Origin: an uncultured Prevotella sp. | Lineage (GTDB): Bacteria > Bacteroidota > Bacteroidia > Bacteroidales > Bacteroidaceae | Length of the DNA: 64,000 nucleotides | Direction of reading: 5' to 3' | Assembly: GCA_905233165.1 (NCBI GenBank) | Contig: CAJODL010000001.1 | Location: 627,927-691,926, forward strand | In this document: positions 1 through 64,000 of the stretch, piece after piece | Layout: every line of letters begins with the position of its first letter | Position numbering within the stretch: the stretch's first letter is position 1 | Position numbers and translations under genes: made by a program | Notes under the pieces: generated by a model | Databases searched by the model: none | What the model was told of the DNA's origin: nothing | Seen by the model: the letters and a program-made list of their open reading frames with translations, nothing else

Positions 1-167
1 AAATCCATGTAAAAACAATACCTTCAGCATAAGCTTCGCATTTCCACCGCGAAGGTACGAAATAATTCTTATTCTACAAAATTTTTGTACAAAAAAAGCT
101 GGCGTGTAATAGCTAAATAGCTTTGCTCAGTTTGTCCAATTACTTCATTTCAATCGTGAATCTTTAA

Positions 168-833
168 CTACCAAAATATAAATTGTCCAATAATTTCTTT
201 GCATACATACCAGAGTGCTGTAAATACATTTTTTGAACTCCAATAAGCAACGATTATTGTGCATATATTAAACAGAATGGCTGTCGCAATATAAGTATAC
301 GAAAAATATAGTGGACGTTTGTTAATATCAGTTTGGTAGTTGCCTATTTGATTTTTCCATGTATTTGCATGAAAGGCAATAGATATTCCTATTATTATGT
401 CTATACACCATAAAAATGTGGTAGAGCAGATAGAACGAAAAGCCAAAAGAATGTATGTGTAAATTGGAAAACAGTAAGGAGATAGGTCAACAAAAATCAG
501 TGTTTTATCATTACCGCTTGTTGTTATCAGACCACTATCGTTTTTAGCTTCGAAAGAGTGTATTCTTCTAAGAAATAAAATTGCGACCAAGGTATGTGTT
601 AACTCGTGTGTGAAGGTCTCAAACCATTGCAGATTACTTTTTATATATCTTTTAACAATAAAGAACAGGACTACTCCTATTGTTGTCCACTGATAGAGTT
701 GCAGATTACCAATCCATGTACCATACCTTGGGTGAATAATACTGTATATTACATCCCATATTGTGGCAAGGATAGCCAAGGAAAGTAATGTAAATAATAC
801 TGTTAATATGATGTATTTTGTTCTATATATCAT
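168..833 (-). CDS. Polytopic membrane protein with HExxH motif (M50-like metallopeptidase candidate)
   Basis: ORF 221 aa; several hydrophobic segments; HELTH motif followed by LSPYCFP segment; 1 bp from the upstream gene in the same operon. Confidence 0.6.
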   Translation of the reverse strand: MIYRTKYIILTVLFTLLSLAILATIWDVIYSIIHPRYGTWIGNLQLYQWTTIGVVLFFIVKRYIKSNLQWFETFTHELTHTLVAILFLRRIHSFEAKNDSGLITTSGNDKTLIFVDLSPYCFPIYTYILLAFRSICSTTFLWCIDIIIGISIAFHANTWKNQIGNYQTDINKRPLYFSYTYIATAILFNICTIIVAYWSSKNVFTALWYVCKEIIGQFIFW

Positions 834-834
834 G

Positions 835-1281
835 TTACTGATTATTATTCTTTCTCAGAATTTCTGCTACAATTAGTGCAGGACAATCCACATAATCACC
901 ATTTTTATTTAGGGTTATCATTGTAATTCCCTTCAAATATTTTACGGAGAAATCCTTTCTCTGTATAGTTTCAAGCAATCTCCTCGCTTGTGGCATTTTA
1001 TTGTTGTTTGCATGCAGAAGTATCATTGCGTTAGAATTGTATTCTATTTCGAAAAGACTGCTTCTTTTTTTTGTCTTCAGACCTTGACTCGTATAATGTT
1101 TTTTTAGATAGAAATTAAGAGTGTCCACATGAATAGGCACGAATAAAGCTTCTGTAGGCAGTATTTGCTCTTCCGTATTCTCTGCTGCCATTTCCTTTAA
1201 ACCACAATGATTTGATGCGTATATTCCAAGTATCACGATAATTATCATGCCTAAAATGAAATATATCAATTTGTCTTTCAT
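835..1281 (-). CDS. Hypothetical protein with N-terminal membrane anchor
   Basis: ORF 148 aa; single N-terminal TM segment; 1-bp gaps to both neighbours. Confidence 0.75.
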   Translation of the reverse strand: MKDKLIYFILGMIIIVILGIYASNHCGLKEMAAENTEEQILPTEALFVPIHVDTLNFYLKKHYTSQGLKTKKRSSLFEIEYNSNAMILLHANNNKMPQARRLLETIQRKDFSVKYLKGITMITLNKNGDYVDCPALIVAEILRKNNNQ

Positions 1282-1282
1282 A

Positions 1283-4200
1283 TTATCTCATGTATTTTTT
1301 AAAACTGTTACTATTTACAATATTTTCAAGCACATTGTTAATCATATTCCAGTAAACTTTTTTTTCTAAGGTAAGTTGCTTAAATCTAAAATATACCACC
1401 ATAAATTTGTTATCATCTAATGATTTGATTTTATCAGAAGTAATGTCATGGTTACAAATGATAACTGCGAGCATTCTATCATCATGTGTCTTGTTCCCTA
1501 AGCTTAATGTGCCAGTTTTTGCATATAAATGATACCCCTTTAATGTATTTAACTCTTTTGCTGTTCCTTTTTGAATACAACTGAACATTCCTCTATATAG
1601 ATTATTTTGATAGAATTCCAAGTGTTTTTTTTGAGTATTTCCGTTTCTACCTAGCCATGGATCTTTGAACTTTGATTTTCTCGGCATTACACTAGCGTGA
1701 AAATCAGGGTGAAGAGAGTATAGCTTACCATACATCTCTGCCATCTTCATTGGAGTAACTTTAACAGGCGAAGCACCTAAAGTATATTGTCTTAGGCGCT
1801 CAGCAGGTGTTAGTTGAGAATCTTCCATCTCATAGTTGTATATTGTTGATGCTTGAGGAAAAGCCCAAGCGAATCTGCTTGAAACCTTAGCTTTGTTCTC
1901 TAAATTATTTTCCTTATAAAGATTAGTATTAATAAATTCATATCTCAAGGAATCAACCCACCCAATAAAAGTAGGCATATGGAAGTTCTTTGTGAGACCA
2001 TCAAACAAAATTTGTTCAGAGGTAGCAGTTGGGGCATTACGGAAAGTATATATCTGTCCATTCTGCTCTATTCTGAATCGTGGAAAATCATTGATATCTT
2101 TTGAAATAACAAATATCTCATCCTTTGCGTTCGCTAAACTTTCATAATGTCCCAAATATGTAATTAGTGCATTGTAATAATTACTTGATTGTGATAAGTA
2201 AAATTCGTTGTCAATCCATTGTCCATCTCCATTTTCATCGCTTGCTATAGATTTGAATGGTCTCTGGTCACTATAAGTGTATTTTGGACCAAATTTTTTT
2301 ATGTAATAATATTTGTCATCTGATTGTGCAACTTCTTTATTCTGAATTACCTTGGGACTCATAAGCTCTAGTCCTGCCCAATTTATGTCTTGACTCTGCG
2401 ATGTAACAGCAGCATACGTGATAGGCTTAAGAGAGGATCCAGGACCAGGTCTCATATAGCATAAGTTGAGATTGCCAAACAGATTTTCGTCTCTCATTGA
2501 GTTCGGATTCATGTAACTTTGTGTAGCTAATTCTTCAATTAGAGTTTCATCATTAGGATCTATAGAACCTGAAAGTTTGTTGTCAGCCATGAGTCTGACA
2601 TTTCCTAAACCGTCTATTGCTACAACAGAACATTCATGTCCTGTTTGTTTAAGTGTTTCTGATATATGTTGGGTAAGTTTGCTATCTAATGTAACAAAGA
2701 CCATGTCTCTGCTCCCTGTTCCTTGTTTGCTATATGCCACTAAATTAGAAAAATCTCTAAGCCATAGACATTTTTCTTTTAATGGATAAAAGAACCGACG
2801 CTTTCCATTAATAACAATATTCTTTACGAGTATGTCCTGTTCGTCTCGACCATATTGATAAGTAAGAGATTCTTTGCTTTTTGTATCCCTTAGCTCCAAG
2901 AAATTTTCTGGTGAAATCTGGAATACTGCAGTTGATGCAGTGTAGTCTTTCATCTCTCTATGAAGTATTACTTTGTAGTTTTCTCCAATATGACCATCTT
3001 TCATGCGGCTATCCACAATAGCCAAATCTACATTTTTAGGTAGCCATGACTGTGGTATAGAGTAAACAATAAGTCCAGGTAGTTTTGTAAGCATCAATGC
3101 ACTGCTATCATTTGTAGCAGATATTTCAGAATATATATTTCCTTTCCATGCTTTTTTATCAAATTCAGGGCTTTGTAAACTGAAATAAGCATTGTTAAGC
3201 GCTAATTCAAAAGTATTAAGATCTTGATGTCTTAGATGAATAATATTTCCATTTGAATTTTTGCGTTTTAAATTATTAGTAAAAGCCTGATATAGTGAGT
3301 AGGTGAAATCATTTATCAGCCCTTCTTCCTTTAATTTATTTACATGCTCACTTAGGTGAATTTTTTCTTCAATATCTTTTACCAGCGAACTTATGTCCTC
3401 TTCATTAACTAATTGATGACCTCGTGCTGGATACTGAGAAAGAAGACTATTTATCCCTGCTAATTCATCTTTACTTGTTGCCATTGCAGTAGAGATGTTA
3501 AACTCTTCCGCATTCATTTTGTCTCCTTGCACTTTGTTGTTAGCATAAAGCTCACCATAGTTATTCCCGCAGAAATAAACTATTAAAGCTATAACGATAA
3601 ATATCAAAAAGAAGGTCGTTTGTGGTCCGCGCTTTGTAAAAGATTTCAGACCTTCTTTTAATTCAGAGTTGTCTTCATCCTTTGGATGATAGCATGCAAA
3701 TACAACAAAAGCAGCAATCCACATTGCAAACATTATTAAGGTGAATCGCGCATTCTGACTGAGGAAGGGAAAATCCTGACCAAAGAAAACCGTTCTATTG
3801 GTTACAGCCATCCACTCGAAGGTGCTCTGTACCACAAATAGCAATGCTATTGCAAAAGTAAGAGTCCTTCCAGCAGGAGAATTATTCTCATTTTGGAATG
3901 TTCTCCATAATAGTACAAGTGAGAGTAATATCATTGTAATTGGTACAAGCCAAGACAATTCTCCTATCACGTATCTGGATAGTATCACATCACTAATCTG
4001 GGTGTTCCATGTAACACCCTTCTTGAAGTGTGGCAGTAAAGACATAATACCATCATCAGTGACACGCTTCTCTCCTTTATTGATATGATATTGTAGGAAC
4101 CACTGATTCTGAGCTGCATTTAACAACCTTTGGGAATTGCTGTGATTATAACTCTCATTCTGCATTATCCTACCTACAGTCTGTGTATGAATAATAGCAC

Positions 4201-6499
4201 GATACTTAAAATGAAGATTGTTAGTTTGGAAATAGTCATATCCTATTGTTGCTGTACTAACGACAAATGTTAGCCATACAAAGATAGCTATAGCTCCTTT
4301 CCACTTAAAATCATATCTTTTCCATAGCCATGTAACCAATAATAAGATAAAACCCATAATTAAAGGCAAAAGGATAAAGAACAGTCTTGAGGTGCTGATG
4401 AACCCGAGGAAAGAATCTTCTTGATTATAGGCTGTCCATACACAGTATGGAAGGAATATAACCATAACAATTACTAAGAATACAAGAACTGTGAAAAGGG
4501 GAAATCCTGCAGCTTTTCCTGCAGTGTGGTCATAATATCTGTATTTCAAAAATGAATATAGGATTATCGAATAATATATGCATTCAAAAATGAAAAACAT
4601 TATAGCATAGCCAGGATCCCCTATGAATAATGCAGCCAAAGTGAATAGCGCATTAGCAATTCTGTAACCAACGGGTAATCCTCGAGCTATAATGTATTCA
4701 TTAAGAATGAAGAATGATACAGGTACCAATATATTTAATCCTACAATGCTTATATGGGCAAATTTTGTTATCAATACAATAGCTATCGGTAAAAATAAAA
4801 ATATACTATAGACAATCTTTTTCCATAATTTTCTTAGTTCAAAGTTTGGTAAGTATTTTATGCAAATCCAGAGTGATAGTGCAGTAACAGGCATTAGTAT
4901 CCATAAACCTATGGTTATTAATATTGGATTCTCCAATAAATTAGGAAGTTTCATTGTATATCTTAAGAACTCATTGAGTGTTATGTCCGTTACTGGTGGG
5001 AAGACTGCAATTCTCCACAATAGGTATATTCGAATAACAAAAAAAGGAATGGCAAATAGGCTTGCTATCATCACAACCTTTGATGTATGTCCTTTTGTAA
5101 ATATCATTGAATATAAGAAGGTAAGGAATAGAATACCAAAGACAAGAAAAAGTATTGTGATATCCTTTACCCATATATTATCCTCTCCAGTTATAGGGCT
5201 TGATTGTCTGAGATTGCATACGTTGAAATGCCATACTGCTCCGTTTTTGGCTGTCAATGTGTTTAATAGTTGGATAGTATTGATACTATTATCATTGAGT
5301 ATAGCCTTAAAAGGAGTTTGGCTGTCATCTATCATGTAATTAATATTGCCATTAAAATTATACTCATTATTCTCATTTTCAAACAATGGGTAGTAAAAGG
5401 CCTCATTTACATTTGTCTTGAGAAGTGAGGCTGTCTTTGATGTGACCGCAATGACTTTCTGCCTATTCTCTGCCTCCGCATCATCTGCCAGTCCTGGAAA
5501 ATTATTTATGTATGGGAACTGATATCTTAAACGAATGCAACCATCACTATAGACAGCCTTTAAAGGACGAGTGGCTTGGCTCCCTATACCAATGTAGTAA
5601 TAAGTGTCTTTATCCAATTCTTCTGTCTCTAACGCATTAGAGGCAATGAATTCCTTACCATCGCAGAAAAGCTTGACATCTTTCAAACTTTGTGGATATG
5701 TCATATAAAAGACATCTTGCTCTTTGTCCTCATGATTCCTGACTAAGAATACTTCATGTAATGTATTTAAAAGTTCTTCTTCTCCAGTTTCTTCATAAGA
5801 TGTACTGCTATGTAGAATGTCATATAAATTATATCCTATTTGAATAGGTAGTTTGAATGATGGTTCATATTTTTTCTGAGTGTTGTTCGATAGATGATTG
5901 AATGATACTACAACCTTTGTAGAATCCTTTTTGTCTTCTTTGATTGTTCTAATAGAGATGTTGCAAATTATAGAATCATTCTGAAGTGTTATTTTATCAT
6001 GAAAAGAAGGCAATTGTCCTTTGTTAATCAGTCTTCCTGTTCTACTATCATCTACTTTCGCAAATATTGGTTCGCTGAGGATGTTATAGTGGAGTATGCA
6101 GTTCTGGCTATCACTGTTTTTAGGAGTTATTGACGCAAACCCCTCGTAATTCTTTTTATCAAAGAAAGATTGAGTTTTGTTTTTTCCTACCAGTAAGACA
6201 GAATCCTTTTTGTCCACCCCTTGCATTACCAACACATGATAGTCAGCATTACTATATACAGAAATATTAGGATGCAGGTAGTTGAGTGTTATTAATACCG
6301 ATGCTACTGCTGTTATAGTCCAAGGAATAATTAATTTAGCCTTGTCTTTTATAAATGAACACCATAGAAGTGTAAGCGTACATATTACAAAATATGCGGA
6401 AAAGGTAAAGGAGAAAATAATGTTTGCTATAACTCCAATGATTATGCTTATAATACAGAGGAGACCAATACCAATAAAACCCTTCGTTTTTTGTTCCAT
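1283..6499 (-). CDS. Giant polytopic protein with C-terminal penicillin-binding transpeptidase domain; candidate FtsW/RodA (SEDS)-PBP fusion
   Basis: ORF 1738 aa; ordered motifs SSLK (SxxK), SSN (SxN), KTGT (KTG); multi-TM N-terminal half with FtsW-like segments (e.g. SDVILSRYVIGELSW, FGQDFPFLSQNARF). Confidence 0.8.
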   Translation of the reverse strand: MEQKTKGFIGIGLLCIISIIIGVIANIIFSFTFSAYFVICTLTLLWCSFIKDKAKLIIPWTITAVASVLITLNYLHPNISVYSNADYHVLVMQGVDKKDSVLLVGKNKTQSFFDKKNYEGFASITPKNSDSQNCILHYNILSEPIFAKVDDSRTGRLINKGQLPSFHDKITLQNDSIICNISIRTIKEDKKDSTKVVVSFNHLSNNTQKKYEPSFKLPIQIGYNLYDILHSSTSYEETGEEELLNTLHEVFLVRNHEDKEQDVFYMTYPQSLKDVKLFCDGKEFIASNALETEELDKDTYYYIGIGSQATRPLKAVYSDGCIRLRYQFPYINNFPGLADDAEAENRQKVIAVTSKTASLLKTNVNEAFYYPLFENENNEYNFNGNINYMIDDSQTPFKAILNDNSINTIQLLNTLTAKNGAVWHFNVCNLRQSSPITGEDNIWVKDITILFLVFGILFLTFLYSMIFTKGHTSKVVMIASLFAIPFFVIRIYLLWRIAVFPPVTDITLNEFLRYTMKLPNLLENPILITIGLWILMPVTALSLWICIKYLPNFELRKLWKKIVYSIFLFLPIAIVLITKFAHISIVGLNILVPVSFFILNEYIIARGLPVGYRIANALFTLAALFIGDPGYAIMFFIFECIYYSIILYSFLKYRYYDHTAGKAAGFPLFTVLVFLVIVMVIFLPYCVWTAYNQEDSFLGFISTSRLFFILLPLIMGFILLLVTWLWKRYDFKWKGAIAIFVWLTFVVSTATIGYDYFQTNNLHFKYRAIIHTQTVGRIMQNESYNHSNSQRLLNAAQNQWFLQYHINKGEKRVTDDGIMSLLPHFKKGVTWNTQISDVILSRYVIGELSWLVPITMILLSLVLLWRTFQNENNSPAGRTLTFAIALLFVVQSTFEWMAVTNRTVFFGQDFPFLSQNARFTLIMFAMWIAAFVVFACYHPKDEDNSELKEGLKSFTKRGPQTTFFLIFIVIALIVYFCGNNYGELYANNKVQGDKMNAEEFNISTAMATSKDELAGINSLLSQYPARGHQLVNEEDISSLVKDIEEKIHLSEHVNKLKEEGLINDFTYSLYQAFTNNLKRKNSNGNIIHLRHQDLNTFELALNNAYFSLQSPEFDKKAWKGNIYSEISATNDSSALMLTKLPGLIVYSIPQSWLPKNVDLAIVDSRMKDGHIGENYKVILHREMKDYTASTAVFQISPENFLELRDTKSKESLTYQYGRDEQDILVKNIVINGKRRFFYPLKEKCLWLRDFSNLVAYSKQGTGSRDMVFVTLDSKLTQHISETLKQTGHECSVVAIDGLGNVRLMADNKLSGSIDPNDETLIEELATQSYMNPNSMRDENLFGNLNLCYMRPGPGSSLKPITYAAVTSQSQDINWAGLELMSPKVIQNKEVAQSDDKYYYIKKFGPKYTYSDQRPFKSIASDENGDGQWIDNEFYLSQSSNYYNALITYLGHYESLANAKDEIFVISKDINDFPRFRIEQNGQIYTFRNAPTATSEQILFDGLTKNFHMPTFIGWVDSLRYEFINTNLYKENNLENKAKVSSRFAWAFPQASTIYNYEMEDSQLTPAERLRQYTLGASPVKVTPMKMAEMYGKLYSLHPDFHASVMPRKSKFKDPWLGRNGNTQKKHLEFYQNNLYRGMFSCIQKGTAKELNTLKGYHLYAKTGTLSLGNKTHDDRMLAVIICNHDITSDKIKSLDDNKFMVVYFRFKQLTLEKKVYWNMINNVLENIVNSNSFKKYMR

Positions 6500-6504
6500 G
6501 TAGA

Positions 6505-7230
6505 TTAAAATTTAAGTTTATATCCAAATGCTGCAGTCTCAGTTTTTACACCTTGTTCCTCTAACCATTCATATACAGTAATAACACTTACAGGCACTGT
6601 AGTCGGATCTTTATAAAACTCTTCCAGTTTCATATCATTCAGTGAAAGATTATCCAATATCATTCTCAGCCCTTCAGTGTTATGGCTTACCTTGTTAAGG
6701 TCAGAATTACTTTCTTTCAAGAAATTTACAGTTTGAGAAGCAATCTCCCAAAGTAGGAGACTGATTTGACTCTTCACTTCTGGAGTCATAGGGCGTTTTA
6801 TGTGGTTGAATAATTCGTCCCATTGGCCACTATAACGATGGTACATTGCTTGACTCCATTTCTTTTCCATGCATTCCTCCGTTTCAGCAACAGAATCCTT
6901 CTTCTTTATGTTTTCTTCTGTTGCTTTGGTTTCTTTTGGCATTGTTTCTTGAGACTCTTCTTTCTCTGCTTTCTGTTGCTTGTCTTCGTCTGTTTCAGAA
7001 TAGGAAACTTCTGCACAATCAGTATCCACTGAAGAATCCTCATTTATAATAGTACAGTTCCTGTATTCCACGGCCATACATGTCAATGTTAGTAGGGGTA
7101 TCCCTAGAATGACACATAACAACATTTGCCAGTAGTCGGCAAAGATTATTGGACTAATAAAAGGCAATACTATGGTTGTTAGTATTGTTATTGCTTCTAT
7201 TGCAATCAATATATAATAAATCTTTTTCAT
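6505..7230 (-). CDS. Membrane-anchored hypothetical protein with charged Glu/Lys-rich linker
   Basis: ORF 241 aa; two N-terminal TM segments, then acidic/Lys-rich stretch; operon context. Confidence 0.75.
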   Translation of the reverse strand: MKKIYYILIAIEAITILTTIVLPFISPIIFADYWQMLLCVILGIPLLTLTCMAVEYRNCTIINEDSSVDTDCAEVSYSETDEDKQQKAEKEESQETMPKETKATEENIKKKDSVAETEECMEKKWSQAMYHRYSGQWDELFNHIKRPMTPEVKSQISLLLWEIASQTVNFLKESNSDLNKVSHNTEGLRMILDNLSLNDMKLEEFYKDPTTVPVSVITVYEWLEEQGVKTETAAFGYKLKF

Positions 7231-7244
7231 CGTTCTCTATGTGC

Positions 7245-9524
7245 TCAAGTTGTTTTTATTTCTGGGATGTCACAATTTTTGTCCAATACTCTGTAAGGGT
7301 AGGGGAAGAGACTTTCGTATAGCATATCGTTGTTTCGCTGTTCTACACAAGGTGTTAACAGAATGCTACTATTATCATCTTTTGCATAGAAATCTTTTCC
7401 ATCGTAAAATAGTGTGTATTTGCGTTTGTCAAATGTTTGTCTGTTTTCTCCCTCATATTCGTCATCAGAGATATAGAAATGAGTGTTTTCATTACAATTG
7501 TCTATTACCAGTTCACCACGCATAATTTTTACTATGTCATTATTTCCTGCATCAAGATTAACTTCTTTATCTTCATTCTTTGTCTGTACTGTACTTTCTA
7601 AAATATCAAAATGCATCAAATTACGAATTTTTGATACACACATGTCGAGGTGGTCTTTCCATGTTTTTTTGTAATTATCTGCAATAACTATTTCCGTATT
7701 ATCATTTGTCTCTGATAAAATCCTATCAAACTTTTTCTCCATTCTTGACTTTTCGCTGCTTCTCTTGGTAACATCAACAGCAATAGGAATTCCTATCATG
7801 TCAGATTGCTTGCTTATCTGAATAGATTTCAGCGGACCTATCAGGCAACCTTTTTTCAGTTGTTCATTATTAAGAACTACAATTCTGCCTTCCATGTGAT
7901 ATATCTTCTCTAAAATATTTATTGTGGCAGTTTGGAAAGGTTTATATTTAAAGGCTCTTCCGCTAAGTATTATATTTTCAAACCTGTTCTCTTTGACGTT
8001 AGTTACAATTTTCTTTATTATCTTGTTGATAGTCGATTGGATAATGTTAAGATTATCGCCAATATCTCCACGTTTCGCAATGTAGTCAATAATGGTGGTT
8101 ACATTCATTCCCTCCTCAATCTTTAGGTTGCTATTACTGTCGTTTATGATAGGGTTCTCCTTCTTCTTGTAATTTTCAATGATATTCTCTAATCTGTATA
8201 AATCAGCTTCCTCGGCTTCAGAAAGAACTTTTTTTATAATATTTTTTGCCTTCATTAGACCTCCCATTGTGACGATATAATTCACGAATATGGCATAAGT
8301 CAAAGCATTTCCCGCCCCAACAAATCCCGAGCGGTATATACTAACAGCATTACTGCCATTTTCTACTTTGATGATAGAAAAGTCCGTCGTACCCTTACCT
8401 ACGTCAATGACAAGATAATTACCTCGTCTCACATTCGTGTTTCCATTACAAAACCATGAAACAAACGAAGCATCGCTTTCAGAATAGGAGTGTATGTCAA
8501 AGATAACCTCTTTCATCTTCTCTGGCAACAGTTGTCTGAATTCTTCAGAATCTGCTTTCTGTCGCACATCATTGATGAAGTCGGAAAGTTGTCCCTGTTC
8601 CATTACGTTAGGCACGAGAAGGTACAAACGGATTCCACATTTCACTCCGTCACGATTTTTCTCACATACTTCCATTACTATCTCATGGAGGAATCTCATA
8701 ACGATGCCTTGATGCAGGTCGTTGAGATCTATCTCTTCAGGACATTCACCTGAAAGGTATGATATTTTAATGTTTGGCAGACGTTGGCCTTTGTTGCTGT
8801 CGTCCCTTTTGGTAATAAAATCCAGCAGAGGATCTTTCTCACCAGGTTTGGCAATGACATTTTTGTCTCTATTTTGATTGTTGGTTAACTCTTTCGGTAG
8901 GAAATATACACTCCTGAAAAGTTCTTCGTCTGCATCTTCTTGTTGGTCGAATGTACGAGGTTTTATTTCATCTGATTCTAAACCATAAAAATGCTTGGCA
9001 CAATTTTTGAACAACTCACTATATCGAAACTGGTCCTCTCTGTTTATCAGCATCTGACTCGCTTCTGAACCGACATCCAACACTACCTCATAGATATTTT
9101 CTTGCGGAATACAGTCTATTATAAACTTTCCCTTGTATTCCACACCCTGTTCTTCATAATGGAAAACTATAGTGTATGTTTCTGCGCTTTCGCTTCCTTG
9201 ATTGTATATCTCCCAGTTGTTACCATCTTTTACAAAACGGAAATTACTTCCAATATACTCCTCTTCATCTTTATTTTTATTTGTAAGAGTAATATCAAGC
9301 TGATAACCCTCCTCAGAAACAGAATCGATATAAACTTTTCTATCGTGTTTTCTACTTGTGTAGGAAACCAGTTTCAGGTTCTCAACCTCGAGTTTTAGTA
9401 ATTCTACTCCTGATCGTGTATTGGCAAACAGTTGTTTCTCGTCATTTATCTCTTGCTCGACATTGTCATATAGTTTTAGGTTATATGCTCGCTCGCCACT
9501 TTTAAAATAGAGATGGTAAATCAT
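7245..9524 (-). CDS. Actin/Hsp70-fold ATPase-like protein
   Basis: ORF 759 aa; VVLDVGSEAS (phosphate 1-like), VIDVGKGTTDFSIIKV (phosphate 2), IILSGRAFKYKPF (adenosine motif-like). Confidence 0.75.
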   Translation of the reverse strand: MIYHLYFKSGERAYNLKLYDNVEQEINDEKQLFANTRSGVELLKLEVENLKLVSYTSRKHDRKVYIDSVSEEGYQLDITLTNKNKDEEEYIGSNFRFVKDGNNWEIYNQGSESAETYTIVFHYEEQGVEYKGKFIIDCIPQENIYEVVLDVGSEASQMLINREDQFRYSELFKNCAKHFYGLESDEIKPRTFDQQEDADEELFRSVYFLPKELTNNQNRDKNVIAKPGEKDPLLDFITKRDDSNKGQRLPNIKISYLSGECPEEIDLNDLHQGIVMRFLHEIVMEVCEKNRDGVKCGIRLYLLVPNVMEQGQLSDFINDVRQKADSEEFRQLLPEKMKEVIFDIHSYSESDASFVSWFCNGNTNVRRGNYLVIDVGKGTTDFSIIKVENGSNAVSIYRSGFVGAGNALTYAIFVNYIVTMGGLMKAKNIIKKVLSEAEEADLYRLENIIENYKKKENPIINDSNSNLKIEEGMNVTTIIDYIAKRGDIGDNLNIIQSTINKIIKKIVTNVKENRFENIILSGRAFKYKPFQTATINILEKIYHMEGRIVVLNNEQLKKGCLIGPLKSIQISKQSDMIGIPIAVDVTKRSSEKSRMEKKFDRILSETNDNTEIVIADNYKKTWKDHLDMCVSKIRNLMHFDILESTVQTKNEDKEVNLDAGNNDIVKIMRGELVIDNCNENTHFYISDDEYEGENRQTFDKRKYTLFYDGKDFYAKDDNSSILLTPCVEQRNNDMLYESLFPYPYRVLDKNCDIPEIKTT

Positions 9525-9541
9525 AATTTTATATCGTTTTA

Positions 9542-10606
9542 TTAGTTTCGTATTGTTATTTTTGTCAATTTAGGATAGTTCTTGTTTGTTGGGTTGAGAT
9601 TGCTTCCCAAGGTTTTCAGCTCCGTCACCTTAAACCCTCTTCTTATGTATTCTCTAAGTTCAGATGATCTGTAATATGAAACCTGTTGTGGAATGCCGTC
9701 CACCATAAATGTAGTATTCCCGAATGGTGAAGGACTGTTGGTTATAAGCATCTCTTTAATTTTCGGGTCCTGTGTTGCTAATAGTTCTGTGATAAAGTCA
9801 TAATAACTTACATTTATTGCTTGAACTTCAGAGGTTGTTTTATCAGACTCTCCCCTTAGATATATTGTGCAATTATCCTTGAGGAAAAGAGTATCATTCT
9901 TGCTTATTATGTTTGCCTGAAGCTTCCAGTTGATGTCATCTGTGTTTTTTACTTTTTTCTGATAATCAATATAGTATTCTATTGCCTCAAATTTTGTGTC
10001 TCCAAAATAAACAGTACATGTTTTAGAATCATAAATAGCATTGACTTTGTATTTTGAACTTGTCTTTTGAGTTATGTTATCTATTATGGAATTCTCGTTT
10101 GTATTACCGATCAATCTTGGGAGAAGAGTTATGATTATTCCCAGTACTATACCGGCAACCAATCCTGCACCACTTATATACAACCATTTTCTGTCAATAG
10201 GCTTCTTCGTAGAATAGGGTTTCGCTATTGTTTCTGATTGTTTCCACTTAATGATTGTATCTGGACTTGCTATTCCGTTTAAAAAGATGATTCTTCCTGT
10301 CTTTACATCTGCAACATACAAACTCTTGAGCAGAATGTTGCATAAATCTGATGCAGGACCTGCACCTATGTTATTTGTGATATATTCGCCTATCTCTTTA
10401 TAGATGTCAGCATTATTCCTGTCAGCGTAATTCAGTATTAAGAGTTCGTCCAGAAGATGAGTGTGGATAAATTCTTTGAAGAAACTATATACCTTAGAAG
10501 ATTCCTCATCCTCATGATTAATCAAAAACAGAATCAGCCTTTTCCCGTCATCCTTGTAAATGACGTTTTCTTTTGGAACCAATATCTCGTATTTCATATT
10601 TCCCAT
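9542..10606 (-). CDS. Single-pass membrane protein, hypothetical
   Basis: ORF 354 aa; internal TM segment WLYISGAGLVAGIVLGIIITLLP; operon context. Confidence 0.75.
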   Translation of the reverse strand: MGNMKYEILVPKENVIYKDDGKRLILFLINHEDEESSKVYSFFKEFIHTHLLDELLILNYADRNNADIYKEIGEYITNNIGAGPASDLCNILLKSLYVADVKTGRIIFLNGIASPDTIIKWKQSETIAKPYSTKKPIDRKWLYISGAGLVAGIVLGIIITLLPRLIGNTNENSIIDNITQKTSSKYKVNAIYDSKTCTVYFGDTKFEAIEYYIDYQKKVKNTDDINWKLQANIISKNDTLFLKDNCTIYLRGESDKTTSEVQAINVSYYDFITELLATQDPKIKEMLITNSPSPFGNTTFMVDGIPQQVSYYRSSELREYIRRGFKVTELKTLGSNLNPTNKNYPKLTKITIRN

Positions 10607-10620
10607 AGGTTAAGGTGTTG

Positions 10621-11289
10621 TTAAAGGGGTACAATCCGATAAACATCCCCTAATAGAATCATTGCCTTGTTGCCCATGTCTTTAGGCTGTTTTATCATGT
10701 ACACTTTGTAGTCTTTACGGTCCTTTTCTTTTATCGTGTTCTTTTGCTCTACAGAGCCTGCAAATTCTACGCTTTGATATTCCTGCATCAGGCTGACCGT
10801 TGATTCGTAAATCTCACTCCCATCAGAAAGATTCCCTTTCTTTTTCCAATTCTTGGGATCAGCCAGTTTACCATTGATGTAGCCCTCTACTATTCCGATT
10901 TTATAGGATCTATATTTAATCCCATTTAGAGATTGCGTTTTTAGAGATGCCAGATATGTCGGCATTCTCGAATTTCTATATTTGTAGCTGCCGGAGGTCT
11001 TGTCATACCAACTGGTCTTCATCTTTCTGTTGGCAAAATCAAGGAATAGAGGAGGAATGTCGTTTTCAATGATTTCCTGCTTCTGGCAGGCAGCCCTCAA
11101 CAAATCCTTGTTTGCCCTTGATGGAGGCGTGTTGCCAACCTTGGTGATAAATCTACATAACTGCATCAGTTTATGATAAAGCTCATTTTGCACAGGCATC
11201 AGTTCGTTTCTCGTCAATCTTGCGTCTTGGGCATTGGTTTGACAAGTAAAGGCTATTAGTAATATGATGATAATGATTCCTTTCTTCAT
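10621..11289 (-). CDS. Secreted hypothetical protein
   Basis: ORF 222 aa; signal peptide MKKGIIIIILLIAFTCQTNAQ. Confidence 0.75.
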   Translation of the reverse strand: MKKGIIIIILLIAFTCQTNAQDARLTRNELMPVQNELYHKLMQLCRFITKVGNTPPSRANKDLLRAACQKQEIIENDIPPLFLDFANRKMKTSWYDKTSGSYKYRNSRMPTYLASLKTQSLNGIKYRSYKIGIVEGYINGKLADPKNWKKKGNLSDGSEIYESTVSLMQEYQSVEFAGSVEQKNTIKEKDRKDYKVYMIKQPKDMGNKAMILLGDVYRIVPL

Positions 11290-11304
11290 ATTCGTCCACT
11301 ATCT

Positions 11305-12141
11305 TTATCGTTTCCGTTTTCCCTCTTGGTAAATATAGTGTCTCAAAACTTCCCCGGAACCTTGCTGCGTAATTTTTATCAAGAAGCATCTTGCATCCTT
11401 TTCTTTGTTGGGAGGGATATATCCACTAAAAACATCAAAATAGTCAACATTAATATTTATATTGTCTGGAGTAGAGTATGTATAATATGCCCGTTCGCTT
11501 TTTATAAGACGATTTTCCTCTCCAAAATATCCTTGTTTTGTATTTATAACACTATGCAGCTCAAATTCCCATGCTCCACCTTGGCTGGATAAATGGCTGA
11601 CATTTTTGTTAATATAGAATTCATATTCATTTGTGGTAATCTGATCCTCTGGTATGAGATACATTCGAAAATCAATACTCCTGATTGATAAGCTATTATA
11701 ATCTTTTCCTCTCCATATAACAGTCATTTCTATAGGGGTGTCCTTTATGCGTTGTTGCAGGTCATCCTCAATGTTTCTTTGCAACATACCCTTAACCTTA
11801 TATACACTGGTTCCGTAATAGTTTTCGATGCTTGTAACTTTAAATACATGAGTGATGCTATGATCCTTCAATATATACTGTTTATACCAATTCAGAAAAC
11901 TGGTCATCTTGATTTCATCCGAATTAAGATAAAATGTGTTGATATCCTTTTGGTATGCTGCTGCGATATCTTCCGGACTTAATTTTTCTATAGGATTATT
12001 CATTTCAGAAATCTTATAGAAAAATTCCCTTACAGCACGCTCTATATCTGCATTCACATTGTATCTGCTTTGGGCAGACAATGCTGTAGGGGGGAATGCA
12101 AGGCATAATAGCAATATGGTAATCCGAATGCTTGGTTTCAT
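11305..12141 (-). CDS. Secreted hypothetical protein, first gene of operon A
   Basis: ORF 278 aa; signal peptide MKPSIRITILLLCLAFPPTALSAQ; -7 element TACATTTG on the minus strand ~55 bp upstream. Confidence 0.75.
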   Translation of the reverse strand: MKPSIRITILLLCLAFPPTALSAQSRYNVNADIERAVREFFYKISEMNNPIEKLSPEDIAAAYQKDINTFYLNSDEIKMTSFLNWYKQYILKDHSITHVFKVTSIENYYGTSVYKVKGMLQRNIEDDLQQRIKDTPIEMTVIWRGKDYNSLSIRSIDFRMYLIPEDQITTNEYEFYINKNVSHLSSQGGAWEFELHSVINTKQGYFGEENRLIKSERAYYTYSTPDNININVDYFDVFSGYIPPNKEKDARCFLIKITQQGSGEVLRHYIYQEGKRKR

Positions 12142-12198
12142 TAGGTTCTGATATTGGGTGTTGCAACCCTATAATTTGCTTATGATTACTTTTAGGTG

Positions 12199-12206
12199 CA
12201 AATGTA
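12199..12206 (-). promoter_or_regulatory. Bacteroidetes-type -7 element (TACATTTG) for operon A
   Basis: TAnnTTTG match with TTTG 18 nt upstream, within sequence shared with operon B promoter. Confidence 0.6.
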
Positions 12207-12311
12207 TTTATTTTTTCTCAAATACAAAAGAAAATACAAAGTTTTTTTTACAAAATGTATCCAAATATACCCAATTATAACCAAAGAGGGTAGGGGAAAG
12301 TATTATACAAA

Positions 12312-12371
12312 TCCTTTCACTACTGTCTAATATGACCGATTAATCAACCCTTATTGGACAGTAGTGAAGGA
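12312..12371. repeat. Inverted repeat (~20-bp arms): TCCTTTCACTACTGTCTAATA / TATTGGACAGTAGTGAAGGA
   Basis: Arms read directly at 12312-12332 and 12352-12371; one mismatch and one indel; lies 10 bp downstream of the 12381-13451 ATPase gene. Confidence 0.85.
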
Positions 12372-12380
12372 TGAATGTGT

Positions 12381-13451
12381 TTAATTACAGTATCTGATAA
12401 TCCATTCTTTAAAGAAAGGGTCTTCTACTTCATATTTTTCCACCTTCATTACATACCCACTTTTCATCAACCTTTTTATTCCACTATATGTAGTGCTACT
12501 TGCCACCATTCTATTCTGTAAGGGGGTATTTCCTCTACAAAGACTCACCATGATGGAACGATCTGTTCGATTGAAATTAAGCCATAGACGTTCAAAATCC
12601 AAATCATGTGTACGCACAATAGTTTCTATAGCCTCTTTTACGACTCCGTCAACAATGCTTTCATAGGTCATCATATCCCATACCTGCGCAGAGAGTTGTT
12701 GAGTGTAGTATGGATGGAGATTAGTAAAAGATAATATCTCCTCTACTATTCCATACAGTTTTTCTGGTTCTTTTATCGGTAAACGTGTGGCAACATATTC
12801 CCTGAAATCATCATAGGGTATCTTATTAAGATGCATCAGCTTTCCAAAATGGTAGAAAGGGGACTTCTTTCGTTCAAATATCTCTGTCATCATTGATTCC
12901 TGACTTCCCAAGAGCACATAATTAAGATTTTCCTGGGTTTGCATGATGGAACGCAATTGCTTATCCAGCCCTTTACGTATATTCAGGATTTCCTGAAATT
13001 CATCAAATACCACGATTATCCGATTTCCTTCTGTACTAACTTTTTCTATTAACGACATTGCATCTTCAAGCAGTACGATGCTGTCCATCACAGGTTGGAA
13101 AGAAACATCAATGCCATTTGTAACAGGGTTTGTTGAAATTGTTGGTACAATGCGGAAATGAGACATCAAATGTTTGATTCGCTCCAATGGATATAGACGG
13201 AAAAGTTCACGTAATAGTTTGGACGCAAAATCATCGACACTCAGTATATTCTGCATATTCAAAGAAATACACGGACGACCTGCCGTTTTGACTGCTTTTG
13301 CAACAAGACTTGACTTGCCAAACCTTCGTGGACTGATTAGTACCAGATGGTTCTCACTATTCAGCGTCCACATAACCTCTTTAAGTTCTTCGTTTCTGTC
13401 GGTAAAGAACTCATCATCAACGAGCACTCCAAACTTGAATGGATTTTTCAT
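12381..13451 (-). CDS. AAA ATPase of the archaeal-type ATPase_2 family
   Basis: ORF 356 aa; NHLVLISPRRFGKSSL Walker A, RIIVVFDEFQEI Walker B; own promoter TATCTTTG at 13478-13485 (minus). Confidence 0.8.
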   Translation of the reverse strand: MKNPFKFGVLVDDEFFTDRNEELKEVMWTLNSENHLVLISPRRFGKSSLVAKAVKTAGRPCISLNMQNILSVDDFASKLLRELFRLYPLERIKHLMSHFRIVPTISTNPVTNGIDVSFQPVMDSIVLLEDAMSLIEKVSTEGNRIIVVFDEFQEILNIRKGLDKQLRSIMQTQENLNYVLLGSQESMMTEIFERKKSPFYHFGKLMHLNKIPYDDFREYVATRLPIKEPEKLYGIVEEILSFTNLHPYYTQQLSAQVWDMMTYESIVDGVVKEAIETIVRTHDLDFERLWLNFNRTDRSIMVSLCRGNTPLQNRMVASSTTYSGIKRLMKSGYVMKVEKYEVEDPFFKEWIIRYCN

Positions 13452-13749
13452 ATCATTCCTTTTTGATGTTTTCGGTGCAAAGATACAACTTTAATTTGAA
13501 ACTGTCAGATGAATTGATAAAATTATGCGAAAAATTTCGCAACGAAGAATTTCGCAATGATAAAAACATCCCGTTTCCCCCTTATTGTGACCTATAAAGA
13601 AGTCAAGAGAACAACAATCTTAATTACAGTTCTTCTCTCTATAGTTTTAACCTGTCACCTGTCAGATATCGCCTAAACAAAATCCAATTTACGCAAATGA
13701 TTTGGGGAATAACTGGTAAATTCTCTAGAGAATCTATCGACTGCATCGT

Positions 13750-13869
13750 ATAGGAAAATCTGCTATCGTTTCCAATGATGATGATTGTTGGGGCGCTATT
13801 AATAGCGAAAACAAATTGATATATCCCTTTGAATATGGTTGGGAAGAACTATATGATAAGTTATATTGA
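13750..13869 (+). pseudogene. C-terminal remnant of a WG-repeat protein
   Basis: Translation IGKSAIVSNDDDCWGAINSENKLIYPFEYGWEELYDKLY* resembles WG_beta_rep pattern; in-frame stops just upstream. Confidence 0.55.
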
Positions 13870-14018
13870 AGTAATTAAACGATGAACCGAATGTTAATGT
13901 TTACTTAACATTTTTTTTCAGGTTTATTTTTATCTCACTGGTAGCTATCAGCATAAATGGACAGCCACCAAAAAGAAATTTTATAAAAAGAACTTTACAT
14001 ACAACTCTATGCCAGACT

Positions 14019-16352
14019 TTACAATTCCGTCATTTGCTTCTCTCCTGTGAATATCATTTGGATGAAAATTCCCCAGAACATAGCTATGAATGAGAACATT
14101 ATTAGGAAATCACGCATGAAGAAAATTTTATATCCAAATATAGTGATTTTCTCGACAATTTTATGACCATCTTTTGTTGCTTCTCGCAGATTATCTACCT
14201 TTTTTATGTCTGGAATATCGTTGGGATCATTAATATCATTTAATCTGTTTATGATAGCCTTTCCATAGCTTACCCATTGGCTGTCATTTAATATTTCTTC
14301 ATTGGAGTTGCTGCAGTAAGCAATAGTATCAACAATATACGATTTTCCATTGACGTCTTGTTGAACATGTTGGTCGTAGTAATCACCAATATAGCTACCT
14401 CTCTCTAAGAATTTCTCTCCTAAAAAGTTAATAACAACCACTCCAACTAATAATGAAATGCAGTAGCTGATTATCAGGAATTCAACCCCCCTAAAGATTT
14501 TTCTTAAATTATTGCTTGCAGGCATAATCCTGTTGATCTCGTACATAATAAACATGAAGACCACCATGGAAATAGCTATAGCAGTATGCCACCTTGGACT
14601 TGAGTCAAAAAATGACACATATATATCAAATCCTAAAGACATTGTTAACCAACCAGCAGTAATAGCGGCAACCAACCTCGGAAACAAAAGATGGAGACTT
14701 GAAATAGGATGTAAAGCAGGAAGCCCCAATTTAGGTGTCTTTATTGATATATAAAATAGAGCGGATAATATAAAGAAAAACCAAATTGGAGCCCATTCCC
14801 CCCATTCTCCCCATTCCTTACCTATTACTGTATTGAACACCCCAATACATATTGCATAAAAGGATAAAAATGAGAATATTATATATGTTCTCTTAAAAAC
14901 GGTTGCTCTTCTTTTTCTTATGATTAAGTCTTCCTTTGATGCATTATTCCATATCGAATATATTGTTGGTGGGCAGATAATAGCTACTATTCCTATAGTA
15001 ACGAAGTAAATGATATTGTCTGAAAAAGTCTCATTCAAATCATTCAAAACATTCAGATCTATTAAACGTAGCAGCCAAAATAGTAAAATAAATACAATGC
15101 ATGAAACTATAATAAAATTCAAGCCTTTAAAGAAATGCAAATGAATAACGTCATTAAAATCATAACGCTTAAGAAACCATCGAGAAATAAGCTCCCTGTT
15201 TCTATCATTGGTGGCTACCAATGAAACTGATATATTGTCCTTACTATTATTAATTTTGAAGTATTCAATTAGAGTGTCAGTATTGCAGATGTGTTTTTTT
15301 CCAGAATCTTTTTCTTTCATTGTGAAGCATACACGCCTCATCTCCTCCTCAGGTTCAGAAAACCACAAGTTTCTGTCATATTCAAAGTCTTTTTCTGCTT
15401 GAGGATTCATAATATCTTGCACCCATAAATCCTCAGCTTTAACAAGTTCATTTGCATACAAGACTTTTATAGACTCTTTTCTCTGTTCAATTTCATCCTC
15501 ACTAACATTATCTTTTCTCTGTTCAATTTCATCTATAGCCTCTCTCGTCAGCTTTCTATAATAGTAGTACTCACACTTGTGCATTAATGCAGAGAAATAG
15601 AAGTTTGACATCAACCCCGAATACATCTGATCATAATACCGACTATTTTGGAAAACATCAGAATGTTTCAAATCGAACATGAAATCTAATAGCAATTTGC
15701 GTAAGAAACCAACGATATCTTTTCTTTTGTCCTCTTCTTCATAAAGATAAATGCTTTTGCCGTTTGTCTTTGTCAAGTTCATGAGCCATAAAGTCGAATA
15801 AGAATGAAGTATGTCAACTGCATCTTGCAAAGATTCATACAACCCTTGTTTAATTCGATTTATAATTATACCCCCTTGTGTGTTATCTTCTAATGGAAAA
15901 CGGCTCCTGATAAGTTGTTCTAAGAAACGTCCCCCAGAACTGCCATCTTGCTTATTGTCATCGGATGTGATTTTTAAAGGAAATTTTGTGTAATATAGTT
16001 CTTTAATTGTTTCGGTTAATTTGTCTGTGGCATCATTTCTATATGGCAATTCAAATATCACCTCTTCCATATGTGCCATATTCATTCCTTTAGTTGTGCC
16101 ACCGTTTTTTTCCCTAATTTCTTCGACACTATATCCATATATTGATTCTTCCTCTACCTTATATACACTATAGTGTAATCTGAAGCGTACTGAATTTGAG
16201 GTGATAGTAACGCTTACGGGATATTTGGGTGACATAAGATTGTCTTCGGAGGGGCCGAAATATGCAGGCAAATCTACATAATCGTATATTGCTACTCCAT
16301 CGTTAACTTTTGATATGCTCTGATTTAAACGAAAGAATCTGCCGTTATTCAT
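14019..16352 (-). CDS. Large multi-pass membrane protein, hypothetical, last gene of operon B
   Basis: ORF 777 aa; soluble N-terminal half, ~8 hydrophobic segments in C-terminal half; 4-bp gap to upstream gene. Confidence 0.75.
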   Translation of the reverse strand: MNNGRFFRLNQSISKVNDGVAIYDYVDLPAYFGPSEDNLMSPKYPVSVTITSNSVRFRLHYSVYKVEEESIYGYSVEEIREKNGGTTKGMNMAHMEEVIFELPYRNDATDKLTETIKELYYTKFPLKITSDDNKQDGSSGGRFLEQLIRSRFPLEDNTQGGIIINRIKQGLYESLQDAVDILHSYSTLWLMNLTKTNGKSIYLYEEEDKRKDIVGFLRKLLLDFMFDLKHSDVFQNSRYYDQMYSGLMSNFYFSALMHKCEYYYYRKLTREAIDEIEQRKDNVSEDEIEQRKESIKVLYANELVKAEDLWVQDIMNPQAEKDFEYDRNLWFSEPEEEMRRVCFTMKEKDSGKKHICNTDTLIEYFKINNSKDNISVSLVATNDRNRELISRWFLKRYDFNDVIHLHFFKGLNFIIVSCIVFILLFWLLRLIDLNVLNDLNETFSDNIIYFVTIGIVAIICPPTIYSIWNNASKEDLIIRKRRATVFKRTYIIFSFLSFYAICIGVFNTVIGKEWGEWGEWAPIWFFFILSALFYISIKTPKLGLPALHPISSLHLLFPRLVAAITAGWLTMSLGFDIYVSFFDSSPRWHTAIAISMVVFMFIMYEINRIMPASNNLRKIFRGVEFLIISYCISLLVGVVVINFLGEKFLERGSYIGDYYDQHVQQDVNGKSYIVDTIAYCSNSNEEILNDSQWVSYGKAIINRLNDINDPNDIPDIKKVDNLREATKDGHKIVEKITIFGYKIFFMRDFLIMFSFIAMFWGIFIQMIFTGEKQMTEL

Positions 16353-16356
16353 AATC

Positions 16357-18858
16357 TTATTGCATCTTTAAAGTTTTGATATAGCTCTCAATGTGAGCAA
16401 CCATATTTTGATATTCTTCTGTTGAGACTTTGTCTACATAATTAGCAACATTGTTTTGAGCATCAAACTGTCCCTTAAAATAGTTATATTCTTCCCACAT
16501 TTCAGGCCACTGACGTATAGTACCAAAAGCTGTTAAATGAACTAATTGTGTTAAATGCTCTAACATTCCTCCCAAATTTACATTCTTACTAATAAAATCC
16601 GTGACAAGTACAGAGCCTTTTGTGTTAAAAATACTATCATCTTCAGGAATGTCAACATCCGCTAACATCTTTCGATAGTGATATTGGAGGCTCAATACCT
16701 CTTGATATTTTTTATTAGCATTTTTCCTTACAGCTCCCTTTACAGGATTGAAAATAGACTCAACTATCTTATATATTTCCTTTGGAGAAAGTTTTAGTAT
16801 ACCTGAGTGCTCCAACCGGTTTTCCATCAGTTTTATAAGGTTATATAGAAATAGTTGTGGAGTATTAGTCGGACATGCTCCGATAGCTATTTGCCAATAA
16901 TCTTCTATTTGGTTCAATCCTTCTGCAAGCAGACGCTCATAAATAGCCGATGAATATGCCGAAATAAATAGGAAGAAGAATTTTCCGTTAGGTCCCATAC
17001 CTAATTTATATTTATCATCTCCAACCTTTGTATGCTTACTTATATCTTCTAATAGTTGATATCCGTAATGATTTCCAGTAGGATCTGTTAAAAGGTAGTC
17101 AAGTAAGATGATATCATATTTTTTTAATCGTAAGGCTTCCTCTGCTTCCTTTTCAGTTTCTGCATATTCTATTATAAATGGGCTATGCTCTATTGCATGC
17201 ATTTGAAATTCTGATTTGTTTAATAATTGATTTTCAAAATCTTTTTTCTTTTCATCATTCCATTTTTGGGGAAAAATAATCTTTATTCCCCTATATACTG
17301 TGTTTAGTTTAAAATCAATTGAACTTATTTCCTCTTCAATTAATTTAATTTCTTTGTTTGCAACTACACCTGTGTAGATAAGTTTGTAGATAAGTTTTTC
17401 TACGTTACTATTTGAATTATTCGTTTTCGTTAACTCTTGCAGTTCCAATGAAAAATTTTTAATATTTGTGTCGCTTTTGTTACGTCCATTAACCTCAGAA
17501 ATTTTCTCTTGCAGGCGTGTTTGTATATGTTTTATCTCTGATTCTTGTACACCCTCATATAATTGTATGTTTAGAAGAAAACATTTCTTTTCTTCACATA
17601 CCTCTATATCCGTTGTACCTAAATCAGCTTCATTAATCCATGAATGTTTTTTTCTTGTTATATTGCCCCATATTGTGGCGACAAAAGCTTTTAATAGTTT
17701 ATTCAGTTTTAGTGGTTTAGAAAGATCGATAATTTTATCTTTAATTTCTGAAGCCTTATCTATTGAAAAACATTTAATATTTACTCTGTCTGAAAGTTCT
17801 GATGTCTTTTCGAATGACATCGGTAAATATGAAACATTTTCGGTAGTAATATCAACGTCGTTTGCAGTGGAGTTAATTAAAGAACGAATTTCTGTAAGTT
17901 TTTGTTCGTTTATAGGACTTTTAAATTCAAGATATAAATCATCACCCTTGACTATATTCATCTGATTAAAGTGTCTATCAGGGATGATGCTTCCTGTGTT
18001 TGAGTTTTCATTAAGTTTAAATTGTTTTTGTAGAAGATTTTTTATAATGGTTAGTTTACAATTCCACTGATGAGGGGCGTTTTCTTTTAAGTCATTAGCC
18101 ATAGCTTGTACAGCCTTATCGTCAACCAACAAAATACGCCATTTCTTACTCTTTATTCGTTCAATTATAGGAGTCTCAGTTAAATATTCTTGTTCTATCA
18201 ACTGTCGTATAACACTTTCTGAATGGAAAATGAAGGGTGAAACAGCCACAGCATGGGAACCCGCTAAATACGCTTGAGACGCAAGTCGAGCATTTAAGTC
18301 TGCGTATTCTTTAGCAACAGAAAGATTATATAGATGCTTTTGATAATTTCTATATATACTTTCTACTGCCTCATAAAAAACCTTTTCTATTTTTTCTTTA
18401 TCACTATATAGCGGAACGAGGTAGTTCCAGATGCTATTATCCATTATTTGAAATGAACGGGGAACAGAATTTGGCAAACTTTCACCATCATACATACTCT
18501 TAACAAAAAAATCTGTTAACACTAAATGTAAGATAGGTATATAGACTTTATTTTTATCATCAGTCTTTTTTAGGACAAAATCTGTTTGAGCAAAACTATT
18601 TACGTTGCCACTAGATGCATATCCTGTCAATATATCTTTTGGCGTGTGAAGAATCAATCGTATAAGGTTACCTTTTTCTTCATCTAATTTTTTATCCTCA
18701 TTCCATAGCGGAGTTTTACTATCTTTATTTAAATAACGAAAAAGAAAATCAAAAAAGAAAATTTTCTCATTATTAGAGTTCACGACATTATAAGAAAAAG
18801 TTTTGTTTTCGTCATTATCTCTTTTTATAATCAGTTTTGCTTCTAAATAATTACTCAT
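16357..18858 (-). CDS. Response-regulator-like protein with apparently split REC domain
   Basis: ORF 833 aa; KKWRILLVDD (REC beta1-like), and ~340 aa later EYAETEKEAEEALRLKKYDIILLDYLL (beta2-alpha2-beta3, phosphoacceptor Asp-like) plus FFFLFISAYSS (beta4). Confidence 0.65.
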   Translation of the reverse strand: MSNYLEAKLIIKRDNDENKTFSYNVVNSNNEKIFFFDFLFRYLNKDSKTPLWNEDKKLDEEKGNLIRLILHTPKDILTGYASSGNVNSFAQTDFVLKKTDDKNKVYIPILHLVLTDFFVKSMYDGESLPNSVPRSFQIMDNSIWNYLVPLYSDKEKIEKVFYEAVESIYRNYQKHLYNLSVAKEYADLNARLASQAYLAGSHAVAVSPFIFHSESVIRQLIEQEYLTETPIIERIKSKKWRILLVDDKAVQAMANDLKENAPHQWNCKLTIIKNLLQKQFKLNENSNTGSIIPDRHFNQMNIVKGDDLYLEFKSPINEQKLTEIRSLINSTANDVDITTENVSYLPMSFEKTSELSDRVNIKCFSIDKASEIKDKIIDLSKPLKLNKLLKAFVATIWGNITRKKHSWINEADLGTTDIEVCEEKKCFLLNIQLYEGVQESEIKHIQTRLQEKISEVNGRNKSDTNIKNFSLELQELTKTNNSNSNVEKLIYKLIYTGVVANKEIKLIEEEISSIDFKLNTVYRGIKIIFPQKWNDEKKKDFENQLLNKSEFQMHAIEHSPFIIEYAETEKEAEEALRLKKYDIILLDYLLTDPTGNHYGYQLLEDISKHTKVGDDKYKLGMGPNGKFFFLFISAYSSAIYERLLAEGLNQIEDYWQIAIGACPTNTPQLFLYNLIKLMENRLEHSGILKLSPKEIYKIVESIFNPVKGAVRKNANKKYQEVLSLQYHYRKMLADVDIPEDDSIFNTKGSVLVTDFISKNVNLGGMLEHLTQLVHLTAFGTIRQWPEMWEEYNYFKGQFDAQNNVANYVDKVSTEEYQNMVAHIESYIKTLKMQ

Positions 18859-18869
18859 GATAAAGTGAT

Positions 18870-20039
18870 TTAATTATTCGTTTCTCCAAGTTCAATATTT
18901 TTTATTTCATCATTAAGAATAGAAATTAATCTTAAATACTCTATATCTTGTTTACCTTCTTGAAGAGATTTTTCATCAAGGTTGGAAATGATGTTTGTTA
19001 TGTTTTTGAACTTGTCATCAGATAATATTTTAACTTTTATTTCACTTAGGTTTCCTTTAATAGCCAGTTCATATAAATCAAAGAGTAGTCCACGAGTTGT
19101 TAATTTGGATTCTACATAATCAAGGAGATCTTTAGATGTTTGTCCGGCATCTTTAAGAATTTCACCAAATTCACCTGTATGTTGAAATAGGGCAATGGTT
19201 CTTACTGTTGTTTGGCTATCTAACCTTGGATAATCCAATACTCCAGAAATCTCGTTGCATTTAATGTCTTTATCATGAAGGATTAGATAAAGCTTCTCCG
19301 CATCTTCATTTAATGTTAGAAATTGTGTGGATAAAGCATCTATCCAAGCGTTATCTAACCATTTTTTATTTTCTTCATCTTTTACTGGAGAACCTTCCTC
19401 AATTGGCCAAACGGCATATACGACCACGTCGTCACTGAAATCATTCAAACGATAATACGAAAACCTGTGATAAATCCATGGAGCAGGTGGAGTTTCTCTA
19501 TCTTTAGTCAAATAAACATTAAATTTTTCTTGTTGTCCCTCATTCTTTAAGTTATCAGCTATCCATTGTGAACCTTTTGTTCGCATGAAATCTATTTTGA
19601 TTGACTCTTCATCACATTTCTTATATTTATCAAACAAATCCATATACAATTGAGAATCCTCTAACTTGTTTAAATCCATTAGAATCTTAAGTGTCTTAAT
19701 CCATTTATATTCATTATCTTTGTTTATTTTTTTTGAAGTTAGATCTTTGTCTATTATTTCTTTGTATTTTGAGACAAATGCTTCCAATTCTTTGTATGCA
19801 TCATTTATTATAGGTCGTATTTTTCCCTCTATTTCGTCCTTACCTTCATTCTTAATGTATGAAGGAAGTTCTTTTAAAACATCTTTCGCATTGATATTAT
19901 CTTTAATATCATTCCAAAAATAGTCACATAACTTCTTATCACTCATAGGAAATGGTGTTGAAGACTTTGGGTTAAACAGAACATCGTCCCTAAATGGACT
20001 ATTAAAGTAAGTTGAAAAGACGATAACTTTTTTACTCAT
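18870..20039 (-). CDS. Hypothetical protein encoded between histidine kinase and response regulator
   Basis: ORF 389 aa; overlaps HK gene by 8 bp; no family recognised. Confidence 0.75.
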   Translation of the reverse strand: MSKKVIVFSTYFNSPFRDDVLFNPKSSTPFPMSDKKLCDYFWNDIKDNINAKDVLKELPSYIKNEGKDEIEGKIRPIINDAYKELEAFVSKYKEIIDKDLTSKKINKDNEYKWIKTLKILMDLNKLEDSQLYMDLFDKYKKCDEESIKIDFMRTKGSQWIADNLKNEGQQEKFNVYLTKDRETPPAPWIYHRFSYYRLNDFSDDVVVYAVWPIEEGSPVKDEENKKWLDNAWIDALSTQFLTLNEDAEKLYLILHDKDIKCNEISGVLDYPRLDSQTTVRTIALFQHTGEFGEILKDAGQTSKDLLDYVESKLTTRGLLFDLYELAIKGNLSEIKVKILSDDKFKNITNIISNLDEKSLQEGKQDIEYLRLISILNDEIKNIELGETNN

Positions 20040-29667: not shown

Positions 29668-30987
29668 TTATTTCCCCCTTTCATGTTTTATAATGGTCAT
29701 GTGCAGACGACCGGCCTCGTCAAAGAACCCGGAGTCGAATTTGTTCTGAAACCTACCGCTTGGTATGAATCCCATATCGTAAGGAAGGCGAGTGGTTGGG
29801 AAATAATAAACCTTGAAGGGATTCTTCTGTTCTAATTCTTCCTGGTCTTGGTACGACTGCTGTAAAACAATGTTCTGTACAGAGCGAATGATATATTCGG
29901 AATGTGTCTCAATAATGAAACGGAATCCGAAGTCGTTATACATGTCGGCAAAAAGGTCTGCCAAAAGGCTCTGTAACCGAGGATGAAGATTCTGTTCTGG
30001 TTCTTCAATAACTATTGTTGGAGTAGGTGTTGTAGGACCTTCATAACGACTGATGAAGGTTGCTAACTTTAGGAGGAGTATCATGATTTGAATGTATCCG
30101 AGTCCCAAGTCGGCAAGTTCCATCTCCCTGCCTGCCATATTCTTTATCTTTACATAATAGGCTACACCGGACTTGCAATCGATAGTGAACTCTGTTCCGA
30201 TTCCAAATTTCTCCATCCATTCAAGAACAAATTTGTGCTCCTTGTCATTCTCCAATATCTGTTCTTCAAAATAATCGTGGAGGACAGCTGCAATGTAGTC
30301 GTTTTTGTCTTCATAGGAGAAAACTACTTTCTGCATTGCTGCATGGGTATAGATATATTCGATAACATTGTTTCGCAATGTTTCTGCTACCTTTTGAGCA
30401 AGTGCTTTCAGGATATCCTCGTATTCGCTGCACTTTTCTGAAAAATCGACGATTTGATTGATGATATCATTTTCATTCATGATTACTGATGGTCTCTCCA
30501 TTGCCAGAGTAATGTTTGTTCCTTCATTACAAAGTGTGGCTTGAGAGTTCTTGTAATCAAATGTAACGGAAATGCCATCAGCATCTTGGATAGACAGAAG
30601 AATAATAGGGGAGAGGGTTTCGTAACTGTCATCCTTGTCGTTCTCATTTCCCTCAATAGTAATGCCAAAAGTGATTTGCTCAACAGTCAGGCAGAAGGAA
30701 ATCGTCTTGTCTTTCTTGTCTGCAGCATGATGGTTTAGAGCACGCCAAAATGTCCCGACATGCAAGTCGTGAATCTGGTTTGCATCAAAACGGAACTTTG
30801 GCGCATGTGAGGACGGGTCTTTCCATGAATTACGGATATGGCGGAGATTGTCAAAAGTGAGCAGCAATGCTTTGACAAGTGTTGATTTTCCGCAGTTGTT
30901 ACCTCCAACTAAAAATGTTATATCTCCGAGTGACAATGGTGGAAATTGCTCGAATCTTCTAAAATTTGAAAAGGATATTTCTTTCAT
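29668..30987 (-). CDS. OLD/RecF-like AAA (ABC-type) ATPase
   Basis: ORF 439 aa; FLVGGNNCGKSTLVKALLL Walker A; IVIEEPEQNLHPRLQSLLADL Walker B; FIIETHSEYIIRS. Confidence 0.85.
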   Translation of the reverse strand: MKEISFSNFRRFEQFPPLSLGDITFLVGGNNCGKSTLVKALLLTFDNLRHIRNSWKDPSSHAPKFRFDANQIHDLHVGTFWRALNHHAADKKDKTISFCLTVEQITFGITIEGNENDKDDSYETLSPIILLSIQDADGISVTFDYKNSQATLCNEGTNITLAMERPSVIMNENDIINQIVDFSEKCSEYEDILKALAQKVAETLRNNVIEYIYTHAAMQKVVFSYEDKNDYIAAVLHDYFEEQILENDKEHKFVLEWMEKFGIGTEFTIDCKSGVAYYVKIKNMAGREMELADLGLGYIQIMILLLKLATFISRYEGPTTPTPTIVIEEPEQNLHPRLQSLLADLFADMYNDFGFRFIIETHSEYIIRSVQNIVLQQSYQDQEELEQKNPFKVYYFPTTRLPYDMGFIPSGRFQNKFDSGFFDEAGRLHMTIIKHERGK

Positions 30988-31004
30988 ATATTTGTTGAAT
31001 GAAT

Positions 31005-31979
31005 CTATTGTTGTTCAAAATAATATCCCCATCCTATTTGCAGTCTTTGGTAAATGTAAACGGCCTTGTATGTGATGTGGCGATAATATTCGATGATGTT
31101 ATGCTCATATTCTTTATCCTCCAGTTGTTTCGCTATCTGCCTACGATAGTCATACCATTTGTGGATGGCTTTCTGGTTGGGATCTAAATCAATATCAATA
31201 TCTCCTTCAAAAGGCAACCATCGTGCAGTATGGCCGTCCTCTGTAAAATATCCAATTTCTTCTTTTAGTAACTCGTTGCGTGTTTCTGCATATTTACTGT
31301 ATGTGTCGTTAAGAATCATGGGACCAGAAGAACCTGCGTCGGTATAGTTGTCATAAAACTCTTTAAAGACATCTTCCCATAGCACATAGTCTTTAAAATA
31401 GGAAGCTGCAAGTATGTCATGTTTATCGTAACGCAAAAGCGAATCTGCCATGTGGTAGGTCATTAAAAGTCTGAATTTAGAGGTTAATGCCATCACACCT
31501 GTAGCTTGATTGATTTCTGATTGAGGACCACCCAAATATTCCTCATATGAATCATCAACTTGTTTTGTAATTTTACAAATCTTGCTATAGTTTTTAAATC
31601 GTGGGGTATCTCCAAATGTATCAAGGTCATTACCATTTCCTTCCAAACTTATATTCTTGTTGTCCAACTGTTTTTCTATTTCTTGCTCTATGACTTGACT
31701 CCACATCCAGTCATATATAGCTTGATTTCCTCCTTCCAAATCTTCATGAGTAAAAAGTAAATGTTCCATAGCTTCGCATTCACTTTTGGATGCTAACACT
31801 TTAGGACTTATAGTGTCGAGACATACTTTTATCTGCTTCTTGAACTTGTTTATTGTATCTGCTGGTACTTCGTTGAAGGTGGCATAAGAAACAGCTTGTG
31901 GTGAGTCAGCCCCTGTTGTCTCGCGTTTACACCCCAAAATGATATACGACAATAACAATATGATAAGGGATACTCTCAT
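31005..31979 (-). CDS. Lipoprotein, hypothetical, first gene of lipoprotein-ATPase-351aa operon
   Basis: ORF 324 aa; signal MRVSLIILLLSYIILGC lipobox. Confidence 0.75.
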   Translation of the reverse strand: MRVSLIILLLSYIILGCKRETTGADSPQAVSYATFNEVPADTINKFKKQIKVCLDTISPKVLASKSECEAMEHLLFTHEDLEGGNQAIYDWMWSQVIEQEIEKQLDNKNISLEGNGNDLDTFGDTPRFKNYSKICKITKQVDDSYEEYLGGPQSEINQATGVMALTSKFRLLMTYHMADSLLRYDKHDILAASYFKDYVLWEDVFKEFYDNYTDAGSSGPMILNDTYSKYAETRNELLKEEIGYFTEDGHTARWLPFEGDIDIDLDPNQKAIHKWYDYRRQIAKQLEDKEYEHNIIEYYRHITYKAVYIYQRLQIGWGYYFEQQ

Positions 31980-32109
31980 GATAGTTTAGGTTTGTTAGTG
32001 ATATAATTTGACTGCAAAAATATGTATTTCTTTTTAATAATGGACTATTTATACATTTTTTAACATTGTTGTAGAGTTATAGTTGGTTATTATAATCAAA
32101 GAATAATGA

Positions 32110-33708
32110 TTAAAAACCAATACGTCTCTTCTCTCGTGGAACCTCTATTGGTTGGATGTCTGCAGGAGTAATGGCAAAGAATGATTTCATGTCCTTGTTT
32201 TTCTTACTTTTCATGCAGCGTTTTGCATGTGTGATATAGATATTCTCTAACAAATTAGCTACAAAGCGGGCATTACCCCAGTTGTTTGGATTACGAACAC
32301 GATATGCTTCTGTTAGCACGGCCTTGTATTTCAGCAGTCCGGATCGTGTGAAATGATATCCATACTCTGTCATACGACTGCTGGTAATCTTCATCAGTTC
32401 GTTGATGGAGAAGTCTTCAAACTCAAAGTGATTTGGAAAACGGGATGCTAAACCTGGATTGAGTTCCAAGAGTTTCAGCATTTGCTCTTTATAACCACAA
32501 AGAACAATGGCAATGTCTCGCTGCTGTTCGTTGGAGAGAATATCCATGAATAATGGCAATATAAGCTTGCCTGGGTCATTCGGGTGGTTAGAATTGAGTA
32601 GATATGCTTCGTCTATCATAAGAACCCCTCCCTTTGCTTTCTTCATTGCCTGCTGGATGGCAGCTTCTTCATCACCCCAATTGGGGCCTACGAAAGTGCC
32701 ACGATTGCATACTACGACATGACCCTTACTTAATACTCCGGCTTCTTTCAGCAAACCACCATATATTTTACATACTGTTGTCTTTCCTGTGCCGGGACGT
32801 CCAAAGAAGATAGCATGTAATGAAATCTGGTGCTGCTTCCAGTCAGGGTAGAAATGGTGCATCTTCTTGTTGTAACGAGTCAGCTGTATGAGGTCGTTAA
32901 TCTGGGATTTAATACGCTGGCAACCTATCATTTTCTCCAATTCTTCTTGTGGATGTGGTATTGGGGGGAGAATCTCAGCGCATAATGGCCTTTTACGATG
33001 ACTTCCTGCAAAGAGAAAGTCGTCTCCTTCGACATCCTCATCATCTTCATCATTACATCGGAAAGTCTCAGGAGTATCTTTGTCATTCAGACCGTATTCC
33101 ATCTCATCATAGTCGGCATCAATGTCATCAAAGGCGAAAGGGTCATATTTAACATCGCCAATTACGTCGCACCATAGCTTGAAGGCCTTGACTTGCGGGA
33201 GAGCTAATGATTCGTGATAACTGGTGGAATAATAGACATAGGGCATGGGGGCTTTCTTGAAGTTATGATAGACTGTGATTCCCATATCATCCCAAATACC
33301 CCCCATATCCTCATAATTAATAAAGTAGGAATTTGAGATTAAAACGCCCCAAATGTTATTTAATTCAATCTTGGCTTCACACATGGCATCCTTATAGTTG
33401 CGGATAAAGTCATTCAATATCCAGGCAGGGCTGACACGATGTTTGTCTTGAGAAAAATAGAGTGGTTTTTGACCTAAATACATTTCTTCATCGGCCAATT
33501 CCTCAGTACAATATGGCTGCCAATCGAGCATTAGTATTACGACTTCATCTTCAGTTATAAAGGCATATAAGGGATTCTCCTTCGTGGTTTTATAAAAATT
33601 TGAAAGATTAACACCTTCTATGCCGTCAAATTTACCGACCTCACCAATAAACTGCAGAATGTTTCTTTCGCTTTCTTCTTTGAATTTCTTGATTAACTGT
33701 AATGACAT
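32110..33708 (-). CDS. CbbX/SpoVK-type AAA+ ATPase
   Basis: HAIFFGRPGTGKTTVCKIYGGLL, GVLMIDEAYLL; start re-placed at MSLQLIKKF because a TAATTTTG -7 element lies within the 5' extension of the supplied ORF. Confidence 0.85.
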   Translation of the reverse strand: MSLQLIKKFKEESERNILQFIGEVGKFDGIEGVNLSNFYKTTKENPLYAFITEDEVVILMLDWQPYCTEELADEEMYLGQKPLYFSQDKHRVSPAWILNDFIRNYKDAMCEAKIELNNIWGVLISNSYFINYEDMGGIWDDMGITVYHNFKKAPMPYVYYSTSYHESLALPQVKAFKLWCDVIGDVKYDPFAFDDIDADYDEMEYGLNDKDTPETFRCNDEDDEDVEGDDFLFAGSHRKRPLCAEILPPIPHPQEELEKMIGCQRIKSQINDLIQLTRYNKKMHHFYPDWKQHQISLHAIFFGRPGTGKTTVCKIYGGLLKEAGVLSKGHVVVCNRGTFVGPNWGDEEAAIQQAMKKAKGGVLMIDEAYLLNSNHPNDPGKLILPLFMDILSNEQQRDIAIVLCGYKEQMLKLLELNPGLASRFPNHFEFEDFSINELMKITSSRMTEYGYHFTRSGLLKYKAVLTEAYRVRNPNNWGNARFVANLLENIYITHAKRCMKSKKNKDMKSFFAITPADIQPIEVPREKRRIGF

Positions 33709-33885
33709 AATTCCTGAATTAAAAGTTTGACTGAGGTGCAAAATTATGATGTTTTTATGATACAAAAAAGTTTTTTTATCCAAATTATTGGGACATTATT
33801 GCATCTTTTGTCACGTCAAAAGTGTTTGATATCATTTTTTTTTCGTAAGTTTGCAGCAGATTTATTAATCTCTACCTTATTGTAT

Positions 33886-34851
33886 ATGGATCTGTTATAT
33901 AAAATATGTGATGAGTTGGCTTCAACTGAGAAGTATGTAACCCTTAGAGATGTTATGGAGAAATTCTATGGTACATCTCTTAGTAAGTTAGATGGCGACA
34001 AGGAGTATGGTAGGCTAAAAAAACAGCTGAACAGAAATGAATATGCAGTAGAATATAGGAACGGGCATGATTTTCGTGATGGCTTTAGATATAAAAAAGG
34101 TTTTGAGTTTTATTTTCAGAAAAAGGAAGAGAAAAATGAACTTCTGAAAAAAGATGGAGACGAGCGAATGTTGTTTTTGACAGGTGGCCTCCAGATGCTA
34201 TTTGATGGAAAATCGTCAAATGAGCATCTTGTAGAACTTGAGTGTGTCTCCGAACTTCAGAATCTTAGTTTGGTAAAGGTCTTGGTAAAATATCTTGGAA
34301 AGTGGGTGATATCATTCAACTACGTACAGGGCTACCATAATTTGATGAAGAAAACGGTTCATCCTCACATACTGAAAGAATATAACTCAAGATGGTTCTT
34401 GTTTGGCTATGTTCAGCAAGAGGATGAAACGTGGGAAATTGTCAATTTCGCTTTGGATAGAATAGTTTATAATGGTTCATCCAATGACATTAAGGTTCAT
34501 ACAGATATTCCGCTGAAGAGCGTTCCAAAAAACTTTTATTCCGATTATTTTAGAGATATAGTTGGTGTAACGAAATATGATGGGGTAGGGGTTGAGCAAA
34601 TAACAATCAGAACAACAGACTTTAAAGTACATCATCTGTTGCGTACAAAACCTATCCATTCTTCCCAAATAGAAACGATGTCTTTTGATGAAGAAAACGG
34701 TTATGGTGAGTTTACTATAAGTGTTGTTCCAAATATTGAACTTCAAGCCCGCTTGCTAAGCTATGGAGCAGGATTATACGTAAAGGAAGATACCACATTC
34801 CGTCAACGGATGCAGAATACCATAGCCAAGTTGTCAGAACTATATAAGTGA
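33886..34851 (+). CDS. WYL-domain transcriptional regulator
   Basis: VISFNYVQGYHNLMKKTVHPHILKEYNSRWFLFGY WYL-type pattern; start re-placed at MDLLYKICDE after TAAGTTTG -7 element. Confidence 0.8.
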   Translation: MDLLYKICDELASTEKYVTLRDVMEKFYGTSLSKLDGDKEYGRLKKQLNRNEYAVEYRNGHDFRDGFRYKKGFEFYFQKKEEKNELLKKDGDERMLFLTGGLQMLFDGKSSNEHLVELECVSELQNLSLVKVLVKYLGKWVISFNYVQGYHNLMKKTVHPHILKEYNSRWFLFGYVQQEDETWEIVNFALDRIVYNGSSNDIKVHTDIPLKSVPKNFYSDYFRDIVGVTKYDGVGVEQITIRTTDFKVHHLLRTKPIHSSQIETMSFDEENGYGEFTISVVPNIELQARLLSYGAGLYVKEDTTFRQRMQNTIAKLSELYK

Positions 34852-34855
34852 GAAA

Positions 34856-37327
34856 TCAAATATATCCGATTCTTCCACTGTTTCTGTTGTCCCATTTGAA
34901 ATGAGAAACATCTTGAAGTGTTACAAGAGGCTCTTCTTCTGGATTAACAAGCCTGTATTGTGTAATTTGTGCAATGGTCTGGGCTAAATGGAACATGGTC
35001 CTTGCATTTACCGGAGTCTCTTTTGTTTCATTACTCTTTATATTCTCAATATATTGATGTATTTTTGTTTTCGCATCGGAGGCGGCTTCAAGGTGGTATT
35101 CTGAATGGAGAAGAGAAAAGAGAATCTCTGTGAGTTCTGCAATAGAGAAATCATCGAAGACAATGGAATTATCGTATACTGCAATGCCGTTGTCTGCAAG
35201 ATTCTGAGCTATCATGTCCTCTGAGGCTTTTACCTGTGCGAAAACCAATGCTGTGGTCTGATGATATTCGCGAAGTTTATTGAATATCCACATTCGCAGG
35301 TGGTCCATGTTTACGTTCTTTACGTTTGGTGCATCCATGTCAAGGAATAGCAAGCCGTCTTTTGCCTCCTTGATGACTCTCTTTAAAACCTGATAGCTGT
35401 CACTGCCGGTCAGTTCGTCTGCATTAACGCATATTGTCTGACCACGTTTCAGGATGCCAAGCCCTTGGAGTATTTTTCCAAGAATCTCTGCCACAGTACT
35501 CTTGCCTGTGCCCGTCTTGCCGATGAAGTTCCAACAAAGACTTTGGGGCGTAACCTTCAAACTGTTATGTTGATGGGCAAAACGGGAAATTGCTACATAG
35601 TCGTTCACGGCCTTTTTAGCGTTCTCCAAACCTGTCAAAAGGTTTAGTCTTTCCAATGATTCTGACAGAATGGTTTCATCTAGTTTGTTCAGTTGGAAAT
35701 CTTTGGATTTTACATCTGGTACATCACACTCCTCGATGGTTGTCATCTCTTCCAAGGTTATCTGGTCTGCTGGCTTGGTTAGCAGCCGTTGACAGAGCGA
35801 TGGGATAATATTTGTCGTTATCAGTCGGGTGATAAAACGGCCATTACCGAAATGTTCGTCTTTATGGTCATATTCGTTGATGACATATTTCGCAAGTTTG
35901 CGTTCTGCTTCCTGGGTCATGGTGTAATGCTCCTTTTCGAGCACCTTCTTGCCAATCTGCATCAGCTGTTCCGGTGTATAATCCTCGAATTGCAGGATGT
36001 ATGAAAAACGGCTTTTCAAACCAGGATTGGACTCAAGCATACGGTTCATCTCTCCTGTATATCCTGCTAAGATGACAATCATATCGGTATCCTCAGTGCC
36101 AAGATATGTCAATAATGTTTCTATGACTCTCATGCCGAAATCTCTTTTGTCTTCCCGATCTTCAGTGAACAGGTTATATGCTTCATCAATAAATAAGACA
36201 CCACCACTTGCTTTCTTGATAGCTTTTGTGGCATTTCGTTCAGTTACGCCAATATATTCACCAACCAATTTTGAACGATCTGTAGCTACAACATGTCCTG
36301 ATGACAGAACACCAATGCTATGATAAATCTCACCTATATATTTTGCAACAGTTGTCTTTCCCGTTCCGGGATTACCTGTAAACACCATGTGCATAGGAGG
36401 CATCTTATTGTGTAAGCCCTTTGCGGCTCTTAAGGCGTTGAGTTTTACAAGAGCTGTATGGTTGAGAATTTGTTTCTTAATATCATCTAAACCGATTAGA
36501 GATTTCAGCTTGTTTATTGATTCGTCTGTATCAGTGTGACTAATAGGAGGCAAATCTTCCGGCATAATCGTACATAGGTCTGTATTCTCGGGTGATAAAT
36601 CCTGTTTCATCACCCTTTCAGAGAGTCGCGGAAGTATCTCTCTGTCAAAAACATCGCGGAGGAAAGAGGCGTTCCTAAAATTAGAACCTCGTAACTTGTA
36701 AACATGATTTAGATAATCCACCAAAGCAGTGTCAGTAGAAGTGTCAAAGAGATAGTTCCTGCTATTAGCATAATCTATCATATATTTGAACAAAGCGTCA
36801 GGCGTCAGGTCATGAAAATGGAATATATATGTAAACCATTCCCTCGCTTTTTCATGGTCTTTTACGAGTTCAATTATTTGATTATTATCTCCGCATAGAA
36901 TGACCACACTATTATTTAAGGTTGACATTTTGGTACAGAGTTCTTCCATGCCAGTCTTAATGTTCGTATTCCCCTTTTGATTCAGTTGCTCCGCATTATC
37001 TATACATATCAAAGTGTTGTTTTTACATGCCTCGCTCATTGAACTGGAAAAAGCCTCATTGTAGTCATACATAGTAGCCGCATCGTGATAGGAAAAATCG
37101 GAAATACGATAAAGACTACTCATACGCTCCTGAATCTCTTTGATGGCTTCATTGATGCCGACTCCTTCGTTGCCAATCAACACATAATGATGATTGGGAG
37201 GGCATGTCTGTTCAATAGATTCGGATTCCAGTTCACAACGTTGTCTGGCTTCTTTAAATTTGATGGCATTATCTAAGACTTTTAGGTGCTCCTTAAATTC
37301 TATGGGTGCATAATCTAATATATTCAT
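34856..37327 (-). CDS. Multi-module CbbX/SpoVK-type AAA+ protein (three modules, two degenerate)
   Basis: GNEGVGINEA (degenerate Walker A); GNPGTGKTTVAKYIG with LFIDEAYNLF; GKTGTGKSTVAEILG with LLFLDMDA (degenerate Walker B). Confidence 0.85.
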   Translation of the reverse strand: MNILDYAPIEFKEHLKVLDNAIKFKEARQRCELESESIEQTCPPNHHYVLIGNEGVGINEAIKEIQERMSSLYRISDFSYHDAATMYDYNEAFSSSMSEACKNNTLICIDNAEQLNQKGNTNIKTGMEELCTKMSTLNNSVVILCGDNNQIIELVKDHEKAREWFTYIFHFHDLTPDALFKYMIDYANSRNYLFDTSTDTALVDYLNHVYKLRGSNFRNASFLRDVFDREILPRLSERVMKQDLSPENTDLCTIMPEDLPPISHTDTDESINKLKSLIGLDDIKKQILNHTALVKLNALRAAKGLHNKMPPMHMVFTGNPGTGKTTVAKYIGEIYHSIGVLSSGHVVATDRSKLVGEYIGVTERNATKAIKKASGGVLFIDEAYNLFTEDREDKRDFGMRVIETLLTYLGTEDTDMIVILAGYTGEMNRMLESNPGLKSRFSYILQFEDYTPEQLMQIGKKVLEKEHYTMTQEAERKLAKYVINEYDHKDEHFGNGRFITRLITTNIIPSLCQRLLTKPADQITLEEMTTIEECDVPDVKSKDFQLNKLDETILSESLERLNLLTGLENAKKAVNDYVAISRFAHQHNSLKVTPQSLCWNFIGKTGTGKSTVAEILGKILQGLGILKRGQTICVNADELTGSDSYQVLKRVIKEAKDGLLFLDMDAPNVKNVNMDHLRMWIFNKLREYHQTTALVFAQVKASEDMIAQNLADNGIAVYDNSIVFDDFSIAELTEILFSLLHSEYHLEAASDAKTKIHQYIENIKSNETKETPVNARTMFHLAQTIAQITQYRLVNPEEEPLVTLQDVSHFKWDNRNSGRIGYI

Positions 37328-37479
37328 AACACTCTCTGTTGTTTTTATAATTGGTGATTGCAGATATATTGCTGCAAAGGTATAAATTATAATTGAATAT
37401 ACAATGAAAAAAATCGGTATAATATTAAATTTATCTCAATAAAAATTCATTTTATAAAATATTTTTGTATTTTTGCGGC

Positions 37480-38547
37480 ATGATCTCAACATTACCATCA
37501 TACGATGAGGCTCGTATTGCTGTACGGGATGGGAAAGACGCAAAGGCTTTCTTCAACCTTGGACTCCTGTATGCTAAAGGCATAGGTGTTAAGCAAAATA
37601 ATGTTCTGGCTCAATATTTTTCTAAGAAAGCTCTTGATTTAGGCTGTGAGGAGGCGAAGGAATACGTAGGCATTGCGTATGAATCAGGAGAAATAGCTTT
37701 TCCCACACAAATTAAGCGTATGTTGGGGAATGCTGAAGAGGCTTCTCCCGAAACAATTGCTGCTCTAAGGAAAAGAATAGAGATTGAAAGAAAAGCAAAG
37801 AATTATGGATATCTTTCAGTATTACGTGAACAATTGCCAGCGTTCTATCCTGAATACGATAAGGAGAAGGCGATGGATGATATCTTGAATGGTCGTGACA
37901 CCCTTGATGCTGATATTCTTTTCGCTACCAGCACCAGTGACAATAGGTCTGAGATATATGTCGAAAAGCAGGACAGACTGCTACAGCAATTGTATGCTCC
38001 GGTAGAGGCGCAAAACGTTTCGTGGGATGAAATGGATGATGATATCTTGGAGGTGGAGGCGGCGGAATTGCTGGAATGTATGAGAAATATCACTGTCGCC
38101 TATAAGGCTATTTGCCACCAATTTAATATTAGGGAGCAGGATTTCCTTACTCCGGAATCTTTGAAGACTTTGCCATGTATTAAGATCTCGGATTTGTTAC
38201 TATTGAGGTATCAGGGACTTAGATGTTTATTGTCTATTAAAGATGTTAATCCGATTATATGTGATAAGTTCTTGAATAATCTGTGCAAGGATGATGAGTT
38301 GCTCGATATATGTGAATCGATAAAAGAACAAGATTTGCAGATGTTACTGATATCTTTTGTAGAGCTGAATCTTGATATTGATGCGATAGAGATTAAATCT
38401 TTGCGATTGTTGAGAGGGTATAGAAGAGGTTATTTAGAGTCTCTTGCCGACCATATCAATGTCTTCGTTACAAGATTGAAAGGTTTAGGATTAGACCTCA
38501 ATCTCCCCGTTTACACAAAGGAAACACTTCCACAGATAGAATTGTAG
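37480..38547 (+). CDS. Sel1-repeat-containing protein, hypothetical
   Basis: AFFNLGLLYAKGIGVKQNNVLAQYFSKKALDLGCEEAKEYVGIAYESG Sel1-like; start at MISTLPS, 4 nt downstream of TATTTTTG. Confidence 0.7.
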   Translation: MISTLPSYDEARIAVRDGKDAKAFFNLGLLYAKGIGVKQNNVLAQYFSKKALDLGCEEAKEYVGIAYESGEIAFPTQIKRMLGNAEEASPETIAALRKRIEIERKAKNYGYLSVLREQLPAFYPEYDKEKAMDDILNGRDTLDADILFATSTSDNRSEIYVEKQDRLLQQLYAPVEAQNVSWDEMDDDILEVEAAELLECMRNITVAYKAICHQFNIREQDFLTPESLKTLPCIKISDLLLLRYQGLRCLLSIKDVNPIICDKFLNNLCKDDELLDICESIKEQDLQMLLISFVELNLDIDAIEIKSLRLLRGYRRGYLESLADHINVFVTRLKGLGLDLNLPVYTKETLPQIEL

Positions 38548-38554
38548 GTTGTCG

Positions 38555-41500
38555 TTAAGTGTTAATTGACGACATACCATTCACTTCTTTTATGTCGCCT
38601 TTTTGAAGCATCATATCAAGAATGGTATTTATTGTCTCTGCAATCTTGGAGCCAGCATTGGAGAATCCGAGTTTGCGCGCAGTGGCAGTAGGTATCTTGT
38701 CCTTTGGAAGTGAGAATTCTTCGCTAAATACCTCATGGATAGCATTCATGACTTCGCATACTGGGATTTCCGTAATACTCCTCGGAGATGGCGAACGATA
38801 AGATTGGTAGTTCTTAGAACATTCTTCGTTTATCCATAGACTATACTCTCCATTCAACGCTAGCGGGTCTCGATAAAAATTATGGGCTGCAATAGCTACT
38901 GCTTTCTGCACATTTGCTCCAGCATGACCGAAACCGAATAGCCTTGCTACACGTTTGCAAAGATAGCTCTCAGTGATGGGCTGCTCTTTGGAGATAATCT
39001 GACGAATAACCTTGGTATTGTACCCAGCAGACGGCTTGTATTCTGCCTTGTTTATTACAGGAATTTTCACTTCTGCTTCAATATATGGCATTTGCCCCTG
39101 ATTTTTTGTGGGTTCTATGAGAATGTCATCTTTTTGGATGTTGTCAGAATTGAACTCCTTGAGTGGTAAGACTTCCTCAGTTGTATTTTTTGTATCGGAT
39201 ATTTCTATGTCTCTTAATTCGTCTAAAATATTCTTGGCACTTTGCTCATGATTCTCATACCAATCTATAGAATAAACCCGAATGATTCGCCATCCAAGCA
39301 TCTTCAAGATATTAGGTTGTACAATCTCTCGGTCTCGAGTGGTCTTTGTCTCATAATAGTTTTTGCCATCGCATAGTATTCCCAAAATGTATTTCTCGGG
39401 ATTCTTGTTTGTGGAAACAGCGATGTCAATTTTAAAATTTGATCTTCCGATACATTGCTTGGCAATATATCCTTGACTATTGAGCATTTCACATATTTGA
39501 TTTATGATTATGTTCTTTTCTGTCTCATGAAGACTACCATTCATCATCGGTAAACACCCGGTTTCTGCATATTCCAAGAATCCTTTCAATCCCTCAACTC
39601 CCTTGGCTTGTGAACGCCTTAAGTCTATCTGATCGGATTTTAAGGTAGAATAAACAAGCATTTCATAACGAGCGCGTGAAACAGCGACGTTTAAGCGCCT
39701 TTCTCCGCCAACATTATTCAACGGTCCAAAATTCATTGATACATTACCATCTTTGTCAGTACCATAACCGATTGAGAAAAGGATAATATCACGTTCGTCA
39801 CCTTGAACATTCTCAAGATTTTTAATAAAGATTGGTTCGGGACTATTGTATGCTATATCCTTTAATTCTGGATTTTTATCGAGTTCTTCTGTAAGATCAT
39901 CTTCTATTCTGTCACCTTGTACCTTGCTGAAAGATACAACTCCGATACTATATTTCCGTAATTCCGGGTCGGATAGCCTACGAATAATTTCCTTAACAAT
40001 GGCTTTGGATTCTTCCGGATTACTGCGTGTCCGTCCTTTGTCATAGACACCTTCCACTGGAATAAGTTTTACTTTTGCAACCTGATCGTCAACCGACGGG
40101 AAGGTGAAAAGATGGTTGTCATAATATTGGGAATTGCTAAAAGCTATCAAACTTTCATGCTTGCTACGATAATGCCAGCTAAGATAGTATTCTCGTAAGG
40201 AAAGTGTCTTACAATCATCAAGGATGCTTTCCATATCATCAATGTCGGCTTCATCATCATCAACTTGCGTAGATGAGAAGAAACTGGTTGGGGGCATCTG
40301 TTTACTATCTCCAACGACAATAAGTGCTTTGCCTCGTGCAATGGCACCAACAGCCTCGCATGTTGGCATTTGTGAGGCTTCGTCAAAGATTACGAGATCA
40401 AACTTTTTTGATTTTAAATCAATATACTGAGCTACGCTGATAGGACTCATCAGCATGCAAGGACAGAGGCGAGGGAGAAGGGTGGGGATGTTGTCAATAA
40501 TGGTACGAATGGAGTTTCCGCGTCCCCCATTGGTGATATTACGTTTTAGAATACTAATCTCGGAACCGTCAACTGTTGCTGTTGATGAGGATGGAACCCT
40601 TGATGCCAATTTGCAATATAGTTCCTTTTTGCTTAGCTCCTGAAACTTCAGAGTATCACGTTTGTATTGTTCTATCTTTTGACGAAAAATCTTACTGTTG
40701 AAAGTGCGTAATTGCTCATCTTCATCGATTGTTATAGAGATTAGGTAGCTATATATACCTTTTATAAATGCTGGTATTATATCTTGGGGCTTTTCTCCCT
40801 TTTCAAGTCGTGCTGCTATTGTTTGAAGACTCATTTGACAGAGCTCCTGTTTCTTGGCTGTCCAAAGATACCAATCTTTCATTTGATGATAATTGTTCAG
40901 CCAACGGTCCATAGATGAAATAATTTCCTCCGAAGAATTTCTGCTGTATGTTTTAGATGCAAGTTTATTTTTAATGTCCTTTAATTGTTTAAAAAGGTCG
41001 AGGATGTATCCAGATGATTGTGAATTATTCTGCTCGGAATGAGCTTTGTGTGCTTCTATGTATTTTAAGTAAGCATTATGTTGACAACGATAGTCTTCTA
41101 TTAAATCAAAGACAACGTCCACATTTGATGCATCCACATATCCAAAAATCTGGAAATTCTTCAAAAATCTCTTTTTAGCGAAATAACGGGGTATAAACCA
41201 TTTGTCTTGAATGTCCTTCCATTCACGTCTTACCCTTCTAACATCAATTCGTATTATGTCATCATGATATGATGGTAGTACCTGTGCGTAAGTTGTTAGT
41301 GTCTGACCGTATAGCTTTAGAAGTTGCTTAATGCTATCCAATGTATCCATTCGGTTATCTATTGGCTCAAGTCCATACAATGGATGCTGCTGAGGGATAC
41401 TGACAATGCTCAATATCGTATCAAGTTGTTCAACCTGATTTTTACAGTTATTAATAAAGTCGGCTGTCAAAAGTTCTTTTTCTGGCAGGCCATCTGATAT

Positions 41501-42955
41501 TTCTTCCTGTTGAATAGACAGATATGCTGAAATACAATCATAAAGACTCAAATCATTGTTGCCTTTCTGATGAAGAGCATCCATATAGTTGATTAAACTC
41601 TTTCGTTCCGCAAGTAGTTCTTCAGCTTTGGAAGCATATTCTGCTGGTTCTTTAATCTTGGTAACATTCAGGGCCTTGGCCATCTGCTCCAGAAAATGTT
41701 TCTTTGTAGCTTTGTTGGAATGGAGTTCTAAACAAAATGGTGCAAGTCCGATTTTCTCCAGTCGTGATTGAACAACGGAGAGGGCTGCCATTTTCTCTGC
41801 TACGAAAAGTACTCTTCGTCCTTGGTACAAAGCATTCGCAATCATATTGGTGATGGTTTGCGACTTGCCAGTTCCAGGAGGGCCATGCAAAATGAATGAT
41901 CTGCCTCTTCCTGACTCAACGATGGCTTCCATTTGTGAGGAATCAACGTCAAGTGGTATAGAAAAGTCTGCAGGGGAAGTCGTTTTGTCAATTATGCGAG
42001 CATCAACCATCTCCGTAGAATCCTCTTGCAGTGCGCGATTCTCTATCAATGATGCAACAATGGCATTCTTGGCAAGTAAATCTGCATTGGAATGAATGTC
42101 ATTCCACATTACAAACTTATTAAAAGAGAAAAGTCCTAACATGGACTCTTCGAGAACATCCCATTTCTTTTGTTCAATAATTGCTTGACGGAAATATGTA
42201 AATGTTTTCTTTACGTCAACCCCATACTCATCTGTTGGAAGGTCTTTTAAGATATCCAGGTCAATCTTGAACCCCTGTTTCAGCAGTTCAACAAGTGTGA
42301 TGTTAAGGATAATATCTTCATCACGTTTGCGAATTACGTATTTATTACCATTCTTGCGTATGATATCTACAGGCAGCAAAAGAATTGGAGCATAACGCGG
42401 CTGTTCGCTCTTTGTATTCTCAAACCATTTGAGCATTCCTAATGCTAAAAACAGACTGTTTGCTCCATTTTCTTCTAATGAAGTACGTGCTGTTCTATAT
42501 ATATATGTTAGTGAACGTTGTAGTTCTGCGTCAGTTAGGTAGGAAATAATCTTATTACTCTTTATGTTCTCAGGAACAAAACTCTTGTATTCAGATGCTT
42601 GATGACGTGAATTGTACATTCCGTCATCATTTGGCTCAATTTGTTTATCTGGTGATGGGGTAATCTCGTAATCTTCATTATTTTGCAAATGGTCTTCAAG
42701 ATGTTCTATTTCAAACGAAATAAAGGGTACGACTTTTCTTCCTAACCTGGTGTTAAGCAGATTGTTGCGAAGTGAAAAATCTAATAATTTCCTTTCCCAT
42801 ATCATCTGCTTTGTTATAAGTTCTTTTGGGTCATCAAGTTGCAAATCGTATTGACTATACTCTGTAATCTGTTTTGTGGCATCCTGGTGTGCTACGCCCT
42901 CATTATTAATATCAAGATTTAGATTATCGGTTTGGAATAACTTTTGTTCGCTCAT
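38555..42955 (-). CDS. DUF4011-type SF1 helicase with Vsr/DUF559-like nuclease domain and DUF3320-like C terminus (Hhe-like)
   Basis: FILHGPPGTGKSQTITNMI, LVIFDEASQM, GDSKQMPPTSFF, ENVQGDERDIILFSIGYG, NVAVSRAR; YILGILCDGKNYYETKTTRDREIVQPNILKMLGWRIIRVYSIDWY; start re-placed at MSEQKLF. Confidence 0.85.
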   Translation of the reverse strand: MSEQKLFQTDNLNLDINNEGVAHQDATKQITEYSQYDLQLDDPKELITKQMIWERKLLDFSLRNNLLNTRLGRKVVPFISFEIEHLEDHLQNNEDYEITPSPDKQIEPNDDGMYNSRHQASEYKSFVPENIKSNKIISYLTDAELQRSLTYIYRTARTSLEENGANSLFLALGMLKWFENTKSEQPRYAPILLLPVDIIRKNGNKYVIRKRDEDIILNITLVELLKQGFKIDLDILKDLPTDEYGVDVKKTFTYFRQAIIEQKKWDVLEESMLGLFSFNKFVMWNDIHSNADLLAKNAIVASLIENRALQEDSTEMVDARIIDKTTSPADFSIPLDVDSSQMEAIVESGRGRSFILHGPPGTGKSQTITNMIANALYQGRRVLFVAEKMAALSVVQSRLEKIGLAPFCLELHSNKATKKHFLEQMAKALNVTKIKEPAEYASKAEELLAERKSLINYMDALHQKGNNDLSLYDCISAYLSIQQEEISDGLPEKELLTADFINNCKNQVEQLDTILSIVSIPQQHPLYGLEPIDNRMDTLDSIKQLLKLYGQTLTTYAQVLPSYHDDIIRIDVRRVRREWKDIQDKWFIPRYFAKKRFLKNFQIFGYVDASNVDVVFDLIEDYRCQHNAYLKYIEAHKAHSEQNNSQSSGYILDLFKQLKDIKNKLASKTYSRNSSEEIISSMDRWLNNYHQMKDWYLWTAKKQELCQMSLQTIAARLEKGEKPQDIIPAFIKGIYSYLISITIDEDEQLRTFNSKIFRQKIEQYKRDTLKFQELSKKELYCKLASRVPSSSTATVDGSEISILKRNITNGGRGNSIRTIIDNIPTLLPRLCPCMLMSPISVAQYIDLKSKKFDLVIFDEASQMPTCEAVGAIARGKALIVVGDSKQMPPTSFFSSTQVDDDEADIDDMESILDDCKTLSLREYYLSWHYRSKHESLIAFSNSQYYDNHLFTFPSVDDQVAKVKLIPVEGVYDKGRTRSNPEESKAIVKEIIRRLSDPELRKYSIGVVSFSKVQGDRIEDDLTEELDKNPELKDIAYNSPEPIFIKNLENVQGDERDIILFSIGYGTDKDGNVSMNFGPLNNVGGERRLNVAVSRARYEMLVYSTLKSDQIDLRRSQAKGVEGLKGFLEYAETGCLPMMNGSLHETEKNIIINQICEMLNSQGYIAKQCIGRSNFKIDIAVSTNKNPEKYILGILCDGKNYYETKTTRDREIVQPNILKMLGWRIIRVYSIDWYENHEQSAKNILDELRDIEISDTKNTTEEVLPLKEFNSDNIQKDDILIEPTKNQGQMPYIEAEVKIPVINKAEYKPSAGYNTKVIRQIISKEQPITESYLCKRVARLFGFGHAGANVQKAVAIAAHNFYRDPLALNGEYSLWINEECSKNYQSYRSPSPRSITEIPVCEVMNAIHEVFSEEFSLPKDKIPTATARKLGFSNAGSKIAETINTILDMMLQKGDIKEVNGMSSINT

Positions 42956-43393
42956 ACTTATATATTTATACGACGTTTTGGTTAGCTTAGTTTTAGTGTT
43001 TATTACACATTTCGGGTACAAAGATAAACATTTTTTTTAATAAATCTTCAAAATGTAAAAAATAATATTTATTTTGATTAATGTTTGGTTGGATAAAATG
43101 TAAAATCACCCTTCGTCTTTCACCTAAATTCTGCGGATATCTCCGAATTATAAAATCACACAGTTAATCTATGTTAAATTATTCGGCATTGGCGTATGTT
43201 TTTTGGTTAAAATTTTGAGTAATTTAGAATTTTTAGTAATTTTGCAAATGTCATTCGGGATACATCACCTTGATAGTGGGATAATAGAGTTTCATGATGC
43301 TTTTGGTGGTCGTTTTTCTGATGATAAGATTATATTTAAGATAAGTTTAATTTATTATATATTGTGCCATGAGAACACAAAATCTTTACAATT

Positions 43394-44227
43394 ATGGAAG
43401 AGCAGAGAGAACCAGATATAGAGGGGCATATTACTCTTGGAGATGATATAGCCGATAAACAGCAATGGTCTAAGAGTGAGACAGCATCTGCTCCCTCAAA
43501 GAATATGATGGACTCAGATTCTGAGGCTATCAAGAGGTTTCTGTTTCCAAAAATTATTGAGGAGAATAATAATCTGAAAGAAGAGATTCAACAACAGCAG
43601 GAACAGATAGAAAGTTTGATGGATGAAAATGGTTCTCTAAGAAATATCGTTGTTGATAAGGAACTTGAAATAAAGAGGTGTAAAGAAAAACTTGAGAAAC
43701 TGCAGAAGTTGTTTAGCGAAAATCCTCAAGAGGAAGTCACTGTAATTACCGATGGTTTGGATTTTGTCTTTGATGTAATGCACTTCAATGAATATATAAG
43801 GATAGATCAAATACATTTTCTGTTCCTGCAATTGCAGAAGCTGGTAGATATAAAGATAGAACCAGACAAGTATCTTTTGGATAATACCTCTGCTATTGTA
43901 CCTATTTTTATATTACTAACCCAAAGTGTCAGTATTCCCACAATATATAGATATGAAGGTAATATGCGTGACTTCTGTAACGAGTGGAATAGTAATGTTG
44001 TCGCATATATTAAAGATAAGGAACGAGCAAAGGCCTTGACATGCGATTACGAAAACTTTAAACGCGAAAATAGCAAAGAACCATGGACCAGTACTTCTCC
44101 TGCAACATGGAGAAAAGATATAATAAATAGCAGAAGTAAACTAAAACTAAATCGAGCGGTTAATATAAAAATACAACTTGAGAAACTTCTCAAGACAATC
44201 ACATCCCCCTGTAAACAAGCTGTTTAA
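43394..44227 (+). CDS. Coiled-coil hypothetical protein
   Basis: ORF 277 aa; central coiled coil NNLKEEIQQQQEQIESLMDENGSLRNI. Confidence 0.7.
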   Translation: MEEQREPDIEGHITLGDDIADKQQWSKSETASAPSKNMMDSDSEAIKRFLFPKIIEENNNLKEEIQQQQEQIESLMDENGSLRNIVVDKELEIKRCKEKLEKLQKLFSENPQEEVTVITDGLDFVFDVMHFNEYIRIDQIHFLFLQLQKLVDIKIEPDKYLLDNTSAIVPIFILLTQSVSIPTIYRYEGNMRDFCNEWNSNVVAYIKDKERAKALTCDYENFKRENSKEPWTSTSPATWRKDIINSRSKLKLNRAVNIKIQLEKLLKTITSPCKQAV

Positions 44228-44241
44228 TAGGGGGCTTTTTT
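44205..44241 (+). terminator. Rho-independent terminator
   Basis: CCCCCT...AGGGGG stem with inner AAAC/GTTT pairing followed by CTTTTTTAT, spanning the stop codon of the 277-aa ORF. Confidence 0.75.
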
Positions 44242-44538
44242 ATACGTTTATAGCCTTGTTTTTCAGGGGAAAGTGGTGTTTTCGTTTCAAAATGGTCCCC
44301 GTTTCGAACATGCGTGGTCCCTCTTTTTGCAGCGTTATGCCTTATTTTTGAAAATCAGGATAATATGGTCCCCTTTTTTTGCATCAATTTTGGGGTTCAT
44401 GGTCCCTTTTTTATGCACAGGGAAAAAGCGAAAAATATTATCATGTGCTGTTCCAAACTATTGCCGTACCTTTGCATCCGAAGAACACCGGTTCTCTCCG
44501 TTTAACACACGGATGTAAAAAGATTGGAAAACAGGGTA

Positions 44539-44593
44539 TGACTCCCGAGTGAGTCCCAAGTGACTCCCAACTGACTCCCACGTGAGTCCCACT
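44539..44593. repeat. Five tandem 11-bp repeats (TGASTCCCRMN)
   Basis: TGACTCCCGAG/TGAGTCCCAAG/TGACTCCCAAC/TGACTCCCACG/TGAGTCCCACT read directly. Confidence 0.95.
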
Positions 44594-44788
44594 CATAGGA
44601 TGGGAGGCAGAAGGGAGTAGGTGAGGAGTTAAGAGTTAAGAGTTAAGAATTAACGCTAACCTCTAACCTTTAACCTCTAACCGTTAATCTTTAACCGTTA
44701 TTTTTCAATGTTTAATTATTTAATCAGACCGCGTACCTCGTTCCGGTCCGTTCCTAAAAAGGAATGTTAATAGGAGGTTTTTTAAGCT

Positions 44789-45853
44789 ATGGGTAAAATA
44801 GCTATCGGAGGCTTGGACTCCAATCAACTAACGGGTTCTGTAGGTTCCCACACTTTCCGTTACACTAACGGACAACTGGTAGTTTCACAAAAGGCTGCCA
44901 CAGTAACTAACCCTCGTACGTATGAGCAGGTAGCCCGTAGAGCTCTGTTCCTGAATGTAGCAGCCGCAGGCAAGCTCCTAAGTTCTGCTACGTTCAAGTT
45001 TGCCTTTGAAGACAAGGAGGCAAAGCAGACAGACTACAACATGTTCTTTAAGTACGCCATGATGACGTCAAATCCCGTGTATATCACGAAGAATATGCGT
45101 CAAAGCGGCGTCTGTGTACCAGTAGAGTACCCAGTGTCACGCGGCTCTCTACCAAAGATCACGTATTCGTATGATGCAAGCGCACAGGCATTCGTCACGA
45201 ATCTCTTTGCCAGTGATGTTACTGCAAACACCACAGTAGCAGAGTTTTCCATTGACCTCCGCGCAAAGAACAAGTCGCATCAGTTCTTGCCTGATGACAA
45301 ACTTGTCTATGTAGTACTTAATGGTACTATGGGTGATGATGGTTACGTACGCTTTGATGTCGTAGGCGCATCGATGCTGGTCTCTTATGACGACACCGCA
45401 AAGTTGTCATCAGTATTGCCACTGCTGAAGATTGTCAATGGCAAGGTGGCATTCACTGCCTCTGCTTATTCGTGCATCGCAGTCCTACACTCCCGTCCTA
45501 CAGAAGATGGAGTCTATGTTAGTCCACAGGATCTTGCTCTCAGCGATGACCTGAAAGCGTACGCTGCTATTTTCCGTACTGCTGATGCTAAGTACTTATC
45601 AATGAAGTCTCTCGGTGGTTGGAACGATTCTCTCATTGGTTCAAAGGCTTCTACCAGTCTTAACAACGGCACTGTTGTACGCGACCTTGAAGATGTTAAT
45701 GACAGCCAAGGCAGTCAACAGGGCAGCTCACAAGGTGGTAGCACAAATCCTGAACCAGGCACTGGTGGTAATCCTTCGACCGGAGGCTCAGGACAGGACA
45801 CTGGTGGCGGTAATAACGGCGGCAGTACCGGCGACGGATGGGAAGAAGGATAA
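44789..45853 (+). CDS. DUF6266-like protein with Gly/Ser-rich C-terminal tail
   Basis: MGKIAIGGLDSNQLTGSVGSHTFRYTNGQLVVSQKAATVTNPRT typical N-terminus; low-complexity tail. Confidence 0.7.
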   Translation: MGKIAIGGLDSNQLTGSVGSHTFRYTNGQLVVSQKAATVTNPRTYEQVARRALFLNVAAAGKLLSSATFKFAFEDKEAKQTDYNMFFKYAMMTSNPVYITKNMRQSGVCVPVEYPVSRGSLPKITYSYDASAQAFVTNLFASDVTANTTVAEFSIDLRAKNKSHQFLPDDKLVYVVLNGTMGDDGYVRFDVVGASMLVSYDDTAKLSSVLPLLKIVNGKVAFTASAYSCIAVLHSRPTEDGVYVSPQDLALSDDLKAYAAIFRTADAKYLSMKSLGGWNDSLIGSKASTSLNNGTVVRDLEDVNDSQGSQQGSSQGGSTNPEPGTGGNPSTGGSGQDTGGGNNGGSTGDGWEEG

Positions 45854-45864
45854 ACGATCGGGAC

Positions 45865-45885
45865 GAGCCCTTCGGGGCTCTCCCT
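45865..45885 (+). terminator. Hairpin terminator-like element
   Basis: GAGCCC-TTCG-GGGCTC stem-loop just after stop codon; T-tract weak. Confidence 0.55.
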
Positions 45886-46233
45886 TCTCCTTTGAGAAAT
45901 GAAAGAATGAAGAAATGAAAAAATGAAAGTTAAAAGTTTTTAGTTTATGAACGATAAGAAAATATTTGGCAGGTGTTGGCGAAGGTGATAGTAGCCGCAC
46001 TGACAGCAGCACTCACAGCTGTTACAACAACGTCATGTATGGGATTTGGACCTATGTAAAGTTGAGAGTTTAGAGTTTAGAGTTGAGAGTTGAATGAGAG
46101 AATGAAAATTGGCGCAGGATGTTTCGTGCATCTTGCGCCAATAAATTATGATTAAACAAAAAGGTTTTTCGGTTTGGTTTTGGTTATTACATAATTTTTA
46201 TATCTTTGTGCCCAGGATATTGTATATAATACT

Positions 46234-46370
46234 ATGAAAAAGTATTTCTTGATGATGGTGGCTGTGGTGAACATGGTGTGTATGCAGGGCGCAGAGTAAT
46301 AGTGTCGTCGGGATGTTTCCTGAGAATGGGGCAACGGGTGTGAATAATTCTGACAGCCAGTGGGTGCTAA
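46234..46370 (+). pseudogene. Relic of a secreted pectinesterase/pectate-lyase-type protein
   Basis: Signal peptide MKKYFLMMVAVVNMVCMQGAE then stop; shifted frame gives FPENGATGVNNSDSQWVL; TATCTTTG -7 element upstream. Confidence 0.5.
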
Positions 46371-47780
46371 CTACTCGTCTGCTTGAAAGAGCGGGTCTTC
46401 TGGCATCACCATGACTGGCTTCTGCTCTGCTTCTTTCTGCAGGTCGGTGGAAACGTATTGCTTGTCAATGACGAGTCGGAACATATACTCCTTAAACCAT
46501 CGGTCGGTCATGATGAGACAACCGGCCTGCCCGTTTTCTTTTCCCCATGAATTCTCTACCTTCCACTTGCGTGGCTTGCCTTCAGCATCCAAATCTACGG
46601 CAGAGAGTGTCATAGCGTGTGTAGAACCGCTGTCAAAGGTTGCTATGCGTTGTGCCTTGTTCATGTTGAAGGTGGTATTGAAGAGTGATGCATAGTCGTA
46701 GTTTTCGGTATCGAGATAGCCGCGTTTGCGGTCCAGCTGCTTTGCGACATCATACGAGCTATACATCTTACGTCCATCCTTTAGCGATGCTATTGCCAAG
46801 GCACTGATTTCCTCCATTGGCAGGTTGAGGTATTTCCAGTTGTGACCGTCATAGGTGTGGCGATCGTATTCCACTTCATATGTCTTATGGTACGGACGTC
46901 GTGGGTCATTCATCACCATAATGAAGGTGCCATTTATCGGTCCGCCGACAGTCTCCTGATAGAAGCTCTTTGGGGTATAATGCTTTGCCTCGCCCTTTGG
47001 CTTTCCGTCTTTGTCAGTAAAGGCATAGGTGAATTCCTTCACGGGTTCTCCCAATGTAAGACACAACATGCCATATATGGTGCTGAGCATATCTGTCTTG
47101 CGCTGCTGTATTGCCTTTGCCGATGTCTTGCTGGAAGACATTTCATACAGTTCCAGGCCAAACTCGCGCAGTTTTGAAGATATCAGACGCGCCATGCGGC
47201 TTGTGTTTTCTGCAGAATATGTCTCGGGCACTATGCTTTGAGGTACAAGGCCGTATTTCTCTGCCAAGTCTGCAACACCGCAGAAGGTGCCGCCATCGTT
47301 GATGGGATGTTTAAAGAAAAACTGCAGGCGCAGGTTCTCAAACGGTTTTCCGGCATTGTCTATCACCCCTTGCAGCATCAGGTTCGCCTTCTCCAACTGG
47401 TCATAGAAGAAGAGGTAGTCCTGTGAGAATTCCACTGTCAGGGTGTCCTTATGCTGTTTTGCGAAGTTGGAGCGTAGCACATTCAACCCGGAGAACATCC
47501 AGCAGCGTCCGCTCTGCTTCTGGTCGTGGATAGACTGCTTAGGTGTCTCGGTAGAAAACTGGGTATCTATCGCTCCTTGGTTTTTGAAGTTCTTTGACAG
47601 GTCATCAATAGAATTGGAGGCGATGGCGTTAAAGAGCGCCTTGCTGGACGGATTTGCGGCATATTGCTTTTCCATCTGTTGCAGCATCTGTGTGCTGATA
47701 CCTCCATTCTGCTGTGCTGTTGCCGTGACAGAGCATGCAAGCAGGCAAAGAAAAATCGTTATGTTTATTACTGTATTCAT
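46371..47780 (-). CDS. pepC: Secreted C1B-family cysteine aminopeptidase (bleomycin hydrolase/PepC-like)
   Basis: Catalytic QSGRCWMFSGLN, STHAMTLSAV, VENSWG; signal peptide. Confidence 0.85.
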   Translation of the reverse strand: MNTVINITIFLCLLACSVTATAQQNGGISTQMLQQMEKQYAANPSSKALFNAIASNSIDDLSKNFKNQGAIDTQFSTETPKQSIHDQKQSGRCWMFSGLNVLRSNFAKQHKDTLTVEFSQDYLFFYDQLEKANLMLQGVIDNAGKPFENLRLQFFFKHPINDGGTFCGVADLAEKYGLVPQSIVPETYSAENTSRMARLISSKLREFGLELYEMSSSKTSAKAIQQRKTDMLSTIYGMLCLTLGEPVKEFTYAFTDKDGKPKGEAKHYTPKSFYQETVGGPINGTFIMVMNDPRRPYHKTYEVEYDRHTYDGHNWKYLNLPMEEISALAIASLKDGRKMYSSYDVAKQLDRKRGYLDTENYDYASLFNTTFNMNKAQRIATFDSGSTHAMTLSAVDLDAEGKPRKWKVENSWGKENGQAGCLIMTDRWFKEYMFRLVIDKQYVSTDLQKEAEQKPVMVMPEDPLFQADE

Positions 47781-47829
47781 GTTTTAAGTTTCAAGTTTGA
47801 CTTCGTCAATAACCTATAACCTTTAACCG

Positions 47830-48357
47830 TTATATCACCATCAGGGTTGTCATTTCGATGTCTTTGAACTGGTCTCTGCCGTGGAGGCCTTCGTCGGTAA
47901 TCTCGACGATGAAGTTGACGTAGGTCTTCTTGGGGTGGAAGTATTGCACTAACTTGTATGCTGCCATTGCTGTACCGCCTGTTGCTAACAGGTCGTCGTG
48001 TATCAGCACGACATCGTCTGGCGTGATGGCATCGATGTGTATCTCAATGGTATCTACACCATATTCCTTCGAAAACGACTCTCTGATAACGGTTGCTGGC
48101 AGTTTTCCGGGTTTGCGTGCCAATACTACTCCGCATCCCAAACGTGCTGCAAGGGCGGCTGCCATCACAAAGCCACGACTTTCAACACCCACAATCTTCG
48201 TGATGCCTTTGTCTTTATATAGCTCTTCCATCTCATCGAGCATAATCTTCATACACTCTGCACTCTTATAGAGTGTCGTAACATCCCTGAAGTTAATACC
48301 TTTCTTCGGGAAATCAGGAATCCAACGTAAGTTCTTAAGTAAAATAGGGTTGTTCAT
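47830..48357 (-). CDS. apt: Adenine phosphoribosyltransferase
   Basis: PDFPKKGINFRDVTTL, VESRGF, VVLIHDDLLATGGTAMAA PRPP motif. Confidence 0.93.
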   Translation of the reverse strand: MNNPILLKNLRWIPDFPKKGINFRDVTTLYKSAECMKIMLDEMEELYKDKGITKIVGVESRGFVMAAALAARLGCGVVLARKPGKLPATVIRESFSKEYGVDTIEIHIDAITPDDVVLIHDDLLATGGTAMAAYKLVQYFHPKKTYVNFIVEITDEGLHGRDQFKDIEMTTLMVI

Positions 48358-48419
48358 TGTTGTTATAAGGTTTAAGGGTTTAATAGCTTAATAGCTTAGT
48401 AGCTTAATAGCTTAGTGGC

Positions 48420-49337
48420 TTAATAGTTTAGTATTGATTTTGGTCTTGTGTTATACCATTGGTAGCCGTTGCGGCGTTCTGGTCCGATGTCGTTGATGTT
48501 GCGGCGTGGGATGCCGTCTCTGTCGCAGAAGAATGGTTTGCCTTCTTCGAGGTCGTAGAAGCGTGCCCACCGTCCATCGGGTAGCTGGTGGGCTTTAAAC
48601 CAATCTATGGCGCCTGCTATGGCTCGCTTTACCGCTGGTGAGGGATTTGGAAGAGACTTCAGCAGCTGTACCAACGGAACACTTTCGGCAGTACAGAAGG
48701 AGGGTAGCTCATAGGCGCGTGCCTTAGCTGGCTTGAGGGTGATATGGTCGTGTTGCTGACACCATATGGTGGGTCTGTCATCAACGATAATCTGTGTCTT
48801 TAGGATTATATCGATGCCTTTGTCAAAGGATTTTTGCAGTCGCTGACGAAGACTGTCGGTAGTTAGGTCTCCCTGATAGGGAGGCTCTTGCGCTATGACG
48901 TGCTGAAACAGAAACAGGGTATTTGCGATAGCATCGTCATTATAGGTGATATGTACCTGGTAGCCCTTCGGATTAGGCCAGAACTGTGGCCAGCCACCAT
49001 TGGGATATTGTCCTGAGAGGAGATACTGGATGCCTTTAACGAATGCTGTGCGGTATTTTTCTTCGTGGGTGAGCTGATAGGTCTCGGCAAGGTATTTCAA
49101 CTGTCGTGTAGTGGCGCCATTATCTATGGTGCTGTCGTCGGTGCGCTGCTTATCGGCCAGCACCTGTGCCTTCTCCGCCTCAGAGAGGGGCAGGGACATA
49201 TCAATGTTCTTTGGCCAACCACCCGTGATACGTTGATAGAGAAGTATCTGGTCAGCTACCTTCGTATCTTGCGCTGTTGCTGCAAGAATGAAGAAATGAA
49301 AGAATGAAAAAATAAAAAAATGAAATTTATTGAACAT
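48420..49337 (-). CDS. pelA: Pectate lyase (PL10-like)
   Basis: YQRITGGWPKNIDM, NGGWPQFWPNPKGYQVHITYNDDAIAN, signal peptide. Confidence 0.85.
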   Translation of the reverse strand: MFNKFHFFIFSFFHFFILAATAQDTKVADQILLYQRITGGWPKNIDMSLPLSEAEKAQVLADKQRTDDSTIDNGATTRQLKYLAETYQLTHEEKYRTAFVKGIQYLLSGQYPNGGWPQFWPNPKGYQVHITYNDDAIANTLFLFQHVIAQEPPYQGDLTTDSLRQRLQKSFDKGIDIILKTQIIVDDRPTIWCQQHDHITLKPAKARAYELPSFCTAESVPLVQLLKSLPNPSPAVKRAIAGAIDWFKAHQLPDGRWARFYDLEEGKPFFCDRDGIPRRNINDIGPERRNGYQWYNTRPKSILNY

Positions 49338-49876
49338 TACTTTCTTATTATTCTTTCGATGGATGCGTAGTCGGCTATTGGACGGTCGTTAAACGAGGCA
49401 ATTACTATGCCGTCGGCATTGATGATGTATGTGCGTGGAATAGTACGGGTGGCGAACTGAAAGTATAGCCTCTGGGCACCATCGCTATAGATAGGCATCG
49501 TAAGACCGTTCTCCTTCCAATATGCTTCGGCATCTTCTACTCCCTGACTGCGTGGGACATTAAGCACTGGTACTTTGTCGCCATAATTGTCGTAGATTTG
49601 CTGCAACACAGGGAACTCCCTTCTGCAGTCGGGACATGTGGTATCAAAGAAATTCAGGATATATACCTTTCCTTTGAGGGACTCTGACGTCACCTTACTA
49701 TCATCCAAACCTTTCAGCTCGAAGGTAGGTGCTGCCATACCGACCTTGATGATTGCGGTATCGTCATCTTTGTCGGAATATGTTTCTTCATCATCACCGC
49801 ATGCTGTCATGCATAATGCTGCCAACATCAGCAGCAATGTGTTTATGTTAAGGAAAAAAGACTTTAATGTTTTCAT
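49337..49876 (-). CDS. TlpA-type thioredoxin-fold lipoprotein
   Basis: Lipobox LCMTAC followed by acidic residues; NFFDTTCPDCRREFPVL CxxC motif. Confidence 0.88.
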   Translation of the reverse strand: MKTLKSFFLNINTLLLMLAALCMTACGDDEETYSDKDDDTAIIKVGMAAPTFELKGLDDSKVTSESLKGKVYILNFFDTTCPDCRREFPVLQQIYDNYGDKVPVLNVPRSQGVEDAEAYWKENGLTMPIYSDGAQRLYFQFATRTIPRTYIINADGIVIASFNDRPIADYASIERIIRK

Positions 49877-50391
49877 TATGTAACGTTTTTATGGTTTAAT
49901 AGTTGGACAACAGCTTTAGGAACAAATGGTGAGATGTCGGCTCCCTGAGCTATCATCTCCCTTATCATAGTTGACGAGATAGGTATCTCTCCATTTCTTG
50001 GGTAGGTACCTATTTCATATTGCCACACTATATCCTTCCAATGTCTCCAACGTTCCAGGCGTTTCCAATTGTCACCACCGAGGATGAGGACGAATTCGTC
50101 ATCGGGATAGTCAGCCTTCAGGTGCTGTAGGGTAGTCCACGTATAGGAAGGCTGGGGGAGAGAAAGTTCGTAATCTTTTGCAATAAGACGTGGTTCGTCA
50201 GCCAATGCCTGCTTCACGAGATGGTACCTCTCCTCAGCATCAGGAAGGGCTTTGTTGACCTTTAGAGGATTCTGGGGACTGACCATAAACCAGACTTCAT
50301 CGAGACGCTTGTTCTCAAGCATCCATTTGCCTATGGCAATATGTCCGTTATGAATGGGATTAAAAGAACCCCCAAAAAGTCCTATTCGCAT
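49876..50391 (-). CDS. nadD: Nicotinate-nucleotide adenylyltransferase
   Basis: GLFGGSFNPIHNGHIAIGKWML, ISSTMIREMI. Confidence 0.92.
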   Translation of the reverse strand: MRIGLFGGSFNPIHNGHIAIGKWMLENKRLDEVWFMVSPQNPLKVNKALPDAEERYHLVKQALADEPRLIAKDYELSLPQPSYTWTTLQHLKADYPDDEFVLILGGDNWKRLERWRHWKDIVWQYEIGTYPRNGEIPISSTMIREMIAQGADISPFVPKAVVQLLNHKNVT

Positions 50392-50426
50392 ACAATAAAC
50401 AAACGAATGATGCGTTCATTTATTGT

Positions 50427-51548
50427 ATGGAAGACATTATGATAATTTTACTACTAGCCTCTGGCTTATCACTTATATTCACCCTGTTTGTTACCCCGAG
50501 GGTTGTAAAAGTGGCTCATGCATTGAAATTGTATGACCTCCCCGATGAGAGGAAGATACACAAGTTACCTATTCCACGTCTTGGCGGCATGATGTTTTTG
50601 CCGATAATGATGGTGACAATGACCATCATTGTTGTGGTGCTGATGAGGCTGGGTATGTATGAGAAATTATGTAATAACCTCAGCATGGAACATTGGATGG
50701 CTTTTATTGCCGGTGGCATGATGTTATTTAGTATCGGATTGTTTGACGACATCAAGAGAGTACCATATAAATTGAAGTTCTCCATCCAGATGTTTACAGG
50801 CGTTCTGATGTGTATCTCCGGATTGTGGATAGCAGATATGGCACACGTTTTCTTTATAGACGCGGTGCCTTGGTGGTTTGGTATGCCATTGACGATATTG
50901 ACGGTAGTGTATGTTACAAATGCCATGAACCTCATTGATGGTATTGACGGTTTATCGTCAGGACTCAGCATCATAGCCCTGATATGCATTGCATTCCTGT
51001 TTGTTATTACAGAGCAGTATTTCTGGGCAATCTGCTCGGCATCGCTGTTGGGAGTGGTGTGCGGATTCTTCTACTATAATGTTTTCGGAAAGAAGGATAA
51101 GACCTTTATGGGTGATGCCGGCAGTCTTACCCTGGGCTTTACGCTATGCTTCCTCTTGCTACACTTCTGGCAACGCAACCCTGTATGGAATCCGGCAATG
51201 CATAACATAGGTATCGTGGCAGTCAGCACGTTGATAATACCGCTGTTCGACGTTACCCGTGTTACATTAAGCCGTCTGCGTGACCATCGCCCTCCTTTCA
51301 TGCCAGATAAGAATCATATTCACCATAAACTGATGCGTGCAGGCTTGGGGCCTCACATGACAATGGTGGTGTTGCTGCTGCTGCAAATAGGATTCATTGT
51401 GGTGAATTATCTCGTGGCATCATTTATGTCGCAAACACTAATGGTAGTAGCAGATATAGTACTCTTCACCTTGATGCATATTATAATCAATTGCTTTATA
51501 TATCGGAATGTAGGGCGTGAAGATATTGAGTGGAAGAGAATCTTTTAG
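50427..51548 (+). CDS. wecA: Undecaprenyl-phosphate GlcNAc-1-phosphate transferase (WecA/TagO family)
   Basis: TNAMNLIDGIDGLSSGLSI, FMGDAGSLTLGF, HIHHKL; multi-TM. Confidence 0.88.
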   Translation: MEDIMIILLLASGLSLIFTLFVTPRVVKVAHALKLYDLPDERKIHKLPIPRLGGMMFLPIMMVTMTIIVVVLMRLGMYEKLCNNLSMEHWMAFIAGGMMLFSIGLFDDIKRVPYKLKFSIQMFTGVLMCISGLWIADMAHVFFIDAVPWWFGMPLTILTVVYVTNAMNLIDGIDGLSSGLSIIALICIAFLFVITEQYFWAICSASLLGVVCGFFYYNVFGKKDKTFMGDAGSLTLGFTLCFLLLHFWQRNPVWNPAMHNIGIVAVSTLIIPLFDVTRVTLSRLRDHRPPFMPDKNHIHHKLMRAGLGPHMTMVVLLLLQIGFIVVNYLVASFMSQTLMVVADIVLFTLMHIIINCFIYRNVGREDIEWKRIF

Positions 51549-51635
51549 AGATTAAAGGTCTAAGGTCTTTCAACGATAACGTTAACCTTAACGATAATCT
51601 GAAACTTAATTCTTAACTCTTAATTCTTAATTCAT

Positions 51636-53831
51636 ATGTTTTTCACACAGGATGAGAAAATACGGACTTTGGAGCTTTATCGGCAGTTATACCAAGAGTT
51701 GGATGGTGTGCTGAAGGATGCTGATGTCCGTCGTGTGAAAGATATATTGGAGAAGGCTGTTGCAGAGGGGAATGTGCAACGTGATGCCTTCGGACTCAAT
51801 CCTATTTTGATGAGTTTGGAGACTGCCTGGCTTGCGGTTAGCGAAATCGGAGTACGTCGTGATGCCGTTATTGCCATAATGCTATGCTCAATCTCTAAGG
51901 GAAATGATATAGCGCCGGAAGAGTTAGAGAAGAATTTCGGAGAACCCGTTGCACGCATCATGCGAGGGCTCGAAAATATCCAGCAGCTATACAGAAAGAA
52001 TACGGTAGTAGAGACGGAGAATTTCCGTAACCTGCTCTTCTCGTTGGCGGAGGATGTGCGAGTGATACTCATTATGATTGCCGACCGTCTAAACCTCATG
52101 CGCCAGATAAGAGATGCTGAACAGGATGAATTGCGACGCAAGGTCAGTGAGGAGAGTATGTTCCTGTATGCTCCACTGGCGCACAAACTGGGTCTTTACA
52201 GGTTGAAGTCGGAACTGGAAGACCTATCCTTAAAATATACGGAACATGATGCCTACTACCACATCAAGGATAAGCTGAACGAGACGAAGGCAAGCCGTGA
52301 TGCGTATATAGAACGCTTTATCGGACCTATCAGCGAACGCTTGCAGGAGGCAGGTCTGAAATTTCATATCAAGGGACGCACAAAATCCATTCACTCCATT
52401 TGGCAGAAGATGAGGAAGCAACGCTGTCCCTTTGAGGGAGTGTATGACCTCTTCGCCATCCGCATAATCCTCGACAGCCCTCTTGATAAGGAGAAGATGC
52501 AATGCTGGCAGGCTTTTGCCATAGTGACGTCTATGTACCAGCCTAACCCGAAGCGATTGAGAGACTGGGTCAGCGTGCCAAAGACAAATGGCTACGAAAG
52601 TCTGCATATCACCGTTGTCGGTCCGGAACAGAAATGGGTGGAGGTGCAGATACGCACAGAACGCATGGACGAAGTGGCAGAACGTGGTGTTGCTGCCCAT
52701 TGGCGTTATAAAGGCATAAAGAGTGACTCGGGCCTTGACCAGTGGCTCAGCAATATACGCTCTATGCTGGAGGCAAGTGAGGGAACGGAAAGCATCGACC
52801 AGTTCAAGATGGAACTGTATGAAGATGAGGTATTCGTCTTCACTCCAAAGGGAGATATCTATAAGTTCCCCAAAGGCGCCACAGTACTCGATTTTGCATA
52901 TCGCATACATTCCAAAATAGGAAATACCTGTACAGGAGCACGCATCAACGGCAGGGCTGTACCATTGCGCCATCAGCTGAAGAGTGGTGACCAGGTAGAG
53001 ATACTTACGGCGTCAAAACAGCAGCCAAAGCAGGCGTGGCTCAATATCGTAAAGACGTCGCATGCCAGGGGAAAGATACGCCAGGCCCTCAACGAGGCAC
53101 GTTCTCAGGAAAGACTTTTGGGAAGGGAGATGCTTGAGCGAAAGCTGAAAAACCATAAGATGGAACTGGACGAGAATATCCTCCATCCGCTTATCCGAAA
53201 ACTCGGCATAAAGGAAGCCGGCGACTTCTACATCCAGATAGCAAGAGGCGAACTCGATTCTACCCACGTCATAGATCTATATGCCGATTTGCTCCAGAAG
53301 ACTTCGGAATCTCCTGCAGCCCCGACAGAGAGCGCTTCAAACTTTATATTGGATACTGCGAGCATCAGCAGCGAGAACATAAAGGACGATGTGCTGATAA
53401 TAGACCGGAAGCTGACCGGCGTTGATTACCACCTGTCACGTTGCTGCAATCCTATCTATGGAGATCCCGTATTTGGTTTTGTCAGCGTTTCGGGAGGCAT
53501 AAAGATTCATCGTATAGACTGCCCTAATGCACCAGAACTCCAGAGCCGTTATCCTTATCGCATCGTAAAGGCAAAATGGAGCGGAAAAGGTGGCTCTACA
53601 TACGCCGTGACATTACGTCTTGTAGGAAATGATGACATCGGCATCATAAGTAATGTCACCAGCATAATACATAAGGAAGATAAGCTCACCTTGAGAGCAA
53701 TAAACATCAGTTCCAGCGATAATATCTTTTGCGGAAATGTTACCATCCTTGTAGATGACACCGCCCAACTCGAAGAACTGATTAAGAAGCTACAAGGAGT
53801 CAAGGGAATAAAACAAGTAACGAGGCAATAA
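51636..53831 (+). CDS. RelA/SpoT-family (p)ppGpp synthetase/hydrolase
   Basis: RSH architecture: HD-like N-term, synthetase, TGS (VFTPKGDIYKFPKGATVLDFAYRIHS), ACT C-term. Confidence 0.93.
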   Translation: MFFTQDEKIRTLELYRQLYQELDGVLKDADVRRVKDILEKAVAEGNVQRDAFGLNPILMSLETAWLAVSEIGVRRDAVIAIMLCSISKGNDIAPEELEKNFGEPVARIMRGLENIQQLYRKNTVVETENFRNLLFSLAEDVRVILIMIADRLNLMRQIRDAEQDELRRKVSEESMFLYAPLAHKLGLYRLKSELEDLSLKYTEHDAYYHIKDKLNETKASRDAYIERFIGPISERLQEAGLKFHIKGRTKSIHSIWQKMRKQRCPFEGVYDLFAIRIILDSPLDKEKMQCWQAFAIVTSMYQPNPKRLRDWVSVPKTNGYESLHITVVGPEQKWVEVQIRTERMDEVAERGVAAHWRYKGIKSDSGLDQWLSNIRSMLEASEGTESIDQFKMELYEDEVFVFTPKGDIYKFPKGATVLDFAYRIHSKIGNTCTGARINGRAVPLRHQLKSGDQVEILTASKQQPKQAWLNIVKTSHARGKIRQALNEARSQERLLGREMLERKLKNHKMELDENILHPLIRKLGIKEAGDFYIQIARGELDSTHVIDLYADLLQKTSESPAAPTESASNFILDTASISSENIKDDVLIIDRKLTGVDYHLSRCCNPIYGDPVFGFVSVSGGIKIHRIDCPNAPELQSRYPYRIVKAKWSGKGGSTYAVTLRLVGNDDIGIISNVTSIIHKEDKLTLRAINISSSDNIFCGNVTILVDDTAQLEELIKKLQGVKGIKQVTRQ

Positions 53832-53846
53832 TGGAAGTAATTGAGG

Positions 53847-54866
53847 TTACTTCCACTTTGCATTTTCTCTCATAATGAATTGTATCTTCGACTTCTTTGG
53901 CAGTTGAGGCTTTTGCCATTCTCCGCCCAGTATCTGTATGGTAGTAGTTTTCTGTCCTTTTGCTTGTGCTGCTGCCATAGCATCTTCTAACGACATGAAG
54001 TCACCACGTCCCTTGCTGTCAACGGTATAGTCGGCATCACAACGATATTTCTTCAGTAGCGGAATCTCCTCACACAAAGCATCGGCCAATAACTTTGCCA
54101 CTACATGGGCACCATAAACGTTGTAGTGTGTATTGTCCTGACGTCCTTCCGGAACGCTTGGCTCCTCGCCTGGCTTAAACCACATATGTAGCTTCTTTGA
54201 AGCCTCTGTTCCCAAACCCTGTTCCAAGTCGTGGGTAATCTTGTTGGCATCAACAAAGTGAACATTCATGCGCTGAGCAACATCACGAGGTGCTACACGA
54301 TATAGTCCATGAGTATCGATAAGAGTATCGCCTTCCACCATCTTCACTCCGTCCTTAAACGTAGTAGTACGTAGTTTCTCGTCATCATCATTCTGCGGAA
54401 CACTTGTGAAGAAGTTACGACGCACAACGCAGTTCATTAGAACAGGAATGCCACCATGCTCACGTGTCTCTCGTACATAACGTGCCAACATATAATCGAA
54501 GGTAGACCCCGGGTCGGTATGACGCTTCTCGCCAGGCTTTTCGTCGTTATGTCCGAATTGTATTATGACATAGTCGCCAGGCTTCATCTTCTCCAATACC
54601 TTTGTCCAACGTCCCTCATTAAAGAAACTGATGGAAGAGCGTCCGTTGACGGCGTGATTGTCGATGCGGACATCATCAGTAAAGTAACATTGCAGGGCCA
54701 TTCCCCAACCACGTTCCTTCTTGTTGTTAGAAATGTCTTTATTGGCAGCAGTAGAGTCGCCAATGACAAAGATAGTAGTGGTCTTGTCAGAATCAGCAGA
54801 TGTGAGTGCTAATGTCACGATGGCAGCGAAGAAAATACTGTAGATGGAAGAAAAAATACGTCTCAT
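53847..54866 (-). CDS. Rhamnogalacturonan acetylesterase-like SGNH hydrolase (CE12-like)
   Basis: IFVIGDSTAANK, VNGRSS, IIQFGHND, DNTHYNVYGA blocks. Confidence 0.88.
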   Translation of the reverse strand: MRRIFSSIYSIFFAAIVTLALTSADSDKTTTIFVIGDSTAANKDISNNKKERGWGMALQCYFTDDVRIDNHAVNGRSSISFFNEGRWTKVLEKMKPGDYVIIQFGHNDEKPGEKRHTDPGSTFDYMLARYVRETREHGGIPVLMNCVVRRNFFTSVPQNDDDEKLRTTTFKDGVKMVEGDTLIDTHGLYRVAPRDVAQRMNVHFVDANKITHDLEQGLGTEASKKLHMWFKPGEEPSVPEGRQDNTHYNVYGAHVVAKLLADALCEEIPLLKKYRCDADYTVDSKGRGDFMSLEDAMAAAQAKGQKTTTIQILGGEWQKPQLPKKSKIQFIMRENAKWK

Positions 54867-54998
54867 ATTGCGGATAGTATAATAGTGGTAATATTAAGAA
54901 AACTTGGAAGCAAAGGTACAAAAAAACGAGTGAACCACCAAATATTACTAAATAAATTTGTATGTTCACTCGTTTAATCGTCTTAGCAACAGATGCAG

Positions 54999-55379
54999 CT
55001 AATCAGCTGCACCTATTGCCTCGATTTCTACCAACGCCCCTTTTGGCAACGTTTTTACTGCAACGGCAGAGCGTGCAGGATAGGGCTCGGAAAAGAATTC
55101 TGCATAGATGGAATTCATGTCACTAAAGTCTTCCATATTTGTCAAGAATACAGTTGTCTTCACAACATCGTTTATCGTGAGGCCAGTCTCTTCAAAAATG
55201 GCTTTGATGTTGTTGAGCGCTTGACGTGTCTGCTCCTTGATGTCACCAGATACTATGCTGCCAGTTGCGGGTGAGATGGGAATTTGACCAGAAGTGAACA
55301 ATAGGTTTCCCACCTTGATGGCTTGACTGTAAGGCCCGATAGCAGCAGGGGCTTGTGATGTGGAAATAACTTTTTTCAT
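54999..55379 (-). CDS. ridA: RidA/YjgF family enamine/imine deaminase
   Basis: [47 protein letters not shown]. Confidence 0.93.
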
Positions 55380-55479
55380 ACAGAATAACTCTTTTCCGAA
55401 ATATTGATAGGTTAATTATATGAGTTTCGCATTTCTCAACTGTTCAGAAGTGAGAGGTAAGTAGTGAGACTGCTTATCT

Positions 55480-56427
55480 TTACAGAGGATAATCCTCAAA
55501 AGCGTATAGAACTGTTGACAGATAGCGCTCACCTGTATCAGGCAGTAATACTACGATATTCTTGCCTTTGTTCTCAGGACGCTTAGCAATCTGAGATGCT
55601 GCATACAATGCTGCACCCGCAGATATGCCAACGAGTACACCTTCCTGTTGTGCTACCTCACGGCTGGTGCGGATGGCATCGTCGTTTTCTACGTCAAACA
55701 CTTCGTCGATGACGTTGTTGTCGTAGTTCTTTGGTACGAAACCAGCTCCGATACCCTGTATCTTATGAGGACCGCTAGGACCGCCATTGAGTACTGGTGA
55801 AGACTTTGGCTCTACAGCAATAACCTTCACGCCCGCCTTCTGCTCCTTGAGGAACTTTCCTGTACCAGAAACAGTGCCACCTGTACCGACACCAGCAACA
55901 AGGATGTCAACCTTTCCTTCTGTATCACGCCATATCTCAGGGCCTGTTGTGGCATAGTGATTTGCTGGATTTGCTGGGTTTTCAAACTGCTGCAGTATGA
56001 TGCTGCCAGGTATAGAGTCACGCAATGCTTCTGCCTCGCGGATAGCTCCAGGCATACCATCCTTACCTGATGTCAGGCGCACCTCTGCACCATAAGCCTT
56101 TACGAGGTTACGACGTTCCACACTCATCGTCTCAGGCATTGTGAGGATGAGGTGATAACCCTTTACGGCACTTACCAATGCCAGTCCGACACCTGTGTTG
56201 CCGCTGGTTGGCTCGATGATGGTAGCTCCTGGTTTGAGGATGCCCTTCTTTTCTGCATCTTCTATCATAGCGAGGGCAATTCTGTCCTTCACGCTACCTG
56301 CAGGGTTGAAAAACTCTACCTTCGCAATAAGGGGTGTCTCGATGCCCTTTTTGCTTGAGAAAGTACTTAACTCTACCAATGGGGTGTTACCAATAAGTTC
56401 CGTCAGTTTTTTTGCAATCTTAGCCAT
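55480..56427 (-). CDS. cysK: Cysteine synthase A
   Basis: ELIGNTPLVELS, PAGSVKDRIAL, EPTSGNTGVGLA, GTGGTVSGTGKFLKE. Confidence 0.94.
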   Translation of the reverse strand: MAKIAKKLTELIGNTPLVELSTFSSKKGIETPLIAKVEFFNPAGSVKDRIALAMIEDAEKKGILKPGATIIEPTSGNTGVGLALVSAVKGYHLILTMPETMSVERRNLVKAYGAEVRLTSGKDGMPGAIREAEALRDSIPGSIILQQFENPANPANHYATTGPEIWRDTEGKVDILVAGVGTGGTVSGTGKFLKEQKAGVKVIAVEPKSSPVLNGGPSGPHKIQGIGAGFVPKNYDNNVIDEVFDVENDDAIRTSREVAQQEGVLVGISAGAALYAASQIAKRPENKGKNIVVLLPDTGERYLSTVLYAFEDYPL

Positions 56428-56474
56428 AATTTTCTCCTTTCATTTTTTTATTTAATTTTCGTTTTCGTTTTCGT

Positions 56475-57764
56475 TTAAATTTTATCAAACGCCTGCTGCA
56501 GGTCTTCAAGGATGTCGTCGATGTGTTCTGTACCTATTGACAGGCGGATTGTTGATGGTGTTATGTGTTGTGCCTCCAGCTCCTCTGGTGATAGTTGTGA
56601 GTGGGTCGTTGTGTATGGATGTATCACAAGACTCTTCACGTCAGCAACATTTGCCAGGAGTGAGAAGATTTTCAGGGCGTCGATGAATTTCCAAGCCTCT
56701 TCCTGTCCGCCCTTTATCTCGAATGTGAAGATGCTACCGCCGCCATTAGGGAAATATTTCTTATACAGTTCGTGGTCGGGATGGCTGGCGAGGGCTGGAT
56801 GGTTTACGTGTGCCACTTTTGGATGCTTGCTCAGAAAGTCAACCACCTTCAGGGCATTCTCAACATGTCTTTCTACTCGCAGGCTTAATGTCTCGACACC
56901 TTGCAACAATATGAAGGCATTGAATGGTGATATCGTAGCACCTGTATCGCGAAGCAGGACGGCGCGGATTCTGGTTACGAAGGCAGCAGGTCCTACAGCA
57001 TCAGCAAAGACGATGCCATGATATGAGGGATCTGGCTGGGCGAGAGTAGGGAACTTCTCGCTGTTTGCCTTCCAGTCGAATTTTCCGCCATCAACGATGA
57101 CACCACCGAGACTCGTTCCGTGTCCGCCAAGGAACTTTGTGGCAGAGTGTACCACGATGTCTGCACCATGCTCTAAAGGACGGATAAGATAAGGTGTGCC
57201 AAAGGTGTTGTCAACGATGAGGGGCACATTGTGTTTGTGTGCTACGGCAGCCACCTTCTCAAAGTCTGTTACATCACTGTTCGGATTGCCGAATGTCTCG
57301 GCAAAGACAGCCTTTGTGTTAGGCTTTATGGCAGCCTCCAAAGCATTGAGGTCGTTGATGCGGACGATAGTGTTGCTGACACCCTGGTTAGCCAATGTGT
57401 GTGTAATAAGGTTATAGCTGCCGCCATACAGATTGTCAGCTGCCACGATGTGGTCACCAGCCTGCAGGATGTTCTGCAAAGCGTATGTGATAGCTGCTGC
57501 TCCTGATGCTACAGCAAGTCCTGCAACACCACCCTCAAGGGCTGCTACACGGTCCTCAAAAACACCTTGAGTAGAGTTTGTCAAACGTCCATAGATGTTT
57601 CCTGCATCTCTCAAGCCAAAGCGATCTGCTGCATGCTGGCTGTTGTGGAATACGTAACTGGTGGTCTGATAGATAGGCACAGCACGTGAATCGGTTGCTG
57701 GATCAGCCTGCTCTTGTCCCACATGAAGTTGTAAAGTTTCAAAACGATAATTTTTTGCGCTCAT
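56475..57764 (-). CDS. metY: O-acetylhomoserine sulfhydrylase (aminocarboxypropyltransferase)
   Basis: Cys/Met PLP family: NIYGRLTNSTQGVFEDRVAALEGG, VVHSATKFLGGHGTSLGG, TTTHSQL. Confidence 0.92.
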   Translation of the reverse strand: MSAKNYRFETLQLHVGQEQADPATDSRAVPIYQTTSYVFHNSQHAADRFGLRDAGNIYGRLTNSTQGVFEDRVAALEGGVAGLAVASGAAAITYALQNILQAGDHIVAADNLYGGSYNLITHTLANQGVSNTIVRINDLNALEAAIKPNTKAVFAETFGNPNSDVTDFEKVAAVAHKHNVPLIVDNTFGTPYLIRPLEHGADIVVHSATKFLGGHGTSLGGVIVDGGKFDWKANSEKFPTLAQPDPSYHGIVFADAVGPAAFVTRIRAVLLRDTGATISPFNAFILLQGVETLSLRVERHVENALKVVDFLSKHPKVAHVNHPALASHPDHELYKKYFPNGGGSIFTFEIKGGQEEAWKFIDALKIFSLLANVADVKSLVIHPYTTTHSQLSPEELEAQHITPSTIRLSIGTEHIDDILEDLQQAFDKI

Positions 57765-57917
57765 AATTTTACTCCTTTCTTTTATTATTTATTAATGTCA
57801 AAAGTCAAAAGTCAAAGGTCAAAGGCCTTTCTTGTTTCTCGATTTCTGAGTGCAATGTTGCGATTAAGCGAAAGCAAAAGAAAGCTTGTTTTCATTTTGC
57901 TGAGCGAAAGCAACTTC

Positions 57918-58007
57918 GCATCCAGAACGAATCTCTGTTTAAGAGATAGCATCTTAAACGTTTTGTTTTAGATGCTTATCGAGTTTTTAATCTCGATTTC
58001 TGGATGC
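57918..58007 (-). promoter_or_regulatory. Cloverleaf-like structured leader of metY (four-way junction)
   Basis: P1 GCATCCAGAA/TTCTGGATGC; P2 ATCGAG/CTCGAT; P3 AGCATCT/AGATGCT plus AAAC/GTTT; P4 ATCTCT/AGAGAT; immediately downstream of TACCTTTG -7 element on minus strand. Confidence 0.65.
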
Positions 58008-58143
58008 AAAGGTACGCACTTTAGAAATTTCTACCAAATTTCTTGTGTAATTCGGAATAAATTGCTAATTTTGCAGCGCAGAGAGAAAATATCTCCGATT
58101 GGGCCGTTTGTAAAGCCCCTTAACAGAATAAAATTCTATAACT

Positions 58144-58577
58144 ATGGCAGAAGTACTCGACGAAACCGACTTGCAGATACTAAAAATACTGCAGAAAAAT
58201 GCAAAATTAACCACAAAAGAGCTTGCAGATGCAGTTCATTTGACCCCGACACCGGTTTTTGAACGTCAAAAACGTCTTGAGCGACAAGGGTATATAAAAA
58301 GATACTCGGCAGTACTCGATCCCGATAAGCTGGGACAGAGCCTGTAAACCACGAGATTGCAGATGCCTTCACCTATCGCATACAGGCAATTCCAGAGGTG
58401 ATAGAGTGTTACAACACCAGTGGTGCCTATGATTATCTTTTAAAGGTACGCGCACGCGATATGAAGCAATATCAGGAATTCGTACTCACCAAACTCGGCG
58501 ACATCGAAGACCTTGGCTCCATAGAAAGCACCTTCGTCATGAGCGAGGTAAAGCAAACCTACGGAATTAATCTTTGA
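58144..58577 (+). pseudogene. Lrp/AsnC-family regulator disrupted by internal deletion/frameshift
   Basis: N-term AEVLDETDLQILKILQKNAKLTTKELADAVHLTPTPVFERQKRLERQGYIKRYSAVLDPDKLGQSL* then shifted frame NHEIADAFTYRIQAIPEVIECYNTSGAYDYLLKVRARDMKQYQEFVLTKLGDIEDLGSIESTFVMSEVKQTYGINL*. Confidence 0.85.
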
Positions 58578-58585
58578 CTGTAAAA

Positions 58586-58786
58586 ATGGATTATCTTCCC
58601 AAAGACCCTGCCATACTTGTCTCAAGCGTGAATATGCTGCTAAGAGATGAGGAATTCGATACGTTAGAATCATTATGCTATGCCTTCAACCGAGAGCCTC
58701 AAGAGGTGAAAGACTATCTTTGGGGAAACGGTTTCGTTTGGAGTGAAAAGCAGAAACAATTCCGTCCCATTGGCTACGACGCATGA
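58586..58786 (+). CDS. DUF4250-like small protein
   Basis: MDYLPKDPAILVSSVNMLLRDEEFDTLESLCYAFNREPQEVKDYL. Confidence 0.7.
   Translation: MDYLPKDPAILVSSVNMLLRDEEFDTLESLCYAFNREPQEVKDYLWGNGFVWSEKQKQFRPIGYDA

Positions 58787-64000: not shown

Follow-up and report, generated by a model that had tools for sequence, protein, structure and literature searches.

SEDS polymerases and class B PBPs are normally two separate partner enzymes, and the hand-over of the strand from one to the other, together with their joint switch-on, is a central open question that is usually studied with artificial fusions. The locus described here raises the question of whether the two enzymes occur naturally in one chain and what such a protein may do in its host. 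In the window, that is, the whole stretch of 64,000 nucleotides of an uncultured Prevotella sp. that was analysed, positions 1283-6499 form one intact ORF of 1738 aa on the minus strand, to which all window coordinates given below also refer. The first-pass annotation had delimited this frame exactly and had read its product as a candidate SEDS-PBP transpeptidase fusion. The ORF, the motif conservation, the AlphaFold2 models and the structural superpositions agree with this reading: one chain joins a polytopic half, whose fold is SEDS-like (FtsW/RodA), to a complete class B PBP half, both presumably enzymatically active, an architecture that is well supported, as are the predicted folds.

The PBP half comprises a membrane anchor helix (residues 957-977, positions 3569..3631; helix 418-438 of the second model, hydropathy 960-978) followed by the pedestal and the transpeptidase domain (residues 978-1738, positions 1286..3568), and it has no class A glycosyltransferase domain. 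In hhalign this half matches PBP2 (96.8%, E 2.4e-10) and FtsI (79.7%), with FtsW at 0.1%. In the AlphaFold2 model of residues 540-1738 (pLDDT 76.0), residues 1113-1738 superpose on class B PBPs with Z 27-29 over ~375 residues. The SxxK (S1355-K1358 in GPGSSLKP, 2426..2437), SxN (S1438-N1440, 2180..2188) and KTG (K1661-G1663, 1511..1519) motifs, already noticed in the C-terminal half at first pass, are 100% conserved in the family alignment of 48 sequences, and since most of these are only ~20% identical to the window protein, this argues for retained catalysis. PF00905 scores the half at 21.2 bits, below its curated cut-off of 22.1.

The N-terminal half had been described as polytopic with FtsW/RodA-like segments, and hydropathy and the model of residues 1-965 (AlphaFold2 with the 48-sequence alignment, pLDDT 77.8, pTM 0.81) uphold the polytopic character. 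The FtsW/RodA-like segments hold by sequence for the part from ECL4 to TM10, while the earlier SEDS helices are recognised by predicted fold only, and across residues ~650-780 the helices are modelled with low confidence (pLDDT only 50-60). After a linker helix, which together with the SEDS-like domain takes up residues 446-940 (3680..5164), the transmembrane region does have, in the model, the SEDS fold on which the fusion reading depends: residues 462..939 superpose on 8p1u_A, the FtsW of a divisome, with Z 16.1 (294 residues, rmsd 4.6) in a VIA-align comparison with PDB chains. The second match is WaaL (Z 8.0), and the remaining chains are unrelated (Z <= 5.0); the SEDS match comes from VIA-align, Foldseek having found nothing significant for the N-terminal model as a whole. 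Profile comparison points the same way: region 430-960 matches FtsW in hhalign with 87% probability (E 4e-6) and PBP profiles with 0.1-0.4%. When the family profile of residues 755-945 (48 sequences) was searched against 2756 ORFs, these being all ORFs of the fetched loci, some of which were fetched for matching the window protein and others by Pfam, it recovered, besides family members, only FtsW proteins (E from 1.8e-5). FtsW proteins of same-genus genomes also match residues ~836-955 of the window protein, and this unprompted sequence match was the first independent hint of a possible SEDS ancestry.

The candidate catalytic aspartate of this half is D837 (3989..3991), the counterpart of E. 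coli RodA D262 and FtsW D297, which is present in 48/48 sequences and which hhalign pairs with the Asp in the “SDFIYA” stretch of FtsW; the role of RodA D262 is known from PMC6207328 and PMC10449877. In the same alignment FFGQDFPFLS falls on “VTGQPLPLIS”. Together with D837, the residues E847, F905, G907, Q908, D909 and P911 are conserved in 100% of the 48 sequences, and R767 and D628/G630 in 97%; a global alignment with RodA likens R767 to the PH1 Arg and D628xG630 to the PDxG-type motif of TM5. The ECL5 signature SYGG is absent from the 48 sequences, in which FFGQD is followed by PFLSLTSK or PFGSILSK (S914, then L/Q/I); in E. coli FtsW, Y379 and G380 are needed, and the Y379A and G380A variants are non-functional (PMC8765783). 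The PL2 motif (RodA W102, Q111) could not be located in the SEDS-like half, and PF01098 finds no match in the proteins of the window and of two related loci (L022 and L025). Because of the missing SYGG signature and the failure to reach the Pfam cut-off we call the first half “SEDS-like”, and we regard the whole protein as a very divergent form of the already known SEDS-PBP type.

These deviations have to be weighed against other readings of the membrane half. WaaL is also an enzyme of the GT-C type, and its place as second structural match, together with the loss of SYGG, would be consistent with an O-antigen ligase or polymerase (WaaL/Wzy-like) acting on another lipid-linked glycan, with the PBP half serving as an esterase or carboxypeptidase on the same glycan. 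We consider this unlikely, since the Z score of FtsW is double that of WaaL and no family other than FtsW comes up by sequence profile, the putative base lies at the position of the SEDS Asp, while in WaaL a His serves (PMC10449877), and the membrane half shares its chain with a complete class B PBP, pedestal included. Moreover, some substrate-binding elements of WaaL are common to SEDS proteins (PMC10449877), so the order FtsW, then WaaL is what one expects of a SEDS relative. The loss of the ECL5 Y/G, the unrecognisable PL2 and a sequence that has drifted strongly in the SEDS half relative to the PBP half could also be the marks of a degenerate scaffold, which does not polymerise and merely anchors or regulates an active transpeptidase. 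Such a scaffold appears to us just as improbable as a WaaL-like enzyme, because D837, E847, R767, FFGQDxP and D628xG are kept at ~91-100% per residue in 48 divergent sequences, a pattern that an active site would be expected to show.

That the two halves are separate genes read through by an error of assembly or annotation is scarcely credible. A split of the fusion over two frames at one locus (L045) is all that was found in its favour, and it is refuted by the homologues: the same one-frame architecture is present in nearly all of the 57 related loci, including those of isolates of Spirosoma, Emticicia, Taibaiella and Edaphocola. These loci, all in Bacteroidota, were obtained by scanning ~85,000 species genomes with an alignment of three full-length relatives as the query, after full-length homologues had first been met in another Bacteroidales genome and in Edaphocola, which belongs to another Bacteroidota lineage. 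The hosts include Prevotella, Spirosoma, Emticicia, Persicitalea, Taibaiella, Edaphocola, Chitinophagaceae and Saprospiraceae, the homologues are mostly 1,720-1,960 aa long, and their identity to the window protein goes down to ~20%. One homologue, from a Bacteroidaceae MAG (L075:8435-15610), is unusually long (2391 aa). In 35 genomes of the same genus no fusion homologue was found, only matches to FtsW-type proteins of 415-450 aa, in their C-terminal part, and the viral contigs and plasmids searched hold no relatives. Single-sequence searches with the window protein (PDB, Pfam, NCBIfam, PADLOC, PHROGs) gave only one marginal transpeptidase match. As the curated cut-offs of Pfam and NCBIfam miss both halves, the family appears to be unannotated, and since four of its members have no NCBIfam match, they are probably annotated as hypothetical.

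The preferred reading, a fusion of a SEDS-like protein with a class B PBP, is not that of the cell's sole RodA or FtsW, that is, of a core synthase of the elongasome or divisome. In the source genome (3.0 Mb), a PF01098 search finds FtsW and RodA only; both are ordinary and lie apart from the fusion, on contigs C1 and C11, respectively. Ordinary FtsW and RodA are likewise present in all 13/13 other host genomes that could be checked. The fusion is thus an extra gene, which would encode an additional synthase.

Ahead of the SEDS-like domain the protein bears three membrane helices (residues 1-78, positions 6266..6499; H2-28, H33-49 and H53-75 in the model), and between these and the linker helix lies a beta-rich, predicted extracytoplasmic insert (residues 79-445, positions 5165..6265), which is modelled confidently (pLDDT mostly 80-95) and by its place in the model should be periplasmic. 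The first-pass annotation had pointed to a long non-transmembrane insert of no recognised family, and residues ~80-443 indeed have no sequence match in Pfam, NCBIfam or PDB; the predicted structure, modelled within the larger N-terminal construct, likewise gave no convincing match. The insert is kept throughout the family, with P144 and G222 at 100% in 48 sequences.

The fusion gene belongs to a tight operon of eight genes, which starts at 12141 and ends at 168 and has intergenic gaps of 2-18 bp. Its constant neighbour (7245..9524) encodes a protein with phosphate motifs, which weak sequence similarities suggest may be an actin-superfamily (ASKHA, actin/Hsp70) ATPase: Pfam matches to Actin/MreB/DDR have E values of 0.002-0.05, and in hhalign it is matched in part to MreB, FtsA and DnaK (probability 12-45%), the motifs lying in register as expected. 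On inspection the invariant residues include D150-G152, a SESD connect-1-like stretch and D374xGKGTxD, and the two phosphate motifs, DxGSE and DxGKGTxD, hardly vary. This gene adjoins the fusion in 50/50 of the loci that leave space for it, and 49/50 have both genes on one strand; the seven loci of the 57 outside this count all begin at or near a contig end. We regard this link as the most interesting new fact of the analysis, and the constant adjacency suggests a compact, extra wall-building machine. Between the two genes lies that of a membrane protein (6505..7230), which has a positional counterpart in most loci, often with a “GYKLK”-type C-terminus, and the order ATPase, membrane protein, fusion is mostly kept. 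A 148-aa single-pass membrane protein follows the fusion (835..1281), and the related loci hold 42 homologous ORFs, most of them immediately after the fusion. The last gene (168..833) encodes a membrane protein resembling M50B-type zinc metalloproteases (HELTH; PF13398, 1.8e-8), counterparts of which also stand beside the fusion in L028, L044 and L075, close downstream in the last. The order of the three further operon genes (354, 222 and 278 aa; 9542..12141, gaps 15-18 bp) is kept in L028 and L029 only.

From the computed architecture, folds, motif conservation, gene linkage and co-existence with FtsW and RodA, we infer the catalytic activities, substrate channelling and partner roles of the module, and we consider it likely that the fusion is a single-chain peptidoglycan synthase additional to FtsW and RodA, with both activities. 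Its SEDS-like membrane half would polymerise lipid II, with D837 as the general base, and the growing strand would be handed directly to the covalently attached PBP half, where S1355 would cross-link it into the wall. Since the anchor helix 957-977 comes just after the SEDS C-terminus, the known topology of SEDS proteins and PBPs places the join in the cytoplasm without an extra crossing; the SEDS C-terminus and the PBP N-terminus both being cytoplasmic, one short loop and the anchor helix would suffice to join them with the topology unchanged. The putative ASKHA ATPase, probably with the intervening membrane protein, may position or switch the synthase from inside, as MreB and FtsA do for the standard synthases, and the predicted periplasmic beta insert and the 148-aa protein may take the role of an activator such as MreC or FtsN. 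One can tentatively go further and suppose, although we would sooner doubt than assert it, that the ATPase, the membrane linker, the SEDS-PBP with its own periplasmic activator domain and the small membrane protein make up a self-contained machine for wall building in Bacteroidota, a third one that differs from both elongasome and divisome; its polymerase, transpeptidase and activator would share a single polypeptide, and a cytoskeletal ATPase of its own would drive it.

With RodA-PBP2 and FtsW-FtsI the fusion has in common the two folds, the membrane topology, the catalytic Asp of ECL4, the SxxK/SxN/KTG set and the anchor before the pedestal. It differs from them in being one chain and not two, in its extra N-terminal helices bearing a beta domain of 360 aa, in the absence of the ECL5 SYGG and in scores below the Pfam thresholds, and its gene is linked to that of a putative ASKHA ATPase and not to mreBCD or dcw genes. 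The putative ATPase next to it, in turn, aligns in part with MreB and FtsA, at candidate connect-1, DxGxGTTD and adenosine-type motifs, but with 760-1000 aa it is far larger, having an extension at the N-terminus as well as an insert, and its profile similarity is weak and no lower to DnaK than to MreB.

The idea of a fusion is not wholly new, since the literature already refers to single-ORF SEDS-PBP fusions, citing the Rhodococcus RHA1 genome (PMC10449877); going by this mention, SEDS would precede PBP there too. RodA and PBP2 fused artificially work both in vivo and in vitro, and D262A blocks the activity of the fusion (PMC6207328). For natural fusions of the window-family kind we found no paper in the open-access literature; what is newly described here is the fusion family, together with the partner ATPase and the beta insert of 360 aa. 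A second type of fusion was found by curated families in Spirosoma fluviale (L144:3255-7310, minus strand): a protein of 1351 aa, in which, as in the window family, SEDS stands before PBP and an extra N-terminal region ahead of SEDS. Its SEDS and PBP sequences are canonical and detectable by Pfam, whereas those of the window family are divergent. By NCBIfam and inspection, its operon includes a PP2C phosphatase, two Ser/Thr kinases and an FHA protein, which is reminiscent of the actinobacterial PstP-RodA-PbpA-Pkn cluster, and relatives occur in 11/296 sampled genomes of the phylum (E < 1e-50). A common origin with the window family was considered and found unsupported (hhalign of the SEDS part 8.6%, no special similarity), and the kinase-linked type is probably, to judge by sequence, an independent fusion event.

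A natural fusion family fixes the SEDS:PBP stoichiometry and brings both enzymes and a putative activator domain into one chain with one ATPase partner, and it occurs in culturable species, for example, of Spirosoma, Emticicia and Taibaiella. Curated family models miss this predicted extra cell-wall synthase, a possible beta-lactam target, in Bacteroidota genomes; for a role in beta-lactam resistance, which we also considered, there is evidence neither for nor against.

Upstream of the operon, a group of four genes (14019-23499) encodes a histidine-kinase-like protein of 1155 aa containing an N-box, an 833-aa protein parts of which are receiver-like, one membrane protein and one protein of 389 aa. 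The group is without a clear Pfam match, and as part of the system it was dropped from consideration because it has no homologues near the fusion elsewhere. Next to it lies an ABC transporter set of the branched-chain amino acid type (23502-28453), with two permeases, two ATPases and a binding protein, the gene of the latter being preceded by a methyltransferase gene. Further on, positions 38555-43021 encode a helicase-like protein of 1488 aa with DUF4011, AAA_11/12 and an MTES_1575 nuclease domain, which is possibly a defence gene.

Follow-up and report, generated by a model that had tools for sequence, protein, structure and literature searches.

The window, the 64,000-nucleotide stretch of Prevotella DNA analysed here, carries two consecutive transcription units on its minus strand, operon B (14019-28453) followed by operon A (168-12141; eight genes), the limits of both being inferred from gene spacing. 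Operon B encodes transport components (two BPD_transp_2 (Liv-type) permeases, two ABC ATPases, and a Peripla_BP_6 lipoprotein) together with a methyltransferase, a kinase-like protein of 1155 aa, a 389-aa protein, an 833-aa protein with a weak match to receivers, and a membrane protein of 777 aa. By our reading of its MSHNLGSH and ENVIRNAAKHGN motifs, the 1155-aa protein may be a divergent histidine kinase. Family and PDB searches did not support a kinase identity for this protein. In operon A, we identified sub-threshold matches to actin/Hsp70-fold families in a 759-aa protein (7245-9524) and a transpeptidase-like end in a 1738-aa membrane protein (1283-6499), the latter scoring 21.2 bits where the cut-off is 22.1. 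Searching the PDB by sequence for relatives of the three large proteins returned nothing useful, and apart from the products of the transporter, methyltransferase, and ATPase genes, the large proteins of the cluster reached no curated family cut-off. A gene of the ATPase_2 family (12381-13451, minus strand) lies between the two operons. It is followed by a strong hairpin (12310-12372, minus strand; z -4.3), terminator-like and without a T run, that may separate operon A from transcripts derived from upstream. The original prediction had linked the two operons across a distance of 16 kb. They do belong together, but they are consecutive on one strand, and the 16 kb between the shared blocks is operon B itself plus the one ATPase_2 (AAA-ATPase) gene.

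Each operon is headed by a copy of the same block of DNA, at 12187-12279 for operon A (repeat family D3) and at 28467-28559 for operon B, both on the minus strand. Repeat search and gapped alignment (74/96 aligned columns) place the similarity between ~75 nt upstream of the -7 box and ~28 nt past the start of that box. The similarity of ~67 bp first described is thus real but somewhat longer than was stated. The intervals from which it was described (12191-12258 and 28471-28537) are alignable, both copies contain an exact 24-mer and the ACAAAATGT block, and both read TTTG-N18-TAnnTTTG on the minus strand. The downstream coding sequences are unrelated and the common part is regulatory, as had been proposed.

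The primary-sigma consensus of Bacteroidetes comprises TTTG near -33, TAnnTTTG at -7, and an AT-rich spacer (PMC7366714). Because this published consensus falls inside the block, the block is the promoter itself and does not lie only upstream of one. Promoter A has the -7 box TACATTTG (12199-12206), with the -33 box TTTG (12225-12228) 18 nt from it, and promoter B has TATATTTG (28479-28486) and TTTG (28505-28508). The distance from -7 box to start codon is 65 nt in A and 33 nt in B. Both thus show TAnnTTTG close upstream of a gene and TTTG near -33, and they match sigma-ABfr promoters in boxes, spacing, and AT-rich spacer (PMC7366714). To that consensus they add a conserved spacer element, an upstream box, and a conserved leader. 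The spacer element, TTTGAGAAAA (12213-12222 in A and 28493-28502 in B), starts exactly 16 nt before the -7 box and forms the right half of the exact 24-mer, TTTTTTCTCAAATACAAAAGAAAA (12211-12234 and 28491-28514). The upstream box, ATTTTGTAAAAAA, lies 50 nt before the -7 box in A (12244-12256) and 49 nt before it in B (28523-28535). All of these elements are on the minus strand. The core also has an imperfectly symmetrical stretch, which recalls the near-palindromic promoter motif 2 of Bacteroides thetaiotaomicron (PMC7366714). The likeness concerns symmetry, not letters, and A and B differ in already having complete sigma-ABfr boxes. Moreover, dyads like that of the core are frequent in the promoters of this genome.

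A genome-wide pattern search for the 24-mer, allowing up to 3 mismatches, returned these two sites and no other in the 3.02-Mb genome. With a 70-bp query, the second copy scored 81.5 bits (E value 6e-17) and the next match 36.5 bits (E value 0.002). Since the genome has no third copy, the whole element withstood the objection, raised along with the original prediction, that it might be a dispersed repeat or a generic promoter. The 24-mer was not found in viral contigs (IMG/VR), and a pattern search of 100 genus genomes with 3 mismatches gave just scattered matches at 2-3 mismatches.

Because AT-rich promoters resemble one another anyway, we measured the likeness of A and B against a background of 178 candidate promoters from 841 kb (28%) of the same genome, compared in register. 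A and B are identical at 56 of 77 positions, while the average pair among the 178 shares 26 (SD 5.4) and the nearest other promoter shares 40 with A and 42 with B. Mosaic promoter pairs, 600,000 in all, never scored above 50. Four real pairs out of 15,753 scored above A-B, three of which belong to one large promoter family and one to a local tandem repeat. The 5' leaders of A and B are identical at 12 of 18 positions (background 6.0), within the top 0.8% of promoter pairs, and no sigma contact explains this similarity. The exact run of 24 bp also somewhat exceeds the length expected if a duplicate decayed neutrally, with mismatches placed at random (P 0.016-0.035). The core is therefore probably subject to selection, exerted through polymerase contacts, through a regulator, or through both.

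The spacer element has a wider distribution. We identified TTTGAGAAAA in the same register in four promoters, namely A, B, that of a tRNA-Asp (L065), and one further (L061), and GAGAA stands at -13 in 7 of its 21 occurrences, where 0.3 would be expected per position. Two more position-locked spacer families, with TTTTGCTCA and TTTCTCA, precede unrelated genes; in the 841 kb, TTTGGTATTTTGCTCACTTAATCGTACCTTTG has 7 such promoters and TTGCATTTCTCATAACTTAATCGTACCTTTG has 9. It is therefore a general feature of this genome that unrelated genes can be preceded by identical spacers, and the spacer alone shows no regulon. By the same token, the 24-mer alone is not a regulator site, since it is largely the -33 box and a spacer element that other promoters have too. 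Three features set A and B apart: the upstream box, the TTTTCT sequence flanking the -33 box, and the leader. Position-locked spacers call for caution from anyone inferring a regulon from common promoter sequence; a description of such elements was not found in the literature searched, an absence that is weak evidence. The promoters with position-locked spacers of families TTTGGTATTTTGCTCACTTAATCGTACCTTTG and TTGCATTTCTCATAACTTAATCGTACCTTTG fall into two sets in this genome, one at L056:4524, L057:10100, L066:13992 and 14804, L074:8431, L081:16920, and L083:10803, and the other at L053:1320 and 18217, L056:10766, L060:12010, L066:14709, L069:3751 and 5376, L072:13828, and L073:14648.

Of three matches to the upstream box in the window's genome, one falls within a reading frame and the other two, in A and B, are non-coding. 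Genome G695 keeps ATTTTGTAAAAAA ahead of its orthologous B operon at exactly the spacing seen in B, 49 nt from the -7 box and 82 nt from the start codon. These 13 nt form the longest run common to the G695 promoter and any one of the 178, whether or not the two are compared in register, and 0.28% of promoter pairs have an in-register run of such length. Since the comparison covers three orthologues, this is suggestive, not strong, evidence of a possible footprint of the box in G695. Among the orthologous B promoters, which are few and divergent, 1 of 3 (G695) has ATTTTGTAAAAAA, at the same offset, and 0 of 3 have the 24-mer; the core is absent from all three (those of L038, L039, and G695) and also from the A promoter of L039. 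A 10-mer common to the A and B promoters of L039, seen by eye, was set aside because runs of at least 10 occur in ~6% of random promoter pairs. Searches for a structured leader RNA found neither an Rfam family nor a stable fold in either leader.

It is possible that a dedicated DNA-binding regulator recognizes the core (e.g. TTTTCT-N10-AGAAAA) or the box ATTTTGTAAAAAA and that A and B form its two-member regulon, though we consider this unlikely. The dyad TTTTCT-N10-AGAAAA, which spans the -33 box, is matched at A and B and nowhere else in the genome, the run of 24 bp is conserved beyond its surroundings, and the upstream box is kept at its 49-nt offset in G695. When searched against unrelated promoters, the whole element and ATTTTGTAAAAAA are unique to A and B, while TTTGAGAAAA recurs. 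Nevertheless, perfect dyads with arms of at least 6 are present in 65 of the 178 promoters and the reversed control of the dyad pattern is equally frequent, so that the dyad was not counted as evidence; a symmetrical operator was rejected, the dyad being unremarkable among promoters of this genome. The lack of the core in the four promoters of relatives also argues against a regulator, and family searches found no recognisable DNA-binding domain in A or B. The sole nearby candidate, a WYL protein (33727-34851), is 77% conserved in genome G188, where a search of 40 kb did not reveal the promoter element. We are a little more doubtful of the broader proposal that the cluster is an undescribed modular system, combining a Liv-type transporter and divergent kinase/receiver with an actin-/transpeptidase-like envelope module, and expressed as a two-member regulon under such a regulator.

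Convergence of two independent members of extended promoter classes on the same consensus is improbable and already disfavoured. Other families of this kind do exist before unrelated genes (TTTGGTATTTTGCTCACTTAATCGTACCTTTG and TTGCATTTCTCATAACTTAATCGTACCTTTG), and TTTGAGAAAA is itself such a class element, but A and B agree at 56 of 77 positions, whereas no other promoter matches either of them at more than 42, and the remaining GAGA-spacer members reach 30-40. The likeness reaches the leader and the upstream box, both missing in those members, and the 70-bp query found no further promoter of the genome with upstream box and leader. Because the similarity runs continuously through parts without known function, copying of a segment fits better than convergence. 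That a dispersed or mobile repeat came by chance to lie before both operons is very improbable indeed. While the genome has repeated non-coding DNA elsewhere, this block exists in two copies only, each in register with promoter boxes and start codons, and was not found in IMG/VR viral contigs. A dispersed repeat, as many copies independent of gene starts, is refuted for this genome (n=2).

We favour, as reasonably probable, the explanation that the A and B blocks are ordinary primary-sigma promoters with a TTTGAGAAAA spacer, homologous copies of one ~95-bp segment, which head a single B-A cluster and give it matched transcription. Judged from their sequence, the two promoters are very probably copies of each other. 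We hypothesize that one ~95-bp promoter segment was duplicated and that its two copies came to head B and then A, the successive transcription units of one accessory gene cluster. RNA polymerase would read both promoters alike, leading to matched expression, whereby the transporter/signalling half and the cell-envelope half would be made together. The two halves of the cluster would thus probably be activated at the same time, with matched transcription of A and B as the likely consequence. Three points count against this explanation. The excess length of the exact 24-bp run makes selection on the core likely, no relative carries both copies to show a duplication directly, and the adjoining coding regions, unlike the 95-bp promoter segment, are not duplicated. 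The common promoter is a direct and testable argument for regarding A and B as a single functional unit.

Gene order across relatives backs this unit independently. In L039 (genome G824), which belongs to the same family and a different genus, B is followed by A in the same order, and the link between the operons therefore stands without the promoter. B is present in L038 and G695, while G188 has A behind an AAA gene. As modules that are separable yet also joined, A and B are thus supported as functionally linked independently of the promoter. In L039 a Card1-like CARF endonuclease (L039:16975-18156) lies between B and A, where the window has the ATPase_2 gene, and the slot between them looks exchangeable. 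The cluster is rare, the kinase-like protein having turned up in 1 of 200 genus genomes and the permease in 2 of 399, both counts including the window's own genome. Relatives of the kinase-like and actin-like proteins were not found in viral contigs, nor was a relative of the kinase-like protein found in plasmids. A description of the B-A cluster was not found in the literature searched, a negative that carries little weight.

Upstream of B, the window (28610-43021) carries defence-type genes, including those for an OLD/AriA-like ATPase, AAA proteins, the WYL regulator, and a DUF4011/MTES_1575 helicase-nuclease that matches PADLOC PDC-S37 and Hhe. Several of these genes recur together in G188 (L041). 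The association of a WYL protein with defence-type genes (28.6-43 kb) recalls WYL-regulated defence operons; in contrast, the WYL gene accompanies those genes in G188 as well, where the promoter element was not found in 40 kb. A 351-aa protein without family (28610-29665) and a Sel1-like protein of 360 aa (37465-38547) are found again next to A or B operons in L039, L040/L041, and L049. Finally, a direct repeat of ~247 bp (58227-58479 and 63754-64000; 98-99% identical, spaced 5.5 kb) brackets the 58-64 kb region of the window.
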